Shown in pieces: positions 1-64,000 of a stretch of DNA of 64,000 nucleotides. Origin of the DNA: Halarcobacter anaerophilus. Its GTDB lineage: Bacteria > Campylobacterota > Campylobacteria > Campylobacterales > Arcobacteraceae. The translations under genes were made by a program, and so were the position numbers. A model generated the notes under the pieces. The model was not told the origin of the DNA and did no database searches. It was given only the letters and a program-made list of their open reading frames with translations. Numbering within the stretch: the first letter of the stretch is position 1; each line of letters starts with the position of its first letter. The stretch is from assembly GCF_006459125.1 (NCBI RefSeq), contig NZ_CP041070.1:1240001-1304000 (forward strand). Reading direction: 5' to 3'.

Positions 1-2013
1 GATGATATAGAAAAAATCAAAGCAGAGATTAGAAGACCAAATGCCGATAGATTAAGATACTTAATGGACGGTATGAGACAAGGACTTTCAAATGAAGAGA
101 TCTTTGAACTTTGCAAAGTTGACCCTTGGTTTTTAAGTAAATTCAGAGAAATATATAATTTGGAAAAATCAATTGATGAATCGATTTTAACAGATGAAGT
201 AAAAATGAGAATTATCAAAACAAACGGTTTTTCAGATAAAATGATTGCCAATCTAATAGGAAAAAAAGAAGAAGATATTTATGAAGCAAGAAAAGCTTTA
301 GATGTAGATTTTGAGTACAATGAAGTGGATACTTGTGCAGCAGAATTCGGGGCTTTGACTCCATATTTATATTCAACAACAAATATCACAAAACTGCCGA
401 AAGTAAAAAAAGAATCAAGCGATAAAAAAGTTTTAATTATAGGTGGTGGACCAAACAGAATAGGTCAGGGTATTGAGTTTGATTATTGTTGCGTTCATGC
501 AAGTTTTGCTCTAAATGAAATGGGTGTAAAAACTATTATGTATAACTGTAATCCTGAAACAGTATCAACAGATTACGATACTTCGGATATTTTATACTTT
601 GAACCTATTGATTTTGAACACGTTAGAAGCGTAATAGAAAAAGAGAATCCTGATGGTGTAATTGTTCATTTTGGAGGACAAACTCCTTTAAAACTTGCAA
701 ATGCTTTAACAAAAGCAGGAGCTAAAATCATAGGAACAACTGCGGAAGTTATCGATTTGGCAGAAGATAGAGAAAAATTCTCAACCTTTGTTGAAAAAGC
801 AGGACTTTTACAACCTGATAACGGAACAGCGGTAGAAGTTGAAGAGGCAATTGAAATTGCGGAAAAAATAGGCTACCCTGTACTTGTAAGACCTTCATTT
901 GTACTTGGTGGTAGAGGTATGAGAATTGTTTACTCTACAGAAGAGCTTAAAAAATATATGGATGAAGCAGTTTCAGTATCAAACGATGCTCCTGTATTAA
1001 TTGATAAATTCTTAGATAGAGCAATAGAACTTGATGTTGATTGTATTTGTGACGGCAAAGAGGTTTATATAGGCGGAATTATGCAGCATATTGAAGAAGC
1101 AGGTGTTCACTCTGGGGATTCTGCTTGTTCTTTACCTCCTGTTTCTATTGCTCCTGAACTTATTAAAGAGCTTGAAGAGAAAACGAAAAATATGGCATTA
1201 GGACTTGGTGTTGTAGGTTTGATGAATGTTCAATATGCAATTCATAAAGGTCAAATCTATTTAATCGAAGTAAATCCAAGAGCAAGTAGAACAGTTCCTT
1301 TCGTATCAAAAGCAACAGGAATGCCTCTTGCTAAAGTTGCGACAAGAGTTATGTGGGGAGAGAGTTTAAGAAATGCTCTTGATACTTACAACTCGGATTT
1401 AATCTGGGAAGATAACGGAGTTTTAAAACCTATTTTAAAAGAGCATATAGCAGTAAAAGAAGCGGTTTTCCCATTTACCAAATTAAGCGGTTCAGATATG
1501 ATCTTAACTCCTGAGATGAAATCTACAGGTGAAGTAATGGGGATCTCTGAAAGTTTCGGAATCTCTTATGCAAAATCACAAAGCGCTGCAAAAAATGATT
1601 TACCTGTGGAAGGAAAAGTCTTTATTTCATTATGCGATTTAGACAAAGAGTATGCTCCGAAACTTGCAAAATCTTTAGTAGAAGAAGGTTTCAGCGTAGT
1701 TGCTACAGGCGGAACATACAATGTGATAACCCAAGCAGGAATCGAATGTGAAAAAGTTCTTAAAATAAGTGAAGGAAGACCGAATATTACCGATTCAATA
1801 GCAAACGGCGAAATAGCACTTGCTTTAAATACAAGTGATGGAAAAGAGTCGTCAAAAGATGACGGTAAAAATATAAGAAGAGCAGTTCTTAAAACAAATG
1901 TTCCTTACGTAACAACCGCAGCAGCAGCTTTTGCCTGCGTTGAAGCTATGAGAGCATTAAAACATAAAGACGGAATAGGTGTTAAATCTATTCAAGAATT
2001 TTTACACGACTAA
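1..2013 (+). CDS. carB: carbamoyl-phosphate synthase large subunit, C-terminal part (5' truncated by window)
   Basis: The reading frame is open from base 1, so this is the 3' part of carB, about 670 of roughly 1080 residues. CarB uses ammonia from CarA, bicarbonate and two ATP to make carbamoyl phosphate for pyrimidine and arginine synthesis. The visible part holds the oligomerisation region, then the second ATP-grasp synthetase unit. That unit starts near the motif IGGGPNRIGQGIEFDY and contains RPSFVLGGRGM and the metal-binding EVNPRASRT. The final ~130 residues form the MGS-like allosteric domain (VATGGTYNVI). The next gene starts on the last base of the stop codon, suggesting translational coupling. 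Identification is firm; only the N-terminus is missing. Confidence 0.97.
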   Translation, partial: DDIEKIKAEIRRPNADRLRYLMDGMRQGLSNEEIFELCKVDPWFLSKFREIYNLEKSIDESILTDEVKMRIIKTNGFSDKMIANLIGKKEEDIYEARKALDVDFEYNEVDTCAAEFGALTPYLYSTTNITKLPKVKKESSDKKVLIIGGGPNRIGQGIEFDYCCVHASFALNEMGVKTIMYNCNPETVSTDYDTSDILYFEPIDFEHVRSVIEKENPDGVIVHFGGQTPLKLANALTKAGAKIIGTTAEVIDLAEDREKFSTFVEKAGLLQPDNGTAVEVEEAIEIAEKIGYPVLVRPSFVLGGRGMRIVYSTEELKKYMDEAVSVSNDAPVLIDKFLDRAIELDVDCICDGKEVYIGGIMQHIEEAGVHSGDSACSLPPVSIAPELIKELEEKTKNMALGLGVVGLMNVQYAIHKGQIYLIEVNPRASRTVPFVSKATGMPLAKVATRVMWGESLRNALDTYNSDLIWEDNGVLKPILKEHIAVKEAVFPFTKLSGSDMILTPEMKSTGEVMGISESFGISYAKSQSAAKNDLPVEGKVFISLCDLDKEYAPKLAKSLVEEGFSVVATGGTYNVITQAGIECEKVLKISEGRPNITDSIANGEIALALNTSDGKESSKDDGKNIRRAVLKTNVPYVTTAAAAFACVEAMRALKHKDGIGVKSIQEFLHD

Positions 2014-2456
2014 TGGACAGCAAAAAAGTATATTTAGTACAAGCTGATACGACAGTGGGTTTTTCATCAGACAATGATGAAAAACTCTCAACTATAAAAC
2101 AAAGACCTATCACTCAAAAAATGTTGCAAACAGTAGACTCTTTTGCAACACTATCAAAATATACAAGAGTTCCAAAAACAGATAGAAAAAGAGTAAGAAG
2201 AGCAAAAAGAACGACTTTTATCTATCCAAATCAAAAATCTTTCAGAGTTATTCAAAGAGATGATAGATTTTATGATTTTATAAAAAAATTCGGTGCTTTA
2301 TATTCAACTTCCGCAAATCTTACGGGAAACCATTTTGATGAAAAATTTGCTTTAGAACATTCTGATATTATAGTTTTAGACAAAGAGGGGTTTAGTGAAA
2401 AAATCTCTTCTTCAATTTATAAACTGGGAAAAAGAAAACTAAAAAAAATTAGATAG
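2013..2456 (+). CDS. Sua5/YciO/YrdC-family protein (short form)
   Basis: A 147-residue protein with the YrdC-type fold signature: TTVGFSS near residue 13 matches the TDTVYGL-like motif, followed by KQRP, and STSANLTG near residue 98 is the characteristic late motif. Family members bind RNA or make threonylcarbamoyl-AMP for tRNA t6A37. This protein is shorter than standard TsaC/Sua5 (about 190-350 residues), so enzymatic t6A activity is uncertain. The ATG overlaps the carB stop by one base. The 3' end overlaps the convergent LuxR-type gene by 8 bp. Confidence 0.8.
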   Translation: MDSKKVYLVQADTTVGFSSDNDEKLSTIKQRPITQKMLQTVDSFATLSKYTRVPKTDRKRVRRAKRTTFIYPNQKSFRVIQRDDRFYDFIKKFGALYSTSANLTGNHFDEKFALEHSDIIVLDKEGFSEKISSSIYKLGKRKLKKIR

Positions 2457-3054
2457 TGCTTTTAAAAAACAGAGCCAGAGAGAGTCTGTCTTTTTTATCG
2501 AGTTTCTTAAAAAGCGAACTTATATGTTTTTTAACGGTAACTTCTGCCAAATCCAAAGTTTGTGCTATTTTTGAATTATTCAACCCTTGAGAGAGAAGTT
2601 CTAAGACTTCAAGCTCTTTTATAGAGAGTTTATTAAGAAGCTCTTTCTCTTTTTTATTTTCAAGGGGAACAGAAGAGATTAAAAACTGCATCAATTCAGG
2701 ATAAACCCAAATTTTTCCATTCTCTAAAGCTTTTATAATATCATTGATAATCAAAGAGTTTGAAATAGAGTGGGCATAGGCTTTAATCCCTTTTTTCAGT
2801 AAAGAACAACCCTCTATATTATTTGGATTATCTCTAAAAACCGCTATTTTTATTCCTTGAAAATCCTCTAACAACTCTTTTATATCTTCTTGAAAATCTT
2901 TATTTGAATCTAAATGGTATAAAAGTATGCCACCTGATTTTAGATAATTAAATATTTCTAAATTCTCTTTAACAATATTAATATCTTCTATAAAAGAGGA
3001 CTTTTTAATCTCTTTAATCAAAAAGTCTTGTTTTGAAAAAAGAACTATATTCAT
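2449..3054 (-). CDS. LuxR/NarL-type regulator of adhesin locus A
   Basis: A 201-residue protein with a poorly conserved receiver-like N-terminal half (residues 1-125) and a clear LuxR-type helix-turn-helix at the C-terminus (about 140-195; LSIKELEVLELLSQGLNNSK and VTVKKHISSLFKKL). The canonical acidic pocket and phosphoacceptor of receivers are not evident, so control by phosphorylation is doubtful. Its ATG overlaps the stop of the upstream PAS-HlyD gene by 4 bp, so the two are co-transcribed and probably coupled. A paralogue of identical length (28498-29103) sits next to the HlyD gene of locus B. Each type I secretion locus therefore has its own regulator. The target promoter is inferred to be that of the exporter or adhesin. 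Confidence 0.82.
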   Translation of the reverse strand: MNIVLFSKQDFLIKEIKKSSFIEDINIVKENLEIFNYLKSGGILLYHLDSNKDFQEDIKELLEDFQGIKIAVFRDNPNNIEGCSLLKKGIKAYAHSISNSLIINDIIKALENGKIWVYPELMQFLISSVPLENKKEKELLNKLSIKELEVLELLSQGLNNSKIAQTLDLAEVTVKKHISSLFKKLDKKDRLSLALFFKSTI

Positions 3055-4781
3055 ATTTCAAGAGACCTTACTATTGGTTTGAAAATATAGTCTAAAATAC
3101 TTTTCTTACCCGTAATAATATCCACATCAACAGACATCCCTGGTTTTATTTCCAACTTTTTATTATTATTCAAATATTTTGTATCTGCTTTGATATGTAC
3201 TATATAAACCTCTTTTTTCTCATCTTTCTCATCAATTAAAGTATCAGCGGAGATATAACTGATTTCTCCGTCAGCTGCTCCGTATAAAGAAAAATCATAA
3301 GGTCTTAATTTTATTCTTGCATGTTGACCTACATATAAAAACCCGATTTCACCCGGATCGACTTTAACTTCTGCAAGAGCATATTTACTCTCAGGAATAA
3401 TTTCGGCAATAACAGTTCCAGGCGACACTGCTTCACCTTTTGTTTTTATATTGATTTTATTTACAACACCGTCATTTGGTGATTTTATTATAGTCTCTGT
3501 TATCTTCTGTGATAAAAAGTTGATATCCTCTTTAACCTGTCTTAAATCATTTGCAGCAACAACCAATTCATCTTTTGAACTTGAACGGTAAGACTGAGTT
3601 GTCTCTTCAATACTTTTTTTAATCTCTTTTATTGCCGATTTTAAAGTAGGAATAGAACCTCTTATTTTTTTTATCTCAGAAAGAGTGTCGTTTTTTGTTC
3701 TTTCTAGTTGTAGAAGTTCTACTTTTGAAATAATTCTCTCTTCAACAAGAGGTTTTTTGATTTTCATCTCGTTTTCTATTAACTCAAAATTTGTTTCGTT
3801 TATCTCAAGATTTTTATAAGCATCGCTTAAATCATTTTGTCTTTGTATTAATTGCTCTTTTAAAACATTTATAGAAGCGGCAAATTTTTTCTCGTTTGTA
3901 TGAAAAAGCTCAATTTCATTTTGCATAATTGTATTATCAAAAGAGGCTACTTCTTTGTTTGATACTATTTCTTTGCCTTCTGACTGCGCTTCTAATCTTG
4001 CAATTTTTGCAAGAAGAGACATTCTGTTTTGTCTGTTTTTTTCAAAATCTTTTTTATAATCAAGATCCGATAGTTTAAAAAGAATATCTCCTTTCTTTAC
4101 ATGATTTCCCTCTTTTACGTAGATCTCTTTTAATGTACCGCCGTTTAAAGAAGATATTGTCTGTATATTTGTTGTAGTAATAATTTTACCTTGTGTTTTA
4201 ACAATATCATCAATTTTTGAAAAGTATGCCCAAGTTAGTAAAAAAACAATCGTAAAAGCAATTACCCATAATACTTTATGAAGTCCGCTTGAAGCTCTTA
4301 GTAAAACAGCAGAAGATAAAGAGGGCATAAAATCCAATACGGCTTTATTGTATCTTTTTTTCAAAAGATTCTCTTCATTTATTCTTTTTAGGGTTTTCTC
4401 TTTTGTTATATCATGACTTGCCAAAATAAAACCGATATGTTCATTATTATCATTAAAAAGAGGTGTTATAACCGTATCTGTCCAAATCACATGATCTGAA
4501 CTTGAAGCGTGTTTTACTTCACCTTTCCAGATAGTTTTTAAATCTCTTGCATCATCGAATTGATTGTTGAATGTTTGAATAGAATCTTTTTTTATTAAAA
4601 ACGTATAAGGTTTATTTAGCAAATCAGAGGGTTTGTATTTAAAGGTGTTGCACATTTGCGTGCTGACATGCTTTATGATTCCCTCTTTATTTGTAACTGC
4701 CAATATTACATAATTATCTAAAAGTTCTCTGTTTTGAAATCTGAAACTTTTGGTTAACTCATCATCTTGAATTTGATCCAC
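3051..4781 (-). CDS. PAS domain-HlyD fusion: type I secretion membrane-fusion protein with cytoplasmic sensor
   Basis: A 576-residue protein starting at GTG (4781) with AAGGA six bases upstream. Residues about 20-130 are a PAS domain of Aer-like type (VTNKEGIIKHVS, GEVKHASSSDHVIWTDTV, ending in HDITKEK). One membrane segment (about 170-187) follows, then HlyD-type lipoyl/barrel segments (GGTLKEIYVKEGNHVKKGD near 215), a long coiled coil (about 245-420) and a C-terminal beta-barrel region ending in GMSVDVDIITGKKSILDYI. From about residue 148 it aligns well with the HlyD of locus B (27117-28496), which lacks the PAS part. The PAS domain would lie in the cytoplasm beside the ABC exporter. It is divergent from the TolC gene of the same exporter. 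The PAS ligand (FAD, haem or other) cannot be told from sequence. Confidence 0.9.
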   Translation of the reverse strand: MDQIQDDELTKSFRFQNRELLDNYVILAVTNKEGIIKHVSTQMCNTFKYKPSDLLNKPYTFLIKKDSIQTFNNQFDDARDLKTIWKGEVKHASSSDHVIWTDTVITPLFNDNNEHIGFILASHDITKEKTLKRINEENLLKKRYNKAVLDFMPSLSSAVLLRASSGLHKVLWVIAFTIVFLLTWAYFSKIDDIVKTQGKIITTTNIQTISSLNGGTLKEIYVKEGNHVKKGDILFKLSDLDYKKDFEKNRQNRMSLLAKIARLEAQSEGKEIVSNKEVASFDNTIMQNEIELFHTNEKKFAASINVLKEQLIQRQNDLSDAYKNLEINETNFELIENEMKIKKPLVEERIISKVELLQLERTKNDTLSEIKKIRGSIPTLKSAIKEIKKSIEETTQSYRSSSKDELVVAANDLRQVKEDINFLSQKITETIIKSPNDGVVNKINIKTKGEAVSPGTVIAEIIPESKYALAEVKVDPGEIGFLYVGQHARIKLRPYDFSLYGAADGEISYISADTLIDEKDEKKEVYIVHIKADTKYLNNNKKLEIKPGMSVDVDIITGKKSILDYIFKPIVRSLEI

Positions 4782-4899
4782 TAATATCCTTAAAAATACC
4801 TAAAAATAAAAAAATACAAAAATATTGAAATAATTTTATAAAAATATTTATAAAAATTTGGTAATATTTATTCTGATTTTGTTATTTGTGGAAGTAAAT

Positions 4900-6753
4900 G
4901 TGAAAAATTTGATTACTCTTTTTATTATTTTATTTGTTATTAATTTATCAGATCTTAGTGCATTTAGTTTAAAAAACGGCTTTAAACTGGCTTTGGAAAA
5001 CGATATGGATTCTAAAGTAAACGAAAATAATCTAAAAAATATTCAATATGATCAAGATATTGCAAACTCTTTGATGCAACCCAAAGTAGATCTCTCCGTA
5101 ACTGCCCAATCAAGTAAAAGAACAGAAGGTCAAAAAAGACCTGAAACAGGTTCTCATACAAAAAGTGATGAATATTCTATTCAAGTTACCCAACCGCTTT
5201 TTGACGGTTTTGAATCAAAGTATGAAAAAGAGCTGCAAAAGAAAAGATATGAATCAGCCGTTTATTATCTAAAACAGAGTCAAAATGACGTTGCAACAAA
5301 TTATGTTCAAAGTTATATAAACGTATTAAGAGAAAAAGATCTCTTAACACTAAGTAAAGAAAAAGTTTCAATAAGTGAAGATATTTTCAGAAAAGTTTAT
5401 AAAAAATTGGATTTGGGATACGGAACAAAATTAGAGTATGAAGAAGTAAAAGGAAATTTAGGTGAAAGCAGAGTAAATGTTGACACCCAAAGAATCAATT
5501 TAACGGAAGCTTTGGAATCTTTAAAATATTATGTTCAAAGAGATCTTGACTCTTCTGAACTTATAGTGCCCACTTTTTTTTCAAAAATGCCCGAAAGTTT
5601 GGATAAAGCAGTAAAAATAGCCTTAGAAGAAAATCCTACCGTAAATGTCGCAAAAATAAATTTAGAAGTAGCAAAAGCTCAAGAAAAACAGACTATTAAA
5701 GAGTTTTATCCAAATGTCGATTTAGTAGGTTCTTATAATCTAAATGATTCTTTTTATCCAAAAGACGATAATGAATACAATGAATATACAATAGGAGTCG
5801 AATTAAGTTACAACCTTTATAACGGCGGTAAAAATCTTGCAGAAGCAAAAAAAGCTTTACAAAATATCAAAGAAAAACAGTATCTTATTAAAAAAAGCCA
5901 ATACCAAATAAAAAACAGAGTAAGACTGGCTTGGAACAGCTATGAATTGAATAAAGATAAAAACGGAAGTTTAAAATACTATTTAATAGCCAAAAAAGAT
6001 ATTTTGGATGCGACTTTTAAAGAGTTTGATTTAGGTTTACAAGATTTAAATACATTAGTTGAAAACTATATTGATTATATAGACGTAAAAAAAGATTATA
6101 TTTCAAATGTTTATGATTTATTGTATGCAAAATATGATCTGCTGGCAACTATGGGAAAACTTGCCGATAATCTTTTATCAGATGATTATCCTCCTATTGA
6201 TAAAGCAGAGAGGAATAATAAAAATTCAAATTTATTTAAAATTGATCCTTATAATTATGAAAACAATTTTGATTTAAAAGATGAAAAACAAGATGATATC
6301 TTGCAACCTGAAAAATCTGAAGATAAAAACGATACGGACAATAAAATTATAAAAAGCAACACTTTAGAAGAAATGAAAAGTTTATCCTCTTCTTTGGATA
6401 AAAAAACAAAGAAAGAAAAAAACACTTTTAAAGAGAAGTTTTTAACTGCCGCAGAAGATAAATATACGATTAATCTAGCCTATACGGACAGCTCAAAAAA
6501 AGCAGAAAAATTTTTGGACAAACATGAGATGAAAAATAGTGCTTTTTATTTTAGTTTTGGGTATGATAAAATACTTCAAAAAATAATGTACGGAGTTTTT
6601 GATTCAAAAAAAGAGGCTATAGAGGCTTTGAACTTATTACCTTCTTCTTTGAAAAGAAACAGTCCAAGAGTTGAAAAAATTTCTATAAAACAGAAATTAT
6701 ATAAAAAGTATCATCCGAAATCTTTTAATTTAATATTATTAGGGAGTATTTAA
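4900..6753 (+). CDS. TolC-family outer-membrane channel with C-terminal SPOR-like domain
   Basis: I place the start at GTG 4900, preceded by GGAAG (4890-4894) and followed by a good signal peptide (KNLITLFIILFVINLSDLSAFS). A TTG at 4858 is in frame but has no ribosome site. The 617-residue product has two TolC/OEP repeats (about 25-430; ENPTVNVAKINLEVAKAQ, SYNLYNGGKN), an acidic low-complexity linker (about 440-515) and a C-terminal segment (about 521-595). That segment has the pattern of a DamX-type SPOR domain: YTINLAY near its start, then YGVFDSKKEAIEALNLLP. SPOR domains bind peptidoglycan strands lacking stem peptides. It is the first gene of the tolC-ABC-adhesin unit of locus A and would form the outer-membrane exit for the giant adhesin. 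Confidence 0.88.
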   Translation: MKNLITLFIILFVINLSDLSAFSLKNGFKLALENDMDSKVNENNLKNIQYDQDIANSLMQPKVDLSVTAQSSKRTEGQKRPETGSHTKSDEYSIQVTQPLFDGFESKYEKELQKKRYESAVYYLKQSQNDVATNYVQSYINVLREKDLLTLSKEKVSISEDIFRKVYKKLDLGYGTKLEYEEVKGNLGESRVNVDTQRINLTEALESLKYYVQRDLDSSELIVPTFFSKMPESLDKAVKIALEENPTVNVAKINLEVAKAQEKQTIKEFYPNVDLVGSYNLNDSFYPKDDNEYNEYTIGVELSYNLYNGGKNLAEAKKALQNIKEKQYLIKKSQYQIKNRVRLAWNSYELNKDKNGSLKYYLIAKKDILDATFKEFDLGLQDLNTLVENYIDYIDVKKDYISNVYDLLYAKYDLLATMGKLADNLLSDDYPPIDKAERNNKNSNLFKIDPYNYENNFDLKDEKQDDILQPEKSEDKNDTDNKIIKSNTLEEMKSLSSSLDKKTKKEKNTFKEKFLTAAEDKYTINLAYTDSSKKAEKFLDKHEMKNSAFYFSFGYDKILQKIMYGVFDSKKEAIEALNLLPSSLKRNSPRVEKISIKQKLYKKYHPKSFNLILLGSI

Positions 6754-6759
6754 TACAGT

Positions 6760-8949
6760 ATGCAAATAAATGATGAATTAGATTTAAACTCTATAAAAGA
6801 GTATAAAAAAGAGGACTCTATTCTAGATTGTCTTACCATTTTTTGTAAAATGAACGGAAGACCTTACTCAAAAGATTCTTTGATTGCAGGTTTACCTGTA
6901 GAAGCAGGCAGAAATACTCCGATTCTTTTTTCTAAATATAATTCACGATCTCTCTTCTCAAGAGCAGCCAATAAAGCAGGCTTTAAAACAAAAGTTTTAA
7001 GAACAAAATTAGAGAAGATAAATCCTTTATTACTCCCTTGTATTTTACTTTTGGATAATAAGGATCCAAAAGATGAACTTGAAGCTTGTATTCTTTTAGG
7101 TTTTGACGATGAAATGAAAAGTGCAAGAATAACTCTTCCTGAAGCACCCAATGTTGAAACTGTCGTATCTATAGAAGAGTTAGAAAAAAAATATTACGGT
7201 TTTACAATATTACTTAAAAAAGAGCTTGAATTTAAAGAAAACGATACGGCTCTTTCAAGTATAAAAGAGAGCCATTGGTTATGGGGAAGCGTAAAAATAG
7301 TAAGGGATGTTTATAGAGATGTAATTATTGCCTCTTTTCTTATAAATATTTTTGTTTTATCAACTCCTCTTTTTACAATGAATGTTTACGACAGAGTAAT
7401 TCCTAATAATGCAAAAGATACTTTATGGCTCTTGGCTATAGGAGTTTTAGTTATATATGTAATTGATATAATCCTAAAATTTTTACGTTCATATTTTCTT
7501 GAAACAGCCGCTAAAAAAACCGATATAATAGCCTCTTCAATAATTTTTGAAAAAGTATTGGATTTGAAAATGTCTTCAGTTCCAAACTCCGTGGGAGCTT
7601 TGGCAAATGTTTTAAAAGAGTTTGAAAGTATTCGTGGTTTTTTAACCTCTTCAACAATAGCACTGCTTATTGATATACCTTTTATTTTTATCTTTTTAAT
7701 TGCAATCTATTTTATAGGCGGCGCTTTGGTAATGGTCCCTATCTCAATTATTATAATAATATTGATATATACATATTATGCAAAATTAAAATTGGCAAAT
7801 AGTATAAAAGAGTCTTATGATGCAGGTTCAAATAAAAATGCAGTTTTAATTGAGAGTTTATCTTCAATAGAAACAATCAAATCTTTAGGGGCAACAGGTT
7901 ACTCCCAATGGAGATGGGAAGAAGCAACTTCAAAAATCGCGGATAAAAGTATAAAATCAAAAATGATTTCATCTTCAATTACTTCTGTAACTTCATTTTT
8001 GGTTCAATTAAACACGGTAGCTTTGGTAATCTTAGGTACATATATGATTTCAGACAATAATCTTTCTATGGGGGGACTTATTGCAACAATAATAATTTCA
8101 TCAAGATGTATCTCTCCTATGGGACAAGTATCCTCTTTACTCTCAACTTTTCAACACACAAAAACTACATATGAAGCTTTAAATGATATTATGAATCTTC
8201 CTGTAGAACACCCTCAAGGTAAAAAGTTTGTTGCTAGACCTGAATATAGAGGAAAAATTGATTTTAGAAATGTAACTTTCACTTATCCAGGAGCAGATAA
8301 AGAGACCTTGACAAATATCTCATTTAGTGTAGAACCTGGTGAAAAAGTTGCAATTATAGGAAAAATAGGTTCGGGAAAAAGTACGATTGAAAAACTTATG
8401 GTCTCTTTATATCATCCTGATGAAGGTTCAATTTTAATTGATAATATAGATATAAAACAATTAGACCCAAGTGAACTTAGAAAAAACATTGCATATGTTT
8501 CTCAAGAGAGTCTGCTTTTTGACGGTACAGTAAAAGAGAATATCGTTTATAGAACACCCCATATAGATGATGACAAAATTCTGGAAGCAGCACAAATAAG
8601 CGGAGTTTTGGACTTTGTAAATAAACATCCAAAAGGATTGGATATGCCAGTAGGGGAAAGAGGATCTTTTCTTTCCGGAGGACAAAAACAGGCGATTGCA
8701 ATAGCAAGATCTATTCTTCTTCCTTATCCTATAGTATTGTTAGATGAACCTACAAGCTCTATGGATATGTCAACGGAATCAAGATTTATAAATAATATCA
8801 GAAAATATCAACAAAATAAAACAGTATTGTTGGTAACTCATAAAACCTCACTTTTAAGACTTGTCGACAGAATTATTGTTCTAGAAGACGGGAAAATAGT
8901 ATTAGACGGTAAAAAAGAGATTGTATTAAGTAAACTCGGGAAAAAATAG
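6760..8949 (+). CDS. LapB-type type I secretion ABC transporter (locus A)
   Basis: A 729-residue exporter with three parts. The N-terminal C39-peptidase-like domain (about 1-150) shows the LapB pattern (LIAGLPVE, LFSRAANKAGF) and no intact catalytic Cys-His-Asp arrangement, so it should bind substrate rather than cut a leader. The transmembrane domain spans about 180-450 (FTMNVYDRVIPNNA). The ATPase domain has Walker A GKIGSGKST, signature FLSGGQKQ and Walker B IVLLDEPT. It lies 6 bp after the TolC-SPOR gene and 92 bp before the giant adhesin gene, which it presumably exports with the PAS-HlyD adaptor. Confidence 0.93.
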   Translation: MQINDELDLNSIKEYKKEDSILDCLTIFCKMNGRPYSKDSLIAGLPVEAGRNTPILFSKYNSRSLFSRAANKAGFKTKVLRTKLEKINPLLLPCILLLDNKDPKDELEACILLGFDDEMKSARITLPEAPNVETVVSIEELEKKYYGFTILLKKELEFKENDTALSSIKESHWLWGSVKIVRDVYRDVIIASFLINIFVLSTPLFTMNVYDRVIPNNAKDTLWLLAIGVLVIYVIDIILKFLRSYFLETAAKKTDIIASSIIFEKVLDLKMSSVPNSVGALANVLKEFESIRGFLTSSTIALLIDIPFIFIFLIAIYFIGGALVMVPISIIIIILIYTYYAKLKLANSIKESYDAGSNKNAVLIESLSSIETIKSLGATGYSQWRWEEATSKIADKSIKSKMISSSITSVTSFLVQLNTVALVILGTYMISDNNLSMGGLIATIIISSRCISPMGQVSSLLSTFQHTKTTYEALNDIMNLPVEHPQGKKFVARPEYRGKIDFRNVTFTYPGADKETLTNISFSVEPGEKVAIIGKIGSGKSTIEKLMVSLYHPDEGSILIDNIDIKQLDPSELRKNIAYVSQESLLFDGTVKENIVYRTPHIDDDKILEAAQISGVLDFVNKHPKGLDMPVGERGSFLSGGQKQAIAIARSILLPYPIVLLDEPTSSMDMSTESRFINNIRKYQQNKTVLLVTHKTSLLRLVDRIIVLEDGKIVLDGKKEIVLSKLGKK

Positions 8950-8963
8950 TTTTCCCTCTCTTT
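8938..8963 (+). terminator. possible intrinsic terminator or attenuator overlapping the ABC stop codon
   Basis: GGGAAAA (8938-8944) and TTTTCCC (8950-8956) form a 7-bp stem with a 5-base loop, followed by a pyrimidine-rich CTCTCTTT stretch. It overlaps the stop codon of the ABC gene and lies upstream of the adhesin. It could partly uncouple adhesin transcription from the exporter. The U-tract is imperfect. Confidence 0.4.
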
Positions 8964-8973
8964 AATTTATACC

Positions 8974-8985
8974 AAAGTATACTTT
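8974..8985. promoter_or_regulatory. 12-bp perfect palindrome upstream of the locus A adhesin gene
   Basis: AAAGTATACTTT is a perfect 12-bp palindrome lying 57 bp before the adhesin ATG, in a 92-bp intergenic gap. Dimeric regulators such as LuxR/NarL proteins bind dyad sites, and the co-located LuxR-type gene (2449-3054) is a candidate ligand. This is inference from position and symmetry only. Confidence 0.4.
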
Positions 8986-9041
8986 ACAAAGGTAAATAAT
9001 TTTTATAAGATAGTCGTAATAATAGAAATAAAGGATTTGTT

Positions 9042-12000
9042 ATGGCTATTGCAAGAATTACGGATATAAAAGGTTTAGTAACTTTAGACGGAACATCGGA
9101 AGAGATTTTAAAAAACAGAGATGAAATCTCGGATCACGGTGGATTACTTACTATTGCAGAGTTTGCAAAAATTATATTTGACGACGGAAGAGAAGTCGAA
9201 GTAACAGGACCCGTTAGTTTCAATCTTGACAGCACTTTCTTCAATGAAGGAACATTTGAAGAATCCATAACCCAGATTAGCGATTTAGCAAGTTTAGAAT
9301 ATATAGATACTCAACTAGATGAAACAAAATTAGCCGATATAGCAGTAGATAATATAACAGATCAAAACCTTGCTTCACAAAATGTAGATAGCGAACAATT
9401 AAATACACAATTAGATCAAGATACCACTCAGTTGGATACTCAAAATATAATTACTCCAACAATATTAAATGAAGATACAACAATAGAAAATCAAGAATCA
9501 ACAGCAGATACAGTAGTAGATAATAATACAAATGATGAATCAACAGATAATACTCCTGTTGATACGGAAATAGGAACACCTAGTATCAGCTTTGAAAATC
9601 CGGGTGAAGACGGAATCTATAATGCAGAAGAATTAGGAGAAGATGGAACAGTAAGTGCAACAATCTTTGTAACGGGAAGTGAAGTAGGAGATACTTTAAC
9701 ATATACTGTAAATGGAGAACAAACAACAGTAATATTAAGTGCAGATGATATAGCAAACGGAGTAACAATCGAAGTTACACCTGAATCAACGGTAACAGCA
9801 ACTTTATCGGATGCTGCGGGTAACACTTCGGAAACAGCAAGTGCAACAGCCTCTAGTGCAGATGTAGAAGCGCAAGCAGGAACAGTAAGTGTAGATAATA
9901 TCACAACAGATGATGTAATAAATGCAAGTGAAGCAGATGAAACAATCACAGTAACAGGAACAGCAACAGGTGGAGATATAAGTGAAGGTGATAGCGTAAG
10001 CTTTACAGTAAATGGAACAGAGTATAGAGCAACAGTAGGAGAAGATGGAAGCTGGAGTGCAGATGTAGCAGGAAGTGACCTAGCAGCAGATACAAGCTTC
10101 GAAGTAAGTGTAGAATCAAGTGATGAAGCAGGAAATACAGTAACAACAAAAGGAACATCAAGCCATACAGTAGATGTAGAAGCGCAAGCAGGAACAGTAA
10201 GTGTAGATAATATCACAACAGATGATGTAATAAATGCAAGTGAAGCAGATGAAACAATCACAGTAACAGGAACAGCAACAGGTGGAGATATAAGTGAAGG
10301 TGATAGCGTAAGCTTTACAGTAAATGGAACAGAGTATAGAGCAACAGTAGGAGAAGATGGAAGCTGGAGTGCAGATGTAGCAGGAAGTGACCTAGCAGCA
10401 GATACAAGCTTCGAAGTAAGTGTAGAATCAAGTGATGAAGCAGGAAATACAGTAACAACAAAAGGAACATCAAGCCATACAGTAGATGTAGAAGCGCAAG
10501 CAGGAACAGTAAGTGTAGATAATATCACAACAGATGATGTAATAAATGCAAGTGAAGCAGATGAAACAATCACAGTAACAGGAACAGCAACAGGTGGAGA
10601 TATAAGTGAAGGTGATAGCGTAAGCTTTACAGTAAATGGAACAGAGTATAGAGCAACAGTAGGAGAAGATGGAAGCTGGAGTGCAGATGTAGCAGGAAGT
10701 GACCTAGCAGCAGATACAAGCTTCGAAGTAAGTGTAGAATCAAGTGATGAAGCAGGAAATACAGTAACAACAAAAGGAACATCAAGCCATACAGTAGATG
10801 TAGAAGCGCAAGCAGGAACAGTAAGTGTAGATAATATCACAACAGATGATGTAATAAATGCAAGTGAAGCAGATGAAACAATCACAGTAACAGGAACAGC
10901 AACAGGTGGAGATATAAGTGAAGGTGATAGCGTAAGCTTTACAGTAAATGGAACAGAGTATAGAGCAACAGTAGGAGAAGATGGAAGCTGGAGTGCAGAT
11001 GTAGCAGGAAGTGACCTAGCAGCAGATACAAGCTTCGAAGTAAGTGTAGAATCAAGTGATGAAGCAGGAAATACAGTAACAACAACAGGAACATCAAGCC
11101 ATACAGTAGATGTAGAAGCGCAAGCAGGAACAGTAAGTGTAGATAATATCACAACAGATGATGTAATAAATGCAAGTGAAGCAGATGAAACAATCACAGT
11201 AACAGGAACAGCAACAGGTGGAGATATAAGTGAAGGTGATAGCGTAAGCTTTACAGTAAATGGAACAGAGTATAGAGCAACAGTAGGAGAAGATGGAAGC
11301 TGGAGTGCAGATGTAGCAGGAAGTGACCTAGCAGCAGATACAAGCTTCGAAGTAAGTGTAGAATCAAGTGATGAAGCAGGAAATACAGTAACAACAACAG
11401 GAACATCAAGCCATACAGTAGATGTAGAAGCGCAAGCAGGAACAGTAAGTGTAGATAATATCACAACAGATGATGTAATAAATGCAAGTGAAGCAGATGA
11501 AACAATCACAGTAACAGGAACAGCAACAGGTGGAGATATAAGTGAAGGTGATAGCGTAAGCTTTACAGTAAATGGAACAGAGTATAGAGCAACAGTAGGA
11601 GAAGATGGAAGCTGGAGTGCAGATGTAGCAGGAAGTGACCTAGCAGCAGATACAAGCTTCGAAGTAAGTGTAGAATCAAGTGATGAAGCAGGAAATACAG
11701 TAACAACAAAAGGAACATCAAGCCATACAGTAGATGTAGAAGCGCAAGCAGGAACAGTAAGTGTAGATAATATCACAACAGATGATGTAATAAATGCAAG
11801 TGAAGCAGATGAAACAATCACAGTAACAGGAACAGCAACAGGTGGAGATATAAGTGAAGGTGATAGCGTAAGCTTTACAGTAAATGGAACAGAGTATAGA
11901 GCAACAGTAGGAGAAGATGGAAGCTGGAGTGCAGATGTAGCAGGAAGTGACCTAGCAGCAGATACAAGCTTCGAAGTAAGTGTAGAATCAAGTGATGAAG

Positions 12001-15000
12001 CAGGAAATACAGTAACAACAAAAGGAACATCAAGCCATACAGTAGATGTAGAAGCGCAAGCAGGAACAGTAAGTGTAGATAATATCACAACAGATGATGT
12101 AATAAATGCAAGTGAAGCAGATGAAACAATCACAGTAACAGGAACAGCAACAGGTGGAGATATAAGTGAAGGTGATAGCGTAAGCTTTACAGTAAATGGA
12201 ACAGAGTATAGAGCAACAGTAGGAGAAGATGGAAGCTGGAGTGCAGATGTAGCAGGAAGTGACCTAGCAGCAGATACAAGCTTCGAAGTAAGTGTAGAAT
12301 CAAGTGATGAAGCAGGAAATACAGTAACAACAACAGGAACATCAAGCCATACAGTAGATGTAGAAGCGCAAGCAGGAACAGTAAGTGTAGATAATATCAC
12401 AACAGATGATGTAATAAATGCAAGTGAAGCAGATGAAACAATCACAGTAACAGGAACAGCAACAGGTGGAGATATAAGTGAAGGTGATAGCGTAAGCTTT
12501 ACAGTAAATGGAACAGAGTATAGAGCAACAGTAGGAGAAGATGGAAGCTGGAGTGCAGATGTAGCAGGAAGTGACCTAGCAGCAGATACAAGCTTCGAAG
12601 TAAGTGTAGAATCAAGTGATGAAGCAGGAAATACAGTAACAACAACAGGAACATCAAGCCATACAGTAGATGTAGAAGCGCAAGCAGGAACAGTAAGTGT
12701 AGATAATATCACAACAGATGATGTAATAAATGCAAGTGAAGCAGATGAAACAATCACAGTAACAGGAACAGCAACAGGTGGAGATATAAGTGAAGGTGAT
12801 AGCGTAAGCTTTACAGTAAATGGAACAGAGTATAGAGCAACAGTAGGAGAAGATGGAAGCTGGAGTGCAGATGTAGCAGGAAGTGACCTAGCAGCAGATA
12901 CAAGCTTCGAAGTAAGTGTAGAATCAAGTGATGAAGCAGGAAATACAGTAACAACAAAAGGAACATCAAGCCATACAGTAGATGTAGAAGCGCAAGCAGG
13001 AACAGTAAGTGTAGATAATATCACAACAGATGATGTAATAAATGCAAGTGAAGCAGATGAAACAATCACAGTAACAGGAACAGCAACAGGTGGAGATATA
13101 AGTGAAGGTGATAGCGTAAGCTTTACAGTAAATGGAACAGAGTATAGAGCAACAGTAGGAGAAGATGGAAGCTGGAGTGCAGATGTAGCAGGAAGTGACC
13201 TAGCAGCAGATACAAGCTTCGAAGTAAGTGTAGAATCAAGTGATGAAGCAGGAAATACAGTAACAACAAAAGGAACATCAAGCCATACAGTAGATGTAGA
13301 AGCGCAAGCAGGAACAGTAAGTGTAGATAATATCACAACAGATGATGTAATAAATGCAAGTGAAGCAGATGAAACAATCACAGTAACAGGAACAGCAACA
13401 GGTGGAGATATAAGTGAAGGTGATAGCGTAAGCTTTACAGTAAATGGAACAGAGTATAGAGCAACAGTAGGAGAAGATGGAAGCTGGAGTGCAGATGTAG
13501 CAGGAAGTGACCTAGCAGCAGATACAAGCTTCGAAGTAAGTGTAGAATCAAGTGATGAAGCAGGAAATACAGTAACAACAACAGGAACATCAAGCCATAC
13601 AGTAGATGTAGAAGCGCAAGCAGGAACAGTAAGTGTAGATAATATCACAACAGATGATGTAATAAATGCAAGTGAAGCAGATGAAACAATCACAGTAACA
13701 GGAACAGCAACAGGTGGAGATATAAGTGAAGGTGATAGCGTAAGCTTTACAGTAAATGGAACAGAGTATAGAGCAACAGTAGGAGAAGATGGAAGCTGGA
13801 GTGCAGATGTAGCAGGAAGTGACCTAGCAGCAGATACAAGCTTCGAAGTAAGTGTAGAATCAAGTGATGAAGCAGGAAATACAGTAACAACAACAGGAAC
13901 ATCAAGCCATACAGTAGATGTAACTACTAGTGATATTTCAAAATTGGCAATTACTGATATCGTGGATAATGAAGGTGACTATAGCAACGTAACAATGTTT
14001 GGAACAGGTGCCGAAGCAGGGAATACTATTAGTTTATATAATGAAAACAATGAAATTGTTGCAACAACTACTGTAAAAGATGATGGAACTTGGGAAGTTG
14101 ATATTTCATCTTTAGAGGGTACACCTGTTAATGACAATGAATTTTTCAGTGTTACTGAAACAGATTTAGCGGGAAATGAAACAGCACAAACTGATACTAC
14201 ACATTATTGGCATGGAGATTGGTCTGAAGCAAATAGTGAATCTTCAGATGATTTTATAATGACGGGTTCAGGTGATGATACTATTAATACAGATGATATC
14301 TTAAGCGGAACAAATGAAAACGGAAAAGTAACAAGTACTAACGATGATACTAATGATTCCCTTGTTATAGATGGCGGTGATGGAAATGATACTGTTACTT
14401 TTGGCGGTAATATAGCAGATTATACAATTACTACTGATTCAAAAGGTAATGTTATCGTAACTGAAACTTCTTCAAGTGACAGTGATAGTAACGGTATTGG
14501 AGATGTTACAGAACTTAGAAATATTGAAACTATAGAGTTTGAAGACGGTACTTATGATGTTGGAAGCGGTACTTTTGTTGAATTTGATACTCAAGCAGAT
14601 TCTCTTACTGCTTCTATTGATGTAGGAACAGTTAGTACAATTTTATCTCAAAATGCAGTTGTTGACGAAGATGCAAACAATTCAGACGGAATTTATGAAA
14701 AAGATGGAAAATATTATCAAATGCAAGAGACATCTCAAATTGATACGGCAGCTTTGAGAGATCTTGGATATACAATAGATAATGACGGTAAATTTTATAA
14801 AATAAATGAAGATGCTCCTAAAGTTCTTGTAGAGCAAGAAATGACAAGAGAAGTGACACATGTAGTAGATGCCGAGCCTATAATGAAAGTGGCAACAGAA
14901 ACTACAACTTTCGAAACTTTGGGAGAAGAGTTTTCTCATAATGTAGGTGAAATAAGAAGTGGTCATTCAACAACAATAGATCTTGGTGAAACAACAAAAA

Positions 15001-18000
15001 ATATTGAGTTAGATTTCAATAACTTTAATAGTGGAAGCCTTAAAGTAGAGTTCCTGGATGATAAAGGAAAGGTAATTGCGACGCGTACTTCTTGTCCTGC
15101 ACATGATGGGCAAAGAGGGTATGGATTTGGAGAAGAGTTTAGTGCAGTTAGATTAACTGCAAATAATTCAGATATTGAAGTTCAAACAATAAATGGTAGG
15201 GGATTACCTGAAACGGTTACCGTTGAAGCAGGAGGATTAGTTCCTGATTATGAAGCAATGGAAGAAGCAGGTATTAACTGGACGCAAACAGATTATCAAG
15301 TTCTTACACAAAGTGAAGATATAAATAATATCGGTAATGTAGGAAATAATAAAGTTAACGGTTTTAATCCTGAAGATCATGAATTAAGCCAAGTATTTGA
15401 TTTTGGTCCTGATATGGCTAATCGTTTAGTAACAATTACTGTTGATTTGGAAGTAAAAGGTAGCTGGGATAATAATAGTACAAGTACGAATGACTATTTT
15501 AGTGTTAGTGCAAATGGAGAAGAGCTTGACGTAAACTTTTATTCAAGTAACGGAAACTCTTACACTTATGATTCAGAAGATGTAAGTTATCTAGGATGGG
15601 ATCAAAGAGAAGATTTTACTTATGATTATCAAGTCTATCTTGATGAAAACGGACAAGTACAACTTGATTTTATGGTTGCTTCTACTGCATCGGATGAAAA
15701 TGTAAATGTACATAATATTGATGTTACTTATGAAGGTCAAAGCGGATGGGTAAAAGAAGAGACACAAACAGAAACATATACTGAAAGTGTACTTGTAGAT
15801 GCTCCTGCCGAAGAAGTTGATCTTTCTGAAATTCCAGGCGGTATACCGTACATTTCCGAAGAAGTTGAAGTTGAACCGAATATGACGACAGAAGATGACG
15901 TAACTGCTTACTCTTATCCTGTTGATATAAGTGCTGCTCTTTCTGATATTGATGGAAGTGAAACTTTAAGTGTTCTTATAACAGGAGTACCGGAAGGTGC
16001 AACTCTTAGTAAAGGTGTAGATAACGGTGACGGTACTTGGTCTATTGTAGTTCCTGAAGGAGATACTTCTATTAGTGACAGCTTAACTATAACTGTACTT
16101 CCTGATACAAAAGATTTTGATCTTGGAATTAAAGCAGTATCAACAGAAAGTAATGGAGGAGATACAAATATTGCAGAAGATAGCGATTTAGTAGATGTTC
16201 CTGATTTAATCGAAACTCCTACTTTAGATATGAGTATCGGTGATGTAAATGTAATTGAAAGTTCAAATGACTTAGGTCTTGAAGCAAACGGAACGGAAGA
16301 TTATGTAAACAACAGTTTATTTGCTAGTAATGAGGCAGATACTTTTGTTTTTAATGATACTTATTCATCACATATATATACAAGAGGAGGAGATGATACT
16401 TTAACTCTTTCAGGAAATGCAACTAACGGTTCAATATATCTAGGTAGTGGAGATGACACCTTATATGTTGCAGGTGATGTAAACGGTGAATATATCAATA
16501 CAGACTCAGCTTTTTCAAGAGGAGATGATACCGTAGTTATTGATGGAAAATTTACAAATGCTTCAATGTCAACAGGCGGCGGAAATGATTTTGTTCAAAT
16601 TGGTGATTTTGGAAGTTCAAATATAAATCTTGGAAGTGGAAATGATGTATTAAAATTATCAGGAAATCAAAATGATTATAAAATCTATGATAATGGATAC
16701 GGTAATTATACAATAGAACATAATGGACAATGGACAAGTGTAACAGGTGCCGAAGCAATTGTATTTGAAGATGGAAATTTTATGGGGAATGAAGACTTTG
16801 CAAAAGAATATATTAACTCAAATTCAGACCTTACGTACGAATATCAAATTGATTTAGATGCCAATATAACAGATGACAGCATATTATCTAATATTACTTT
16901 GGATAATCTTCCTGAAAATGCAATATTAAAAGATAGTAACGGTAATGAAATTTCTGCAAATGAAGATGGAACATACACTATTCAAACAGATACAAATTCA
17001 GATGCTTCTATAACAGTTGTCAGCAATAATGAATTATCTTCAGACTCATTAAACAGTATTACGGCAAGTATAACTGCAACAAACGGTGATACTTCTGCTA
17101 CAGTTACCGTAAATGATGAGGGTGTCGTTTCTAATATTGAAGATTCTCTTCAAAGTGCGACTCTAATAGACGGTGTAGTAGAAGGTGCATATTACGAAAC
17201 AAGTTCCGGAGTTACAGGATTGACTGATGAAAACGGTAATTTTAATTTTAGAGCCGGAGATGATGTAACATTTAGTGTTGGAGGAGTTGTTTTAGGTGTA
17301 GCAACGGCAGAAGATATCGCAAGCGGTCAAACTTTTTTACAAGATATAGCAGATGTCAGCAGAAGTGATTTAAATGATGAACATCTAGAAAATATGGCAG
17401 TATTCTTACAATCTATTGATACCTTGGATAGTGGAGATAATATAGTAATTACCCAAGCTATGAGGGACGCTTTGTCTGATACTACTCTTGATCTAAGAAC
17501 AGCAAGTGAAGAAGAGGTTCATCATCTAATAGAGAACGTGGGTGGAAATTATGTAGAAGAAAGTGATGCAATGAATCATGTTCAACAAATGTTGGAAGAG
17601 TATACAGATATGGATTCTACACAATTTGAAGAACATATTGATGATGACTTAAATAATGCAACTTTAGGAAAAGAACCGCAGGCTGGAGTTGAATATCAAA
17701 CAAGTTCAGGTATAAACGGAGTTACGGATGATACAGGAAGTTTTGATTATTATGACGGGGATTCTATAACTTTTTCACAAAACGGTGAAGTTTTGTCAAC
17801 AATAGATAGTCAAAATATAGGTGATGATAATTTAATTACCCTAAACGAACTTCAAGAATACGATCAAAATGAAATTGATTTGGATAATCTTGAACTAGAC
17901 TTTGATAACTTGTCCGATGCCATAGTAACTGATGATATTATAGATAACTCAGATGATTTTAATCATGTAAACATATCAGATATGTTATCAAGCGATGAAG

Positions 18001-18221
18001 AAGATACAAATAGTTTATCTCAATTATTAGGTGAAACAGAAGATGATAAAGCATCGGCACTTTCATCAAATGATGAAGCTGCATCTACTCCTGATAATAC
18101 CCAAGATACAAACTTAGTTGATGATTATGATCCGTTTAAAGCTTTAGAAGAGAGTTCACATAATTTAATGGCAGATAAAGATATGAATGATGGATTAGAT
18201 GATACTCATCACGATAGTTAA
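9042..18221 (+). CDS. giant repetitive type I-secreted adhesin A (3059 aa)
   Basis: The N-terminal ~90 residues resemble a LapA-type retention module (MAIARITDIKGLVTLDG, then FDDGREVEV), followed by a Thr/Asp/Asn-rich linker. Residues 274-1625 are 13 consecutive 104-residue bacterial Ig-like repeats of the SiiE/LapA kind (VINASEADETITVTGTATGG, NGTEYRATVGEDGSW), identical except for one Lys/Thr position. Beyond them come further Ig-like sequence, RTX-like Asp/Gly repeats (near 1735-1800 and 2433-2577; GGDDTLTL, GSGNDVLKL), an unassigned region around 1890-2250 that may be a ligand-binding domain, and two related modules near 2710 and 2881 (YETSSGVTGLTDENGNF, YQTSSGINGVTDDTGSF). The acidic C-terminus should hold the type I secretion signal. 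There is no Sec signal peptide. The protein is acidic and apparently nearly cysteine-free, as expected for a calcium-stiffened surface adhesin. No di-alanine LapG site is visible in the N-terminal region. Confidence 0.92.
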   Translation: MAIARITDIKGLVTLDGTSEEILKNRDEISDHGGLLTIAEFAKIIFDDGREVEVTGPVSFNLDSTFFNEGTFEESITQISDLASLEYIDTQLDETKLADIAVDNITDQNLASQNVDSEQLNTQLDQDTTQLDTQNIITPTILNEDTTIENQESTADTVVDNNTNDESTDNTPVDTEIGTPSISFENPGEDGIYNAEELGEDGTVSATIFVTGSEVGDTLTYTVNGEQTTVILSADDIANGVTIEVTPESTVTATLSDAAGNTSETASATASSADVEAQAGTVSVDNITTDDVINASEADETITVTGTATGGDISEGDSVSFTVNGTEYRATVGEDGSWSADVAGSDLAADTSFEVSVESSDEAGNTVTTKGTSSHTVDVEAQAGTVSVDNITTDDVINASEADETITVTGTATGGDISEGDSVSFTVNGTEYRATVGEDGSWSADVAGSDLAADTSFEVSVESSDEAGNTVTTKGTSSHTVDVEAQAGTVSVDNITTDDVINASEADETITVTGTATGGDISEGDSVSFTVNGTEYRATVGEDGSWSADVAGSDLAADTSFEVSVESSDEAGNTVTTKGTSSHTVDVEAQAGTVSVDNITTDDVINASEADETITVTGTATGGDISEGDSVSFTVNGTEYRATVGEDGSWSADVAGSDLAADTSFEVSVESSDEAGNTVTTTGTSSHTVDVEAQAGTVSVDNITTDDVINASEADETITVTGTATGGDISEGDSVSFTVNGTEYRATVGEDGSWSADVAGSDLAADTSFEVSVESSDEAGNTVTTTGTSSHTVDVEAQAGTVSVDNITTDDVINASEADETITVTGTATGGDISEGDSVSFTVNGTEYRATVGEDGSWSADVAGSDLAADTSFEVSVESSDEAGNTVTTKGTSSHTVDVEAQAGTVSVDNITTDDVINASEADETITVTGTATGGDISEGDSVSFTVNGTEYRATVGEDGSWSADVAGSDLAADTSFEVSVESSDEAGNTVTTKGTSSHTVDVEAQAGTVSVDNITTDDVINASEADETITVTGTATGGDISEGDSVSFTVNGTEYRATVGEDGSWSADVAGSDLAADTSFEVSVESSDEAGNTVTTTGTSSHTVDVEAQAGTVSVDNITTDDVINASEADETITVTGTATGGDISEGDSVSFTVNGTEYRATVGEDGSWSADVAGSDLAADTSFEVSVESSDEAGNTVTTTGTSSHTVDVEAQAGTVSVDNITTDDVINASEADETITVTGTATGGDISEGDSVSFTVNGTEYRATVGEDGSWSADVAGSDLAADTSFEVSVESSDEAGNTVTTKGTSSHTVDVEAQAGTVSVDNITTDDVINASEADETITVTGTATGGDISEGDSVSFTVNGTEYRATVGEDGSWSADVAGSDLAADTSFEVSVESSDEAGNTVTTKGTSSHTVDVEAQAGTVSVDNITTDDVINASEADETITVTGTATGGDISEGDSVSFTVNGTEYRATVGEDGSWSADVAGSDLAADTSFEVSVESSDEAGNTVTTTGTSSHTVDVEAQAGTVSVDNITTDDVINASEADETITVTGTATGGDISEGDSVSFTVNGTEYRATVGEDGSWSADVAGSDLAADTSFEVSVESSDEAGNTVTTTGTSSHTVDVTTSDISKLAITDIVDNEGDYSNVTMFGTGAEAGNTISLYNENNEIVATTTVKDDGTWEVDISSLEGTPVNDNEFFSVTETDLAGNETAQTDTTHYWHGDWSEANSESSDDFIMTGSGDDTINTDDILSGTNENGKVTSTNDDTNDSLVIDGGDGNDTVTFGGNIADYTITTDSKGNVIVTETSSSDSDSNGIGDVTELRNIETIEFEDGTYDVGSGTFVEFDTQADSLTASIDVGTVSTILSQNAVVDEDANNSDGIYEKDGKYYQMQETSQIDTAALRDLGYTIDNDGKFYKINEDAPKVLVEQEMTREVTHVVDAEPIMKVATETTTFETLGEEFSHNVGEIRSGHSTTIDLGETTKNIELDFNNFNSGSLKVEFLDDKGKVIATRTSCPAHDGQRGYGFGEEFSAVRLTANNSDIEVQTINGRGLPETVTVEAGGLVPDYEAMEEAGINWTQTDYQVLTQSEDINNIGNVGNNKVNGFNPEDHELSQVFDFGPDMANRLVTITVDLEVKGSWDNNSTSTNDYFSVSANGEELDVNFYSSNGNSYTYDSEDVSYLGWDQREDFTYDYQVYLDENGQVQLDFMVASTASDENVNVHNIDVTYEGQSGWVKEETQTETYTESVLVDAPAEEVDLSEIPGGIPYISEEVEVEPNMTTEDDVTAYSYPVDISAALSDIDGSETLSVLITGVPEGATLSKGVDNGDGTWSIVVPEGDTSISDSLTITVLPDTKDFDLGIKAVSTESNGGDTNIAEDSDLVDVPDLIETPTLDMSIGDVNVIESSNDLGLEANGTEDYVNNSLFASNEADTFVFNDTYSSHIYTRGGDDTLTLSGNATNGSIYLGSGDDTLYVAGDVNGEYINTDSAFSRGDDTVVIDGKFTNASMSTGGGNDFVQIGDFGSSNINLGSGNDVLKLSGNQNDYKIYDNGYGNYTIEHNGQWTSVTGAEAIVFEDGNFMGNEDFAKEYINSNSDLTYEYQIDLDANITDDSILSNITLDNLPENAILKDSNGNEISANEDGTYTIQTDTNSDASITVVSNNELSSDSLNSITASITATNGDTSATVTVNDEGVVSNIEDSLQSATLIDGVVEGAYYETSSGVTGLTDENGNFNFRAGDDVTFSVGGVVLGVATAEDIASGQTFLQDIADVSRSDLNDEHLENMAVFLQSIDTLDSGDNIVITQAMRDALSDTTLDLRTASEEEVHHLIENVGGNYVEESDAMNHVQQMLEEYTDMDSTQFEEHIDDDLNNATLGKEPQAGVEYQTSSGINGVTDDTGSFDYYDGDSITFSQNGEVLSTIDSQNIGDDNLITLNELQEYDQNEIDLDNLELDFDNLSDAIVTDDIIDNSDDFNHVNISDMLSSDEEDTNSLSQLLGETEDDKASALSSNDEAASTPDNTQDTNLVDDYDPFKALEESSHNLMADKDMNDGLDDTHHDS
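9861..13916 (+). repeat. 13 tandem 312-bp repeats inside adhesin A
   Basis: Units start at 9861, 10173, 10485, 10797, 11109, 11421, 11733, 12045, 12357, 12669, 12981, 13293 and 13605, with an exact period of 312 bp (104 codons). By eye the units are identical in DNA sequence, apart from one A/C change that turns a Lys codon (aaa) into Thr (aca). The Lys/Thr states run KKKTTKKTTKKTT, a higher-order period of four units. Such identity implies recent or continuing homogenisation by recombination, or copy-number error in assembly. Confidence 0.97.
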
Positions 18222-18249
18222 AAAAAGGTCTTTTTAAAGACCTTTTTTA
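18222..18249 (+). terminator. intrinsic terminator after adhesin A
   Basis: An A-rich arm with AAGGTCTTT pairs with AAAGACCTT across a short TT loop and runs into TTTTTT, directly after the adhesin stop codon. It separates the adhesin transcript from the tRNA gene. Confidence 0.88.
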
Positions 18250-18273
18250 TATAATTTCAATCCTAAAATTAAA

Positions 18274-18349
18274 GACCCCGTCGTCTAGTGGCCAAGGACG
18301 TTAGGATTTCCTCCTAAACACGCATGTTCGAATCATGCTGGGGTCGCCA
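18274..18349 (+). tRNA. tRNA-Glu (anticodon UUC) with unusual position 37
   Basis: A 76-base cloverleaf. The acceptor stem GACCCCG/TGGGGTC has one G-T pair next to the D arm. There is a D arm with GTCTAGTGGCC, an anticodon stem TTAGG/CCTAA, a T arm GCATG-TTCGAAT-CATGC and an encoded CCA. The seven-base anticodon loop is ATTTCCT, giving anticodon TTC (Glu) with C at position 37, where tRNA-Glu normally has A. The discriminator base is G. The fold is complete, so it looks functional despite the odd base. Confidence 0.9.
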
Positions 18350-18676
18350 ATAAAATTATACTTTAAAAATTTCTTTTTTATTAATTACTCTTTTTTTATT
18401 ATTTCCAGTATCTTTCAAATCATTTGTTAAAATGTTTAATTCTCTGTTTTGTAAGGAAACTATTATATAAAAAATATGGTTATAAATAAATATTGATTTT
18501 TTTATTTACATTAATCATATCTAAATATTAAAAAAATATTATATAATTTAGTAATATGTTAATTTATGTATAATTTTTACTTTATATAATCATTTTACAA
18601 AAACAAGGAAGGTATTGCTTATAAATTTTTCTAGATTAAATAATCATCTGCAATTTTTTTATAAAAGATCTCTTTT
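18350..18676. other. gene-free AT-rich spacer between tRNA-Glu and the sensor kinase
   Basis: This is 327 bp of very AT-rich sequence. I see no convincing ORF, hairpin or repeat. It must carry the promoter of the kinase-regulator pair, but no -35/-10 pair stands out above the AT background. Confidence 0.5.
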
Positions 18677-21637
18677 ATGAAATATCTTATTTTTATAGTA
18701 ATATTATCAACACTTCTTATTTCAAAAGAGTTGGAAAAGATTAAATTACAGCTGCAATGGAAACATCAATTTGAGTTTGCCGGGTTTTATATGGCAAAAG
18801 AGAAAGGTTTTTATAAAGAGGCAGGCTTAGATGTTGAGTTTGTAGAGTTTAAAGAAGGTATGGATATAACCCAAGAAGTATTGTCAAAAAATGTGGATTA
18901 CGGTTTATCTTTTTCTTCTATTATTGTTGATTATTTTAATAACAAACCTATAGTTATGATTGCAAATTTTTTTAAACAATCTCCTTTGGTATTAGTAACC
19001 CAAGAAAATATTAAAACTTTAAGTGATTTAAAAAATAAAAAAGTTATGGGTTTATTGGATAGTACACATAAAAGAACAATTTTGACAATGCTTGATAAAT
19101 TTAATATCAACTCTGATGATTTTACAAATATTCCAAGAAAGTTTTCATTAGAGGCTTTTATAAAAAAAGAGGTGGATGCAATTAGTGTCTTTACAACCAA
19201 TGAAATATATACATTAAATAAATTGGGAATAAAATACAATGTTTTTGATCCAGCTGTTTACGGCACTAAATTTTATGATTTGAATCTCTTTACCACAACA
19301 GATGAACTAAAAAACAATCCTTTAAGAGTAGAAAAATTTAAAGAAGCATCAATCAAAGGTTGGGAATACGCCTTAAAAAATAAACAAGAGAGTGTTAACG
19401 TGATTTTAAATAAATATAACACTCAAAAAAAATCAAAAGAGACTCTGCTTTTTGAGGCAAGACAAATTGAATATTTGATGCTTACGAATATTTATCCAAT
19501 AGGAAGTATTGATCTAGAGCAAATGCACATAATAGCAGATAACTTTGCCCAATCACAGTTTATGGGAAAACAATCAAGAGATACAATTAAAAAGTTTATT
19601 TATAAAAATCAATCTTCAAATATGAATCTTACCAAAGAGCAGAAAAACTATCTAAAAAATAAAAAAGAGTTATCTATGTGCGTTGATCCTAATTGGATGC
19701 CTTTGGAAATGATTAAAGAAAAAAAACATATTGGAATTGCTGCAGATTTTATTGATATAGTTTCAAAAAAATTAGAGATACCAATTAAGTTAATCCCTAC
19801 TAAGACTTGGACTCAAAGTTTAAACAAAGCAAAAAAGCGTGAATGTGATATTCTATCCTTAGCACAAAGAACACCTTCAAGACAAAAATATTTAAATTTT
19901 ACTACGCCATATGTAACTACACCTTTAGTAATAGTAACTAAAAGAGGAAAACCTTTTATAACAGATTTAAATACAATTAAAAATAAAAAATTAGCTATTG
20001 TTAAAAACTATTCAATATTTGAACTTATGAAAAATAAATATCCTGATATAAATTTTATTGAAGTGAATTCAGTTATAGATGGATTGGAAAAAATACAAAA
20101 GGGCAAAATCTATGCTTTGATTGATAATTCTATAGTTATAAACCATGAAATTTATAAAAAGTCTATTGATGATTTAAATATATCAGGGCAATTAAATGAA
20201 TCATTCTTTTTAAGTATTGCTTCAAGAAATGATGAACCTTTACTAAATGAAGTTCTTGAAAAAGCTTTATATTCAATAGATACAAAAAAGAAAAATGAGA
20301 TTCTTTATAGCTGGACACATCTAAAATATAATAAGGTTATTGATTACAAATTAGTTTTAGGTATTTTGCTTTTTTTTATGTCTGTAGTATTGCTTTTTAT
20401 ATATTGGAATTTAAAGTTAACAAAAGAGATTAAAAATAGAAAAATAGCCGAAGAGAAGTTAAAACAAAGTGAAGAAAAATTTAGAATACTTTTTGATATT
20501 GCACCTATTCTTTTAAATCAGTTTGATAAAGACGGAAAGATAGTTTTTTGGAATAAAGAGTGTGAAAAAGTTTTTGGATATACTTTTGATGATATTAAAG
20601 ATGAAAAAAATCCATTGGCTCTTTTTTATCCTGATTCAAATATTCAAAAAAGAGTAAAAATCTCTTTTGAAGAGAAAGACGGAATTTATAAAGAGTGGCA
20701 CCCTGTAACAAAAAATAAAGAAGAAATAGTAACAATGTGGGCTAATGTGGAACTTCCTACTAAAGAGATAATCAATTTTGGCTTTGATATAACAAAACAG
20801 CGTCAAGATGAGATTTTATTGAACAACAAAGCAATAGAGTTGAAAAATGCAAAAAAAGAGCTTGAAAAGTTAAATAACTCATTGGAAGATAAAATCAAAA
20901 AAGAGATTGAAAAAAATACTAAGTATCAAGTAACCATAATGGAGCAAAATAAGTTGGCTCAAATGGGAGAGATGATTGAGAATATTGCACATCAATGGAG
21001 ACAACCTTTAGCAGAGATAAATTCATCTGTTTTATTAATAGATGCAATACTTTCAAGAAAAAATTATTTAGATGAAGAGTTAAATGAAAAATTATCAGAG
21101 ATAGAACAGTTAACGGAATATATGTCAAATACAATCAATGACTTTAAGAATTTTTTTGAACTTAATAAAATAAAAGAGTCTTTTTCTGTATATGATAATT
21201 TACAATCAACATTGAAAATTATTAAAGGTAGATTATCTTTTTATAAAATAAGAGTAGAAATTGATATGGATAAAAATATAAAAATAAACTCTTACTCAAA
21301 TGAATTAAATCAGGTCTTTTTAGTCATCTTTAATAATGCAATTGATGCAATTGCAAAAAATAAGATACCTAATCCTTTGATATCTATAAAAGTAAAAGAG
21401 AGTTTGAAAAGAGTAACAATATATATTGAAGATAATGCAAATGGTATAGAAGAGAAGATATTAGATAAAATATTTGAACCCTATTTTACAACTAAATACA
21501 AATCACAAGGAACAGGTTTAGGACTGTATATTTCAAAAATGATTATTGAAAAAGGATTAAAAGGAACAATTTTAGCAAAGAATAGAGATTTCGGTGTCTG
21601 TTTTATTGTAAAGTTACCAAAGGAAATTGATGAATAG
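18677..21637 (+). CDS. hybrid sensor histidine kinase with THI5-like and SBP_bac_3 periplasmic sensors
   Basis: A 986-residue kinase. Its parts are a signal peptide (1-16), an NMT1/THI5-like binding domain (about 20-300; LQWKHQFEFAGFYMAKEKGF), a second periplasmic binding domain of SBP_bac_3 type (about 325-555; CVDPNWMPLEMI, RTPSRQKYLNFTTPY), one membrane segment (about 560-578), a PAS domain (about 600-710), a coiled coil, a HisKA box with His772 (ENIAHQWRQPLAEI) and an HATPase domain with GTGLGLYISKM. The partner regulator overlaps its 3' end. The two sensor types suggest that small organic solutes, such as pyrimidine-like or amine compounds and amino acids, are read outside the cell; the ligands are unknown. 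It sits directly upstream of adhesin export locus B. Confidence 0.92.
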   Translation: MKYLIFIVILSTLLISKELEKIKLQLQWKHQFEFAGFYMAKEKGFYKEAGLDVEFVEFKEGMDITQEVLSKNVDYGLSFSSIIVDYFNNKPIVMIANFFKQSPLVLVTQENIKTLSDLKNKKVMGLLDSTHKRTILTMLDKFNINSDDFTNIPRKFSLEAFIKKEVDAISVFTTNEIYTLNKLGIKYNVFDPAVYGTKFYDLNLFTTTDELKNNPLRVEKFKEASIKGWEYALKNKQESVNVILNKYNTQKKSKETLLFEARQIEYLMLTNIYPIGSIDLEQMHIIADNFAQSQFMGKQSRDTIKKFIYKNQSSNMNLTKEQKNYLKNKKELSMCVDPNWMPLEMIKEKKHIGIAADFIDIVSKKLEIPIKLIPTKTWTQSLNKAKKRECDILSLAQRTPSRQKYLNFTTPYVTTPLVIVTKRGKPFITDLNTIKNKKLAIVKNYSIFELMKNKYPDINFIEVNSVIDGLEKIQKGKIYALIDNSIVINHEIYKKSIDDLNISGQLNESFFLSIASRNDEPLLNEVLEKALYSIDTKKKNEILYSWTHLKYNKVIDYKLVLGILLFFMSVVLLFIYWNLKLTKEIKNRKIAEEKLKQSEEKFRILFDIAPILLNQFDKDGKIVFWNKECEKVFGYTFDDIKDEKNPLALFYPDSNIQKRVKISFEEKDGIYKEWHPVTKNKEEIVTMWANVELPTKEIINFGFDITKQRQDEILLNNKAIELKNAKKELEKLNNSLEDKIKKEIEKNTKYQVTIMEQNKLAQMGEMIENIAHQWRQPLAEINSSVLLIDAILSRKNYLDEELNEKLSEIEQLTEYMSNTINDFKNFFELNKIKESFSVYDNLQSTLKIIKGRLSFYKIRVEIDMDKNIKINSYSNELNQVFLVIFNNAIDAIAKNKIPNPLISIKVKESLKRVTIYIEDNANGIEEKILDKIFEPYFTTKYKSQGTGLGLYISKMIIEKGLKGTILAKNRDFGVCFIVKLPKEIDE

Positions 21638-22325
21638 AGATTTATATCCATATAAAATATTATTTATAGAAGATGAAGAGTTATTAAGAAAAAACTATAC
21701 AGACTATCTAAAAATGAACTTCTCAGAAGTTATTGAAGCAAAAGACGGGCAAGAAGGCTTAGACTTATATAAAAAATATAAACCCGATATTTTAATTGTT
21801 GATATAAATATACCTAGAATAGATGGATTAAAGCTTTTAGAGATGATAAGAATAAATGATATAGAAACAAAAGCTATTATCTTAACAGCTCATGTAGATA
21901 AAGATTTCTTGCTTAGAGCTGCATCCTTAAAATTAGTTAAATATTTAGAAAAACCCGTAAATAGAAAGAATTTAAAAGATGCTTTACTCTTAGCAATTAA
22001 TGAAATATCAACTTATAGTATTACTAATAAAAAAATAGTAGAGTTAAAAGAGGAGTTGCTTTGGAACAATGAATTAAAAGAGTTAATTTTCCAAAATAAA
22101 AATATCGAATTGACAAATAAAGAAAAATTACTTTTAGAACTATTAACTTCCCATGCAAATAAGGTTTTTTCCTATGATGAAATCTTTTTTCATGTCTGGA
22201 ACAATTACAATGAAGAGGCAAGTTTCAGTGCCTTGAAAAATCTAATTAGAAGAATAAGAAAAAAACTTCCTGAAAATACAATCTTAAATATATTTAATGA
22301 GGGCTATAAAATAAATAGAAAATAA
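21630..22325 (+). CDS. OmpR-family response regulator, partner of the THI5-type kinase
   Basis: I chose ATG 21630, with AAGGAAA upstream, over the adjacent TTG 21627; it overlaps the kinase stop by 8 bp. The receiver domain has the acidic pair near residues 14-15, phosphoacceptor Asp58 (ILIVDINIPRIDG), a conserved Thr in ILTAH and Lys in LEKPV. The C-terminal winged helix (about 155-231; TNKEKLLLELLTSHANKVFS, ALKNLIRRIRKKL) is of the Trans_reg_C type. An 11-bp tandem direct repeat 31 bp downstream of this gene, in front of the TolC-OmpA gene, is a likely binding site, which would make locus B its target. Confidence 0.92.
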   Translation: MNRDLYPYKILFIEDEELLRKNYTDYLKMNFSEVIEAKDGQEGLDLYKKYKPDILIVDINIPRIDGLKLLEMIRINDIETKAIILTAHVDKDFLLRAASLKLVKYLEKPVNRKNLKDALLLAINEISTYSITNKKIVELKEELLWNNELKELIFQNKNIELTNKEKLLLELLTSHANKVFSYDEIFFHVWNNYNEEASFSALKNLIRRIRKKLPENTILNIFNEGYKINRK

Positions 22326-22355
22326 ATTATTAAAAATTTATTTAATAATTTAATT

Positions 22356-22377
22356 TTGATACTTCTTTGATACTTCT
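22356..22377 (+). promoter_or_regulatory. tandem 11-bp direct repeat upstream of the tolC-ompA operon
   Basis: TTGATACTTCT occurs twice head to tail with an exact 11-bp period, ending 45 bp before the ATG at 22423. A -10-like TACAAT lies at 22384-22389. OmpR/PhoB-family regulators bind tandem repeats of about 10-11 bp, and such a regulator is encoded immediately upstream. The link is inferred. Confidence 0.65.
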
Positions 22378-22422
22378 TGTTTATACAATTCTTAAAATTA
22401 AATTTTGTGTAAGGTAGTAGAT

Positions 22423-24960
22423 ATGAAAAAGAAGAGTATTCTTAGTATTTTTACAAGTGGTATTTTACTTGTGGGTATAAATATAAATGCGTTAACACTT
22501 GAAGATAGTGTAAAAGAGGCTTTAAATACAAATCCTGTAGTAAAAGAGAGATTAAAAAATTTAAGAGAAGTGCAACAAGATTTAAATATTGCCGACTCTG
22601 AATGGTATCCCTCTTTGGATTATCGAGCTAGTGTGGGTATTAATGATGCAGGAGAATATAAAGAAGATGATGTAGATGATATAAATTACAGACATTACAC
22701 TCACTCTTTAAAACTAACTCAAAATATATTCAACGGTTTTAGTACAACCAATAAAATAGATTATCAAAAAACAAGAATTTTAGCCGCAGCTCATCACTAT
22801 ATAGAAAATGCTAATGATATTGCTTTTCAAATGGTTAGTTCATATTTAGATTCAATTAGAAGTTATAGATTACTACAAAATGCTAAAGATAATGTTGTAA
22901 TTAATGAAAAAATTTATGAAGATGTAAAATCTTTATATAACAGTGGACTTACAACAAAATCTGAAATGACTAAAATATACTCTTCTTTAGCTTTGGCAAA
23001 ATCAAATCTTGTAGTACAACAAAACAATATGCTTGACAAAGGGTTTAGATTTAAAAGAATTTTAGGAAGAGATGTAAAAGTTTCTGAATTATCTTTACCT
23101 AAAATAAATTTTGCAATGCCGGAGAGTTTGGAAAGAGCAACAATGGTTGCAATAAAAAACAATCCATCAATTCTTGTAAGTAAATATAATGTACAAGGTG
23201 CGCAAAGTTTATATAGAGAGAAAAAAAGCAAATATTATCCCAAAGTAGATCTTGAACTTGAACAGCTTTATAATGATGTTAACAAAGATAATAATTTTGA
23301 CTCTCCCGATGATAGATTCAGAGCTTACGTTGTTTTAAGCTGGAACTTATACAAAGGTGGAGCACACAAAGCAGATATTCAAAAAAGTAGAAGTTCTATA
23401 AATAAAGAGATTGAAATTCAAAGAGATTTGAAAAGACAAACAATAGAGAGTTTGGAACTGTCTTGGTCTGCATATGAGATGTTAAGTAAACAACTAAATG
23501 AGTTATACAATTACTTTGAATATAGTGAGGATACTTTAAATAGTTATCAAAGTGAGTATGAAATGGGTAGAAGAACTCTATTAGACCTTTTATCTGCACA
23601 AAATGATTTAATCAACTCAAAAAATCAAATCATCAATGCCGAAACAGATAAACTTTTTGCACAATACAGAGTTTTAGATGCAATGGGATTACTTGTAAAT
23701 TCACTTTTAGATGAAAATCAATATGAAAAAATCATTTATCCTACAAAAAAACCTTTTGAAATAAAAGAGGATACTTTACCTGTAAAACTGGATGTTGATA
23801 ATGATGGAGTTGTGGACTCTTTAGATATTTGTGATAACTCTTTACCAGGGAATAATATAAAACCTACAGGTTGTGTAGAGTTTGAAGCTGACTCGGATTT
23901 TGACGGAGTTGCAAATACAAAAGATACTTGTCCTAATACTACTTTCGGTGCCTTAGTTGATGAGGAGGGTTGTGCTATAGAAGGTGAAAAAAACAGATTC
24001 GAAATAGACCATGCTGTTTATTTAGACGAAGTTCCTAAATATAATGAAAACAGTCCTAAAAAATCAGAAAAATTAGGTCTTTACGATTATGAGTTTAATA
24101 TTGCTGCTAATAAAAATGTTGAGTCAACAAAACTTGATAAACATCTAATGTATGATGATTTTGAATTAATTAAAAGATTTGATTTTATTGATATGAATAA
24201 TTATGATTTAGAAGATGATGAGTTTAATAAGACAATAAAAAATATGGCTGAAACAATAAATTCATATAAAAGAGATGATATTACGGTTACAGTAATCGGA
24301 CATACTCAAAATATGAAAGATAATAAAGAAAGTTATGATAAAGCATTAGATTATTCTCAAAAAATTGCCGATGCCTTAATTAAAAACGGTGTAAATAAAG
24401 AGAGAATTGCTTCTCAATCAAGAGTTGATTTTGACAATCTATTTTTAGAAACAGACCTTCACGATATAAACAATGTCGTGGCAGTTGCTTTATATGTACC
24501 TAAAAGATTAGTGTTAGATGATGATAAAGACGGAGTTATTAATGAACAAGACAAATGTCCTAATACTGCTCCTGGATACACTGTAGACAAAGATGGATGT
24601 ACAAATAAAATCAATCTGGAAGTACTTTTTGAAAAAGACTCTTCAAAAATAAAAGAGGATACAAAAGAGAAGGTACTGGCTTTTGCTAAATTTTTAGTTG
24701 ATAATAAAGAGTTTAATACGGTAATTACAGGGCATTCAAGTAAAGAGAGTGAAAAAAGTTCGGCTATATATAATAAAAATTTGTCAAAACAAAGAGCTGA
24801 TGCAATAAGAACTCTTTTAATTGCAAACGGTGTTGAAGCCTCAAGAGTTACATCTCAAGGAAAAGGTTTTGAAGAACCTGTAGCAGATAATAATACTTAT
24901 GAAGGTCGAGTATTAAATAGAAGAATCGAAGCTGAATTAGTAAATGTAAATAAAAAGTAA
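22423..24960 (+). CDS. TolC-family channel fused to thrombospondin-3 repeats and OmpA domains
   Basis: The start is ATG 22423, with AAGG eight bases upstream; a TTG at 22405 is in frame but poorer. The 845-residue product has a signal peptide (to about residue 24, ININA), a TolC/OEP region (about 25-435; FNGFSTTNKIDY, LSWNLYKGG), calcium-binding type 3 thrombospondin-like repeats (from 457, DVDNDGVVDSLDIC; again at 699, DDDKDGVINEQDKC), a first divergent OmpA-like domain (about 580-690) and a canonical C-terminal OmpA domain (about 731-845). The last has NLSKQRADAIRTLLIANGV and LNRRIEAEL, the usual peptidoglycan-contact region. It would join the adhesin exit channel to the cell wall. It is followed by the ABC gene after 10 bp. 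Confidence 0.92.
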   Translation: MKKKSILSIFTSGILLVGININALTLEDSVKEALNTNPVVKERLKNLREVQQDLNIADSEWYPSLDYRASVGINDAGEYKEDDVDDINYRHYTHSLKLTQNIFNGFSTTNKIDYQKTRILAAAHHYIENANDIAFQMVSSYLDSIRSYRLLQNAKDNVVINEKIYEDVKSLYNSGLTTKSEMTKIYSSLALAKSNLVVQQNNMLDKGFRFKRILGRDVKVSELSLPKINFAMPESLERATMVAIKNNPSILVSKYNVQGAQSLYREKKSKYYPKVDLELEQLYNDVNKDNNFDSPDDRFRAYVVLSWNLYKGGAHKADIQKSRSSINKEIEIQRDLKRQTIESLELSWSAYEMLSKQLNELYNYFEYSEDTLNSYQSEYEMGRRTLLDLLSAQNDLINSKNQIINAETDKLFAQYRVLDAMGLLVNSLLDENQYEKIIYPTKKPFEIKEDTLPVKLDVDNDGVVDSLDICDNSLPGNNIKPTGCVEFEADSDFDGVANTKDTCPNTTFGALVDEEGCAIEGEKNRFEIDHAVYLDEVPKYNENSPKKSEKLGLYDYEFNIAANKNVESTKLDKHLMYDDFELIKRFDFIDMNNYDLEDDEFNKTIKNMAETINSYKRDDITVTVIGHTQNMKDNKESYDKALDYSQKIADALIKNGVNKERIASQSRVDFDNLFLETDLHDINNVVAVALYVPKRLVLDDDKDGVINEQDKCPNTAPGYTVDKDGCTNKINLEVLFEKDSSKIKEDTKEKVLAFAKFLVDNKEFNTVITGHSSKESEKSSAIYNKNLSKQRADAIRTLLIANGVEASRVTSQGKGFEEPVADNNTYEGRVLNRRIEAELVNVNKK

Positions 24961-24970
24961 AAGAGATACA

Positions 24971-27124
24971 TTGATATACCATTCCCCTAAAAGGGATAAT
25001 CTTTTAGAGTCATTAGTTCTATATACAAGATTATTCCATAAACCGTTCTCTGCCGAGTCTCTAATGTCAGGTTTGCCCATTGATGCAAACCTGTCGGAGC
25101 AATTACTGTTTTCTAAAAACAGTTCAAAATCTTTATTTTCAAGGGCTGCATCAAGAGCAGGCTTAAAAACAATTTTAATCGAAAAACCAATCCAAGATAT
25201 TTTACAGCTGCAACTTCCTGCCATATTACTACTTTTTAATAATAACAGTTGCGTATTAGAGACTTTTTTAGATGATAAAAAGAGGGCTAAAATAATCTTC
25301 CCGGGAGATGAACCTTTAGAGCAGATTGTTGATGTAAAAGAGTTAGAAAAAGAGTATTTAGGTTACGCTTTTATGTTGAAAAAAGCTTTTGAATATGAGG
25401 ATTCAAATAGTAATAAAACATTAGATTTAAAAAATCACAAACACTGGTTTTGGAACACTTTGGGATTTTCAAAAAAAATTTATTTTGATTGTATTTTAGC
25501 TTCTGTGTTAATAAATCTGTTTGTTTTGGCAACCCCTTTGTTTACTATGAATGTTTATGATAGAGTAATTCCAAACAATGCCCAAGAAACCCTTCTTGTT
25601 TTTACTATAGGAATTATTTTAGTTTTTCTCTTAGACGGGGCATTAAAGTTTTTAAGGTCATACTTTTTAGAGATGGCGGGTAAAAAAAGCGATATTATTA
25701 TGTCCTCTATTATTTTTGAAAAAGTAATAGATTTGAAAATGCAAGCTCACCCAAAATCAGTGGGTTCTTTTGCCAATAATTTAAAAAGTTTTGACAGTAT
25801 AAGATCTTTTTTAACAAATGCAACTCTTAGCGTACTTATAGATTTTCCTTTTTCTATTCTGTTTTTATTAGTGATTTTTTATATAGCGGGAGTTATGGTA
25901 TTAGTGCCTCTTTTTATAATTGCACTTATTGTCCTTTATGCTTTTATTATAAAAAAACCTCTGCAAAAAAGTATAGAGAGTACTTATGAAGCAAGTGCAA
26001 AGAAAAACGGTATTTTAGTTGAATCTCTGCATAATATCGAGACCATAAAATCACAAGGACTCTCTGGAAAAGTTCAATATGACTGGGAAGAGTCAACGGG
26101 AGAAATAGCAAATAAAAGTTTAAGATCAAAGCTTATCTCATCTTCAATACCAACAATAACAGGACTCTTAATTGGATTAAATACCGTATTGATTATTGTA
26201 ATAGGAGTATATCAAATCCAAAATTTTGAACTTACTATGGGAGGATTAATTGCCGCTATGATTCTCTCTTCACGATCAATCGCTCCTATGGGACAAATTG
26301 CCGCTTTAATTTCAAACTACGAAGATGCAAAAACTTCTTATAAGATGTTGGATGAAATCGTAAATAAACCTTTAGAAAGACCCCTTGCAAAAGAGTTTGT
26401 AAAAAGACCCTCTTTAAAAGGTGATATTGAGTTTAGAAATGTAAGTTTCAAATATCCTGATTCAACGGTTTATGCTTTAGATAATGTAAGTTTTACGATA
26501 AAAGAGAATGAAAAGGTTGCATTTATAGGAAAAATAGGTTCAGGGAAAAGTACTATAACAAAGCTTATTCTGAAATTATATGAACCTGAAAGCGGTTCAA
26601 TATTAATAGACGGTATTGATATTTCCCAAATTGATCCTGCGGATTTAAGAAAAAGCGTAGCTTATGTTCCTCAAGATGTTCATCTTTTCAGAGGAACAAT
26701 AAAAAATAATATCTTAGGCTCATATAGATTTGTAGATGACGAGTGGTTGTTAAAGTGTTCAAAAACAAGTACAACAGATGATTTTGTGAAACATCACCCT
26801 CTGGGTTATGATATGCAAATAGGGGAAAGAGGATTAGGTCTTTCAGGCGGACAGCGTCAAAGTGTTGCTATTGCAAGGGCTTTGATAGGAAATTGCGATA
26901 CATATCTTTTTGATGAACCTACAAATGCAATGGATCAATCAACAGAGACAAAAGTATTATCTAATTTGAAAGAAGATATCGGAAACAAAACTCTGATTTT
27001 AATAACACAAAAGATGAGTATGCTTGAATTAACTTCTCGAATTATAGTTATGAATCGAGGTAAAAAAGTTTTAGACGGTAAAAAGGAAGAGATTCTTGAA
27101 AAACTGGGCACGGCAAATGGATAA
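24971..27124 (+). CDS. lapB: LapB-type type I secretion ABC transporter (locus B)
   Basis: A 717-residue exporter beginning at TTG 24971, with an AAAGAGA ribosome site; no better start is near. It has the same layout as the locus A exporter: a degenerate C39-like N-terminal domain (LMSGLPIDA, LFSRAASRAGL) without catalytic Cys, a membrane domain (FTMNVYDRVIPNNAQ) and an ATPase with GKIGSGKST, LSGGQRQS and YLFDEPT. The next gene, hlyD, starts 8 bp before its stop. It should energise export of the 2724-residue adhesin encoded downstream. Confidence 0.92.
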   Translation: MIYHSPKRDNLLESLVLYTRLFHKPFSAESLMSGLPIDANLSEQLLFSKNSSKSLFSRAASRAGLKTILIEKPIQDILQLQLPAILLLFNNNSCVLETFLDDKKRAKIIFPGDEPLEQIVDVKELEKEYLGYAFMLKKAFEYEDSNSNKTLDLKNHKHWFWNTLGFSKKIYFDCILASVLINLFVLATPLFTMNVYDRVIPNNAQETLLVFTIGIILVFLLDGALKFLRSYFLEMAGKKSDIIMSSIIFEKVIDLKMQAHPKSVGSFANNLKSFDSIRSFLTNATLSVLIDFPFSILFLLVIFYIAGVMVLVPLFIIALIVLYAFIIKKPLQKSIESTYEASAKKNGILVESLHNIETIKSQGLSGKVQYDWEESTGEIANKSLRSKLISSSIPTITGLLIGLNTVLIIVIGVYQIQNFELTMGGLIAAMILSSRSIAPMGQIAALISNYEDAKTSYKMLDEIVNKPLERPLAKEFVKRPSLKGDIEFRNVSFKYPDSTVYALDNVSFTIKENEKVAFIGKIGSGKSTITKLILKLYEPESGSILIDGIDISQIDPADLRKSVAYVPQDVHLFRGTIKNNILGSYRFVDDEWLLKCSKTSTTDDFVKHHPLGYDMQIGERGLGLSGGQRQSVAIARALIGNCDTYLFDEPTNAMDQSTETKVLSNLKEDIGNKTLILITQKMSMLELTSRIIVMNRGKKVLDGKKEEILEKLGTANG

Positions 27125-28496
27125 TCTAAAAGAGATAAAAGAGGCTTTTTTTAATAAAAACAGTCCCAAAGTAAATAAAAATTTGAGTAAACATGATTAT
27201 GAATATATGAAAAGTTTAAGTTCGGCAGTTATTTATAATCGACCAAAGAAACTTCACTGGGTTCTTGTCTCTTTTACTGTAACAATATTCTCTTTTATTA
27301 TTTGGGCATCTTTTGCACAAATTGATGAAATAGCAAGAGGACACGGTAAAGTTGTACCAAGCGGTCAAAACCAAATAATACAAAATTTAGAAGGTGGAGT
27401 TGTTTCGGAAATTTTGGTAAAAGAGGGAGATTTTGTAAAAAAAGATCAAGTTTTATTAAAAATCAGCAATGAAAAGTCTTCTTCTACTTTGATTTCAAAC
27501 AAGATTAAAATTCTATATTTAAAAGCTCAAATTAAAAGACTTCAAGCTGAATTAGATCAAGAACCTTTTGAATTTACTTTAAGTGATAATCAGACTCTAA
27601 ATGATTTCTTGAATAATGAAAAAGAGCTTTATCTAAGCAATATAAAACAGTTAGATACAAAGGTACAAATTCTAAAAGAGCAAGATAAACAGAAAAAAAA
27701 TGAATTAAAAGATACAAGACAGACTATAAAACATCTTAGATTTGCCGTTGAAGCAATAGAAAAAGAGGTTAAAATGACAGAACCGATGGTAAAAAGAGGG
27801 ATTAGATCTGAAGTTGATTTCTTAAAATTGCAAAGGGAACAAAGTGATGCACGACAAAAACTTCAAAGTGCAATACTTTCTATTGATAAAATAGACTCTG
27901 AAATATCAGAAATTGAGAAAAAAATAAAAGAGACCAATGAAACTTATAAATCAGAAACCCAAGAAAAATTAAATGAAAAAACTACTGCTTTAAAAGATTT
28001 AGAGGCAAATGCCGTTGCATCAAAAGACCAAGTTTCAAGAGCAATTGTTAAATCTCCGTCAAACGGTATAGTTCAAACACTTCATGTAAATACCATAGGA
28101 GGAGCGATAAAACCTGCCCAAGATTTAATTGAGATAGTACCTACTGATTATAGTTTAATAGTTGAAGTGAAGATTTTACCTTCGGATATTGCTTTTATTT
28201 ATCAAGGGCAAAAAGCGATAGTGAAGTTTTCAGCTTATGATTTTTCTATTTACGGAGGACTTGAAGGTAAAGTTATAAATATCTCACCTGATACTATCAC
28301 TGAAAAAGATGATAAAACTTACTATTTAGTAAGGATTAAAACAGAAAAAAATTATATTGGGACAAAAGAGAAACAGATGAAAATTATTCCCGGAATGGTG
28401 GCTGATGTGGACATAATTACCGGTAAAAAAACAATTCTGGATTATATATTAAAACCTATATTAAAAACAAAGCAATACACCTTTACGGAAAGATAA
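27117..28496 (+). CDS. lapC: HlyD/LapC-type membrane-fusion protein (locus B)
   Basis: I chose ATG 27117, which overlaps the ABC stop by 8 bp; the upstream in-frame TTG at 27096 only adds residues inside the ABC gene. The 459-residue protein has a short cytoplasmic N-terminus, one membrane segment (about 42-62), a lipoyl-like motif (GGVVSEILVKEGDFVKKDQV), a long coiled coil (about 115-315) and a C-terminal barrel domain ending GMVADVDIITGKKTILDYI. It lacks the PAS domain present in the locus A paralogue. It bridges the inner-membrane ABC and the outer-membrane TolC-OmpA. Confidence 0.93.
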   Translation: MDNLKEIKEAFFNKNSPKVNKNLSKHDYEYMKSLSSAVIYNRPKKLHWVLVSFTVTIFSFIIWASFAQIDEIARGHGKVVPSGQNQIIQNLEGGVVSEILVKEGDFVKKDQVLLKISNEKSSSTLISNKIKILYLKAQIKRLQAELDQEPFEFTLSDNQTLNDFLNNEKELYLSNIKQLDTKVQILKEQDKQKKNELKDTRQTIKHLRFAVEAIEKEVKMTEPMVKRGIRSEVDFLKLQREQSDARQKLQSAILSIDKIDSEISEIEKKIKETNETYKSETQEKLNEKTTALKDLEANAVASKDQVSRAIVKSPSNGIVQTLHVNTIGGAIKPAQDLIEIVPTDYSLIVEVKILPSDIAFIYQGQKAIVKFSAYDFSIYGGLEGKVINISPDTITEKDDKTYYLVRIKTEKNYIGTKEKQMKIIPGMVADVDIITGKKTILDYILKPILKTKQYTFTER

Positions 28497-28497
28497 G

Positions 28498-29103
28498 ATG
28501 AAAAGTATATTTTTATATAGTGATGATTTATATTTAATCGGAAGATGGATGAAACTAATAGATTATCCGACAATTATTATTGAAGAACTATCTGATTTAC
28601 TAGAGATAAAAAAAGGTATATTAATAGTAAATAATGCAATTTGTACAGATATTCCAAGTAATCTTATTGTAGATTTTGTGAATAATCAAAATCAAGTTTT
28701 ACTCTTAGATAATCTTCCAAATTTTTTAACTGCACAAAAGTGTCTAAGCAACGGAATAAAAGGTTACGGCAATACTTTGATGACAAAATCATATTTAAAC
28801 TCTGCAATTGAGGCACTAAACAATAATTTTATTTGGTTATTACCTGATATTACGACCCAATTGGTTAAAGATATAGTAGATTCAAATGAGCAAAGCAGTA
28901 AAAACAAAGATAACTTACTTTTTAAAGATTTGACACATAAAGAGAAAAAAGTGGCAAGTTTGTTAAAAAAAGGGTACACAAATTTTAAAATATCAGAAGA
29001 GTTAAATATCTCGGTAAATACGGTGAAAACCCATATAAAACATATTTATGAAAAACTAAATGTAAAAGATAGATTATCTTTTGCATCTCTATTTAGTCAA
29101 TAA
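28498..29103 (+). CDS. LuxR/NarL-type regulator of adhesin locus B
   Basis: A 201-residue protein starting one base after the hlyD stop. The N-terminal receiver-like half has Asn-Asn (LIVNNA) where a receiver has its phosphoacceptor region, so it is probably not phosphorylated in the usual way. The C-terminal LuxR helix-turn-helix spans about 140-195 (LTHKEKKVASLLKKGYTNFK, VNTVKTHIKHIYEKL). It parallels the locus A regulator in length, layout and position beside hlyD. Its likely targets are the adhesin promoter 83 bp downstream or the export operon; that is inferred. Confidence 0.83.
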   Translation: MKSIFLYSDDLYLIGRWMKLIDYPTIIIEELSDLLEIKKGILIVNNAICTDIPSNLIVDFVNNQNQVLLLDNLPNFLTAQKCLSNGIKGYGNTLMTKSYLNSAIEALNNNFIWLLPDITTQLVKDIVDSNEQSSKNKDNLLFKDLTHKEKKVASLLKKGYTNFKISEELNISVNTVKTHIKHIYEKLNVKDRLSFASLFSQ

Positions 29104-29185
29104 ATCACCCCTTTGGGTGATATACAAAGCAAAAAAAAATTACTAAAATCAAAAAATAATTAATAATCAGCTAAAAGGAAAATCT

Positions 29186-32100
29186 ATGGCAGCTATTGCA
29201 GGAAGTGTAAAAAGTTTATCAAACGGAATATTTCATGTTAAAGATGAAAATGGAAATATAAAGGTTTTACAAGTAGGTGATACTATTTATGAAAAAGATA
29301 CAATATACGGAGATGACTCAAACACAGCTTCATCAAATATAGAGATTGAACTTTCAGGAAATGATGTAATCGTTTTAAGTGAAGGTCAAAAACAATTAAT
29401 TGATTCATCCTTGATTGAAAAAGCATTTGGAACAGAAGAGTTGTATTTTACAAGGGAAGGTTTAAATCTAAACCCTGATGAATACAGAGCTCAAGAAGAT
29501 GTTGTAAGTGATTTAAGAGATGCAAAATTCAAAGATGAAAACTCAAAAGCTATAGATGAAAATGCAAAAGACGATAACCAAGACTCTAATAAAGATGTAA
29601 CTAAACAAGAGACAGCCGAAGGGGAAGAAGAAGTTGAAGATGAAACTGTAGCTGAAGCTCAGTTTCAAGCAAGAGACGGTGATCAAACAAATGTAGAAAG
29701 TGATTTAAGGGATGCAACTTTTAGAGCTAGAACACAAAACTATATAGATAGAGATTTATTTAAAAGTGAGTCTGATGATAGATTAAGTTTTGATAATGGA
29801 AGTTCTTTAGACTCTTTTAACTCTACAACTCCTGTAACTCCAACTACTCCACCAAGAGCCTCTTCTTCTACTAGACCTGAAGCCCCTGAAAATGAAGATA
29901 CTCCTGAAACAAATATTGACTCTTCTACACCACCTCCTACAATAATTGCCCAATTAAGTATTAATGATACAACAGCTTATGAGAGTGAAGGTTATTTAGT
30001 TTTTACCGTAACTTTAGATACGGAAGTAAATACAGATGTTACATTCTCTTATGTTACTTCACAACTTACTGCAACTTCAGGGCTTGATTACACAGATCAA
30101 AGCGGAACAATTACCATCCCTCAAGGAAGTACAAGCGTAACTATAAGAGTTCCAATAACAGATGACTATTTATCTGACAGCGGTGAAACAATGAAAATTA
30201 CAGTTTCAAATGTTGTAGGTAATGCAGAGATTACTAAACCAGTAGGTATAGGAACAATTCTTGATAATAGTGACTCTTCAAATCCTGCTAATGAACCAAA
30301 CGGTTATGAAGATACAGATACCGTATATGCCATTATTGAAGGTCCTGCTAGTGTAAATGAAGGTGATACAACTACAGAGTATACAGTTAAATTAGTTGAT
30401 AAAGACGGCAATCTTGTAATTGTAACAGAAGATACTGAAGTAGTAGTAAAATATACAAATACAACAACACAAGATGGTGACACCCAATATAATAACAATG
30501 AAGAGATTACGGTAACAATAACAGCAGGAAATTCATCAAGTAGTTTCACAGTAGATACTATTTCTGACGCTAATAAAGAAGATGATGAAATCTACAATTT
30601 AGAAATTACAGATGTGGAAAATACAGGTGAGTTTGAAAATGTAAAAATTGGTGATACAGAGGGTAATCATAAAGATGTTGATACTACAATTTATGATACC
30701 ACAAGCTCAAATCCTGAAACAGGTGATGAGACGGTAAAAATTGTACTTGTTGCGGTAACTTCAGCAACAACTACAATAGCAGATATAACAAATTCAGACG
30801 GTACTTTAAAGATAGATAATACTAATTCTACTCCTGAAAGCGGAAAACTTTATTATATGGCAGTTGCAGTAGATAGTGAGGGTAAACCTTTGACTACCCA
30901 AGATGGAACTGTCGATATTACTTACGGCATCACAAGTGATACTTTAGATAAAGATGCAACATCGGGAACTGATTATGATAATACAACTGTTACAAATGTA
31001 AATATAGGAGAAGTATTTGAAGTCTTGACAAATGATGATTATCTAGCAGAGGGTGATGAAAACTTTACCGTAACAATATCAAATCAGTCAGGTACTTCTT
31101 ATGAATCACCGTCAATTGATACATCAAATGATACTGTAACTTCAACTATTACCGATAATCCAGCAAATGATACGACAAAAGATCCTCAAGAGACTCCAAG
31201 TGAGCCTAGCGATCCTGATAATCCAACTAGCGGTAATAGTTATGGAGATGAAGATACACTATATGTAAAAATTACGCAAAACGACTCTGTATATGAAGGA
31301 AACACTTTAACTCATACTGTTACTTTAGTAGATAAAGACGGAAATCCTGTTACGGTTGCAGCAGGAGAGACTATTACTATTACTCTATCTTACAGCAATG
31401 ATACAAGTGAAAATGCTGATTATAGCGGTAGTACAAAAGTAACCCAAGTAACTATCACAGAAGGAAACTCTACTGTTGATGTGGAAAATCTTGCAATAGA
31501 TGATTTTGTCGTAGAGGGAAATGAAAATTATACTTTAACCATAACAGATGTATCTCAATCAAATGATACTTATGAAAATGTGGCTATTGATACAGATAAC
31601 AATAGCGTAACAGGTGAGATAAAAGATGGTGTAAGTTTGGGAGTTCCTAACAATGCGGCGGTAGATGAAGATGATTTTGATATTACAGTTGTTAATAATA
31701 AAATTACTGATACACAGTTACTTAATGTTGTTTCTCCAAATGAAGATAATAGTTACAAACTGCTTTTTGTAGATAATGTTGTAAGCAAAGACCCGGATAC
31801 AAACACTTCTATTACTTTAACATCAAATGGTCAAAATATAACTTTTAATTACTCAACAGAGGGAAAAATTATTGCAACAAGAACAGGGGATAATAAAGTT
31901 GTATTCGAGATAACACTTAATAAAAACACAGCAGGTGGATCAAATGATAGTTATACATATACACAATATGAAAATATAGATCATCCCGATACCAATAGTG
32001 ATGATAATGTTGTACTTACTTTTGAATATAAAATTGAAGACCAAGGAGAAACAAGTGATTCTCAAAGCTTTACTGTAACAGTAAATGATTCAATGCCATC

Positions 32101-35100
32101 GTCTGATAGTCAAAATGTAACATTAAATGAAGATAATTCTAAGTTGATTGTAATTAGTGATGAATCATTTTTAAACGGGGAGATAAGTATTAGCAATGAT
32201 GGTGGTTCTAATTATGAAACATTAAATACAACGACAAATCAAACAATAGATATTTTTGATAACTTAACTGATAAAGTAAAAGTCGGTACATTAACAAATA
32301 ACGGTGACGGTACATTAACTTTTACGCCGGAGCCTAATTACAGTGGTGCAACGGCAGGTTTTTCTTACGGTGTAAGTGACAATGACGGAGATAGTGCAAG
32401 TTCAAGCGTAACTATAACTGTAAATCCAATTGCGGATAAACCTGATATGAATGGGGCAAATACCGGCTTAAATGAGAGTACGATTTTAACTACTCCACAA
32501 GTTTTAGAAGATAATAATAATGCCAGTGCTGAAGAGAGTACAACAGATTATACTGCTGAAATTGGATTAATTTTACCTCAAATTAGTGATAACAGCGATT
32601 ATACAACAGATGCAGCTAATGATGACCAACCTGAAAAATTAGGTCTTATTACCCTAAGCAGTTCTACTGGTAGCACTATTATTGCAAATGGTGTAGAGTA
32701 TGATTTAAGTGCAGGCTCAATTCAAATTTATATTACAAATGACCCTGATAATTACCATTATAGCGGTATTGATACAACAGGTGTTGTTCAACTTACCCAA
32801 GCTCAATTTGAGGCAATATTTGTAGTCTTTGAAAAAGATGATGCAACTAATCCTTTATTTACCGTTTCAGTGGATGAATATGAGGTAAATGACGATGATA
32901 CTATTGATACTTCCGTAACAAAAGCAACTAATTCACAAGATTATGAAGTAGATATTTTAGCCGTAACTGACCCTGTTACATTAGAATGGAATAGTAATAC
33001 TGATTCAAGTTCAAATGATTTAGGTAGTTATACTAGCGATACTTTTACTTTTGATGCTGTTGATGAAGGGTATGGAACTATTGATTTAAAATCTCTTCTT
33101 ACGAATACAAATGGATTAGAAACTGACAGTGACGGAGATTTAGACGGTAGTGAAAAAAGAAGTTATATAATTACAGGTATTCCTGAAGGTACTATTGTAA
33201 CTTTAGGAGGGAAAAGTGTAGCAGCTGATTCTACAGGAACCGTAACTATTGATTTTCCTGATAATACAGAAGATGATCCAGCGTTTACTATGACTATAGC
33301 TGAACAGTTTAGTGGAACTATAAGTGGAACTATTACACTAAATGTAACAGATACGGATGATGACTCAACAGGAACAATAAGTACTGAAAGTGCAACTGTT
33401 AGTTTTACTATGACAGTAAATCCCGTAGCAGATCAAGTAACACTTAAAGTAGCCCAAGCTCAAGGCTTAGAAGATGCAGGAAGAACTAACAGTAACGATG
33501 AAAATGTTGATGCAGATGTTATAGATGCTCCAGAAGATGGTATTGAACTATATATCAATGTAATCTCTGATGATAATAAAGATATAGAGGGAGCAGAAAC
33601 AACAGATGAAAAAGAGGAGTATAACGTAACTATCAGTGGTATTCCCGATGGTGGTTCTTTATATGTTTATGATAATAGCAGTTCAAACTGGAAATTAGTT
33701 ACTGTTTCTAGTGACGGGACAACAGTAACTATTGATGGAGTTACTGCAACAAGTTCGGGTGATATTACAGTAGATGCATCGGCAGACGGTACATACTCAG
33801 TAACCATAAACGACTATCAAAATGATAATTTACCTAAATTTATTCCTCCTTATAATAGTGATGAAAATTATACTTTTGATATAAGTGCAGTATCTTTTGA
33901 TGCTCCTGACACATCAATTGCTCAAACACTTCAAATTGATGTAACAGTCGACGCAGTTGCAGATATACCTGTAAATGATAATTTAGCAACTACAACTGCT
34001 ACAGATGATAATAGTCAGTCAAACAGTTTTAATCTTGTATCAACTGAAGATACAACTATAAATCTAAAAAATATTTTTAGTACACCTGCTATTTTAGATT
34101 CAAATGACCTATCAACAGAAGACGATTCTGAAACATTAACTTTTAAAGTTACAGGATTAGCAGAAGGCTTTAGTATCAGTGGAGCTACATTTATAGGAGG
34201 TACAGGTACAGATAGAATTTGGCTTGTAGATAAAACAGCACTTAACAATAATGAAGTTACTCTTTCTACACCTACAAATTATGCAGGTGAAGTTGATTTT
34301 AAAGTGCAGTTTGTAACAACAGAAGATGCAGGAGATAGTAAAACACATGATGTAAAAGATGTTAGTATTATGATAACACCTGTCGCAGAAGGTATTATTG
34401 CATCTAGTGATACTCAAAATGAAGATGAAGAAAAAGTGCTTAATTTTGGATTTAGTACGCCGGATACAGATGGTGAAACGGCAGGTATAGAGAGTTTAGA
34501 AAGTTTTAGTATTGATATGAGTACAGTTCCTGCAGGTGTAACTTTAGTGGGGTCTGTTAGCGGTACATTAAGCGGTAGTGGATATGTATCTCTTAATATT
34601 ACAAACGGTGTACCTGAAACAGTAACAGCAATTTTAAGTGAAGATAGTGATATAGATTATAGTTTTAATATCTCTTACTCATACAAAGATGTCGCAATTG
34701 ATAATGAAGGAAATACTTATACTGATACAAAAACCGTAACAAATCAACTTTACAGTGTAACGGTTAATGCTATTACCGATGATATTAATTTGGATCTGAG
34801 TACAACTATTGGAACAAACAATAGTGTTGACGGTTCAGGAAATATTACTGTATCAGGAAACGGTACTTTTACAAAAACATTATTAGTAACAGGAATTGAT
34901 AGTGACGGAAGAGGTAATGCCGATATAGATGGTTCAGAAGAGTTTACAAGAGTAACAGTTTCAGGTGTTCCTGAAGGTATTACTGTTGTAGGTGGAATTT
35001 ATGCAGGAGATACAGGTGGCGGAAACTATTCTGGATATTGGTATGTAGATGTTCCAAATGAAGCTTTAGATAATGACGGGGCAACATATGATTTGGTATT

Positions 35101-37360
35101 TAATGTCGACGGAAGTTTTTCGGCAGAACAGATAAATGTACCGTATAATATAACAGTTACGGCATATAATCAAGAAAAAAACAATGATGTTGAACAATCG
35201 GATTCACAAAGTTTTACGTTAACAATAGATCAATTAATAACAGGACCAGGACCTGGAGTTCCTGCAACTATAACAGCATTTTACCAAGACATTGACCAAG
35301 ATAATCTCTTTGGTGCAAGTAATATAGACTCTTCTGATCACGGTTATGAAGTAAGTACAACAACAAATACGACTATAACTGATAGTGATGCTTATGAAGG
35401 AAGTGTAGTAAGAGAAGATACTCAATTTAAACTAAGTGATGTAATTCATGTTGAAACAGATGTCGGAACTGCAACAAGCCAAGCATTTTCTATTACTCTT
35501 AAAAATATTCCTGAAGGTGTTGAGGTAGATGGAATGACCCTTAATGCTGAAGGTTTTTATACAATAAGCGGTTCAGGAGACCAACTAGCAATAGTGGGTA
35601 TATTACAATCTATTTTAATTACTCCTGTTGTTAATGCAAATACCGATGCAAATGATATTAGTAATACTACTCTAAATTTTGATATTGAGCTTACTACTTA
35701 TGCAAACGGTGGAGCGTCAAATTCTGCACTTATTAATTTTAGTGCTTCTGTTCTTCCTGTAACAGATGAAATGACTTTAACTGTGGTTAATGACGGACAA
35801 ACAAATGAAGATGTGGCTCAATCATTAAGTATAACTTTAGATAATGATGCCGATGGAGTAAATACACAAATTATTGATGGAAAAGTCTATTTAAAACTTA
35901 CAGAGTCATATTCAGATTCACAAGGAACTGATGGAACTAGCGGAACACTCTCTTATAACGGAAGTATAATAACAGCTACAGCCGTAAGCGGTGTTACAGG
36001 ACTTACTAATGGAGATTATTATGTAATAGAAAATGTAGAGTACAATGACACTTTAGATCTTACATATACGCCGGCTTCAAATAGAGACGGTAATATTACG
36101 GTTGATGTTTATGTAAATAATAAAGAGAGTGAAAACTGGACCTCTTATGATACAGATATAATAACTACCCATAAAACAATCTCTTTTACGGTAGATGAAG
36201 TTGCAGACGGGTTTACTTTAAACAGCGGTGCAACAATAAGTGGAACTGAAGATGAATTGGTAATGTTAGATATTACTCTTACAAGTGCTGACTCTTCTGA
36301 ATCTCTATCTTCTGTATCTGTTTCAGGATTACCTGACGGATTCTTAATCTATTATGGAGAGTTAAATAACGGTAGTGATAAAGTTTTGGCAAACAATCTA
36401 GGAGTTAGTGGTACTACAACAATTCAGTTAACATACGGTGTTGATGAAACAGTAGATGTGAATAGATGGAATATCCCTTTAAATGCGGGGCAACTTCCTT
36501 CTTATATTTGGGTACAAACTCCTGAAAACTGGAGTGGAGTGATTCCTGATTTATCAATAATTGCAGTTGATGAAAATGGAAATATTTATCCTGAAACAAT
36601 AGCTTCAGGAACTATTTCCCCTGTTGTAGATAGTTTAACTCTAAATGCAACACAAACCTTTGGAAAAGAGGGTGAAGATACGCTTCTTAACCTAAATGCA
36701 AATGTGGAAGACCTTGACGGCAGTGAAACTGTTACTCTTACTTTACATGGATTCGGTGACGGTGATGCAAACTTTAAAGCAAGTGGTGAAGCAATTTCAA
36801 GTAATTATGATTTAGGAACAGATACTTATACTATTGAAGGTATTAGTGTAGATGATATAAATGCTTTAACTGTAACTTATCAATCATTAAGTAGCACATC
36901 TATTAGTGTAACTGCTAAGATGATTGAAAGTGACGGAAATGAGTCAAGTATTGTAAACGATTCATTTAATATCTCAATTGCCCAATCAGTTCCTTCAGGA
37001 GGAGATGATACTTTATTATTAAAAGACGGTATCTCTTTTGACGGATTAGATGGAATTGACACTTTAGTTTTAAACGGTAAAACATTAGATGCAAGTTTAG
37101 TTTCAAATATAGAGATTTTAGATTTAGATGCGGGTGATAACAGCCTAGCTTTAAGTCTTGATGATGTTTTGGATATGACAGATTCTAATAATGAGATAAA
37201 AATAGTCGGAGATAGTAATGATAGTTTCTCTCTTGATAAATCAGGTTGGACACAAGGAAGTGTCGTAGACAACGGAGATAATACGACATATCAATATAGT
37301 GATGGAACAAACACCGTAAAATTGACAGTTGATGAAAATATTAATACGAGTGGTTTATAA
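29186..37360 (+). CDS. giant LapA-like type I-secreted adhesin B (2724 aa)
   Basis: AAGGAAAA lies just before the ATG. Residues 1-105 form a LapA-type retention module (IAGSVKSLSNGIFHV, then GNDVIVLSEGQ). Residues 106-235 are an acidic linker containing two SDLRDA motifs (at 108 and 172). Calx-beta and related Ca-binding domains follow (about 255-350, 375-480, 690-800; DYTDQSGTITIPQGS). From about 810 to 2590 there are cadherin/T1SS-143-like extender domains (ITGIPEGTIVTLGG, VSGVPEGITVVGG). The last ~115 residues are a standard type I adhesin C-terminus (ADTLLL-type start at 2608 as DDTLLLKDG, then SLDDVLDM). It lies between its export genes and lapG/lapD, the arrangement expected of a c-di-GMP-controlled biofilm adhesin. 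Confidence 0.93.
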   Translation: MAAIAGSVKSLSNGIFHVKDENGNIKVLQVGDTIYEKDTIYGDDSNTASSNIEIELSGNDVIVLSEGQKQLIDSSLIEKAFGTEELYFTREGLNLNPDEYRAQEDVVSDLRDAKFKDENSKAIDENAKDDNQDSNKDVTKQETAEGEEEVEDETVAEAQFQARDGDQTNVESDLRDATFRARTQNYIDRDLFKSESDDRLSFDNGSSLDSFNSTTPVTPTTPPRASSSTRPEAPENEDTPETNIDSSTPPPTIIAQLSINDTTAYESEGYLVFTVTLDTEVNTDVTFSYVTSQLTATSGLDYTDQSGTITIPQGSTSVTIRVPITDDYLSDSGETMKITVSNVVGNAEITKPVGIGTILDNSDSSNPANEPNGYEDTDTVYAIIEGPASVNEGDTTTEYTVKLVDKDGNLVIVTEDTEVVVKYTNTTTQDGDTQYNNNEEITVTITAGNSSSSFTVDTISDANKEDDEIYNLEITDVENTGEFENVKIGDTEGNHKDVDTTIYDTTSSNPETGDETVKIVLVAVTSATTTIADITNSDGTLKIDNTNSTPESGKLYYMAVAVDSEGKPLTTQDGTVDITYGITSDTLDKDATSGTDYDNTTVTNVNIGEVFEVLTNDDYLAEGDENFTVTISNQSGTSYESPSIDTSNDTVTSTITDNPANDTTKDPQETPSEPSDPDNPTSGNSYGDEDTLYVKITQNDSVYEGNTLTHTVTLVDKDGNPVTVAAGETITITLSYSNDTSENADYSGSTKVTQVTITEGNSTVDVENLAIDDFVVEGNENYTLTITDVSQSNDTYENVAIDTDNNSVTGEIKDGVSLGVPNNAAVDEDDFDITVVNNKITDTQLLNVVSPNEDNSYKLLFVDNVVSKDPDTNTSITLTSNGQNITFNYSTEGKIIATRTGDNKVVFEITLNKNTAGGSNDSYTYTQYENIDHPDTNSDDNVVLTFEYKIEDQGETSDSQSFTVTVNDSMPSSDSQNVTLNEDNSKLIVISDESFLNGEISISNDGGSNYETLNTTTNQTIDIFDNLTDKVKVGTLTNNGDGTLTFTPEPNYSGATAGFSYGVSDNDGDSASSSVTITVNPIADKPDMNGANTGLNESTILTTPQVLEDNNNASAEESTTDYTAEIGLILPQISDNSDYTTDAANDDQPEKLGLITLSSSTGSTIIANGVEYDLSAGSIQIYITNDPDNYHYSGIDTTGVVQLTQAQFEAIFVVFEKDDATNPLFTVSVDEYEVNDDDTIDTSVTKATNSQDYEVDILAVTDPVTLEWNSNTDSSSNDLGSYTSDTFTFDAVDEGYGTIDLKSLLTNTNGLETDSDGDLDGSEKRSYIITGIPEGTIVTLGGKSVAADSTGTVTIDFPDNTEDDPAFTMTIAEQFSGTISGTITLNVTDTDDDSTGTISTESATVSFTMTVNPVADQVTLKVAQAQGLEDAGRTNSNDENVDADVIDAPEDGIELYINVISDDNKDIEGAETTDEKEEYNVTISGIPDGGSLYVYDNSSSNWKLVTVSSDGTTVTIDGVTATSSGDITVDASADGTYSVTINDYQNDNLPKFIPPYNSDENYTFDISAVSFDAPDTSIAQTLQIDVTVDAVADIPVNDNLATTTATDDNSQSNSFNLVSTEDTTINLKNIFSTPAILDSNDLSTEDDSETLTFKVTGLAEGFSISGATFIGGTGTDRIWLVDKTALNNNEVTLSTPTNYAGEVDFKVQFVTTEDAGDSKTHDVKDVSIMITPVAEGIIASSDTQNEDEEKVLNFGFSTPDTDGETAGIESLESFSIDMSTVPAGVTLVGSVSGTLSGSGYVSLNITNGVPETVTAILSEDSDIDYSFNISYSYKDVAIDNEGNTYTDTKTVTNQLYSVTVNAITDDINLDLSTTIGTNNSVDGSGNITVSGNGTFTKTLLVTGIDSDGRGNADIDGSEEFTRVTVSGVPEGITVVGGIYAGDTGGGNYSGYWYVDVPNEALDNDGATYDLVFNVDGSFSAEQINVPYNITVTAYNQEKNNDVEQSDSQSFTLTIDQLITGPGPGVPATITAFYQDIDQDNLFGASNIDSSDHGYEVSTTTNTTITDSDAYEGSVVREDTQFKLSDVIHVETDVGTATSQAFSITLKNIPEGVEVDGMTLNAEGFYTISGSGDQLAIVGILQSILITPVVNANTDANDISNTTLNFDIELTTYANGGASNSALINFSASVLPVTDEMTLTVVNDGQTNEDVAQSLSITLDNDADGVNTQIIDGKVYLKLTESYSDSQGTDGTSGTLSYNGSIITATAVSGVTGLTNGDYYVIENVEYNDTLDLTYTPASNRDGNITVDVYVNNKESENWTSYDTDIITTHKTISFTVDEVADGFTLNSGATISGTEDELVMLDITLTSADSSESLSSVSVSGLPDGFLIYYGELNNGSDKVLANNLGVSGTTTIQLTYGVDETVDVNRWNIPLNAGQLPSYIWVQTPENWSGVIPDLSIIAVDENGNIYPETIASGTISPVVDSLTLNATQTFGKEGEDTLLNLNANVEDLDGSETVTLTLHGFGDGDANFKASGEAISSNYDLGTDTYTIEGISVDDINALTVTYQSLSSTSISVTAKMIESDGNESSIVNDSFNISIAQSVPSGGDDTLLLKDGISFDGLDGIDTLVLNGKTLDASLVSNIEILDLDAGDNSLALSLDDVLDMTDSNNEIKIVGDSNDSFSLDKSGWTQGSVVDNGDNTTYQYSDGTNTVKLTVDENINTSGL

Positions 37361-37366
37361 AAAATG

Positions 37367-37394
37367 AAAGAGATAGTTTTTTATCTCTTTTATA
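37367..37394 (+). terminator. intrinsic terminator after adhesin B
   Basis: AAAGAGATA (37367-37375) pairs with TATCTCTTT (37382-37390) across a T-rich loop and is followed by TATATTT, six bases after the adhesin stop codon. Confidence 0.8.
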
Positions 37395-37412
37395 TTTAGA
37401 TAAAATGTTTGT

Positions 37413-38015
37413 ATGAAAGTTTTTATAATCATCTTATTTTTAATCTTTTCAAATTTATCTGCTGATTTTAGTAGTGAAAGCCTAATAAAAAAAGTGGAGA
37501 AAAAATATAATCGTTTTGCAAAAAACAGATTTATTGCATTAAACAAGATGATAAAGATTGCATCAAAAAAAGATGAATTGGGGAAATTGGAAAAAGTGAA
37601 TGATTTTTTCAATAATGTCCCTTATGCAGAGGACAGAGATATTTACGGTGTAAGTGATTATTGGGCAAACCCCTATGAATTTTTAGGAAAAGACAGAGGC
37701 GATTGCGAAGATTATGTCATAGCTAAATATTTTGTTTTAAAATATTTGGGAGTCTCTACTAAAAAAATGTTTTTAAGTTACGTAAAACGTGAGGATTCTA
37801 AGAGTGCTCATATGGTTCTATTATACTTTAATACACCGTCTTCGGAACCTTTGGTCTTAGACAGCATTGTTAAAAAAATATTTCCGGCTTCAAAAAGGAT
37901 GGATTTAAAACCTATATACAACTTTAACCCTGATATTTTAAAAAATGGGAAGAAAACATCTGCTCATAGAAAATGGGACAGATTATTAAAAAATTTTATG
38001 GAGAATAAGATATGA
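37413..38015 (+). CDS. lapG: LapG-type periplasmic cysteine protease (BTLCP family)
   Basis: A 200-residue transglutaminase-like cysteine protease with a signal peptide (1-17). The catalytic triad is visible as Cys98 (KDRGDCEDYVIAKYF), His133 (KSAHMVLLYF) and Asp150 (LVLDSI). The acidic residues around Cys98 match the calcium site of the family. LapG cleaves the N-terminal retention module of LapA-type adhesins and releases them from the cell surface when c-di-GMP is low. The ATGA overlap with lapD couples the two. The ribosome site is weak. The substrate is inferred to be adhesin B and perhaps adhesin A, although neither shows the di-alanine cleavage site known from Pseudomonas. Confidence 0.92.
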   Translation: MKVFIIILFLIFSNLSADFSSESLIKKVEKKYNRFAKNRFIALNKMIKIASKKDELGKLEKVNDFFNNVPYAEDRDIYGVSDYWANPYEFLGKDRGDCEDYVIAKYFVLKYLGVSTKKMFLSYVKREDSKSAHMVLLYFNTPSSEPLVLDSIVKKIFPASKRMDLKPIYNFNPDILKNGKKTSAHRKWDRLLKNFMENKI

Positions 38016-39901
38016 GTCTATTTAAACAAATTTCAATTTTATTATCAATTGTTTTTACAATACTATTTTTATTGATAGTAAATATAAGTTTTAATGAAAT
38101 AAAAGATTCTGCACAAAAATCACTATACCAAAATATTCAAAACAGTGTTTCGAATATAAGTCTGTCTATTACAAATGCAAATGCGGATGTAAGCGCTATA
38201 AAAACAGTTCTGAATGCAAGCTTTGACAATGGAAATTATGAAAAAATAGTTTTCAAAGATGTAGATGAAAAGATAATATATGAACGAACTAAAAATGAGG
38301 AAATCTCTCAAAATGAAATTCCTTCTTGGTTTCTAAATCTTGTAAATATCAAAGAGGTTTCTTCCTCTTCAACAATATCACAAAACTGGATGGTTTTAGG
38401 AACACTAGAAATTTTTGCAGATAGGGAAGTGTTTTATACTCAAATGTATAAAATATTTTCAAGCCTGATAGTTACTCTTGTAGTAACATTTATTCTGTTT
38501 TTAGTTATCTTGGCATTAACTCTTAAATCAATTTTAAAACCCTTACTTATGATAAAAGAGCAGAGTGACTCTATTTTAGAAAACAAATTTATTTTTCAAG
38601 ATAAACTACCTTTTACTTTAGAGTTTAAAAGAGTAACCTTAAGTATAAATAATATGGTTGAAAAAATTCAAAATATTTTTGAACATGCAAATGAAATTTT
38701 AAGAAGAAATAGGGAACTTATTTATATTGACGAACTGACAAAACTTTATAATCGTAATTATCTTGTTTTAAAAACAAGTGAGTTTTTAGAAGAAAACAGC
38801 GTAAATCATTCAGGCTTCGTAATTTCAATAGTTTTAACAAGAATAGATTTGTTGAATAAAAAAATAGGATATGAAAAAGTAGATAAGTTATTTATTGAGA
38901 TATCGAATATTATAAAAGGGTTGGTTTTTCTTGAGGAAGCTAACATTATAGCAAGGACAAAAGCCTCTGAGTTTATGATTGTTTTACCAAGAGTTAAAGA
39001 GAATGAAGCAGAAGATATTGCTAAACAGTTATCCACAAAATTAAAAAACTTATTGATAAATATAGAAGATGAAGATATAAAACTATATATGGCTCTTTGT
39101 AGTTTTAAAGATGAAAAAAATTACAGCGAACTGCTTACAAAAGTTGATTCGGCTCTTAGACAGGCAAAATTATCAAGCCAAAAAGATTACTATTATTTAA
39201 AAAGTAGTGAAGTATATGAAGTAAAAAAGAACTTTAGTAAAATTCTTGATTTGGCAAAAGAGAATGAACAATTTAATATTTTATATAAAGATGTAATTTC
39301 CCTTGATTCAAAAGATATAATATATGAAACCGTAAGTTTTGAAATTAAAACAAAAGATAAAACTTACTCTTATAATGAATTTATTTCCCATGCAATAGAA
39401 TTAAATTTATTAGAAGAGGTATATTTAAAAGTTATAGAAAAAATATTAAATTTAAATACATCCAATAAAAAGCTCGCCCTTGAGATTCCAAATAATTTTA
39501 TCAAAAACCTTCCTTTTGAAAAACTTAGGAAACTTTTTAATGAACAATACGGTTTACAAAATATAATTTTTGAAATAGAAGAGGAATCTTTTGTAAAATA
39601 TAGTTCTAACAGTGCTTTATTTATTGATATTCTTAAAGATTATGATTTTAATATTGCAGTTTATAATTTTATGGGAATAAGTGAAGATTATAATTATTTA
39701 AATATGAAAAAACCTGAATATATAAAAGTAAATAAAAACTTTTTAAAGTTAAGTGAAAACTTTGATGCTTTAAATATTATAAATAAATCATTAAGTGTGA
39801 AATTAATTGTAACTTCAATTAATGATGAAGAAGATTTAAATATAGCGAAAAATAAAAATGTAAATTTTATCTCTGGAAAAATCACAAAACATATTGTTTG
39901 A
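38012..39901 (+). CDS. lapD: LapD-type c-di-GMP receptor with degenerate GGDEF and EAL domains
   Basis: A 629-residue inner-membrane protein with a membrane segment (about 7-27), a LapD/MoxY-type periplasmic domain, a second membrane segment (about 148-172), HAMP, GGDEF-like (about 235-400) and EAL-like (about 405-629) domains. Trp126 (SQNWMVLG) lies where LapD inserts a Trp into LapG. The GGDEF signature is replaced by KASEF (317-321) and the EAL motif by ETV (YETVSF near 438), so it should bind rather than make or degrade c-di-GMP. By the known mechanism it holds LapG when c-di-GMP is bound and so preserves the adhesin on the surface. It forms a two-gene unit with lapG. Confidence 0.93.
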   Translation: MSLFKQISILLSIVFTILFLLIVNISFNEIKDSAQKSLYQNIQNSVSNISLSITNANADVSAIKTVLNASFDNGNYEKIVFKDVDEKIIYERTKNEEISQNEIPSWFLNLVNIKEVSSSSTISQNWMVLGTLEIFADREVFYTQMYKIFSSLIVTLVVTFILFLVILALTLKSILKPLLMIKEQSDSILENKFIFQDKLPFTLEFKRVTLSINNMVEKIQNIFEHANEILRRNRELIYIDELTKLYNRNYLVLKTSEFLEENSVNHSGFVISIVLTRIDLLNKKIGYEKVDKLFIEISNIIKGLVFLEEANIIARTKASEFMIVLPRVKENEAEDIAKQLSTKLKNLLINIEDEDIKLYMALCSFKDEKNYSELLTKVDSALRQAKLSSQKDYYYLKSSEVYEVKKNFSKILDLAKENEQFNILYKDVISLDSKDIIYETVSFEIKTKDKTYSYNEFISHAIELNLLEEVYLKVIEKILNLNTSNKKLALEIPNNFIKNLPFEKLRKLFNEQYGLQNIIFEIEEESFVKYSSNSALFIDILKDYDFNIAVYNFMGISEDYNYLNMKKPEYIKVNKNFLKLSENFDALNIINKSLSVKLIVTSINDEEDLNIAKNKNVNFISGKITKHIV

Positions 39902-39964
39902 TTTCTCTTTCCCTTCCTGATATTTTTAACTAATAAAGAATATATTAATTAATTATTTATTAAA

Positions 39965-39987
39965 CTTCTTGTTTTAATAAGAAGGAG
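39965..39987 (+). promoter_or_regulatory. hairpin able to mask the ribosome site of the lipoprotein gene
   Basis: CTTCTT (39965-39970) can pair with AAGAAG (39979-39984), which overlaps the Shine-Dalgarno AAGGAG (39982-39987) of the gene at 39993. The 6-bp stem has an 8-base AU-rich loop. It could damp translation or melt with heat; this is inferred from pairing only. Confidence 0.35.
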
Positions 39988-39992
39988 AAACT

Positions 39993-40799
39993 ATGTATAA
40001 AAATATTGTTGTTAAGATAAGTTTATTATCTTTATTCTTGTTGTTTTCAGGTTGTGTTCAAAATCAAGTATCATTAAAAAACAATAGCTCTGCTTGTAAT
40101 GTTGTTTTTTCTAAGGGAAATGGACAAAAATATGATTTAAAAGACATAAGATCTTTTGTTGCAAATGAAATTAGACCGGAATTAATTGACACAGACAAAG
40201 AGTTTCCTATCAATATAATAAAAGAGTGTAATGGAGTGAAAACTTCAAACATCATTACAATGAATGCCAAAAACTATTATTTAACTCAGGTAAACGGTCA
40301 AAAATTACCTTCTAAAATTGAGACATATAATAATGAACTAGCTCTTACAATCAGTCAAGAAAATTTTATAAATTTAATCGACAATTTAAGAAAATATAAA
40401 TTTGACACACCGGTGCCTGATTGGAATGACCAAACATATAAAGAAGTTGAAGATGTTTATTACAAACAAAAAACTTTGAAAATGATTGCTTTTGTATTGG
40501 CAGAATCTGCAAGATTTGAAGATGCAGCAATCGCTTTAGATAAAGTATTTAAAGAAAATTGTACCATTAGTTGGCATGATTTTAATGCTTTAGTGCACAA
40601 TTGGAGAAACTCTTCGGATTATGTTACAGAAACAAGAACTCTATTGGACAAACAATATAAAGGTGGAGGACATTCTCATTTATATGCTCCCATAACAAGT
40701 AACCAAATAGAAAGTTTCGTAAAAGATTTACAAGACGGTAAAAATTACAATTTTTACCATAAAGCACCGTTTCTTGGTTATTATTATGAGTGTAAATAA
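39993..40799 (+). CDS. putative lipoprotein of unknown function
   Basis: A 268-residue protein with a type II signal peptide ending in the lipobox LFSGC (Cys21), so it should be a lipid-anchored envelope protein. I recognise no domain in the rest. It contains several Cys, a helical middle section (KTLKMIAFVLAESARFEDAA) and a His-rich GGGHSHLYAP near residue 225. It has a strong AAGGAG ribosome site partly covered by a hairpin. It lies downstream of lapD but 91 bp away, with no clear terminator between them, so a role in surface adhesion is possible but not shown. Confidence 0.75.
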   Translation: MYKNIVVKISLLSLFLLFSGCVQNQVSLKNNSSACNVVFSKGNGQKYDLKDIRSFVANEIRPELIDTDKEFPINIIKECNGVKTSNIITMNAKNYYLTQVNGQKLPSKIETYNNELALTISQENFINLIDNLRKYKFDTPVPDWNDQTYKEVEDVYYKQKTLKMIAFVLAESARFEDAAIALDKVFKENCTISWHDFNALVHNWRNSSDYVTETRTLLDKQYKGGGHSHLYAPITSNQIESFVKDLQDGKNYNFYHKAPFLGYYYECK

Positions 40800-40816
40800 A
40801 CCTTTGAAAACTGATA

Positions 40817-40845
40817 TTTGAGGGAAAATTAAATTTTCCTTCAAA
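40817..40845. terminator. bidirectional terminator between convergent lipoprotein and response regulator genes
   Basis: TTTGA-GGGAAAATT and AATTTTCCTTCAAA form a nearly perfect stem over a 3-4 base centre, flanked by A/T runs. It sits between two convergent genes. Confidence 0.7.
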
Positions 40846-40851
40846 TAAACT

Positions 40852-41610
40852 TTAAATTATCTCTATTTTATACCCCGTATTATTTTGTGTCGTGATTAAA
40901 TCTTTGTGCAGTTTGTTTCTAAGTCTAAAAAGTACGGATCTAAAAGCAGCATAACCTGCCGGTTCATCTTGCCATATTGCATACTCTATCTGTTCTTGAG
41001 ATACATTATAACCTGCGCTGTTACAAAGTATTTTTATAATTTGAGTCTCTTTTTTTGTAAGTTTTACAGGTTCATCGCCGTAATATAAAATTTCAGTTTG
41101 TTTATCAAAAAGATATCCGTATTTGAGTTTTACGGTTCTTGATTTTTGCTCTTTTACTAGCTCTAATTGATGACTTAACGTTTTATTTATATTCTCAGCA
41201 GCGTCTAGTTCATGGTTTTTTTTCGTATCATCTTTAGATTTTTCCAAAGCAACTTCTATTGCAGCATGCAGATGGCTTTTTTTATAGGGTTTTAAAATAT
41301 ACCCGTAAGCCAGAGTTTCAGAAGCCTTTTTTATTGTTGATATTTCCGAGTTTGCCGTTAAAAAAACAACAGGTACGTTAGGAAGAGTGTTTTTTAATTC
41401 TCTTGCCAGTTCTATTCCTGTTGTAGGACCTTTTAGATAAATATCCATTAAAATCAAATCTGGAATTACACCCTCTTCAAGAAGTTTCATAGTTTTACAT
41501 CTATTAGGTGCTACTCCACAAGGTTCATATCCTAACTCTTTTAATGTCTCTTTTAAATTTATTGCTATTATTGATTCATCTTCTACAATCAATATTTTTA
41601 TTTTTTGCAT
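40852..41610 (-). CDS. OmpR-type response regulator 1 flanking the phenol hydroxylase operon
   Basis: A 252-residue regulator with a receiver domain (LIVEDESIIAINL; phosphoacceptor in LILMDIYLKGPTTG; Lys in YILKPYKKSH) and a C-terminal winged helix (LTKKETQIIKILCNSAGYNV, AAFRSVLFRLRNKLHKD). The DNA-binding end is nearly identical to the regulator at 47532-48293, including the recognition-helix region GYAAFRS-LFRLRNK, so both should bind the same operators. It overlaps the upstream kinase gene by one base. The shared 11-bp direct repeats in front of the aromatic genes are the natural candidates for its sites. Confidence 0.9.
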   Translation of the reverse strand: MQKIKILIVEDESIIAINLKETLKELGYEPCGVAPNRCKTMKLLEEGVIPDLILMDIYLKGPTTGIELARELKNTLPNVPVVFLTANSEISTIKKASETLAYGYILKPYKKSHLHAAIEVALEKSKDDTKKNHELDAAENINKTLSHQLELVKEQKSRTVKLKYGYLFDKQTEILYYGDEPVKLTKKETQIIKILCNSAGYNVSQEQIEYAIWQDEPAGYAAFRSVLFRLRNKLHKDLITTQNNTGYKIEII

Positions 41611-42908
41611 TAATCTTCCCTCTGAGGAAAAATAATATTACATTCTAATCCCTCATTATTTCTAAAATTTATTGTTCCGTTTAACTGATCTTCTACAATC
41701 GAATGGATTAACTGCATTCCTATTGAATCTGTTTTATACAAAGAGTCAATATTCTCTAATCCTTTTCCGTTGTCTCCAATTTTTATATGTATATCTTTTT
41801 CTAATTTTTTTATATGAATATAGAGTAAATTGTCTCTATTCTCTTTAAAAGCATATTTTAAAGCATTTACGCAAAGTTCATGTAAAACCATACCTACTTG
41901 TATACATCTGTTAGTAGAAAATACTAATTGATCGATACTCAAATCAACTTTTAAGTAAGTATTGTTTGAGATATAAAGCTCTTTTATATCATCAATAAGT
42001 CTTTCAATATAATCTTCCAAATTTATATAAGCCAGATTTTCCCCTAAATATAAAAATTCATGAACTAGCGCCATTGTATTGATTCTGCTTCTACTTTGTT
42101 TTAAGATATCTTTGACTTCATTATCTTGAACTCTTCTATATTGCATTGTAAGCAAAGAAGATATTATTTCCATATTGTTTTTTACTCTATGATGTATCTC
42201 TTTTAATAAAATCTCTTTTTCATCAACTGATTTTTGCAGCTCTTGATTCATATTTGTGATTTTATTTCTATATTCCAGTCTTGGTGTAATATCTCTTCCA
42301 AATGCGCAGATATAATCTTTTCCAGCATGTCTAAACCCATGTCCTGTAACTTCTATATTTACAATAGTTCCGTCTTTTTTCTTTTGGGTTGTTTCCAAAG
42401 ACCAATTTTTTGAAGAAGAAATTTTCTGCATTGTCTGTGCTGCCGTTTCTCTTGTAAAATTGGGATCCATTATTTCAAGCGGTTTACCTAAAAGTTCTTC
42501 TTTTTTATACCCAAGCATATTGCAAGCAGCATCATTTACATAAACAAATTTTGCATCAAGAGTAAACCAATATATGGCATCAACTGAGTTATCCAAGGCA
42601 AATTCGTAAGGGATAAGTCTCTCTTTGTCTTTATTTTGCAACTCTTTATATGCTTTGTCGATATTTTGTATTACTTTTTGCATGTGATTAATCATTAAAT
42701 AAAGAATAGAGCCTGTAGAGATGATAAAAAGTATTGCAAAAGTTAAAGGTCCTTGATGTGTAAGATCATTATGCTCAAAAAAAATTGAGATTAATTTATC
42801 TAAAAAAACAACTCCCAAAAGACCGATAATTATATATGTAAGAGAAAAACTTTTTGCCAATCTGTTTTTATCCAATATATTATTTTTTATTTCATTTTTT
42901 AAATTCAT
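41610..42908 (-). CDS. PAS sensor histidine kinase 1 (HisKA_2 type)
   Basis: A 432-residue kinase with two membrane segments (about 22-41 and 55-74) enclosing only a ~13-residue loop, a PAS domain (about 100-210; SVDAIYWFTLDAKFVYVNDA, YICAFGRDITPR), a HisKA_2 phosphoacceptor box (His239/240 in KEIHHRVKNNMEI) and an HATPase domain (HELCVNALKYAF, GDNGKGL). With so little outside the membrane, the PAS domain or the membrane itself is the likely sensor. The gene diverges from dmpK. It is a paralogue of the kinase at 48290-49582; the PAS domains differ more than the kinase cores. Confidence 0.91.
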   Translation of the reverse strand: MNLKNEIKNNILDKNRLAKSFSLTYIIIGLLGVVFLDKLISIFFEHNDLTHQGPLTFAILFIISTGSILYLMINHMQKVIQNIDKAYKELQNKDKERLIPYEFALDNSVDAIYWFTLDAKFVYVNDAACNMLGYKKEELLGKPLEIMDPNFTRETAAQTMQKISSSKNWSLETTQKKKDGTIVNIEVTGHGFRHAGKDYICAFGRDITPRLEYRNKITNMNQELQKSVDEKEILLKEIHHRVKNNMEIISSLLTMQYRRVQDNEVKDILKQSRSRINTMALVHEFLYLGENLAYINLEDYIERLIDDIKELYISNNTYLKVDLSIDQLVFSTNRCIQVGMVLHELCVNALKYAFKENRDNLLYIHIKKLEKDIHIKIGDNGKGLENIDSLYKTDSIGMQLIHSIVEDQLNGTINFRNNEGLECNIIFPQRED

Positions 42909-42929
42909 AATCTTTTCACCTTTGTAAAA

Positions 42930-42938
42930 ATTATAGCA
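42930..42938 (-). promoter_or_regulatory. extended -10 promoter of kinase 1
   Basis: Read on the minus strand this is TGCTATAAT, a consensus extended -10, about 22 bp before the kinase ATG, with AAAGGTG as ribosome site between. The paralogous kinase operon has TGATATAAT in the same place. Confidence 0.7.
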
Positions 42939-42962
42939 AAAATTTTTATTTTGAATTAGTAA

Positions 42963-42995
42963 TGCGAAAAAAAAGCGATATTTTTAACATATGAT
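42963..42995 (+). promoter_or_regulatory. direct-repeat operator and -10 box of the dmpKLMNOP operon
   Basis: TGCGA (42963-42967), six bases, AGCGA (42974-42978), then 11 bases and TATGAT (42990-42995). The repeat half-sites are 11 bp apart, on one face of the helix, and replace a -35 box. The same layout precedes mdh, dmpQ, the small peptide gene, the porin and the pheA-like gene. Activation by an OmpR-type regulator is inferred. Confidence 0.8.
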
Positions 42996-43027
42996 TCTTG
43001 CATTCTAGTTGGAAATAGGAGTTTTAA

Positions 43028-43258
43028 ATGAACGAATTAATGCCAAATCAGAAGAAATTTGTGCAGATTATTAAAATACTAAATAATGGATTCGTAGAAT
43101 TCTATTTTGCAGTTGGAGAGGTTGAAATGAACGTAGAGTTACTTTTACCTTATAAAGCTTTCATTGAATTTTGTCAAAACAACAGAGTCTCTTTTATAAA
43201 TGAAGAGCAGGAAAAAGCCTTGGAAGTTAATAATAAAATCTGGAAATACGGACTTTAA
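43028..43258 (+). CDS. dmpK: phenol hydroxylase assembly protein DmpK
   Basis: A 76-residue protein with the DmpK/PhK pattern: NGFVEFYFAVGEVEMNVELL, then AFIEFCQNNRVSF and a terminal KIWKYG. In Pseudomonas DmpK is needed to assemble the active oxygenase rather than for turnover. It is the first gene of a tight six-gene operon; dmpL follows after 17 bp. Confidence 0.9.
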   Translation: MNELMPNQKKFVQIIKILNNGFVEFYFAVGEVEMNVELLLPYKAFIEFCQNNRVSFINEEQEKALEVNNKIWKYGL

Positions 43259-43275
43259 AATATAAAGGAGAGAAG

Positions 43276-44265
43276 ATGGAACTAAATATAGCAAATATAG
43301 AAATTGAGCCCAAAAGACACACCTTTGGGCATATTGCAAAAAGGTTTGGAGAGGATAGACCTGCCTCAAGATATGAAGAGGCAGTTTATGATGGGCAAGC
43401 AACGGAAAACTTCCATTATAGACCAACTTACGAACCTGAGTTTGAAATATATGACGTAAAAAGAACTGTAATAAAAATGGATGATTGGTATAAACTGCTT
43501 GATCCTAGAAAATTTCATTATATGACATATGTTTCAACAAGAGCAAATCAAAATGCGGCAAGTAAAAGAAATTTTGAACTTATTGAAGAGAGATTATTAA
43601 CTCAAATGATTCCTGAAGATATAAAAGAGATAATTTATAATTATTTAACACCTTTAAGACACTATTTTTACGGAGTTAATCTAAATAATCTTTCAATAGT
43701 ATCAAGAGGTTACGGAACGGCATTGAACTCTGCCTCTCTTTTTTATGCGTCTGATAGTTTGGGGAACTCTCAGCATCTTACGAAAATCGTTTTATTGTTA
43801 TCAGATAACAATGTAGAAAGACTGGAAAAAGGGAAAAACGATTGGATGAATGATCCTAAATGGCAGCCTTTGAGAAAAACACTTGAAGATATTATGGTAG
43901 TAAAAGATCCTATTGAAATATTAGTTTCTCAAAATTTGATATTAAACGGATTACTTGTTCCTTTACTTATTACGCAATTTTCAAATACTTTAGTGCAAAA
44001 CGGACATATAACTGTCTCACTGTTAACTGAATTTATTTCCCAGTTGCAGGAAGAATCAATAAAATGGTTGGATTCTATTGTAAAAGTGATGGCAGAGGAA
44101 TCTGAAGAGAACAACAATATCTTATCTAAATGGTCAAAAAGTTATCTTTTAAAAGCAGATGAAGCGTTAGCTCCTTTGTCCGATTATAGTGACAATACAG
44201 ATATTTTACCGCAGATTAGACTTGATCTTGAAAATAGATTAAAAAAGATTGGATTAAAAATTTAA
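43276..44265 (+). CDS. dmpL: phenol hydroxylase small oxygenase subunit DmpL
   Basis: A 329-residue protein, close to the usual 331 of DmpL. Motifs of the beta subunit of soluble di-iron monooxygenases are visible: RPTYEPEFEIYD, DWYKLLDPRKFHYMTYVSTRA and SLFYASDSLGNSQHLTKI. It lacks the iron ligands and supports the DmpN catalytic subunit. AAGGAG lies before the ATG, and dmpM follows after 9 bp. Confidence 0.94.
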   Translation: MELNIANIEIEPKRHTFGHIAKRFGEDRPASRYEEAVYDGQATENFHYRPTYEPEFEIYDVKRTVIKMDDWYKLLDPRKFHYMTYVSTRANQNAASKRNFELIEERLLTQMIPEDIKEIIYNYLTPLRHYFYGVNLNNLSIVSRGYGTALNSASLFYASDSLGNSQHLTKIVLLLSDNNVERLEKGKNDWMNDPKWQPLRKTLEDIMVVKDPIEILVSQNLILNGLLVPLLITQFSNTLVQNGHITVSLLTEFISQLQEESIKWLDSIVKVMAEESEENNNILSKWSKSYLLKADEALAPLSDYSDNTDILPQIRLDLENRLKKIGLKI

Positions 44266-44274
44266 GGAGAGATT

Positions 44275-44550
44275 ATGTCAAAAAGTATTGCTTTGTTGTG
44301 TATTCAAGCAACAGATGAAGGAAGGACTATAGCAGAAGCTATAAAAGTTGATAATGAAGGTATTCAAATTACGAACAAACCTGCCATGATTCAAATTGAA
44401 AGGGAAGGTGAAATTGTAATCAAAGCAGATACCGTTTCTGATGCTTTGGGAAGAGATTGGGAACCTGAAGAGTTGCAGTTAATCTTAATCTCAACAGGCG
44501 GTCAAATTGATGAAGATGATGAACAATTCGTTGTTTATTGGAATAATTAA
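44275..44550 (+). CDS. dmpM: phenol hydroxylase regulatory (coupling) protein DmpM
   Basis: A 91-residue protein matching the cofactor-free coupling protein of di-iron monooxygenases (usual length about 90). It docks on the oxygenase and tunes the active site. AIKVDNEGIQITNKPAMIQI and LGRDWEPEELQLIL are typical. It is preceded by AAGGAG and followed after 13 bp by dmpN. Confidence 0.93.
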   Translation: MSKSIALLCIQATDEGRTIAEAIKVDNEGIQITNKPAMIQIEREGEIVIKADTVSDALGRDWEPEELQLILISTGGQIDEDDEQFVVYWNN

Positions 44551-44563
44551 AAAGGAGAATATT

Positions 44564-46084
44564 ATGAGTAGCAGTACAAGTCCCAGAAAAAAAAGATTAA
44601 GTAAAAAACAATCATATGAATATATGACAAGACTTGGTTGGGATACAACTTATCAAGATGAAAAAAAGGTTCACCCTTATTTAGAGTATGAGGGAATAAA
44701 AATACATGATTGGGACGCTTGGGAAGATCCTTTTAGAATGACTATGGAATCATATTGGAAACTTCAAGCTGAAAAAGATAAAAAGCTTTACTCAATTATA
44801 GATGCCTTTGCTCAAAATAACGGTCAAAAAAATATCACGGATGCAAGATATGTAAATGCCCTGAAAATATTTTTAACGGCAGTTACTCCAATTGAACATA
44901 ATGTTGTAAGCGGATTTGCAAACGTAGCTAGACAATTTAAAGGCGAGGGGGCTACTATAGCTTGCCAGATGCAAGCAATAGATGAACTTAGACATTATCA
45001 AACCCAGGTTCATACAATAAGTCATTATAATAAATATTTTGACGGCTTTCATGATTATAGAACTATGTATGACCGAATCTGGTATCTGTCGGTTCCAAAA
45101 TCTTTTGCCGATGATGGAAGCAGTGCAGGACCCTTTGAATTTATGATTGCCACAGGATTTGCTTTTGAGTTTGTTCTTACAAGTCTGCTTTTTGTTCCTT
45201 TTATGAGTGGTGCAGCATATAACGGAGATATGGCAACCGTAACTTTTGGATTTTCAGCTCAAAGTGATGAATCAAGACATATGACTTTAGGACTTCAAGC
45301 TGTAAAATTTATGCTTGAACAAGATGCCGACAATGTTCCAATTGTTCAAAGAATGATGGAAAAACAGTTGTGGAGAGGATATAGACTTTTATCTATAGTT
45401 TCTGCAATGATGGATTATATGTTACCTAATTCTCCAACTTCATGGGCTGAGGCAGTTGAACTTTATATAGAACAAAACGGTGTTGCTTTATTTAAAGATC
45501 TTGAAAAGTACGGAATAAAAATGCCTACTAAAATCTTAGATAAAATAATTGCGGAAAAAGAGCATGTTTCTCATCAATTATGGAAAACTTTGTATGTTCA
45601 TTCAAACGCAACGGCTTTTCATACATGGATACCCGATGAAGATAAAATGAACTGGCTTAGTCAAAAGTATCCAAACACTTTTGATAAACATTACAGACCG
45701 ATTCTTGAAGAGTATAAGAAAAAAGCAGAAAAGGGTGAAAGATATTACAGTGAAGCTCTTCCTTGTCTTTGTCAGACTTGTCAGCTGCCGCTTTTATTTA
45801 CTGACGTAATGAACGGCAAACCAACTGTTTATACCCATGAAACTACGGAGTTCAACGGAGAAAAATTTCATTTTTGTTCCGATGAGTGTAAAAATATTTT
45901 TGAAAATGAACCGAAAAAATATGCTCAAGCCTGGTTACCTCCATATCAAATTTTTCAAGGTAATTGTGGAGGAGAAACAATACCCGAAGTTTTAAAATGG
46001 TACAAAATCGAAAACGCAGTTGATAACTTAGATTATGTAGGCTCTCCCGATGAAGCTATGTGGAACAAATTAAAAAATATATAA
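44564..46084 (+). CDS. dmpN: phenol hydroxylase large di-iron subunit DmpN
   Basis: I chose ATG 44564, with AAAGGAG just upstream, rather than the in-frame ATG 44507 inside dmpM. The 506-residue catalytic subunit hydroxylates phenol to catechol with O2. The di-iron ligands are visible in the two-helix-pair pattern: Glu111 (TPIEHN), Glu141 and His144 (DELRH), Glu202 (FAFEFVL), Glu236 and His239 (DESRH). A C-terminal YHS domain with paired Cys (LCQTCQLP, HFCSDECKNIF) is present, as in DmpN. The family also acts on cresols, benzene or toluene, so the exact substrate is open. Confidence 0.95.
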   Translation: MSSSTSPRKKRLSKKQSYEYMTRLGWDTTYQDEKKVHPYLEYEGIKIHDWDAWEDPFRMTMESYWKLQAEKDKKLYSIIDAFAQNNGQKNITDARYVNALKIFLTAVTPIEHNVVSGFANVARQFKGEGATIACQMQAIDELRHYQTQVHTISHYNKYFDGFHDYRTMYDRIWYLSVPKSFADDGSSAGPFEFMIATGFAFEFVLTSLLFVPFMSGAAYNGDMATVTFGFSAQSDESRHMTLGLQAVKFMLEQDADNVPIVQRMMEKQLWRGYRLLSIVSAMMDYMLPNSPTSWAEAVELYIEQNGVALFKDLEKYGIKMPTKILDKIIAEKEHVSHQLWKTLYVHSNATAFHTWIPDEDKMNWLSQKYPNTFDKHYRPILEEYKKKAEKGERYYSEALPCLCQTCQLPLLFTDVMNGKPTVYTHETTEFNGEKFHFCSDECKNIFENEPKKYAQAWLPPYQIFQGNCGGETIPEVLKWYKIENAVDNLDYVGSPDEAMWNKLKNI

Positions 46085-46094
46085 AGGATAAAAA

Positions 46095-46454
46095 ATGGCA
46101 GTAAAATCAATAGGAGAATATCCTACAATTATGAAAGACAGCGTAGATAAGTTTCATGGAAATCAATTGGTTTTTATCTATTGGCATGCTCATTTTATGG
46201 AAGGGTCGGTAAAAGCTTTTGCTTTATCGCCTGATATGCCTTTTAGTGCAATTATGTCTGATATTATCCCTCTTTGTTACAAAGTCGAGCCTGATTTTGA
46301 AAAGCTTGATTTTGACAACACGGAAGTTATTTGGGAGATTGACGGAAAAGTTATAACACCTGATCCAAATAAAAGTTTAAAAGAGAATTCAATAGGGCAT
46401 AAATCTTATATTCAATTTACCACACCTGCATTGGACGGTAAGATAGGAGCTTAA
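46095..46454 (+). CDS. dmpO: phenol hydroxylase gamma subunit DmpO
   Basis: A 119-residue protein, the usual length of DmpO. It has the family start YPTIMKDSVDKFHGNQLVFI and WHAHFMEGS. It forms the small outer subunit of the (LNO)2 oxygenase. The next gene, dmpP, begins one base after its stop. Confidence 0.92.
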   Translation: MAVKSIGEYPTIMKDSVDKFHGNQLVFIYWHAHFMEGSVKAFALSPDMPFSAIMSDIIPLCYKVEPDFEKLDFDNTEVIWEIDGKVITPDPNKSLKENSIGHKSYIQFTTPALDGKIGA

Positions 46455-46455
46455 C

Positions 46456-47511
46456 ATGGGATATAAATTAGAAATAGAACCGACAGGCGATGTTGTAGAA
46501 GTTCAAGAGGGACAAACAATCCTTGATGCAGCTTTAAGACAAGGGGTATATCTACCTCACGCTTGTAATCACGGTCTTTGCGGTACCTGCAAAGTTGAAG
46601 TATTAGAAGGTGAGGTTGATTTAGGAGATGCTTCACCTTTTGCTTTAATGGATGTAGAAAGGGAAGAGGGATACTGTTTGGCTTGTACCGCAAGAGCTCT
46701 TGAAGATGTAGCAATAGAAGCAGATATAGATGAAGATTGTGATGCAAGATCAATACCCGTAAAAGATTTTATGGGTACGGTTATTGAATCTAAGATGTTG
46801 ACTCCTAGGATACTTGGAGTTTGGATAGAGTTAGATGAAAAAATTGATTTTCAAGCAGGTCAGTATATAAATCTTCATGTTCCCGGATTTGATGAGCCTA
46901 GAGCTTTCTCTTTGGCAAATCAACCAAGTACACAAAAGATTATAGAACTGAATATAGGAATCATCCCTGATGGTGAAGCAACACCTTGGATACATAAAAA
47001 TTTAAAAGTCGGAGACAGATACAAAATATCAGGTCCTTTTGGAAGATTTTTTGTAAAAAGAAGTGCCCAAAAACCTATGATATTTTTTGCAGGAGGTTCG
47101 GGGCTTTCAAGTCCAAAATCTATGATTTTAGATGAACTTGAAAACGGTTGTACGAAGCCTATTACTCTTTTTCACGGAGCAAGAAATCAAGAAGAACTGT
47201 ATTATGCAGATATGTTTAAAAAGCTTGATGAAGAGTATGAAAACTTTAGATATATTCCCGTTTTATCAAATAATGAAGATGAAAATTGGAGCGGAGAAGT
47301 TGGATTTACAAATGAGGTGGCTAAAAAGTTTTATGATAAGTTTGAAGGAAACAAAGCCTATCTTTGCGGTCCTCCTATGATGAGTGAAGCTTGTATAACA
47401 ACTTTGATGCAAGGAAGATTGTTTGAAAAAGATATTCATATAGAAAAATTCTTTTCAAAAGCGGATTTAAATGCACAAAACCAAAAGAGTCCTTTGTTTA
47501 AATCATTGTAA
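46456..47511 (+). CDS. dmpP: phenol hydroxylase reductase DmpP
   Basis: A 351-residue NADH-dependent reductase. The N-terminal plant-type [2Fe-2S] domain has CNHGLCGTC and a distal Cys in YCLAC. The FAD-binding domain has RAFSLANQP, and the NAD domain has FFAGGSGLSSPKS and YLCGPPMM. It passes electrons from NADH to DmpN. The stop codon lies inside a strong convergent terminator hairpin, so this ends the hydroxylase operon. Confidence 0.95.
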   Translation: MGYKLEIEPTGDVVEVQEGQTILDAALRQGVYLPHACNHGLCGTCKVEVLEGEVDLGDASPFALMDVEREEGYCLACTARALEDVAIEADIDEDCDARSIPVKDFMGTVIESKMLTPRILGVWIELDEKIDFQAGQYINLHVPGFDEPRAFSLANQPSTQKIIELNIGIIPDGEATPWIHKNLKVGDRYKISGPFGRFFVKRSAQKPMIFFAGGSGLSSPKSMILDELENGCTKPITLFHGARNQEELYYADMFKKLDEEYENFRYIPVLSNNEDENWSGEVGFTNEVAKKFYDKFEGNKAYLCGPPMMSEACITTLMQGRLFEKDIHIEKFFSKADLNAQNQKSPLFKSL

Positions 47512-47537
47512 TGCGGTATTAAAATACTGCATTACAA
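47506..47537. terminator. bidirectional terminator between dmpP and response regulator 2
   Basis: TTGTAATGC-G-GTATT and AATAC-T-GCATTACAA form a 15-bp stem (one G-T pair) around a two-base loop. It includes the dmpP stop codon and separates convergent genes. Confidence 0.85.
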
Positions 47538-48293
47538 CAACTCTATTTTATATCCCGTATTATTTTGATTTTTAATCAAATCTTTATGTATTTTATTTCT
47601 AAGTCTAAAAAGAAGTGATCTAAAAGCTGCATAACCTGCGGGTTCATCTTGCCAGATTGCATATTCTAACTGCTCTTGGGATACGTTTTGTCCCGGAGTG
47701 TGACATAAGATTTTTATTATTTTAATCTCTTTTAGCGTTAATTTTACAGGTTCGTCTCCAAAATATAAAATCTCTTTTTCTTTATCAAAAAGATAGCCGT
47801 ATTTTAATTTTACGGTTCTTGATTTTGATTCTTTTTTCAGATCTAATCTATATTCCAATGTTTTATTTATATTTTTTATCGAATTTAAATCAAAATTGTT
47901 TTTTTTATCCTCTTGTGCTTTTTTTATAGCAATCTCTATTGCAGCTTGAAGATGGCTCTTTTTATAAGGTTTTATCAAATATCCGTAAGCCAAAGTTTCG
48001 GAAGCTTTTTTTATAGTCGACAACTCTGAGTTTGCGGTTAAAAATATAACGGGTGTGTTTATCAAAATATCTTTTAATTCATTTGCCAGTTCTATTCCCG
48101 TAGTCGGACCTTGAAGGTATATATCCATAAGTATTAAATCAGGCAGGATATTTTTTTCATTTAAAAGTTTCATTGTGTTACAACGGTTGTTTGCAATACC
48201 GCAAGGTTCGTATCCAAGTTCACTTAATACCTGTTTTAAATTCAAAGCAATTATAGGTTCATCTTCGACTATTAAAATTTTTATTTTACTCAT
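47532..48293 (-). CDS. OmpR-type response regulator 2 flanking the phenol hydroxylase operon
   Basis: A 253-residue paralogue of the regulator at 40852-41610. The receiver motifs are conserved (LIVEDEPIIALNL, LILMDIYLQGPTTG, YLIKPYKKSH). The winged helix is nearly identical (YAIWQDEPAGYAAFRS-LFRLRNK). The main differences lie in the linker (about 128-160). Its start overlaps the kinase stop by 4 bp. Two regulators with matching DNA-reading helices imply one shared set of target promoters fed by two sensors. Confidence 0.9.
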   Translation of the reverse strand: MSKIKILIVEDEPIIALNLKQVLSELGYEPCGIANNRCNTMKLLNEKNILPDLILMDIYLQGPTTGIELANELKDILINTPVIFLTANSELSTIKKASETLAYGYLIKPYKKSHLQAAIEIAIKKAQEDKKNNFDLNSIKNINKTLEYRLDLKKESKSRTVKLKYGYLFDKEKEILYFGDEPVKLTLKEIKIIKILCHTPGQNVSQEQLEYAIWQDEPAGYAAFRSLLFRLRNKIHKDLIKNQNNTGYKIELL

Positions 48294-49582
48294 TTTACCT
48301 CCTTTTTAGGAAATATAATACTACACTCTAATCCACTATTGTTCTTAAACTCTATTGTTCCGTGAAGTTGAAAATCAACTATTGATTCGATTAGTTGCAT
48401 TCCTATAGAATCAGATTTTCTAAGTTTATCCAAATCTTTCAACTCCTCACCGTTGTCTTTTATTATTACATGAATATTCTCATCTTCGATTTTCATACGA
48501 AGATATAAAAGATTTTTTCTATTACTTTTAAAAGCGTATTTAAAAGCATTTACGCAAAGTTCGTGCAAAAGCATACCAACTTGAATACATCTATTTATAG
48601 AAAACTCCATTTTATCAATACTCAAATCAACTTCAATTTGCGTATTATTTGAGATATAAAGCTCTTTTATATCGTCAACAAGTCTTTCTATATACTCATT
48701 TACGTTTATATAAGCCAAGTTTTTTCCTAAATATAAAAACTCATGTACTAAAGCCATAGCATGAATTTTGCTTCGGCTCTCTTTCATCTGCTCTTTAAAC
48801 TTTTCATCTTCTGATTTATATGCTTGCATATTAAGTAATGAAGAGATAATTTCCATATTGTTTTTTACCCTGTGATGAATCTCTTTTAATAAAATTTCTT
48901 TCTCTTTTACCGATTTTTGAAGCTCTTCATTCATCTTTGTAATTTTATTTCTATTCTCTATTCTTTGGGTCATATCTCTGGCAAAAGCGCAAATATACTC
49001 TTTGCCGTTGTAGATAAAGGCATGACCTGAAACTTCTACAGGGTAGGTCGTTCCGTCTTTTCTTCTATGGGTTGATTCGATTCTCCAGTTTGGAATAGTT
49101 CTAATATCATTCATACATAAAGGAGAAGTCTCTCTGGTAAAATTAATATCAACATCTTCTAAATACATATTCTCAAACTCCTCTTTCGTATAACCGTCCA
49201 ATTTACAGGTTGCTTCATTTACATAAGTAAATTTTCCTTCAAGAGTAAACCAATGAATGGCATCAACAGAGTGGTCCAAGGCAAACTCGTAAGGAGCAAG
49301 TCTGTCTTTCTCTTTTTGTTTTAAATCGTTATAGGCTTTTTCTATATTTCTAATAACTTTTTGCATATGATTAATCATAAAATAAAGAAGAATCCCCGTA
49401 GAGATAATAAACAATAACCCAAAGGTAAAAATTCCGTTTTTGCTGACATCATTATGTTCAAAAAATATCTGAACTAATTTATCTAAAAAAAGTAAACCTA
49501 TAAATCCCGTAAAAACGTAAGAGAAAGAGAATCTTCTAGCTATTTTGTTTTTATTAAAAAAATATTTTCCAAAACTAAACAT
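48290..49582 (-). CDS. PAS sensor histidine kinase 2 (HisKA_2 type)
   Basis: A 430-residue paralogue of the kinase at 41610-42908: two close membrane segments, a PAS domain (about 100-210; SVDAIHWFTLEGKFTYVNEA, GKEYICAFARDMTQR), HisKA_2 (KEIHHRVKNNMEIISSLLNM) and HATPase (HELCVNAFKYAF). PAS residues differ from kinase 1 mainly in the middle (YLEDVDINFTRETSPLCMND against PLEIMDPNFTRETAAQTMQK), so the two may respond to different ligands. It diverges from mdh, whose promoter carries the shared operator. Confidence 0.91.
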   Translation of the reverse strand: MFSFGKYFFNKNKIARRFSFSYVFTGFIGLLFLDKLVQIFFEHNDVSKNGIFTFGLLFIISTGILLYFMINHMQKVIRNIEKAYNDLKQKEKDRLAPYEFALDHSVDAIHWFTLEGKFTYVNEATCKLDGYTKEEFENMYLEDVDINFTRETSPLCMNDIRTIPNWRIESTHRRKDGTTYPVEVSGHAFIYNGKEYICAFARDMTQRIENRNKITKMNEELQKSVKEKEILLKEIHHRVKNNMEIISSLLNMQAYKSEDEKFKEQMKESRSKIHAMALVHEFLYLGKNLAYINVNEYIERLVDDIKELYISNNTQIEVDLSIDKMEFSINRCIQVGMLLHELCVNAFKYAFKSNRKNLLYLRMKIEDENIHVIIKDNGEELKDLDKLRKSDSIGMQLIESIVDFQLHGTIEFKNNSGLECSIIFPKKEVK

Positions 49583-49600
49583 TTACACCACCTTTGCAAA

Positions 49601-49609
49601 ATTATATCA
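49601..49609 (-). promoter_or_regulatory. extended -10 promoter of kinase 2
   Basis: The minus strand reads TGATATAAT about 19 bp before the kinase ATG, followed by AAAGGTGG. It mirrors the promoter of kinase 1, which suggests a common origin by duplication and constitutive expression. Confidence 0.7.
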
Positions 49610-49633
49610 TAGAAACTTTTCTTAGTTAAATGC

Positions 49634-49666
49634 CGCGAATATTTCGCGAATAATTTTTTATATACT
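49634..49666 (+). promoter_or_regulatory. direct-repeat operator and -10 box of mdh
   Basis: CGCGA (49634-49638), six bases, CGCGA (49645-49649), 11 bases, TATACT (49661-49666). It has the same 33-bp layout as the dmpK and dmpQ promoters. The sequence is also a dyad (CGCGAA-TAT-TTCGCG), unlike the other sites. Confidence 0.78.
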
Positions 49667-49693
49667 CCCCAAAGATTAAAAGAGGAGTTTTAT

Positions 49694-50626
49694 TTGAAAA
49701 AAAGAGTAGGAGTTATCGGAGTAGGAAATGTAGGGGCAACTATAGCTTATAATTTAGCCCTAAAAGAGTCTTGTGACGAGATTTTATTAAAAGATATAAG
49801 AGAAGATTATACAAAAGCCGTTGCTTTGGATATCTCTCAAGCTTCATGTGCAATTAATTCAAAAACCAAAATAGAAGAAGTATCAAATAATGCAGATTTT
49901 AAAGAGTGCAATATTATCGTAATAACAGCGGGAATTGCCAGAAAGCCTGGAATGAGCAGAGATGATCTTCTTCTTACAAATGCAGAAATTATGAAAAATA
50001 TAATAGAAGAGATTGCTAAACTAAACAAAGATGCAATAATTATTATAGTTTCAAACCCTTTGGATGCCATGGTATATACGGCTTTAAAAATTTCCAAATT
50101 CCCAAGAAAGAGAGTTTTAGGTATGGCAGGTATTTTAGACAGTGCTAGAATGAGCTATTTTATACAAGAAAAACTGGGTAAAAAAGATATTCAAGCTTTA
50201 GTTTTAGGAGGACATGGAGATGAAATGGTTCCTTTAATAGACTCTACAAAAGCAGACGGTATCTCTATTTCAAAACTGCTTTCACAAAAACAGATAGATG
50301 AAATTATAGAAAAAACAAAAAACGGCGGAGTAGAAATCGTAAAGCTTTTTAAAACAGGCTCTGCTTATTATGCCCCAGCTCATTCGACACTGCTTATGAT
50401 TGAAGCAATTTTAAATGATGAAAAAAAGATATACCCTTGTGCCGTTAAACTAGAAGGGGAATACGGCTTTAAAGATACGGTTACGGGAGTTCCCGTTGTT
50501 TTAGGTAAAAACGGAGTTGAAAAGATTGTTGAATACAAACTTAGCTTAGCTGAACAAAAAGCTTTCGCAACTTCGATTAAGAGTGTAAATACTCTTATAA
50601 ACAAAGTAGAAAAGTATATAAAATAG
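49694..50626 (+). CDS. mdh: malate dehydrogenase, NAD-dependent
   Basis: The start is TTG 49694, with AGAGGAG six bases upstream. The 310-residue protein of the LDH/MDH family has the Rossmann motif GVGNVGATIA and the malate-type substrate loop RKPGMSRDDLL (Arg rather than the Gln of lactate dehydrogenases). The catalytic His lies in LGGHGDEMVPL, and VSNPLDAMVY is present. It interconverts malate and oxaloacetate in the TCA cycle. It stands alone between the hydroxylase and ring-cleavage operons but carries the same operator, so it appears to be co-induced with aromatic degradation. Confidence 0.92.
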   Translation: MKKRVGVIGVGNVGATIAYNLALKESCDEILLKDIREDYTKAVALDISQASCAINSKTKIEEVSNNADFKECNIIVITAGIARKPGMSRDDLLLTNAEIMKNIIEEIAKLNKDAIIIIVSNPLDAMVYTALKISKFPRKRVLGMAGILDSARMSYFIQEKLGKKDIQALVLGGHGDEMVPLIDSTKADGISISKLLSQKQIDEIIEKTKNGGVEIVKLFKTGSAYYAPAHSTLLMIEAILNDEKKIYPCAVKLEGEYGFKDTVTGVPVVLGKNGVEKIVEYKLSLAEQKAFATSIKSVNTLINKVEKYIK

Positions 50627-50702
50627 AGGAATTGTCCCTTTTTTACGGTGTTTAAGAAATCAATATTTGAAATTATTATCATTTTTTAAAAATACTCTTT
50701 TT

Positions 50703-50735
50703 TGCGATTATTCTGCGAATTTTTTTTTGTAAAGT
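50703..50735 (+). promoter_or_regulatory. direct-repeat operator and -10 box of the dmpQ-B ring-cleavage operon
   Basis: TGCGA (50703-50707), six bases, TGCGA (50714-50718), 11 bases, TAAAGT (50730-50735). The 16-bp core TGCGATTATTCTGCGA occurs identically in front of the porin gene on the other strand. Confidence 0.8.
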
Positions 50736-50788
50736 TTGAACAGTTAAAAAGTTTATCAGCTTTTTAAAATTTCAAGGAAAGGAACAAT

Positions 50789-51115
50789 ATGAAACATAAT
50801 ATCTTAGTTAGAGATAAATCCAGAAATCATACTTGCCATGAAGACAAAAGCTTGATGGATGGATTAAATGTTTATGAAAATTTAGTACCCAAAGGTTGTC
50901 ATAACGGTGCTTGCGGTGTATGTAAAATTCATATTTTAAACGGTGAATATTCAAAATCAAAAATGAATAGAAGATATATCTCACAAGAAGATGAAGATAA
51001 AAATATTGTTTTGGCGTGTAAAGTTTTTCCCAAAACTGATATGGAAATAGAGTTCCTTCCTAAACCTAAAATCCTATCAGCTTTAGAAAAAAAAGTATAT
51101 ATCTTAGGAAATTAA
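50789..51115 (+). CDS. dmpQ: [2Fe-2S] ferredoxin DmpQ/XylT-like
   Basis: A 108-residue plant-type ferredoxin with cluster ligands in GCHNGACGVC and a distal LAC. XylT/DmpQ proteins re-reduce the iron of catechol 2,3-dioxygenase after oxidative inactivation. The position directly before dmpB supports this role. AAGGAAAGGA precedes the ATG. Confidence 0.88.
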   Translation: MKHNILVRDKSRNHTCHEDKSLMDGLNVYENLVPKGCHNGACGVCKIHILNGEYSKSKMNRRYISQEDEDKNIVLACKVFPKTDMEIEFLPKPKILSALEKKVYILGN

Positions 51116-51128
51116 ATAAGGAGAAAAA

Positions 51129-52076
51129 ATGGGCGGGATTATGAGATTGGGTCATATAGACCTAAATGTTCTGGATATTGAAAAATCAAGAGAATATTAT
51201 ACAAATATAATGGGAATGGTAGTAGTAAGAGAGGATAGTGACGGAACCTTGTATCTAAAATGCTGGGATGAGTGGGATAAATATAGTTTGGTTCTTAGAC
51301 CAAGTGATGAGGCAACTTTCAACACAGCTGCTTATAAAGTAGAGAGTGATGAGGATATTGATGATTTAAAGGCAAAAATAGAAGCTTATGGCGTAGAAAC
51401 GGAAATTTTACCCGAAGGTGAAGTTGCCGAATGTGGAAGAACACTAAAGTTTACGGCACCAAGCGGACATATTTTTCATCTATATGCCTATAAAACTTTT
51501 GTAGGCAAAGATGTGGGTGATACAAATCCCAGACCTTGGCCTTTTGAAGGAAAAGGAATCAAAGCTCATTGGATAGATCATACTTTGCTAATGTGTGAAG
51601 GTCCTGAAAAAGTGATGGCAGGAACTAAGTTTTTCCAAGAGGTATTAGGTTTTAAATTAGCTGAACAAGTAACAGTAGGTCCTGAAGGTTCACTTCAGGC
51701 TGCAACTTGGCTGGCACGTACTTCAACACCGCATGATATCGCTTTTGTTGCGGGACCTCATACAGGAATGCATCATTTCGCTTACTTTTTAGACGGTTGG
51801 AATGATATTTTAAGAGCAGCAGATGTTATGGCTATGCATAATGTAAAAATAGATGTAACACCGCAAAGACACGGGATTACAAGAGGTGAAACGATTTATT
51901 TCTTTGATCCATCGGGACATAGACTTGAAACTTTTGCGGGACTAGGTTATTTGGTGCAGCCTGATATGCCGACGATTACTTGGACGGAAGAAGAGTTATG
52001 GAGAGGTATTTTTTACCATACGGGTGCTGAAGACGGTGCTTTTACCACTGCTTACACTCTTTCTGCATATAAATAG
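51129..52076 (+). CDS. dmpB: catechol 2,3-dioxygenase
   Basis: A 315-residue extradiol dioxygenase with two vicinal-oxygen-chelate domains. The iron ligands appear as His151 (HWIDHTLLM), a His of the 215-216 pair (GMHHFAYF) and Glu267 (SGHRLETFAG). It opens catechol to 2-hydroxymuconic semialdehyde. AAGGAG fits ATG 51129; a second ATG at 51141 is possible. It belongs to the dmpQ operon. Confidence 0.95.
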   Translation: MGGIMRLGHIDLNVLDIEKSREYYTNIMGMVVVREDSDGTLYLKCWDEWDKYSLVLRPSDEATFNTAAYKVESDEDIDDLKAKIEAYGVETEILPEGEVAECGRTLKFTAPSGHIFHLYAYKTFVGKDVGDTNPRPWPFEGKGIKAHWIDHTLLMCEGPEKVMAGTKFFQEVLGFKLAEQVTVGPEGSLQAATWLARTSTPHDIAFVAGPHTGMHHFAYFLDGWNDILRAADVMAMHNVKIDVTPQRHGITRGETIYFFDPSGHRLETFAGLGYLVQPDMPTITWTEEELWRGIFYHTGAEDGAFTTAYTLSAYK

Positions 52077-52084
52077 GAGATGTT

Positions 52085-52510
52085 GTGCAAACAGCAGTAA
52101 CACAAAAGAGTATATCAAGACAAGCCTCATATGAAGCTTGTCTCTTTGCAATACAAAAAGCTGAGCAGTTGAATATAAATATCAATGTCTCAGTTGCGGA
52201 TAACAAAGGGTTGGAAATGGCTTTTTTAAGAATGGAAAACTCTTTTATCCACTCAATAGATATTGCAAAAGACAAAGCTTATACCAGTGCAAGTTTTGGT
52301 TTCCCAACACAGCAGTGGAGTACAATTTTCAAAAGTATGCCTCATTTGGAACAAGGTTTTTCAAATAGGGGGAGATTAATTCCTTTTGGAGGAGGGATGC
52401 CCATTTTTGAAAACGGTATTAAAATAGGAGCAATAGGTATTTCAGGCGGAACTGAAGAGGAAGATATTATATGCGCGAAATATGCAATTGAAAAAATAGG
52501 ATTAGAATAA
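52085..52510 (+). CDS. GlcG/HbpS-family (DUF336) protein
   Basis: A 141-residue protein starting at GTG 52085 with GGAGAT upstream. It shows the GlcG/HbpS pattern: ISVADNKG-like VSVADNKGLEMAFLRMENS, KDKAYTSASF, then GGGMPIF and IGAIGISGGTEEED. Such small proteins often accompany catabolic operons. Some bind haem or corrinoids, and for most the role is unknown. Its ATG-adjacent end overlaps dmpC by one base, so it is co-translated with the pathway. Confidence 0.85.
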   Translation: MQTAVTQKSISRQASYEACLFAIQKAEQLNININVSVADNKGLEMAFLRMENSFIHSIDIAKDKAYTSASFGFPTQQWSTIFKSMPHLEQGFSNRGRLIPFGGGMPIFENGIKIGAIGISGGTEEEDIICAKYAIEKIGLE

Positions 52511-53967
52511 TGAAAAAAGTACAACACTATATTAACGGACAATTTATAGATTCGGTTTCAAACGAGTTTTTCGATAACTATAACCCTGCAACAAATGAGT
52601 TAATCTCAAAAGTTGCTTTAGGAAGAGAAGATGAGGTTAATGCAGCAGTGCAAGCTGCAAAAAATGCCCTTACAGGTGAGTGGGGGCAAATGAAGCTAAA
52701 CGACAGAATAGCAATGATGTATGAAATAGCAAATGAGATAGATAGAAGATTTGATGATTTTTTAGAAGCAGAAGCTTTGGATACGGGGAAACCTTACTCA
52801 ATAGCCAGACATATTGATATTCCAAGAGGTGCCGCAAATTTCAAAGTATTTGCCGATACTATGAAAGCTGTTGCGGATGAAGCGTATCAAGCAAATACTC
52901 CTGACGGTAAAAAAATGTTTAATTACAGTGTAAGAAAACCAAAAGGTGTAATTGCCGTAATTTCTCCTTGGAATTTACCTCTTTTGCTTATGACGTGGAA
53001 AGTAGGACCTGCTATGGCTTGCGGAAATTCAGTTGTTGTTAAACCTTCCCAAGTAACACCTACAACTACCTCTCTTTTGGGAGAAGTTATGAGTAAAGTA
53101 GGGGTTCCGGCTGGAGCTTATAATGTAGTTCAAGGAAAAGGTTCAATTACAGGAAATCTTTTAACGGCACATAAAGATATTGATGCAATTACTTTTACGG
53201 GAGAAACAGTAACAGGTGAAATGATTATGAAAGCTTGCTCTGTAGGAGTTAGAGATGTTTCCCTTGAACTTGGAGGGAAAAACCCTGCAATCGTATTTGC
53301 GGATTGTGATATGCAAAAAGCAGTTTTTGAAACAACAAGATCATGCTTTTCAAACTCGGGACAAGTATGTTTAGGAACTGAGAGAGTTTATGTACAAAGG
53401 GAAATTTTCGATGAGTTTGTAGCAAAACTTAAAGAATCAGCTTCAAAATTAAAACTTGGTATCCAACACGATGAGTCATCTGATATGGGACCTCTAGTAA
53501 GTGCAACTCACAGAGACAAAGTTTTGGAATATTATAAAAAAGCTGAAGCAGAGGGAGCAAATGTTGTTCTTGGCGGTGGAGTTCCTAAAATGAGTGGAAA
53601 TATGAAAGACGGATATTGGGTAGAACCTACAATTTGGACAGGTTTGCCTGAAACTGCAACAGTTGTAAAAGAGGAAGTATTTGGTCCTTGTTGCCATGTA
53701 TCAGTATTTGATACCGAAGAAGAAGTAATAAAAATGGCAAATGATACTAAATACGGACTTGCTTCTACAATATTTACGGAAAATTTAACCAAAGCACATA
53801 GAGTTGCTAGTCAAATTGATTCAGGAATTGTATGGATTAACTCTTGGTTCTTAAGGGATTTACGAACACCTTTTGGCGGAATGAAAGGTTCAGGTATAGG
53901 AAGAGAGGGTGGTCATCACTCTTTAGAATTTTACACAGAACTAAAAAACGTATGTATAAAAATGTAA
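52510..53967 (+). CDS. dmpC: 2-hydroxymuconic semialdehyde dehydrogenase
   Basis: A 485-residue aldehyde dehydrogenase with the catalytic Glu in LELGGK, the catalytic Cys in NSGQVCLG, an NAD-binding region (SPWNLPLLLMTWK, FTGETVTGEMI) and a C-terminal GGMKGSGIGREGG. The place between catechol dioxygenase and the hydratase points to oxidation of 2-hydroxymuconic semialdehyde to 2-hydroxymuconate (4-oxalocrotonate branch). Confidence 0.92.
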   Translation: MKKVQHYINGQFIDSVSNEFFDNYNPATNELISKVALGREDEVNAAVQAAKNALTGEWGQMKLNDRIAMMYEIANEIDRRFDDFLEAEALDTGKPYSIARHIDIPRGAANFKVFADTMKAVADEAYQANTPDGKKMFNYSVRKPKGVIAVISPWNLPLLLMTWKVGPAMACGNSVVVKPSQVTPTTTSLLGEVMSKVGVPAGAYNVVQGKGSITGNLLTAHKDIDAITFTGETVTGEMIMKACSVGVRDVSLELGGKNPAIVFADCDMQKAVFETTRSCFSNSGQVCLGTERVYVQREIFDEFVAKLKESASKLKLGIQHDESSDMGPLVSATHRDKVLEYYKKAEAEGANVVLGGGVPKMSGNMKDGYWVEPTIWTGLPETATVVKEEVFGPCCHVSVFDTEEEVIKMANDTKYGLASTIFTENLTKAHRVASQIDSGIVWINSWFLRDLRTPFGGMKGSGIGREGGHHSLEFYTELKNVCIKM

Positions 53968-53976
53968 GGTTTGTTT

Positions 53977-54765
53977 ATGGAAAAGTTAAAAATCGAACAA
54001 TACGGAAATGAGTTATATGATGCTTTAAAAGGCAATTATACAATCGAACCTATTTCAAACAAAGAGCCTGATTCAACAATTGAGGATGCTTATGCAATTC
54101 AACATCATTTCTTAAAAAAAAGATTGGAAAATGACGGCTCAAAAATTATAGGTAAAAAAATCGGTGTTACATCAAAAGTGGTAATGGATATGTTAGGGGT
54201 TCATCAGCCTGACTTTGGATATCTGTTATCAGATATGATTTACAGTGACGGAGATGAGATTGATGTAACAAACACAATGATCCAACCAAAAGCAGAGGGT
54301 GAGATTGCTTTTGTTTTAAAAGAGGATTTAATGGGTCCCGGTATTACAACCGCAGATGTTTTAAGAGCAACAAAATTTGTAATGCCTTGTTTTGAAATAG
54401 TTGATTCAAGAATCAAAGATTGGAAAATAAAAATTCAAGATACGGTTGCTGATAATGCTTCATGCGGTTATATCGTTTTTGGAGGTCAATTTGCAGATCC
54501 TAAAGATATTGATTTAACTACTTGCGGGATTACTTTAGAGAGAAACGGTGAACTTCTTCATACGGGAGCAGGTGCAGCCGCTCTTGGAAATCCTGCAAAT
54601 GCCGTAGCTTGGCTTGCAAATAAATTGGGTGAATTCGGTGTGGGTTTAAAAGCAGGAGAGGTTATCCTTTCAGGAGCATTATGTGCCATGGTTACAATAA
54701 ACCCGGGTGATAATATGAGAATAGATATAGGCGGAATCGGTTCTGCTTCATGTAGATTTATATAA
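53977..54765 (+). CDS. dmpE: 2-oxopent-4-enoate hydratase
   Basis: I chose ATG 53977, with AAGG seven bases before, over TTG 53971. The 262-residue protein of the hydratase/decarboxylase family has [37 protein letters not shown] with metal-binding acids, and [11 protein letters not shown]. The last motif and the C-terminus [11 protein letters not shown] match DmpE rather than DmpH. It hydrates 2-oxopent-4-enoate to 4-hydroxy-2-oxovalerate. dmpF follows after 10 bp. Confidence 0.92.
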
Positions 54766-54775
54766 AGGATTATAT

Positions 54776-55660
54776 ATGGAAAAAATTAATTGTGCTTTAA
54801 TTGGATCTGGAAATATAGGAACAGATCTAATGTATAAACTTCAAAGAAGTAAGATTTTAAATCCTTTATGGATGGTAGGTATTGATCCTGAATCAGACGG
54901 CTTAAAAAAAGCAAAAGAGGCAGGAATGAAAACAACACATGAAGGAGTTGACGGCTTAATTCCTTTTATTGAACAAGACGGGGTAAAAATAGCTTTTGAT
55001 GCAACTTCGGCTTATGTTCATGAAGATAATAATAATAAATTAAAAGAAAAAGGCGTTATGGTTATTGATTTAACTCCTGCTGCCATTGGACCTTTTTGCG
55101 TGCCTTCTGTAAATATTGATGAGTTATTGGCTCAAAATACGCAAAATGTAAATATGGTAACTTGCGGCGGACAAGCAACTATTCCTATGGTTGCAGCAGT
55201 TTCAAAGGTACAAGAAGTTGATTATGCGGAAATAATAGCAACGGTTGCCTCAAAATCGGCAGGTCCCGGAACTAGAGCAAATATAGATGAGTTTACGGAA
55301 ACAACTGCACTTGGAATTGAAAAAGTAGGAAAAGCAAGAAAAGGTAAAGCTATTATTATCTTAAATCCTGCCGAACCTCCTTTAATGATGAGAGATACCG
55401 TACATTGTCAAACAGTTGATGAACCAAACAGAGAGGCAATTACAAAATCCGTTCATGAAATGGTAAAAAAAGTCCAAGAGTTTGTTCCTGGATATAAACT
55501 GAAAAACGGTCCCGTATTTGACGGTAAAAGAGTCTCAATCTTTTTAGAAGTAGAGGGATTAGGAGATTATCTGCCTAAGTATGCGGGTAACCTAGACATT
55601 ATTACTGCTGCTGCAAGCAATATAGCCGAAAAAATGGCAGAGAAAATTAAAGGGGAATAA
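54776..55660 (+). CDS. dmpF: acetaldehyde dehydrogenase (acylating)
   Basis: A 294-residue protein with an NAD motif ([15 protein letters not shown]), the catalytic Cys in [15 protein letters not shown] and the family motifs [17 protein letters not shown] and [15 protein letters not shown]. It turns acetaldehyde into acetyl-CoA and works as a channelling complex with DmpG, the next gene, one base downstream. Confidence 0.95.
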
Positions 55661-55661
55661 A

Positions 55662-56690
55662 ATGGATTTAAGAGGTAAAAAAGTAACAATTCATGATATG
55701 TCTCTAAGAGACGGTATGCACTCAATTAGACATCAGTTTACACTTGAACAAATGAAAGATATGTCAACGGCTATGGATAGCGCAGGTGTTCCTATGATTG
55801 AGGTTACACATGGAGACGGTTTAGGTGGAAGTTCTCTTAATTACGGATATGGGCGTTATACGGATGAAGAGTGGATTGAAACAGCTGTATCAAATGTAAA
55901 AAATGCAAAAGTTTCTGCACTTTTACTTCCAGGGATAGGTATTGTAAAAGATTTGGAAAGAGCTGTGAAAAGAGGTATATCAACAGTTAGAGTAGCAACT
56001 CATTGTACTGAAGCGGATGTTTCTGCCCAACATATAAAAGCAGGTGTATCTATGGGGCTTGATACAGTAGGTTTTTTAATGATGGCTCATATGGTAACTC
56101 CCGAAAAACTTCTTGAAGAGGCTTCAAAAATGGTTTCTTACGGTGCAAACTGTATTTATGCAACAGATTCAGCAGGTTATTTACTTCCTGATGATGTAAG
56201 TGCAAGAATAGGAATACTTAAAAAAGAGTTCGGTGATGATATAGAGATTGGTTTTCACGGACACAATAATATGTCTATGGGAGTTGCCAATTCTTTAGCT
56301 GCCATTGAAGCAGGAGCAAATAGAATTGATGCTTCATTAGCCGGATTCGGTGCAGGTTCGGGAAATACGGCAACAGAGGTTTTAGTAGCCGTATTAACTA
56401 GAATGGGTGTTGAAACAGGAATTGATTTGCATAAGATTGAAGATGCAGCTGAAGATATTGCACTTCCTATTATGGGAAAACCTACAAGAATTTCAAGAGA
56501 CTCTTTAACTCTTGGTTTTGCAGGTGTTTATTCCTCTTTTCTTCTTTTTGCAAGACGGGCAGAAGAGAAATACGGGATTGATTCCAGAACTATTTTAGAA
56601 GAGCTTGGACGAAGAGGAACAGTTGGAGGACAAGAAGATATGATCGAAGATTTGGCTCTTGATATGGCAAAGCAGAGGGGACTAATATAA
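55662..56690 (+). CDS. dmpG: 4-hydroxy-2-oxovalerate aldolase
   Basis: A 342-residue TIM-barrel aldolase of the DRE-TIM family: [14 protein letters not shown] with the catalytic Arg/Asp and nearby His, [20 protein letters not shown] with metal-binding His, and [15 protein letters not shown]. It splits 4-hydroxy-2-oxovalerate into pyruvate and acetaldehyde and hands the aldehyde to DmpF. Its stop overlaps the dmpH start by one base. Confidence 0.96.
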
Positions 56691-57478
56691 TGAGTTTAGA
56701 TAAAAAAACAATAGAAAAATTAGCAAAGCATTGTGAAGATGCAGAGTTAAACGCCGTAGAAATAACAAAAATAACCGATGACTATCCTGAAATGACTTAT
56801 GAAGATGCTTATGATATTCAATGGACTGCAAGAGCAGCAAAAGAGGCTAGAGGTACAAAAATCGTAGGTATGAAGATGGGACTTACTTCACAAGCAAAGA
56901 TGAAACAAATGGGAGTACCTAATCCTTGTTACGGATATTTAGCTGATTATTTTTCATATGCAGACTCTGCTGAAATAAAGATTGATGAACTTATTCATCC
57001 AAAAGTCGAAGCAGAGATTGCTTTTGTTTTAAAAAGTGATTTACAAGGTCCGGGCTGCAATATAGCAGATGTTTTAGCTGCAACAGATTTTGTGATGCCT
57101 GCCGTTGAGGTTATTGATTCAAGATATAAAGATTTTAAATTTGATTTAAAATCGGTTATTGCCGATAACTCTTCCTCTTCAAGATATGTAACGGGCGGAC
57201 AAGCAAGAAGTATAAAAGGGCTTGATTTAAAAACCCTTGGAGTAGTAATGGAAATAAACGGAGAAATTGCACAACTTGGAGCCGGAGCTGCCGTTTTAGG
57301 ACATCCTGCCACATCTATTGCTATGTTGGCAAATATGCTTTCACAACGAGGTGAAATTTTAAAAGCAGGTACATATATTTTATCAGGAGCTATTACGGCT
57401 GCCGTATCCGTAAAAAAAGGTGATAATGTAACAGTTAAATTTCAAGAATTAGGAACTGTTTCATTTAAATTTGTATAA
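56690..57478 (+). CDS. dmpH: 4-oxalocrotonate decarboxylase
   Basis: A 262-residue paralogue of dmpE with GMKMGLTSQAKMKQMGV, HPKVEAEIAFVLKSDLQGPG and DNSSSSRYVTGG, the last typical of DmpH. It decarboxylates the keto form of 4-oxalocrotonate to 2-oxopent-4-enoate and in other bacteria forms a complex with the hydratase DmpE. An 82-bp gap with a strong hairpin separates it from dmpI. Confidence 0.92.
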   Translation: MSLDKKTIEKLAKHCEDAELNAVEITKITDDYPEMTYEDAYDIQWTARAAKEARGTKIVGMKMGLTSQAKMKQMGVPNPCYGYLADYFSYADSAEIKIDELIHPKVEAEIAFVLKSDLQGPGCNIADVLAATDFVMPAVEVIDSRYKDFKFDLKSVIADNSSSSRYVTGGQARSIKGLDLKTLGVVMEINGEIAQLGAGAAVLGHPATSIAMLANMLSQRGEILKAGTYILSGAITAAVSVKKGDNVTVKFQELGTVSFKFV

Positions 57479-57482
57479 AAAT

Positions 57483-57528
57483 AGGGACTATTTTAGAAGC
57501 AACTCGTTGCTTCCTTTAGTTGGTCCCT
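57483..57528 (+). other. strong intercistronic hairpin between dmpH and dmpI
   Basis: An inner perfect stem GAAGCAAC-TC-GTTGCTTC (57496-57513) sits inside an outer AGGGAC/GTCCCT pairing (57483-57488 with 57523-57528). No T-run follows directly. It may be a processing or stability element that sets the expression of dmpI and dmpD relative to upstream genes, or an imperfect terminator. Confidence 0.7.
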
Positions 57529-57560
57529 TTCTAAATAAAATATTTAAAAAGGAGTAGTTT

Positions 57561-57752
57561 ATGCCAATAGCAACAATAAATATTATTGAAGGTCGAACAG
57601 ATGAACAAAAAGAGAAACTTATAGAAAAGGTAACTCTTGCAATACATGAAGCAATAGATGCTCCAATACAAAATGTTCGAGTGATTTTAAACGAAATGCC
57701 GAAACAACACTTTGGTATCGGCGGTAAAAGTGCAAAAAAAATAGGACGATAG
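57561..57752 (+). CDS. dmpI: 4-oxalocrotonate tautomerase
   Basis: A 63-residue protein with the catalytic Pro1 exposed after Met removal (MPIATINIIEGRTDEQKEKL) and Arg residues at the usual places (GRTDEQK, NVRVILNEMP). It isomerises 2-hydroxymuconate to its 2-oxo form, the substrate of DmpH. It has its own AAGGAG site. Confidence 0.93.
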   Translation: MPIATINIIEGRTDEQKEKLIEKVTLAIHEAIDAPIQNVRVILNEMPKQHFGIGGKSAKKIGR

Positions 57753-57776
57753 ATTTAATTTAAATAAGGAGAAATA

Positions 57777-58601
57777 ATGGAAAATCCCGAAATTGCAAAA
57801 AGCGTTAAAACAGGAAGTTTTAATACGAATTATCATGATATAGGAAGCGGTGAACCTGTTATTTTTATACACGGTTCAGGACCAGGGGTTTCAGCATATG
57901 CCAACTGGAGACTTTGTATGCCCGAAATTGCAGAAAAATTTAGAGTTATAGCCCCTGATATGGTAGGTTTTGGATATAGCGACAGACCTGAGGGGATAAC
58001 TTACAGTATGGAAGTGTGGGTTCAGCAAATAGTTGATTTAATGGATTCTTTAAATTTAGAAAAAGTCAATTTGGTAGGAAACTCCTTTGGAGGAGCTTTG
58101 GCTTTATCTTTAGTTATAAAATATCCTGAAAAATTTAACAGAGTCGTTCTCATGGGATCAGTAGGAGTTCCTTTTGATATAACATATGGACTTGATAAAG
58201 TTTGGGGATATACTCCAAGTTTTGAAAATATGAAAGAACTTCTTGATATTTTTGCATACAGTAGAGAACTTGTAACTGATGATTTGGCAAAAATGAGATA
58301 TGAAGCGAGTATTAGACCGGGATTTCAAGAGTCTTTTTCCTCAATGTTCCCAAGTCCAAGACAAAACGGTGTTGATTTAATGCAAAGTGATGAAAATGAT
58401 ATTAAAAATATTCAGAAAGAGGTTTTGATTATTCACGGAAGAGAAGATAAGGTTATTCCTTTAGAAAATTCAATTAAACTAAATCAGCTTATTTTAAAAT
58501 CACAACTTCATGTATTCGGTCAATGCGGGCATTGGACGCAAATTGAACATAAAGATAGGTTTAATAAACTGCTTTTAGATTTTTTTAGTGAAGAGGATTA
58601 A
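57777..58601 (+). CDS. dmpD: 2-hydroxymuconic semialdehyde hydrolase
   Basis: A 274-residue alpha/beta hydrolase: oxyanion region HGSGPGVSAYANW, nucleophile Ser in VGNSFGGALAL, Asp in IIHGREDKVIPL and His in GQCGHWTQIEHKDRF. It releases formate and 2-oxopent-4-enoate from the ring-fission product, which matters for methyl-substituted catechols that the dehydrogenase branch cannot use. It is the last pathway gene in the window. Its place at the operon end differs from the canonical dmp order, where D follows C. Confidence 0.93.
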   Translation: MENPEIAKSVKTGSFNTNYHDIGSGEPVIFIHGSGPGVSAYANWRLCMPEIAEKFRVIAPDMVGFGYSDRPEGITYSMEVWVQQIVDLMDSLNLEKVNLVGNSFGGALALSLVIKYPEKFNRVVLMGSVGVPFDITYGLDKVWGYTPSFENMKELLDIFAYSRELVTDDLAKMRYEASIRPGFQESFSSMFPSPRQNGVDLMQSDENDIKNIQKEVLIIHGREDKVIPLENSIKLNQLILKSQLHVFGQCGHWTQIEHKDRFNKLLLDFFSEED

Positions 58602-58610
58602 TTAAGATAA

Positions 58611-58770
58611 AATTTTGATGCTGGTGATAGAGATTAAAATCTTTGCGGCAGAAGGTTAAAGTTGCAGCATCAAAATTCCTAATATAAGCAGATGTTTATT
58701 TTAGCTTAAACCCAAACGCTTTCAAATTTATTGCTGCATATTATCACTAAATCAACTTTAACCGTTTTTT
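58611..58770 (+). other. structured intergenic region with mutually exclusive pairings
   Basis: AATTTTGATGCTG (58611-58623) pairs perfectly with CAGCATCAAAATT (58665-58677) around a 41-base loop. A second segment GGTTAAAGTTG (58654-58664), next to that stem, is perfectly complementary to CAACTTTAACC (58753-58763), which is followed by GTTTTTT. TGCAGCA (58663-58669) can also pair with TGCTGCA (58732-58738). The alternatives compete for the same bases. This resembles a conditional RNA or terminator in the 351-bp gap before the EamA gene. No known riboswitch class is recognised. The rest of the gap, to 58952, is AT-rich with no visible ORF. Confidence 0.5.
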
Positions 58771-58952
58771 AAATCAAAGAAAAAAGTTTCGTAATATTGT
58801 TAAAATATCATCTAATCAAACTTTTAAAAAATCTTGTTATTATTGCAACAATTTTTTGGAGTGTTTTAACTATTACGGCTTTTGATTTTTAATAGGAAAT
58901 ATTTCAAATATTTTTTATATATTCATATTTTATTATTTTAAAAGAAGGTTTT

Positions 58953-59840
58953 ATGAAATATTATATTTTAGTAGTTTTAGCAGTTCTTTTTTGGTCGGGA
59001 AATTTTATTTTCGGAAGATACATCTCTTCTGATATTCATCCTTTAGAGTTATCTTTATACAGATGGCTTTTTGTATTGCTTTTGTTATCTCCTTATATAA
59101 TTTTAAGATATAAAAATTTATGGACTCAATTTAAAAATCATTATATAGTTTTGACTCTGCAATCGATTTTGGGAATTTCAGGTTTTAACACTTTTTTATA
59201 CTACGGTTTACAAACAACAACGGCAACAAATGCTTTATTGATAAATTCAAGTATTCCTATAATAATTATTGTTTTTTCAGCAATTATTTTAAGAAAACAT
59301 GTAACAAAAATTCAATTAACGGGAATTGTTCTCTCTACTTTGGGAGTTATATATCTGGTTTTAAAAGGGAATATAAGCAATATTTCTCAATTTGAATTTA
59401 CAAAAGGGGATTTTTGGATAATCTTAGCTTGTTTTGATTGGGCTTTATATACGGTATTGCTTAAATATAAACCTAAAGATCTAAATGCTTTTGAATTTTT
59501 TGGCTTAACTACTTTTATAGGAAGTATTGTTTTATTATCGGTTTTTATAATCTCTCCTCAGCATTTTACTTTGGATTTTATAGAGAAAAAAGAGGTTTTT
59601 TTATCTTTAGCTTATATAGTTATTTTTCCCTCAATCTTATCTTTTTATTTTTGGAATATTTCAACAGAAAAATTAAGTGCAAATACAACAGGACAGTTTG
59701 CCCATCTAATGCCTATCTTTGGAGCGGTTTTGGCTTATTATATTTTAGGAGAAGTTCTTCATCCTTACCATTTTGTAGGAATTGTTTTAATAGGTTTAGG
59801 TATTTATTTATCTACATTTTTTAAAAAGAAAAATAGATAA
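58953..59840 (+). CDS. EamA/DMT-family transporter
   Basis: A 295-residue membrane protein with about ten hydrophobic segments and two EamA repeats (WSGNFIFGRYI near the start; second-half motifs PSILSFYFWNISTEKLSANT and FAHLMPIFGAVLAYYILGE). Members export amino acids and other small metabolites. The substrate is unknown. It stands alone, between the degradation operon and the porin, and has no copy of the shared operator. Confidence 0.9.
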   Translation: MKYYILVVLAVLFWSGNFIFGRYISSDIHPLELSLYRWLFVLLLLSPYIILRYKNLWTQFKNHYIVLTLQSILGISGFNTFLYYGLQTTTATNALLINSSIPIIIIVFSAIILRKHVTKIQLTGIVLSTLGVIYLVLKGNISNISQFEFTKGDFWIILACFDWALYTVLLKYKPKDLNAFEFFGLTTFIGSIVLLSVFIISPQHFTLDFIEKKEVFLSLAYIVIFPSILSFYFWNISTEKLSANTTGQFAHLMPIFGAVLAYYILGEVLHPYHFVGIVLIGLGIYLSTFFKKKNR

Positions 59841-59852
59841 AAATAGTTTAAA

Positions 59853-59885
59853 TGCGATGAATTAACGACTTTTTTTTCATAATAT
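59853..59885 (+). promoter_or_regulatory. direct-repeat operator and -10 box before the 28-codon gene
   Basis: TGCGA (59853-59857), six bases, AACGA (59864-59868), 11 bases, TAATAT (59880-59885). The second half-site is degenerate, but the 33-bp layout equals that of the dmp promoters. No other gene lies downstream on this strand before the convergent porin. Confidence 0.65.
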
Positions 59886-59916
59886 ATCTATTATAAAATT
59901 ATAAATAGGTGTTATT

Positions 59917-60003
59917 ATGAAAAATTATTTGGGATTACACTTCATTTTGATTAATAGTTGTTTACTTCTTTTTTTACTCTATCACTTATATTTTAAATTA
60001 TAA
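59917..60003 (+). CDS. small hydrophobic membrane peptide (28 aa), putative
   Basis: ATG at 59917 is preceded by AGGTG (59907-59911) at a proper distance and by the shared operator and -10 box. The product starts MKNYLGLHFILINSC and is dominated by one membrane segment (residues 5-24) with a short LYFKL tail. I recognise no homologue. It is too short for ordinary gene finding. Support comes from the promoter, ribosome site and hydrophobic composition. It may assist a membrane partner such as an uptake or respiratory component, but that is speculation. Confidence 0.6.
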   Translation: MKNYLGLHFILINSCLLLFLLYHLYFKL

Positions 60004-60042
60004 AAAAAGAGTGCCCCTTTATGGAGGAGTATAAAAGGGCAC
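60002..60042 (-). terminator. intrinsic terminator of the porin gene
   Basis: On the minus strand GTGCCC-TTTTATA and TAAA-GGGGCAC form a stem with a central loop, followed by TCTTTTTTT (plus-strand A-run at 60002-60008). It lies just downstream of the porin stop codon. Confidence 0.82.
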
Positions 60043-60058
60043 GGAAAAGATTTGGGGT

Positions 60059-61258
60059 TTAGAATTTAAAAGACAGATAAACTCTTGTTACGTCAGTGTC
60101 CTCATCCAAAGGGTGTTCTGTTTTTACATGTTCATGAATTACTTTAAGAGATAAGTTTTTATTGTAAGAATACATTGCCATTATTCCACCTGCTTTTACA
60201 TCACCTAATAAATCTTCATCTTTATCTTTTCTTGATTCACCAATATAAATTACGGAAGTGATTTGTTCAATAGGAATTATAATTCCTCCTACAAGGGTAT
60301 CTGCATCTGCTCTAGCAGGTACTCCACCACCGTTTACAGGCATTGCTGTAAATAAAGTATCAGTTGTTCCTGTTCCGGCCCCTAAATCAACATCTCCATC
60401 TTCCGTACTTGAGTTAAAAGAAACTATATAACCTAGTTTCCAAATTCCCAGCGGTCCCGAAGCTTTAAGTCCGTAAACTTCACCGTCTTCCTCTTTACTT
60501 ATTCTTGATTTATCTGTTGAGGCTAAATATTGAGCTGAAAAAGTGTGTGCCCCCATTGTATAATCTGCTTGAAAATATATATTATCTCTGTCGTTACTGT
60601 TGTCATTTGCATTTACTTTTAAATATTGAGCTTGTAAAATCAGATTTTCAATTGAGTTGTTTTTTGCATAAATTGTATAAGCCCCATCTTCAAAATCTTC
60701 AAAGCTTCCAATATCTCCATCATAAGCCTGTGCCTGATATTTATCTATATATCCTGCTGTTAAAACAGTATCCGGCACATCTTCGTTTGTGATTAAATAA
60801 GCTTGAAAAGAGTCTTTAGTCAGTCTTTCTGATGCTTTACCGTCTATTGCACTGCTTACCAAAGGAGTATAAATAAATTGTCTACCTGCTTTTATAGTTG
60901 TATTTGATATTTTGTAATCCAAATAAAATTCAGATAAAACAGAACCTGAACCATCCAAATCGGAAGCAAAAACATTATTATTGTTTTCGTCATCTAATAC
61001 ATGAGAGGTTTGAAATGTCGCTCCAAGCTTAAAATTATAAAAGGAATCAGTTTCGTAGCTTAAGCTACCTCCTAAAGTTGTGATATTATCGGATTTTTTA
61101 TTTTCTAAGAAATTTGAGTGGGAATAAACCGATTTTATTTCACCTGATATTTTTCCGTTTTTAAATGAATCGATTAAATTCTCTTTGGCAATACCGTTTG
61201 TTGCAAAAACAGTTATTGCAGCTGCCATTGATAAACTTAGGCTTGTAACTTTTTTCAT
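60059..61258 (-). CDS. outer-membrane porin, OprD-like
   Basis: A 399-residue protein with a signal peptide (1-24, ending IAKE), alternating hydrophobic beta strands and a terminal aromatic residue (VYLSFKF), as in outer-membrane barrels. Segments such as EFYLDYKISNTTIKAGRQFI and SFQAYLITNEDVPDTVL resemble OprD-like porins of Campylobacterota. The promoter carries the exact 16-bp operator core found before dmpQ, so it is probably the induced entry channel for the aromatic substrate or a related acid. Substrate specificity cannot be read from sequence. Confidence 0.85.
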   Translation of the reverse strand: MKKVTSLSLSMAAAITVFATNGIAKENLIDSFKNGKISGEIKSVYSHSNFLENKKSDNITTLGGSLSYETDSFYNFKLGATFQTSHVLDDENNNNVFASDLDGSGSVLSEFYLDYKISNTTIKAGRQFIYTPLVSSAIDGKASERLTKDSFQAYLITNEDVPDTVLTAGYIDKYQAQAYDGDIGSFEDFEDGAYTIYAKNNSIENLILQAQYLKVNANDNSNDRDNIYFQADYTMGAHTFSAQYLASTDKSRISKEEDGEVYGLKASGPLGIWKLGYIVSFNSSTEDGDVDLGAGTGTTDTLFTAMPVNGGGVPARADADTLVGGIIIPIEQITSVIYIGESRKDKDEDLLGDVKAGGIMAMYSYNKNLSLKVIHEHVKTEHPLDEDTDVTRVYLSFKF

Positions 61259-61292
61259 GCTATTCCTTTTTTATTTAAGATTATGAAGGAAT

Positions 61293-61325
61293 AGCTTATA
61301 AAAATTCAATCGCAGAATAATCGCA
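61293..61325 (-). promoter_or_regulatory. direct-repeat operator and -10 box of the porin gene
   Basis: Minus strand: TGCGA (61325-61321), six bases, TGCGA (61314-61310), 11 bases, TAAGCT (61298-61293). The core TGCGATTATTCTGCGA equals that of the dmpQ operator. Confidence 0.8.
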
Positions 61326-61336
61326 GTTTTATAAAA

Positions 61337-62368
61337 TCAGATGTCTTCTACCTCTTTTGGATAGGAACCTAAACATTTAATCTCTTTATCATGTTTAGAT
61401 AAAAGATTTTCTATATTTTTATCCTCTTTGTGTCCTTCAAACTCTATAAAAAAAGTTGACCTGCCGTTTACTATATGAGATTTGATTTTATTTAGACTGA
61501 TTTTCTCTTTTTTAAAATCTTCCAAAAAGTTTATCAAACTTCCGTAGCTGTTTGAAAGTCGTGCGATAATAGAGGTTTTATCCTTTTTTGTTTTTTGTGT
61601 TTGTTTTTTACTTATTATTAAAAATCTTGTTCTGTTGTTTTTATTATCTTCTATATTGTTAAATAAAACAGGAATATTGTTTGTTATTGAAGCAAGTTTT
61701 GAACAAATAGCTGCACTGTTTTTATTTTGTGCCGCCAATTTGGCAGCTTTGGTCGTTGATTCTACATACTCGTATTTTACTTCATTTAAATGGTAGTTTT
61801 CCAAAAAAATTGAACATTGGTCAAAAGCTATATCTTTTGAATAAATTGTTTTTATATCTTCTACGTTTTTACAGTTGCTAACTAAAGTATGGTGTATATC
61901 TAAAACAGTCTCTCCTACTATATTTAAATTATAAGTATTAAAACAGTTAATCGTATCTCCTACTATTCCATTGGAACTGTTTTCAATGGGAACTATTCCA
62001 TACATTGCTCTGCCTTCATTAACTTCAAAGAAAATATTTTTTATTGAGTTTACCGAATAGTATAAATTTTGTGTTCCGAATTTATTTATAGCAGCTTCCT
62101 GGGTATAACTTCCTTTGGGTCCTAAATAAACAATTTTTTCATTGTTATATTCAAGCGTGGAAGTAAGTGTTTCAAAAAGAATTGATTTTATTAAAGAGGG
62201 ATCTATATTCTCACTTTTCTCTTTTTTTAATTTTTTGGTTAAATTTTTTGAAAGAGCGGAAAAATCCAAAGAGGGTTCACTTTTTATCAATGCAATCTCT
62301 TCATCTAATAGTTTCAAAATTTTTTTATTTATAAGATATAGTTTATCTATCGTTGATTTTTTTTTCAA
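61337..62368 (-). CDS. pheA: prephenate dehydratase-like protein with divergent ACT domain
   Basis: A 343-residue protein with an N-terminal helical segment (about 1-75) reminiscent of a decayed or very divergent chorismate mutase. The prephenate dehydratase domain follows (about 78-255; YLGPKGSYTQEAA, YGIVPIENSSNGIVGDT, ESTTKAAKLA and the catalytic NRTRFLII), then an ACT domain (about 265-335). The phenylalanine-binding ACT motifs usual in PheA (GAL and ESRP) read YGSLINFL and IKSHIVNG, so feedback control may be lost or changed. It normally converts prephenate to phenylpyruvate. The shared operator in front suggests regulation with aromatic degradation rather than as a housekeeping pheA. 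Confidence 0.85.
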   Translation of the reverse strand: MKKKSTIDKLYLINKKILKLLDEEIALIKSEPSLDFSALSKNLTKKLKKEKSENIDPSLIKSILFETLTSTLEYNNEKIVYLGPKGSYTQEAAINKFGTQNLYYSVNSIKNIFFEVNEGRAMYGIVPIENSSNGIVGDTINCFNTYNLNIVGETVLDIHHTLVSNCKNVEDIKTIYSKDIAFDQCSIFLENYHLNEVKYEYVESTTKAAKLAAQNKNSAAICSKLASITNNIPVLFNNIEDNKNNRTRFLIISKKQTQKTKKDKTSIIARLSNSYGSLINFLEDFKKEKISLNKIKSHIVNGRSTFFIEFEGHKEDKNIENLLSKHDKEIKCLGSYPKEVEDI

Positions 62369-62392
62369 AATTTCCCCTTTTTAATTTAATAT

Positions 62393-62426
62393 ATAATACA
62401 AAAAGAAAATTGCATTAAAGTCGCAA
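62393..62426 (-). promoter_or_regulatory. direct-repeat operator and -10 box of the pheA-like gene
   Basis: Minus strand: TGCGA (62426-62422), six bases, TGCAA (62415-62411), 12 bases, TATTAT (62398-62393). One half-site has a mismatch and the spacing is one base longer than in the other five. Confidence 0.65.
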
Positions 62427-62527
62427 AAGCTTAAAAATAATAAGATTTAGTTATATCTTTAACTTTTTATTAACTCTTTCAAGCCCCTGTTTTCAAGCTA
62501 TTTATCTATTAACCAAATGTAAACGGA

Positions 62528-62547
62528 TTATGAAAAAATTTTCATAA
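62528..62547. promoter_or_regulatory. inverted repeat upstream of the LtaS-like gene
   Basis: TTATGAAAA and TTTTCATAA are perfect 9-bp inverted arms around AA, 65 bp before the TTG start at 62612. It could be a dimer-binding operator. The sequence is AT-rich, so chance is possible. Confidence 0.35.
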
Positions 62548-62611
62548 AAGTTTCATATTCAATTCATTGAACTTCAATAAACTTCCTTTAAATTTTAAAG
62601 AAGGGATTTCT

Positions 62612-64000
62612 TTGGTACAAATAGCAAAAAAACTTTTTAAATATTATTTATTTTTGGTATCTATTTTTTTCATAGGCAGAGTTGTTCTATTTACTTTATA
62701 TTTTAGTCATTTTGAAGCTCAAAGTACAAATATCTGGCTTAGTTTTTTATATGGATTAAAAATGGATACTATTGTTGCTTCAATACTATTGGTAATTCCT
62801 TCAATTTTATTAACATTACTGCCTAAAATTTTTGCAAAAACGGTAAATTTTATTCTTAAATACTATTTTTTAATAGTCGTCTCTTTGGCTATTTTTATTG
62901 AAATTGCTACTTTTCCTTTTATGGCAGAATATGATTCAAGACCGAACTATTTGTTTGTAGAGTATTTAGCATATTCTAAAGAAGTAGTTTCTTTACTTCT
63001 TGCAGATTATAAATTGCAACTGTTTTTTGCTTTTGGTGTAATTGCTTTGTTTATATACGGATATTTAAAAAAGTATAATGAGAGTTTTATTGAACTTTTT
63101 GAAATAAACTTTTTAAAAAGAGCTTTACTTTTTATTCCTTTAGTTTTAATTCTTTTTATAGGTATTCGTTCTTCTTTTGGTCATAGACCTGCAAATATAT
63201 CCGATGCTATGTACTCTTCAAACAGAATTTTAAATGAAGTTACAAAAAATTCAATTTACAGTATAGGTTATGCCGTATACTCTTCATTGAAATATTCAAA
63301 TAAAGATATTCAAAAAAGATATGGAAAAATGGATATAAAAGAGGCGATTGCAAGAGTTCAAAAAAAGCTTGATTTAAAAAAAGCCGATTCAAAATATATT
63401 TTGTCAAGAGAAGAGGATTCAAATTTTTCTAATAAAAAAACAAAAAACATAGTAATTTTTGTTCAAGAGAGTTTGGGATATCAATTCGTAAATGCCGTAG
63501 GAGGAGAAGAGGGTATTACTCCAAATCTAAATAGACTTTCAAAAGAAGGAATTTTATTTAAAGAGTTATATTCAAACGGTACAAGAAGCGTAAGAGGTTT
63601 ATCAGGACTTGTATCGGGAACTTTTTCGGTTCCTGGAAAAGGTGTCGTAAAAAGAAACAAATCACAAAGAGATTTTTCGACAATCGCTTCTTTGCTTAAA
63701 CCTTTTGGTTATCATTCCTCTTTTATTTACGGAGGAGAGAGTAGATTTGACAATATGAAATCATGGTTTTTAGGAAACGGTTTTGATGAAGTGATTGACC
63801 AAGAAAAATTCAAAAATCCCGAATTTGTAGGAACATGGGGAGTAAGTGACGAAGATGTTGTAAAAAAAGCAAATGAAGAGTATAAGAAACTTTATGCAAA
63901 AAATCAAAAATTTGTTTCAGTAATATTCTCTACTTCAAATCATACACCTTTTGATTTTCCAAAAGAGAAAATCAAACTTGTAAAAGGTGAACCTGAAAAG
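62612..64000 (+). CDS. LtaS-like sulfatase-superfamily membrane protein (3' truncated by window)
   Basis: The frame is open from TTG 62612 (GAAGGG upstream) to the window end, 463 codons. The N-terminal ~200 residues carry several membrane segments (YYLFLVSIFFIGRVVLF, TIVASILLVIPSILLTLL). The extracytoplasmic sulfatase/LTA-synthase domain begins near IVIFVQESLGYQ, whose Glu is a metal ligand. The catalytic Thr324 lies in NGTRSVRG, and SNHTPFDFP gives the His region. Relatives transfer phosphoglycerol or phosphoethanolamine to envelope glycans. In this Gram-negative context the acceptor is unknown. The C-terminus lies outside the window. Confidence 0.85.
   Translation, partial: MVQIAKKLFKYYLFLVSIFFIGRVVLFTLYFSHFEAQSTNIWLSFLYGLKMDTIVASILLVIPSILLTLLPKIFAKTVNFILKYYFLIVVSLAIFIEIATFPFMAEYDSRPNYLFVEYLAYSKEVVSLLLADYKLQLFFAFGVIALFIYGYLKKYNESFIELFEINFLKRALLFIPLVLILFIGIRSSFGHRPANISDAMYSSNRILNEVTKNSIYSIGYAVYSSLKYSNKDIQKRYGKMDIKEAIARVQKKLDLKKADSKYILSREEDSNFSNKKTKNIVIFVQESLGYQFVNAVGGEEGITPNLNRLSKEGILFKELYSNGTRSVRGLSGLVSGTFSVPGKGVVKRNKSQRDFSTIASLLKPFGYHSSFIYGGESRFDNMKSWFLGNGFDEVIDQEKFKNPEFVGTWGVSDEDVVKKANEEYKKLYAKNQKFVSVIFSTSNHTPFDFPKEKIKLVKGEPEK

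Follow-up and report, generated by a model that had tools for sequence, protein, structure and literature searches.

The TolC-type outer-membrane channel encoded at locus A of the window (the whole stretch of 64,000 nucleotides analysed here) has a true DamX-type SPOR domain at its C-terminal end. We propose that this protein is probably a wall-tethered type 1 secretion channel whose tail would tie the anchor of an adhesin to peptidoglycan, and we regard wall anchoring, as put forward by the first-pass annotation, as the best available explanation for the domain. In the open-access literature, judged from titles and abstracts, we found no description of a SPOR-tailed TolC.

A SPOR domain at the end of a TolC channel

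The open reading frame for TolC of locus A (4858-6753, plus strand) likely starts with the GTG at 4900 and runs to the stop at 6753, giving a protein of 617 aa; GGAAG is found upstream of the GTG (4890-4894) and the signal peptide MKNLITLFIILFVINLSDLSAFS follows it. Signal peptide and TolC-type outer-membrane channel domain with its two OEP repeats (1.5e-44) together take up 4900-6174, and the profile TIGR01844 (type_I_sec_TolC) matches the protein at 1.1e-60 with 205.8 bits, which is below its curated cut-off of 225.15. Behind the channel domain and on the same strand follow a low-complexity polar linker of 92 aa (6175-6450, its limits being those of the OEP and SPOR matches), the SPOR domain with its beta-alpha-beta-beta-alpha-beta order (6451 to approximately 6708) and a C-terminal helical end (6709-6750) that corresponds to helix 107-116 of the segment modelled by AlphaFold2. 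Previously described as acidic, the linker is so in its first part, while as a whole it is polar with 21 D/E and 18 K/R residues.

Pfam SPOR (PF05036) matches residues 533-597 of the open frame (6454-6648 in the window) at 2.2e-4 and with 21.9 bits when the full protein is scanned, just above the curated cut-off of 21, and the domain scanned alone reaches 19.5-19.6 bits, slightly below it. From this sequence by itself, the Pfam assignment would thus have to be called borderline, and a score sitting at the cut-off is what might speak for a chance resemblance or for a degenerate tail without function. We consider this highly improbable, given the profile and fold evidence that follows and the 40-60% identity, with invariant residues, among TolC-SPOR domains across genera; as far as homology is concerned, chance is refuted. 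When 57 related domains were gathered from loci of the same family for profile and Pfam tests, 41 of them matched Pfam SPOR at E 0.01 or better (best 1.9e-9), and their profile, compared with the PDB, picked the SPOR domain of E. coli DamX (2LFV) at E 4.2e-12 with the runner-up at 0.19. A profile of four canonical SPOR domains aligned to that of the 57 domains at E 5e-8. Weak matches to DUF7336 in five of the related domains were disregarded.

Structure prediction agrees with the profiles. Using the family alignment, AlphaFold2 modelled the SPOR segment with a pLDDT of 91.4 and a pTM of 0.82 as an RNP-like fold, i.e. a four-stranded antiparallel sheet with helices on one side, for which Foldseek returned DamX first (E 3.3e-5) and DedD second. 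VIA-align likewise put DamX on top (Z 8.4 over 83 residues at 2.4 A); its other matches included the RlpA complex with denuded glycan (Z 6.2), CwlC (5.7) and DedD (5.4), and most unrelated folds stayed at Z 4.3 or less. Higher values among the unrelated folds came from a Burkholderia protein that is uncharacterised (6.8) and from two folds of the RNA-recognition type (6.2 and 5.5), the latter being expected because the SPOR fold is itself RNP-like. Hence the first-pass annotation, which had placed a DamX-type SPOR domain after the TolC fold on the basis of motifs that are indeed present in the protein and had named a profile search and a structure prediction as ways to check it, is borne out by both. 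In comparison with DamX and PF05036, fold and sequence are shared over some 83 residues and almost without gaps; what differs is that the known domains belong to an inner-membrane division protein or a lipoprotein, whereas the one described here is fused to an outer-membrane export channel.

The putative glycan-binding site

The glycan contacts of RlpA are made by Q270 and three arginines (R302, R309, R311), Q270 being the position best conserved among SPOR domains (PMC6895207). With the register fixed by the RlpA segment GLYLQVGAF...ILHRVRLGP, the alignment puts an Asn codon (6472-6474, plus strand; residue 525 of 617) where DamX (Q351), RlpA (Q270) and FtsN (Q251) have the glycan-binding Gln, and a Lys codon (6580-6582, plus strand; residue 561), placed by the HRVRLGP strand, where RlpA has R309 and FtsN R285. 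In both respects the TolC domain departs from DamX and PF05036. The two positions are invariant in 12 aligned TolC-SPOR proteins and, among the 57 related domains, the first is Asn in 46 and the second Lys (rarely Arg) in 50. TolC of locus A therefore does not have the first-strand Gln of a typical SPOR domain, a residue that is highly conserved among SPOR domains without being universal and so is typical rather than strictly defining. A basic residue of the sheet for the lactyl carboxylate is provided by K561; the other basic positions differ, and clear equivalents of RlpA R302 and R311, as well as of DamX W416, were not found in the domain. FtsN-like and RlpA-like SPOR proteins from the same genome retain the Gln. 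Judged by these alignments, we take the SPOR domains borne by TolC to be a conserved sub-type rather than decayed copies.

The same genome codes for a secreted 571-aa protein with four SPOR domains of this sub-type (L012:2422-4137, minus strand; C1:2426921-2428636 in its own genome), which is located between fusA and a NAD kinase gene and in which the Gln position is S in two copies and T and D in the others.

As the Gln is replaced by Asn, the ligand of the TolC SPOR domain cannot be taken for granted. This leaves room for the idea that the fold has taken on a ligand other than denuded peptidoglycan, for instance the N-terminal module of the adhesin, HlyD or another glycan, and besides the conserved Asn/Lys signature with its departure from canonical SPOR domains, it could call on TolCs with multiple SPOR copies (L025, L026, L027, L029, L045, L065), in which the channel-proximal copies have a degenerate glycan site and make up a clade of their own. 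We nonetheless hold it to be improbable, considering that the basic residue at the R309/R285 position has been kept in nearly all of the related domains and that OmpA, the alternative tail (see below), is likewise a wall-binding fold. Cell-wall binding by the SPOR domain of TolC A thus is likely. With their changed glycan site, these naturally occurring SPOR domains could also serve to test what the recognition of bare glycan requires.

For known SPOR domains, the ligand is denuded glycan and the location the septum (PMC6895207), which speaks for another option, namely that the domain serves as a positioning tag collecting the exporter at septal wall processed by amidases, so that the adhesin would be deployed at the division site and subsequently at the new poles. 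In line with this, the genome encodes, besides the FtsN-like and RlpA-like SPOR proteins, an Amidase_3 enzyme that could generate denuded glycan. However, the exchange of the key Gln for Asn counts against such a tag and makes the septal inference from DamX, FtsN and RlpA weaker than the inference of wall binding. Together with the distribution of OmpA tails described in the next section, where anchoring fits better, this leads us to see a role in positioning as unlikely.

Probable wall-binding tails on type 1 secretion channels

To our minds, it is the association of wall-binding tails with type 1 channels across the family that most deserves the attention of specialists. In a survey of nine genomes, with type 1 systems defined by HlyD genes above cut-off (n=26), the TolC tails were SPOR in 16 systems, OmpA in four (one of them slightly below the Pfam cut-off) and another short domain in four, while two had none, so that 20 of the 26 channels carry SPOR or OmpA. 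Neither domain was found on the at least 66 other, non-type-1 OEP proteins among the matches listed for the nine genomes, a lower bound from a hand count for which the proteins with long frames were retrieved and looked at (Pfam was run on two) and those with frames of some 520 aa or less were assumed to be without OmpA, there being no room for it. The resulting Fisher p-values (3e-15 for SPOR or OmpA, 2e-11 for SPOR alone) overstate the association since related genomes are not independent. The genome that harbours locus A fits the picture: its three type 1 ABC systems above cut-off have TolCs with SPOR, OmpA and SPOR tails, respectively, and its six other OEP proteins (397-480 aa) have no room for such a tail.

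Only type 1 channels that serve large substrates and work with large HlyD adaptors have the tail, which might also be read as a sign of an assembly aid, by which SPOR would bring the channel to thinned wall or hold TolC near the wall for docking of HlyD and ABC transporter. Yet RND and other efflux OEPs dock without any tail in the same cells, and the two tail-less type 1 TolCs show that secretion as such can do without one; we therefore rate assistance in assembly as quite improbable.

OmpA tails are exemplified by the second locus in the window, locus B, where TolC (22405-24960, plus strand) has no SPOR tail but TSP3 and two domains of the OmpA type (Pfam OmpA 8.1e-27, TSP_3 3e-8). OmpA domains bind stem peptides rather than bare glycan and do so along the whole wall. 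Two unrelated wall-binding folds are thus found on the same type of channel, and their free exchange, with OmpA replacing SPOR on sister systems, argues that the function they share is wall anchoring and not septal anchoring. In the second OmpA domain of TolC B, the Asp of the canonical GHTD (the peptide-binding position) is Ser with the Arg kept, as it is in L123 and L124.

Other additions to TolC proteins were seen as well. Two of the non-type-1 OEP proteins, both TolC-family lipoproteins (L127:1022-2974, L131:1079-2884), have bacterial SH3 domains at the C-terminus, which may be a further kind of wall-binding tail, and no adjoining HlyD of the TIGR01843 type. Two type 1 TolCs (L119:1172-3109, L121:1822-3672) have an extra N-terminal domain of about 75 aa, which is similar to the C-terminal tails of L118 and L122 (profile comparison, E 1e-4); domains and tails were both counted as 'other'. 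By eye, these N-terminal domains and tails look SPOR-like, an assignment that neither Pfam nor the profile comparison supports and that we rejected.

As for the spread of SPOR-tailed TolCs, our survey covered Campylobacterota and a plasmid collection. Relatives of the SPOR region were retrieved from 72 of 104 genomes of the family and, by a profile search across the phylum, from 44 of 397 sampled genomes including those of two further families (f7, f10), some of the matches being other kinds of SPOR protein; there was no match in the plasmid collection. TolCs with one to four SPOR copies occur throughout the Arcobacteraceae and in these two other families of Campylobacterales (f7, f10), and those that were read comprise class A, to which locus A belongs (one to three copies), class C (one copy in about 600 aa) and longer forms in which as many as four copies were detected. 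Genes for type 1 ABC transporter and HlyD were present in each of 20 fetched neighbourhoods (pieces of 13-20 kb), and a contig scan with class A TolC found four loci (Malaciobacter, Aliarcobacter, Arcobacter and an Epsilonproteobacteria MAG). Within class A, TolC and SPOR parts are conserved to 53% and 49%, and within class C to 66% and 53%. Between the two classes, however, TolC parts are 20% and SPOR parts 37% alike, from which it appears that SPOR either is the more strongly constrained part or has been passed as a module from one TolC lineage to another; its greater likeness is what one would expect if a useful module were retained or exchanged. Duplication takes place too, as in L018, where two nearly identical SPOR copies are the mark of a recent in-frame event.

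The adhesin exporter of locus A and a proposed tether to the wall

Directly downstream of TolC, locus A encodes a type 1 secretion ABC transporter of the LssB/LapB type (6760-8949, plus strand; TIGR03375, 888.8 bits against a cut-off of 693.1) and a giant adhesin of 3059 aa (9042-18221, plus strand), the presumed substrate, with at least 13 near-identical Ig-like repeats (NF012196 Ig_like_ice, 13 stretches). Divergently oriented are the genes for an HlyD-type periplasmic adaptor (3051-4781, minus strand; TIGR01843, 340 bits against a cut-off of 208.65), whose N-terminal PAS domain (PAS_9, 4.5e-14) is on the cytoplasmic side, and for a LuxR-type regulator (2449-3054, minus strand; GerE, 4.6e-14). 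With TolC, HlyD, ABC transporter and a large substrate found together, locus A is a type 1 secretion system, which upholds the earlier description of the channel as an adhesin exporter. Eight class A loci share this order (LuxR and PAS-HlyD divergent from TolC-SPOR, ABC transporter and adhesin), and the PAS-HlyD fusion is kept in all eight fetched. An open frame of 1358 aa antisense to the adhesin repeats (9617-13693, minus strand) is a by-product of the Ig-like repeats and not a gene.

Among the closest known counterparts are LapA-like systems, which share with locus A the TolC fold (LapE/AggA type), the gene order of LssB/LapB-type ABC transporter and HlyD, and a giant repeat adhesin with a conserved N-terminal module; relative to LapE/AggA-type TolCs, the channel of locus A has the C-terminal linker and SPOR domain in addition. 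The N-terminal module is conserved among the adhesins of the eight class A loci and, judged by eye, resembles a retention module of the LapA type. The canonical LapG dialanine motif ([TPA]AA[GED]) is absent from the adhesin of locus A and the fetched class A loci showed no homologue of LapG or LapD, and in these respects locus A does not correspond to an adhesin system controlled by LapA, LapD and LapG.

A giant adhesin retained by its TolC channel has to transmit large forces to the cell, and to our knowledge it is rarely addressed how such a TolC resists extraction from the outer membrane. A wall-binding domain covalently attached to most of the type 1 channels examined, and to none of the efflux channels, would be a direct and testable answer. 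According to our model, the TolC trimer resides in the outer membrane and from its periplasmic end would extend three flexible linkers of about 90 residues, each carrying a SPOR domain into the peptidoglycan layer for binding to glycan strands, most likely those with their stem peptides removed. Following export, the N-terminal module of the adhesin would remain plugged in the channel, as LapA does in LapE, and the retained adhesin would load TolC mechanically; with a SPOR tail on every protomer, this load could be shared with the wall, so that force pulling on the adhesin would be passed on and TolC spared from being extracted from the membrane. As a secondary effect, the channel may be enriched at sites with bare glycan strands, namely the septum and young poles.

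The C-terminus of TolC lies in the periplasm, and it is from this topology that we infer the placement of the SPOR tail there; wall binding, adhesin retention and load bearing are predicted. That the tail bears force is plausible by analogy with LapA and LapE, while localisation to septum or poles is speculative. Speaking against the tether are the Asn that TolC A has for the glycan-contacting Gln of DamX, RlpA and FtsN and the Ser that has taken the place of the peptide-binding Asp in the OmpA domain of locus B. Tentatively, and with some doubt on our part, we can picture a wider scenario, in which wall anchoring in Campylobacterota is a modular part of adhesin export (one to four SPOR copies, OmpA and perhaps other domains on TolCs for type 1 secretion and not for efflux) and the Asn/Lys subfamily of SPOR domains has changed its ligand preference in such a way that it grips the wall outside the septum and works as a tether under load instead of as a tag for the septum.

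Outside the Campylobacterota, adhesin loci of Vibrio and Marinomonas show that a domain of the wall-binding type can travel with the channel through which a giant adhesin is exported by type 1 secretion, as it does at locus A. On plasmids from both genera, an OmpA-family gene adjoins tolC, the Marinomonas one being part of a complete Lap-type locus. Here the wall-binding part has the OmpA fold and is a separate polypeptide instead of a fused tail, an arrangement that looks like the same idea in split form. For a wall-binding periplasmic domain in a giant-adhesin system, SiiA from the type 1 system of Salmonella SPI-4 sets a precedent (PMC12607715); unlike TolC A, it is an inner-membrane proton-channel subunit outside the TolC channel.

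In locus B, the canonical [TPA]AA[GED] cleavage motif was not found in the adhesin, the gene of which is followed by LapG-like and LapD-like genes (37413-39901, plus strand). A sensor kinase (18677-21637, plus strand) combining NMT1/THI5-like and SBP_bac_3 periplasmic binding domains with PAS adjoins a response regulator and the adhesin system of locus B.

Follow-up and report, generated by a model that had tools for sequence, protein, structure and literature searches.

Two paralogous two-component systems flank the phenol hydroxylase operon of Halarcobacter anaerophilus and are predicted to act through one shared operator

Results

The window analyzed here is a stretch of 64,000 nucleotides from Halarcobacter anaerophilus (NZ_CP041070.1, positions 1,240,001 to 1,304,000), and all coordinates are counted from its first letter. 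The phenol hydroxylase operon dmpKLMNOP (43028..47511, plus strand) is flanked by two sensor-regulator pairs on the minus strand, pair A (40852-42908) and pair B (47532-49582). Pair A consists of the OmpR/PhoB-type response regulator A (40852..41610) and sensor kinase A (41610..42908), which was assigned two membrane helices, a PAS, a HisKA_2 and a HATPase domain by domain search and structural model. In pair B, regulator B (47532..48293) shares 75% identity with regulator A, and kinase B (48290..49582) shares 64% identity with kinase A. These coordinates agree with the initial annotation, which had correctly read the locus as two paralogous pairs bracketing the operon. Further along the plus strand follow ldh, a gene of the lactate/malate dehydrogenase family (49694..50626), and the meta-cleavage genes (50789..57478), which encode a dmpQ-type ferredoxin, catechol 2,3-dioxygenase, an hbpS-like gene and dmpC, E, F, G and H. 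The gene for an OprD-family porin (oprD, 60059..61258) lies on the minus strand.

Pfam domain searches detected HisKA_2 (E 2e-26 and 2e-25), a single PAS domain and HATPase in both kinases. The H, N, G1 and G2 boxes were found in the HisKA_2 kinases, with the exception that kinase B of the window has the G1 box DNGEE and thus lacks the second glycine. In the model of kinase A, two long helices (residues 14-46 and 54-106) are joined by a loop of only about 7 residues, leaving almost no periplasmic part, so that the earlier description of PAS-bearing HisKA_2 kinases nearly devoid of a periplasmic part is borne out. A fold match of the kinase core to EL346 was set aside as fold likeness without functional meaning. 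Both regulators contain Response_reg and Trans_reg_C above the Pfam cut-off, the combination of receiver and winged helix that marks the OmpR/PhoB family, and residues D11, D56, T85 and K107 are invariant in an alignment of 36 rows. The model of regulator A places the winged helix at residues 159-249 behind a helical linker at 111-158. Most of the listed matches in the fold search with the regulator span residues 1-141, and the winged helix was therefore barely probed by this search.

The genome encodes RpoN. A domain search for sigma-54 activators, which was positive in 14 of 14 control genomes, had seven matches here, of which six are weak (E 1.4e-6 or worse) and the single strong one is a GAF-AAA-Fis protein at a distance of about 1.2 Mb. 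XylR_N had no match in 104 genomes and none in the control genomes either, so that it carries little weight alone and the argument rests on the sigma-54 AAA+ search. No sigma-54 promoter of the form GG-N10-GC was found upstream of the four catabolic units. Hence, of the three marks of DmpR/XylR-type control, namely XylR_N (searched without a positive control), a sigma-54 AAA+ protein of this type and a -24/-12 promoter, none was detected, and the proposal that the two pairs stand in place of DmpR is supported.

There are exactly four copies of the 11-bp direct repeat GCGA-N7-GCGA in the genome of 3.02 Mb, each of them inside the cluster and pointing into a catabolic unit. Operator 1 (42964..42995, plus strand, -10 element TATGAT) reads into dmpK, operator 2 (49635..49666, plus strand, TATACT) into ldh, operator 3 (50704..50735, plus strand, TAAAGT) into dmpQ and the meta-cleavage genes, and operator 4 (61293..61324, minus strand, TAAGCT) into oprD. 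Two operators with one mismatch, 59854 on the plus and 62393 on the minus strand, were excluded from the parts list. A TAnnnT -10 element begins 11 nt past each of the four operators. In 25 regions, a spacing of 7 was found at 86 sites and eleven other spacings together at 4; TAnnnT stood at a single fixed offset in 78 of these 86 sites, though it was no part of the search pattern. PhoB boxes are 11-bp direct repeats that take the place of the -35 element, and the tandem repeat near -35 with its fixed distance to the -10 element is, as read from the DNA, the class-II layout of the PhoB/OmpR family. The initial annotation had postulated one operator set, and this is strongly supported by the cluster-confined operator and by a DNA-reading helix common to both regulators; that this shared operator is readable from the sequence is new here.

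Among 104 genomes of the family, the full motif including the -10 element was found at 100 sites, 93 of them in the 24 genomes that encode phenol hydroxylase, compared to 2 sites in the reversed control. The regulator is present in 23 of these 24 genomes and in 1 of the 80 others, where it is truncated (Fisher 8e-21). Operators precede dmpK even on contigs separate from the regulator (G041 and G042), and in G042 no operator adjoins the kinase/regulator pair within the 20-kb stretches searched on each side. GCGAN7GCGA without the -10 element occurs in 91 of 104 genomes and is specific only when the -10 element is included. Six sites distant from the cluster were sampled, five of which lack the -10 element and one of which has it (G036, 1407528). 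Several relatives contain a repeated GCGAAGCCGTAGCGA, which appears unrelated.

In two more groups of paralogous regulators, C and D, the operators keep this geometry but use half-sites TGAGA and TGTGA in place of TGCGA. Geometry-matched operators were present at 5 of 5 loci for C and at 10 of 11 for D, the D-type site being absent from one locus (L179). This altered third base within an identical geometry supports the assignment of the operator to regulators A and B. The C-type pattern is unspecific alone, with 5 matches in the genome of the window and 7 in the reversed control, and the case for C stands on the 5 of 5 orthologous promoters. Outside A/B, C and D, only 1 of 8 regulator loci has a TGTGA-type site (L174), indicating that some paralogues do not follow the code.

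Comparison of A and B within the window confirmed that the DNA-reading parts are nearly identical and the PAS domains and linkers more divergent: identity is 91% in the recognition region, 82% in the winged helix-turn-helix, 79% in the receiver and 50% in the regulator linker, and in the kinases 72% in HisKA_2 and 56% in PAS. Across genomes, A and B are 92% alike in the recognition region and 60% in PAS; residues 113 and 175 of the PAS domain are Y and Q in A and H and H in B. Columns diagnostic for A or B sit in the PAS domain and the receiver, and none in the winged helix; of the 9 kinase columns that tell A from B, 6 map to PAS (p about 0.01, counted without G034A). A and B fall on either side of one branch in both the regulator tree, from which the partial regulators of G011 and G093 were excluded, and the kinase tree, in which support for A and B is only 83/76, in keeping with the duplicated control unit that had been postulated. 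B may have originated inside A according to the regulator tree, and a concatenated tree was calculated in quick form only. The duplication that separates A from B is old.

Discussion

We consider it likely that the phenol locus is controlled by two two-component channels reading one cis code, with A as the core regulator and B as an old duplicate with divergent input. Two helices would anchor each kinase in the membrane, and the cytoplasmic PAS domain would sense the signal. After autophosphorylation in the HHRVKNN box, the phosphate would pass to Asp56 of the neighboring regulator, as suggested by the conserved family residues. The regulator is predicted to dock as a tandem dimer on the two 11-bp repeats TGCGA-N6-TGCGA, with the -10 element, according to the sequence geometry, 11 nt past the second GCGA. 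Bound there, it would substitute for a -35 element and recruit sigma-70 polymerase as a class-II activator at phenol hydroxylase, ldh, dmpQ with the meta-cleavage genes, and the OprD porin.

The position of the six diagnostic PAS residues leads us to infer two signals for A and B, and a retained DNA-reading helix next to a changed PAS domain and receiver most likely means that pair B conveys a signal of its own to these promoters. A-type pairs alone were found in 14 of 23 genomes, indicating that pair A is probably sufficient and pair B an added input; as a correction to the earlier reading, the design can do without B. The same count would also fit pair B as a redundant or dosage copy for the same signal, or as a partly inactive kinase mainly removing phosphate, a reading to which we give perhaps a minor share of the probability. 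The lost glycine in the G1 box points in this direction: the window's kinase B is perhaps no ordinary kinase, and two more of 10 B rows share the loss. With only 3 of 10 rows affected, a general pseudokinase status of B was rejected. Against redundancy, B forms one old clade retained in 9 genomes from several genera, its PAS domains are 77% alike among themselves compared to 60% to A, and at six PAS columns each group has its own fixed residue.

Somewhat less probable is that the PAS domain binds flavin and reports redox state or oxygen rather than an aromatic compound, in the manner of MmoS with soluble methane monooxygenase. MmoS (3ewk) was the best single-sequence PDB match of the PAS domain of kinase A (E 1e-10), with NifL lower down, and it is likewise a PAS sensor kinase linked to a related diiron monooxygenase. 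However, a profile search placed 3olo and 3bwl first, and the flavin contacts H132, N164 and R195 of the FAD-binding MmoS/Aer type are replaced by L144, Q175 (H in B) and G204 (A in B) in one weak alignment, which weakly favors a small molecule as the putative ligand. With regard to a hydrophobic pocket for monoaromatics as in TodS, A202-F203-G204-R205 of the PAS domain resembles A145-E146-G147-R148 of TodS, a likeness at the level of single residues only. The match to 3bwl in the structure search (Z 17.4, rmsd 2.9, 124 residues) was regarded as fold likeness without functional meaning. TodS structures were not among the matches listed by the sequence, profile and fold searches, which excludes nothing.

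Repression, with the regulators bound at -35 and blocking polymerase until a signal releases them, is unlikely. Each operator overlaps with the -35 region, a position that would also suit a repressor, but no conserved TTGACA-like -35 element is readable within the repeats, the distance to the -10 element is constant to the nucleotide, and PhoB-type activators use this arrangement of 11-bp direct repeats next to the -10 element. It is highly improbable that the operator serves a different, unlinked transcription factor and is tied to regulators A and B by neighborhood alone: the cluster genes examined include no further regulator, regulator and pathway co-occur in 23 of 24 genomes versus one remnant in 80, and the operators of C and D share the geometry and differ in the third base.

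A bolder extension, to which we attach a low probability as a whole, is that Arcobacteraceae possess a paralogous two-component family reading a one-letter code TG(C, A or T)GA in an 11-bp repeat at a fixed -10 distance. The two channels of the phenol branch, with different PAS pockets, would then use a common code, and regulators A and B may occupy the two half-sites together as heterodimers and turn each catabolic promoter into a two-input gate.

The large soluble kinase TodS combines PAS1 with two kinase modules and a receiver, and TodT and StyR are LuxR-type regulators. TodS/TodT, TmoS/TmoT and StyS/StyR, the two-component systems for toluene and styrene, resemble the present systems in placing an aromatic-oxidizing pathway under a PAS-bearing kinase (PMC4861429). 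In contrast to a multidomain hybrid kinase with a LuxR-type regulator, we found two copies of a short membrane-bound HisKA_2 kinase with a single PAS domain, a Trans_reg_C regulator of OmpR type and an operator built from 11-bp direct repeats. DmpR/XylR control phenol hydroxylase and meta-cleavage genes of the same kind (PMC4486848); DmpR is a one-component NtrC-like activator, whereas neither such a protein nor a sigma-54 promoter was detected here. The winged helix and the replacement of -35 by direct repeats are shared with PhoB/OmpR; the long helical linker in the model, the HisKA_2 partner kinases and the half-site TGCGA are distinct.

In the open-access PMC literature, we found no paper on Arcobacter together with phenol hydroxylase and, among the titles listed, none describing this regulation, and PMC4584990 does not mention phenol, aromatic or catechol. 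The A. butzleri genome report describes many two-component systems for which functional prediction was not possible, and a lack of RpoN (PMC2147049). In such a group, the present analysis offers an exact and testable assignment of regulator, operator and regulon for aromatic degradation, and a phenol hydroxylase pathway that would be wired away from sigma-54 and DmpR in a family whose member A. butzleri is described without RpoN. The components may also provide parts for a phenol biosensor. Pairs A and B would exemplify a duplication in nature that let the inputs diverge and left the DNA code unchanged, and with paralogues at hand that differ in one base, the evolution of operator specificity would be directly testable.

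Results

The window is part of a single contig of 3,016,922 bases. The initial annotation had described two paralogous sensor-regulator pairs bracketing the phenol hydroxylase operon, and this anatomy proved correct: dmpKLMNOP lies on the plus strand between pair A (40852-42908) and pair B (47532-49582), which are both encoded on the minus strand. The regulators of the two pairs are 75% identical and the kinases 64%. Downstream of pair B are an Ldh-family gene, a ferredoxin gene with the meta-cleavage set, a hydrolase and a DMT transporter, as well as minus-strand genes for an OprD-family porin and prephenate dehydratase. The G1 box of kinase B (48290-49582, minus strand) reads DNGEE instead of DNGxG, and a comparable change is found in the B copies of G022 and G034. 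Elsewhere in the window, two very long plus-strand ORFs (9042-18221, 3059 aa; 29186-39901, 2724 aa) are separated by an HlyD-type secretion gene, and the second is followed by genes for a C93 protease and a LapD-like protein; together they look like a LapD/LapG-controlled giant adhesin system.

The word pair of a candidate operator was first spotted by eye before three units. The window contains four exact occurrences of GCGA-N7-GCGA vs 0.20 ± 0.47 in shuffled sequence, and these same four are the only ones in the whole genome (reversed control: three). The four, here called operators 1-4, are oriented towards dmpK, ldh, dmpQ and oprD, and with random placement the chance of finding all four inside the 21.6-kb cluster is about 3e-9. 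Exactly 11 nt after each operator stands TATGAT, TATACT, TAAAGT or TAAGCT. When one mismatch was allowed, the 32-bp motif had six matches in 3.02 Mb, all within the cluster (reversed control: five). A one-mismatch operator (62393-62424, minus strand, -10 TATTAT) immediately precedes the gene for prephenate dehydratase (61337-62368); in several relatives, a pheA homologue adjoins oprD. Another, starting at 59854 (plus strand, -10 TAATAT), precedes a hydrophobic ORF of 28 aa (59917-60003), which may encode a small membrane protein belonging to this regulon. Transcription of the kinase operons leads away from operators 1 and 2; as read from the sequence, these operons have an apparent extended -10 of their own (TGnTATAAT, minus strand); their autoregulation is possible.

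Forty stretches from 23 genomes together with the window made up 25 regions (807,214 bases), which were searched without a -10 in the pattern. GCGA-N7-GCGA occurred at 86 sites, vs four sites altogether when the spacing was set to 4-6 or 8-15 and zero to three for each of eight permuted words at spacing 7. TAnnnT was present at offset 26 in 78 of the 86 sites (background 4%), its last T in all 86, and AATAAT in six of the eight sites lacking TAnnnT. The sites lead into dmpK (20), dmpQ (19), oprD (21), ldh (8), a second diiron monooxygenase (1), a truncated regulator (1) and 13 other ORFs, including those for an MCP chemoreceptor, a short-chain dehydrogenase, an ABC-type periplasmic binding protein, a weakly matched solute-binding protein and a TauE permease; behind three operators no ORF was found. 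The second diiron monooxygenase belongs to the G005 cluster (L062, around 5900-9400), has its own operator and is about 25% identical to dmpL/dmpN, and a similar enzyme adjoins the pair in G041.

In the family comparison set of 104 Arcobacteraceae genomes, the motif including the -10 occurred 100 times (reversed control: two). The 24 genomes with phenol hydroxylase subunit PF04663 contained 93 of these sites, at least two each. Of the seven sites in the other 80 genomes, three sit next to the remnant cluster of G011, a fourth precedes oprD close to the end of a contig in G017, and the remaining three look like chance occurrences. Without the -10, the short motif is unspecific, being found in 91 of the 104 genomes. 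Of the 24 phenol hydroxylase genomes, 23 encode a close regulator (at least 65% identity); the one without it, G095, is 86% complete and split into about 270 contigs. The other 80 genomes have a single case, a truncated regulator in G011: in this cluster remnant (L072, 16309-17004), regulator A is N-terminally cut off, with an operator directly before it, and the phenol hydroxylase is gone. The link between regulator and operator does not rest on proximity alone, because the dmpK operator and the regulator are on separate contigs in G041 and G042. The proposal of one operator set for both pairs is backed by the operator itself.

Two further paralogous regulator groups provide a second kind of support for linking regulator and operator. 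Pair C at about 541 kb (L003, 383-3159) has a regulator of 41% identity with the recognition segment GEGALRGVLFRLRQK, and its divergent promoter reads GAG(C or A)-N7-GAGA-N11-TATAAT or TACAAT in all five orthologous loci examined. The ORF divergent from pair C has a Tat-like SRRSFLK start and matched no Pfam family. Group D regulators are 32-37% identical, with a recognition segment of the type YDLGKLRTLIYRVKQK, and in 10 of 11 loci TGTGA repeats of the same geometry adjoin the regulator; a looser second scan was needed to detect two of the ten. Shuffled sequence gave no match when scanned for any exactly repeated GC-containing word of operator geometry; outside A/B, C and D, only one of eight regulator loci showed such a site, and the rule therefore does not cover all paralogues. 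Since groups C and D share the geometry with an altered half-site, the geometry belongs to the regulator family, and one half-site base changes together with the recognition helix. Directly behind the invariant Arg224 stands Ser in A/B (Thr in one row), Gly or Asn in C and Thr in D; our guess is that this residue reads the third base of the half-site.

Regulator and kinase trees were calculated from 33 rows each, with the root not settled. Nine B rows and the third pair of G060 fall on one side of a single branch in both trees (support 100/98 for regulators, 83/76 for kinases); the regulator tree leaves room for an origin of B within A. B occurs in nine of 23 genomes, always together with A; the other 14, some of which are drafts, showed only A-type pairs. 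Within the fetched stretches, ldh is present in eight of nine B clusters vs one of 11 single-pair clusters. As initially annotated, the DNA-reading parts are nearly alike and the PAS domains more divergent: A and B of one genome are 92% alike in the recognition region (A-A 94%) vs 60% in PAS (A-A 71%, B-B 77%). At nine columns of the kinase, the 21 A rows never share a residue with the 10 B rows; six of these columns lie in PAS (p about 0.01), compared to three of eleven for a control split within A. By the same definition, the regulator has five such columns in the receiver, one in the linker and none in the winged helix. At PAS columns 113 and 175, all ten B rows have His/His, and A has Tyr (Phe once) and Gln. 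Column 175 aligns with the flavin-contact Asn164 of MmoS, and by an argument from strand parity column 113 would correspond in parity to MmoS Thr103.

Discussion

At the level of sequence, the analyses establish the parts, the co-occurrence, the paralogue code, how A and B have diverged, and an operator with a fixed place before the -10. In the proposed mechanism, the kinase would transfer phosphate to the regulator, which would bind the operator and activate the target promoters; two insulated channels would each receive one signal.

As initially noted, no DmpR-type activator was found. The sigma-54 activator domain had one strong match, a GAF-AAA-Fis protein about 1.2 Mb away, and six weak ones (E 1.4e-6 or worse). 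RpoN is encoded, but GG-N10-GC is absent from the promoters of the four catabolic units. XylR_N was found in none of the 104 family genomes in a search run without a positive control.

The PAS domain might sense redox state or bind a ligand. MmoS was its best match in a single-sequence search, 3olo and 3bwl were on top in a profile search, and a model-based fold comparison gave 3bwl (Z 17.4). The flavin contacts of MmoS and Aer are not kept here. The small residues AFGR ending the PAS show a residue-level likeness to A145-E146-G147-R148 of TodS. An aromatic substrate or pathway intermediate seems the likelier ligand, and redox sensing ranks below it.

TodST and its relatives are of the same kind, namely two-component control of aromatic catabolism. 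Unlike TodST, the system described here combines a HisKA_2 kinase with an OmpR-type regulator, has an operator of its own, is duplicated and stands within a paralogue code; our search of the open literature found no description of it. The idea of two signals is plausible, and most relatives manage with pair A alone.

Follow-up and report, generated by a model that had tools for sequence, protein, structure and literature searches.

A predicted membrane peptide of 28 residues, very probably an overlooked part of the phenol response of Halarcobacter anaerophilus

Small membrane proteins have been described in systems which resemble the one discussed here. MgrB is a 47-amino-acid inner-membrane protein which acts as a feedback inhibitor of PhoQ (PMC2789325). 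CioY, from the same phylum as Halarcobacter anaerophilus, is a very short single-helix membrane protein missed by annotation, which adjoins its own oxidase genes (PMC11955535). The dmp-type clusters for phenol hydroxylase and meta-cleavage have the same enzyme genes as our locus, where we find Phenol_Hydrox, a ferredoxin reductase, a ring-cleavage dioxygenase, Aldedh and DmpG. The DmpR system of Pseudomonas works by sigma-54 activation, and we know of no such peptide in it; here the candidate regulators are paired membrane kinases and OmpR-type regulators, with tandem GCGA sites. Among the papers searched, none connects a two-component system with the phenol genes of Arcobacter.

We have studied a window of 64 kb, bases 1240001–1304000 of the single-contig genome of H. 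anaerophilus (3.02 Mb). Its main features are given in Table 1. The ORF in positions 59917–60003 is absent from the existing annotation and has a single copy in the genome. The stop codon of an EamA gene at 59840 precedes it, and the stop codon of a porin gene at 60059 faces it, tail to tail. A sequence-only reading had placed an operator, a -10 box, a ribosome site and a short ORF in this region: all of them are located where it put them. As it also held, the promoter can drive the 28-codon ORF only, since no + strand ORF of at least 100 amino acids follows within the window. Elsewhere in the window there are two giant ORFs, in positions 9042–18221 (3059 amino acids) and 29186–37360 (2724 amino acids), with bacterial Ig-like, Calx-beta or adhesin-like repeats; they are probable secreted adhesins. 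Ahead of the first one there are genes of the outer membrane efflux protein and ABC transporter types.

Table 1. Features of the peptide gene, its neighbours and the phenol regulon (positions in the window)
Feature	Position	Strand	Remarks
EamA transporter	58953–59840	+	Upstream of the peptide gene; own regulon operator absent by pattern
Tandem operator TGCGATGAATT-AACGAC	59853–59869	+	Two half-sites 11 bp apart; presumed site of an OmpR-type response regulator
-10 box TAATAT	59880–59885	+	Begins 16 bases downstream of the first base of the second half-site
Ribosome site AGGTG	59907–59911	+	5 nt 5' of the ATG
28-codon ORF MKNYLGLHFILINSCLLLFLLYHLYFKL	59917–60003	+	Stop included; predicted single membrane helix
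Hairpin	60011–60042	-	Between the two stop codons; porin mRNA terminator, T run on the - strand only
Opr/OprD-like porin	60059–61258	-	Convergent with the peptide gene
Regulon promoter of the porin TGCGATTATTCTGCGATTGAATTTTTATAAGCT	61293–61325	-	
Response regulator RR1	40852–41610	-	Receiver and Trans_reg_C
Histidine kinase HK1	41610–42908	-	Two N-terminal hydrophobic segments, PAS, HisKA_2
Regulon promoter, dmp (phenol hydroxylase) operon	42963–42995	+	
Response regulator RR2	47532–48293	-	Receiver and Trans_reg_C
Histidine kinase HK2	48290–49582	-	HK1 paralogue (64% identical)
Regulon promoter, lactate/malate dehydrogenase-like gene	49634–49666	+	
Regulon promoter, dmpQ-like ferredoxin and meta-cleavage genes	50703–50735	+	

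The peptide is like MgrB in being a short membrane peptide with a single helix (predicted in our case), a promoter of two-component type and a membrane-anchored kinase in its system. It differs by its length, 28 versus 47 residues, by the absence of any family match and by a kinase feedback which is here only proposed; HK1 and HK2 also have a very short loop between their two N-terminal hydrophobic segments. The MgrB family profile does not match the peptide, either in Pfam or in NCBIfam, up to E = 10. With CioY it shares size, phylum and the fact that annotation missed it. However CioY stands beside oxidase genes, whereas the genes examined around our peptide, EamA and the porin at its two sides, include no oxidase, and no profile of oxidase small subunits (CydX, CioY or CcoQ type) matches it: the earlier idea that it might modulate an oxidase is not supported. 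We would best regard the peptide as a new microprotein whose kind is known, namely small membrane proteins which belong to two-component regulons.

We will start with the promoter. The pattern GCGA-N8-CGA-N11-TAnnnT is found in intergenic regions ahead of five genes: the dmp operon, the dehydrogenase gene, dmpQ, the porin and the 28-codon ORF. These are its only five matches in the 3.02-Mb genome, all of them within the dmp cluster; in the 64-kb window a first-order Markov simulation predicts 0.025. The distance from half-site to -10 box is the same in the other four promoters, so the elements are indeed spaced as at the large dmp genes. Other spacings which were tried in the window gave no match, nor did the reversed pattern in the source genome. 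The loose operator pattern alone is not above chance in this A+T-rich window (15 matches versus 18.6 expected at 2 mismatches); it was dropped as evidence and the full spaced architecture was used instead. This architecture was composed after inspection of the same five promoters, so the independent evidence comes from the rest of the genome, the reversed control and other genomes.

For this comparison we scanned dmp-positive congeners, 13 dmp-positive genomes of other genera and six congeners without dmp. Each of the 21 genomes picked for dmp has 3 to 8 matches, nearly all in its own dmp cluster, and the six congeners which lack dmp have no exact match. The tandem sites are kept upstream of the porin in 19 genomes. 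When one mismatch was allowed, four dmp genomes without the peptide gave no extra site directed into the 3' side of the porin. The co-occurrence of sites and cluster, together with the OmpR-type domain, suggests that the response regulators encoded in the locus would bind the tandem sites. The phenol regulon is apparently under two-component control.

Some other genes also have this promoter. In relatives it stands before an SDR-type oxidoreductase gene (L086, positions 1500–1560, - strand; L098; L099), which in L086 and L099 lies just past a response regulator gene; no equivalent was found in the window. A prephenate dehydratase gene has the full promoter in G125 (L088, 1500–1560). The copy in the window (61337–62425, - strand), upstream of the porin, has a degenerate one, TGCGA-N6-TGCAA-N11-TATTAT. 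This enzyme belongs to aromatic amino acid metabolism, which is odd for a phenol regulon.

The second line of evidence is conservation as a protein. A search for conserved short ORFs in related genomes had been proposed as a check: three congeners, G010, G002 and G012 (L002, L003 and L004), have a homologue of exactly 28 residues, 54–61% identical. All three have dmp, and in all of them the gene is tail to tail with the same porin. The operator, -10 box, ribosome site and ATG are kept. In G002 the second half-site is CAA, with one base changed, while G010 and G012 have it as in H. anaerophilus (G000); the ribosome site is GGTG-like in G010 and G012, AAGGT in G002. Stop codons or frameshifts in close relatives would have spoken against the gene: there are none where it exists, although it is absent from other dmp genomes. 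Start, stop and length are fixed across the four orthologues, the substitutions are conservative and ten columns are invariant (M1, K2, Y4, L5, L7, H8, F9, L11, N13 and H23). The dN/dS ratio is about 0.13 to 0.5 where it can be computed, one pair being saturated. In every pair the same-frame conservation is matched in at most 0.3% of trials in which these substitutions are placed at random, values which do not make up one combined P value since the pairs are not independent; the other two frames contain stops. The gene region has an ordinary folding energy (z-score -0.15), with no sign of a structured RNA. Fixed length and codon-level conservation in relatives, in four orthologues of one genus, together with ordinary RNA folding, argue that the ORF is a protein-coding gene. 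Promoter pattern and relatives agree with the earlier view of a real short gene between EamA and porin, with the regulon promoter and a hydrophobic product.

Since A+T-rich DNA often contains short ORFs and only four copies are known, the ORF might have arisen by chance behind a regulon promoter with another purpose. We find this hardly credible: same-frame protein conservation is found in every pair, and ribosome site, start and length are conserved. Hydrophobic composition also arises easily in such DNA, but this does not account for the conserved N-terminus. Another alternative is that the functional product is an RNA, either a small one or an antisense one, which regulates the porin mRNA: being convergent, it would overlap the 3' end of the porin, and the ORF would be incidental or secondary. 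The two genes are tail to tail, 56 bp apart, with a shared hairpin and no clear + strand terminator. However, the codon-level conservation and fixed ORF length make this improbable, as do the lack of excess RNA structure and of any Rfam family at its cut-off; in G002 the gap to the porin is about 170 bp.

The hairpin has some peculiarities of its own. Its CUCCUCC loop is an anti-ribosome-site sequence, and the hairpin is also present after the porin in G010, G012, G002 and G127. The region has a sub-threshold match to LhrC in Rfam; it is possibly a 3'-end small RNA. CTCCTCC is found 11 times in the window, versus 2.9 in shuffles, in all 11 cases on the - strand and mostly inside + strand genes.

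The peptide itself is hydrophobic in most of its length, as judged by a hydropathy measure alone, and the best 19-residue mean is 1.9–2.5 in all four orthologues. Their alignment has a polar stripe formed by Y4, H8, position 15 (C/T/S/S) and Y/F22, with a spacing of 4-7-7. These residues would lie on one helix face, a possible contact surface. The peptide has no relatives in Pfam, NCBIfam (up to E = 10), PADLOC or the PDB and is therefore assigned to no existing family; a plasmid search found nothing. Type I toxins are similar in length and hydrophobicity, so a toxin-like peptide has to be considered. It appears very improbable for a gene with a single copy and a promoter common to catabolic genes; no antitoxin or antisense RNA was found in the sequence, and the ORF does not reach the porin terminator, which leaves no clear antisense RNA.

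The distribution of the peptide is narrow. Its N-terminal motif is found at an equivalent type of locus in 4 of 104 family genomes; a dmpN-like gene is present in 24, so that 4 of these 24 have the peptide. Close porin orthologues largely track the dmpN-like gene; the peptide was not found beside the orthologous porins of 16 other genomes. By dmpN identity the carriers form two groups, 77% and 69–70%: the peptide does not simply follow dmpN. As judged from this distribution, it is an accessory gene of the phenol locus, either gained in the genus or lost repeatedly. A profile search of 299 genomes of the order gave weak, scattered matches only. Among the family genomes the N-terminal motif has a fifth match, in G040, which is antisense inside a transketolase-like gene and was taken as chance; matches in L009 and L011 were rejected, as they have neither porin context nor operator. 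A search of named genomes gave Arcobacter sp. SZUA-449, whose region is the same as in G012, and one match in Verrucomicrobia, which is probably chance.

We will now consider a possible partner. Small membrane proteins which modulate transporters are known, and the sequence-only reading had suggested such a role. The peptide might then serve an inner-membrane carrier of the phenol system, EamA or another one, as a small accessory subunit or as a modulator, and so affect the efflux of aromatics or solvents. An EamA orthologue (78–83%) stands directly upstream in G000 and G010, and 1.1 kb away on the same side in G012. However, EamA has no regulon operator, and in G124 it adjoins the porin without any peptide. 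In G002 the peptide persists with no adjacent EamA orthologue, the best EamA-like match being 46% identical and 0.85 Mb away. The claim of a modulated transporter is weakened accordingly, and we consider this role unlikely. The porin, on the other hand, adjoins the peptide gene in all four genomes and has the same promoter type, so the peptide might be a membrane-stress or envelope-adaptation factor, related either to the porin or to the solvent action of phenol on membranes, with no specific partner. This is also rather unlikely: the porin belongs to the outer membrane, whereas the inner one is predicted for the peptide, and most genomes with an orthologous porin do without the peptide.

There remain the kinases. 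The cluster has two paralogous regulator/kinase pairs, several relatives only one. Close HK2 orthologues (74–100%) are present in all four genomes with the peptide. Among the 21 dmp genomes examined, six have a close HK2 (at least 74%), and the peptide is found only among them; G001 and G127 have HK2 without it, and the other 15 have neither. The hypergeometric probability is 15/5985 = 0.0025, uncorrected for shared ancestry. The association is confounded with ancestry and with the neighbouring dehydrogenase module, whose promoter co-occurs; the constant feature of the peptide gene is its place beside the porin, not beside HK2. Most dmp genomes lack the peptide, G001 and G127 with their close HK2 among them, so the kinase circuit does not require it. 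Its co-occurrence with HK2 favours a possible link with the second kinase.

Our main reading is that the gene is coding, controlled by the regulon and has a membrane-inserted product. We give a probability of about 0.65 to these three points jointly, the partner being left aside. During growth on phenol, presumably, the two-component system encoded at the dmp locus would be active. Its response regulator would bind the tandem GCGA/CGA sites, at the position of a -35 box, and recruit RNA polymerase to the -10 box. The mRNA would start near 59892 and be translated into the 28-residue peptide, which would enter the inner membrane as one helix. We infer regulator binding, phenol induction and membrane insertion from the features described above. 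Its most probable mode of action would be helix-helix contact with a membrane protein which belongs to this system. As partner we prefer a membrane-anchored sensor kinase, HK2 or perhaps HK1, with a feedback on the phenol response such as that of MgrB on PhoQ. The kinases are preferred to EamA because the peptide persists in G002 without an adjacent EamA and occurs only with the second kinase. Both this partner and the feedback, including its sign, are speculative, a possibility which we would not call probable.

Conserved in three sister species and equipped with the promoter of the dmp cluster, the gene of the 28-residue peptide very probably belongs to the phenol response, as a genuine member which was overlooked. 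More doubtful is the general idea that an undescribed family of 28-residue microproteins might work as dedicated membrane feedback regulators of two-component phenol sensing in Arcobacter-like bacteria. The pattern GCGA-N8-CGA-N11-TAnnnT is a precise signature for members of the phenol regulon in the Arcobacter family, with almost no background, and it gives further targets in relatives, such as the SDR oxidoreductase and prephenate dehydratase. The microprotein gene is strongly supported and smaller than the usual annotation limits; it has a defined regulon and a predicted inducer, which make the function of the peptide directly testable.
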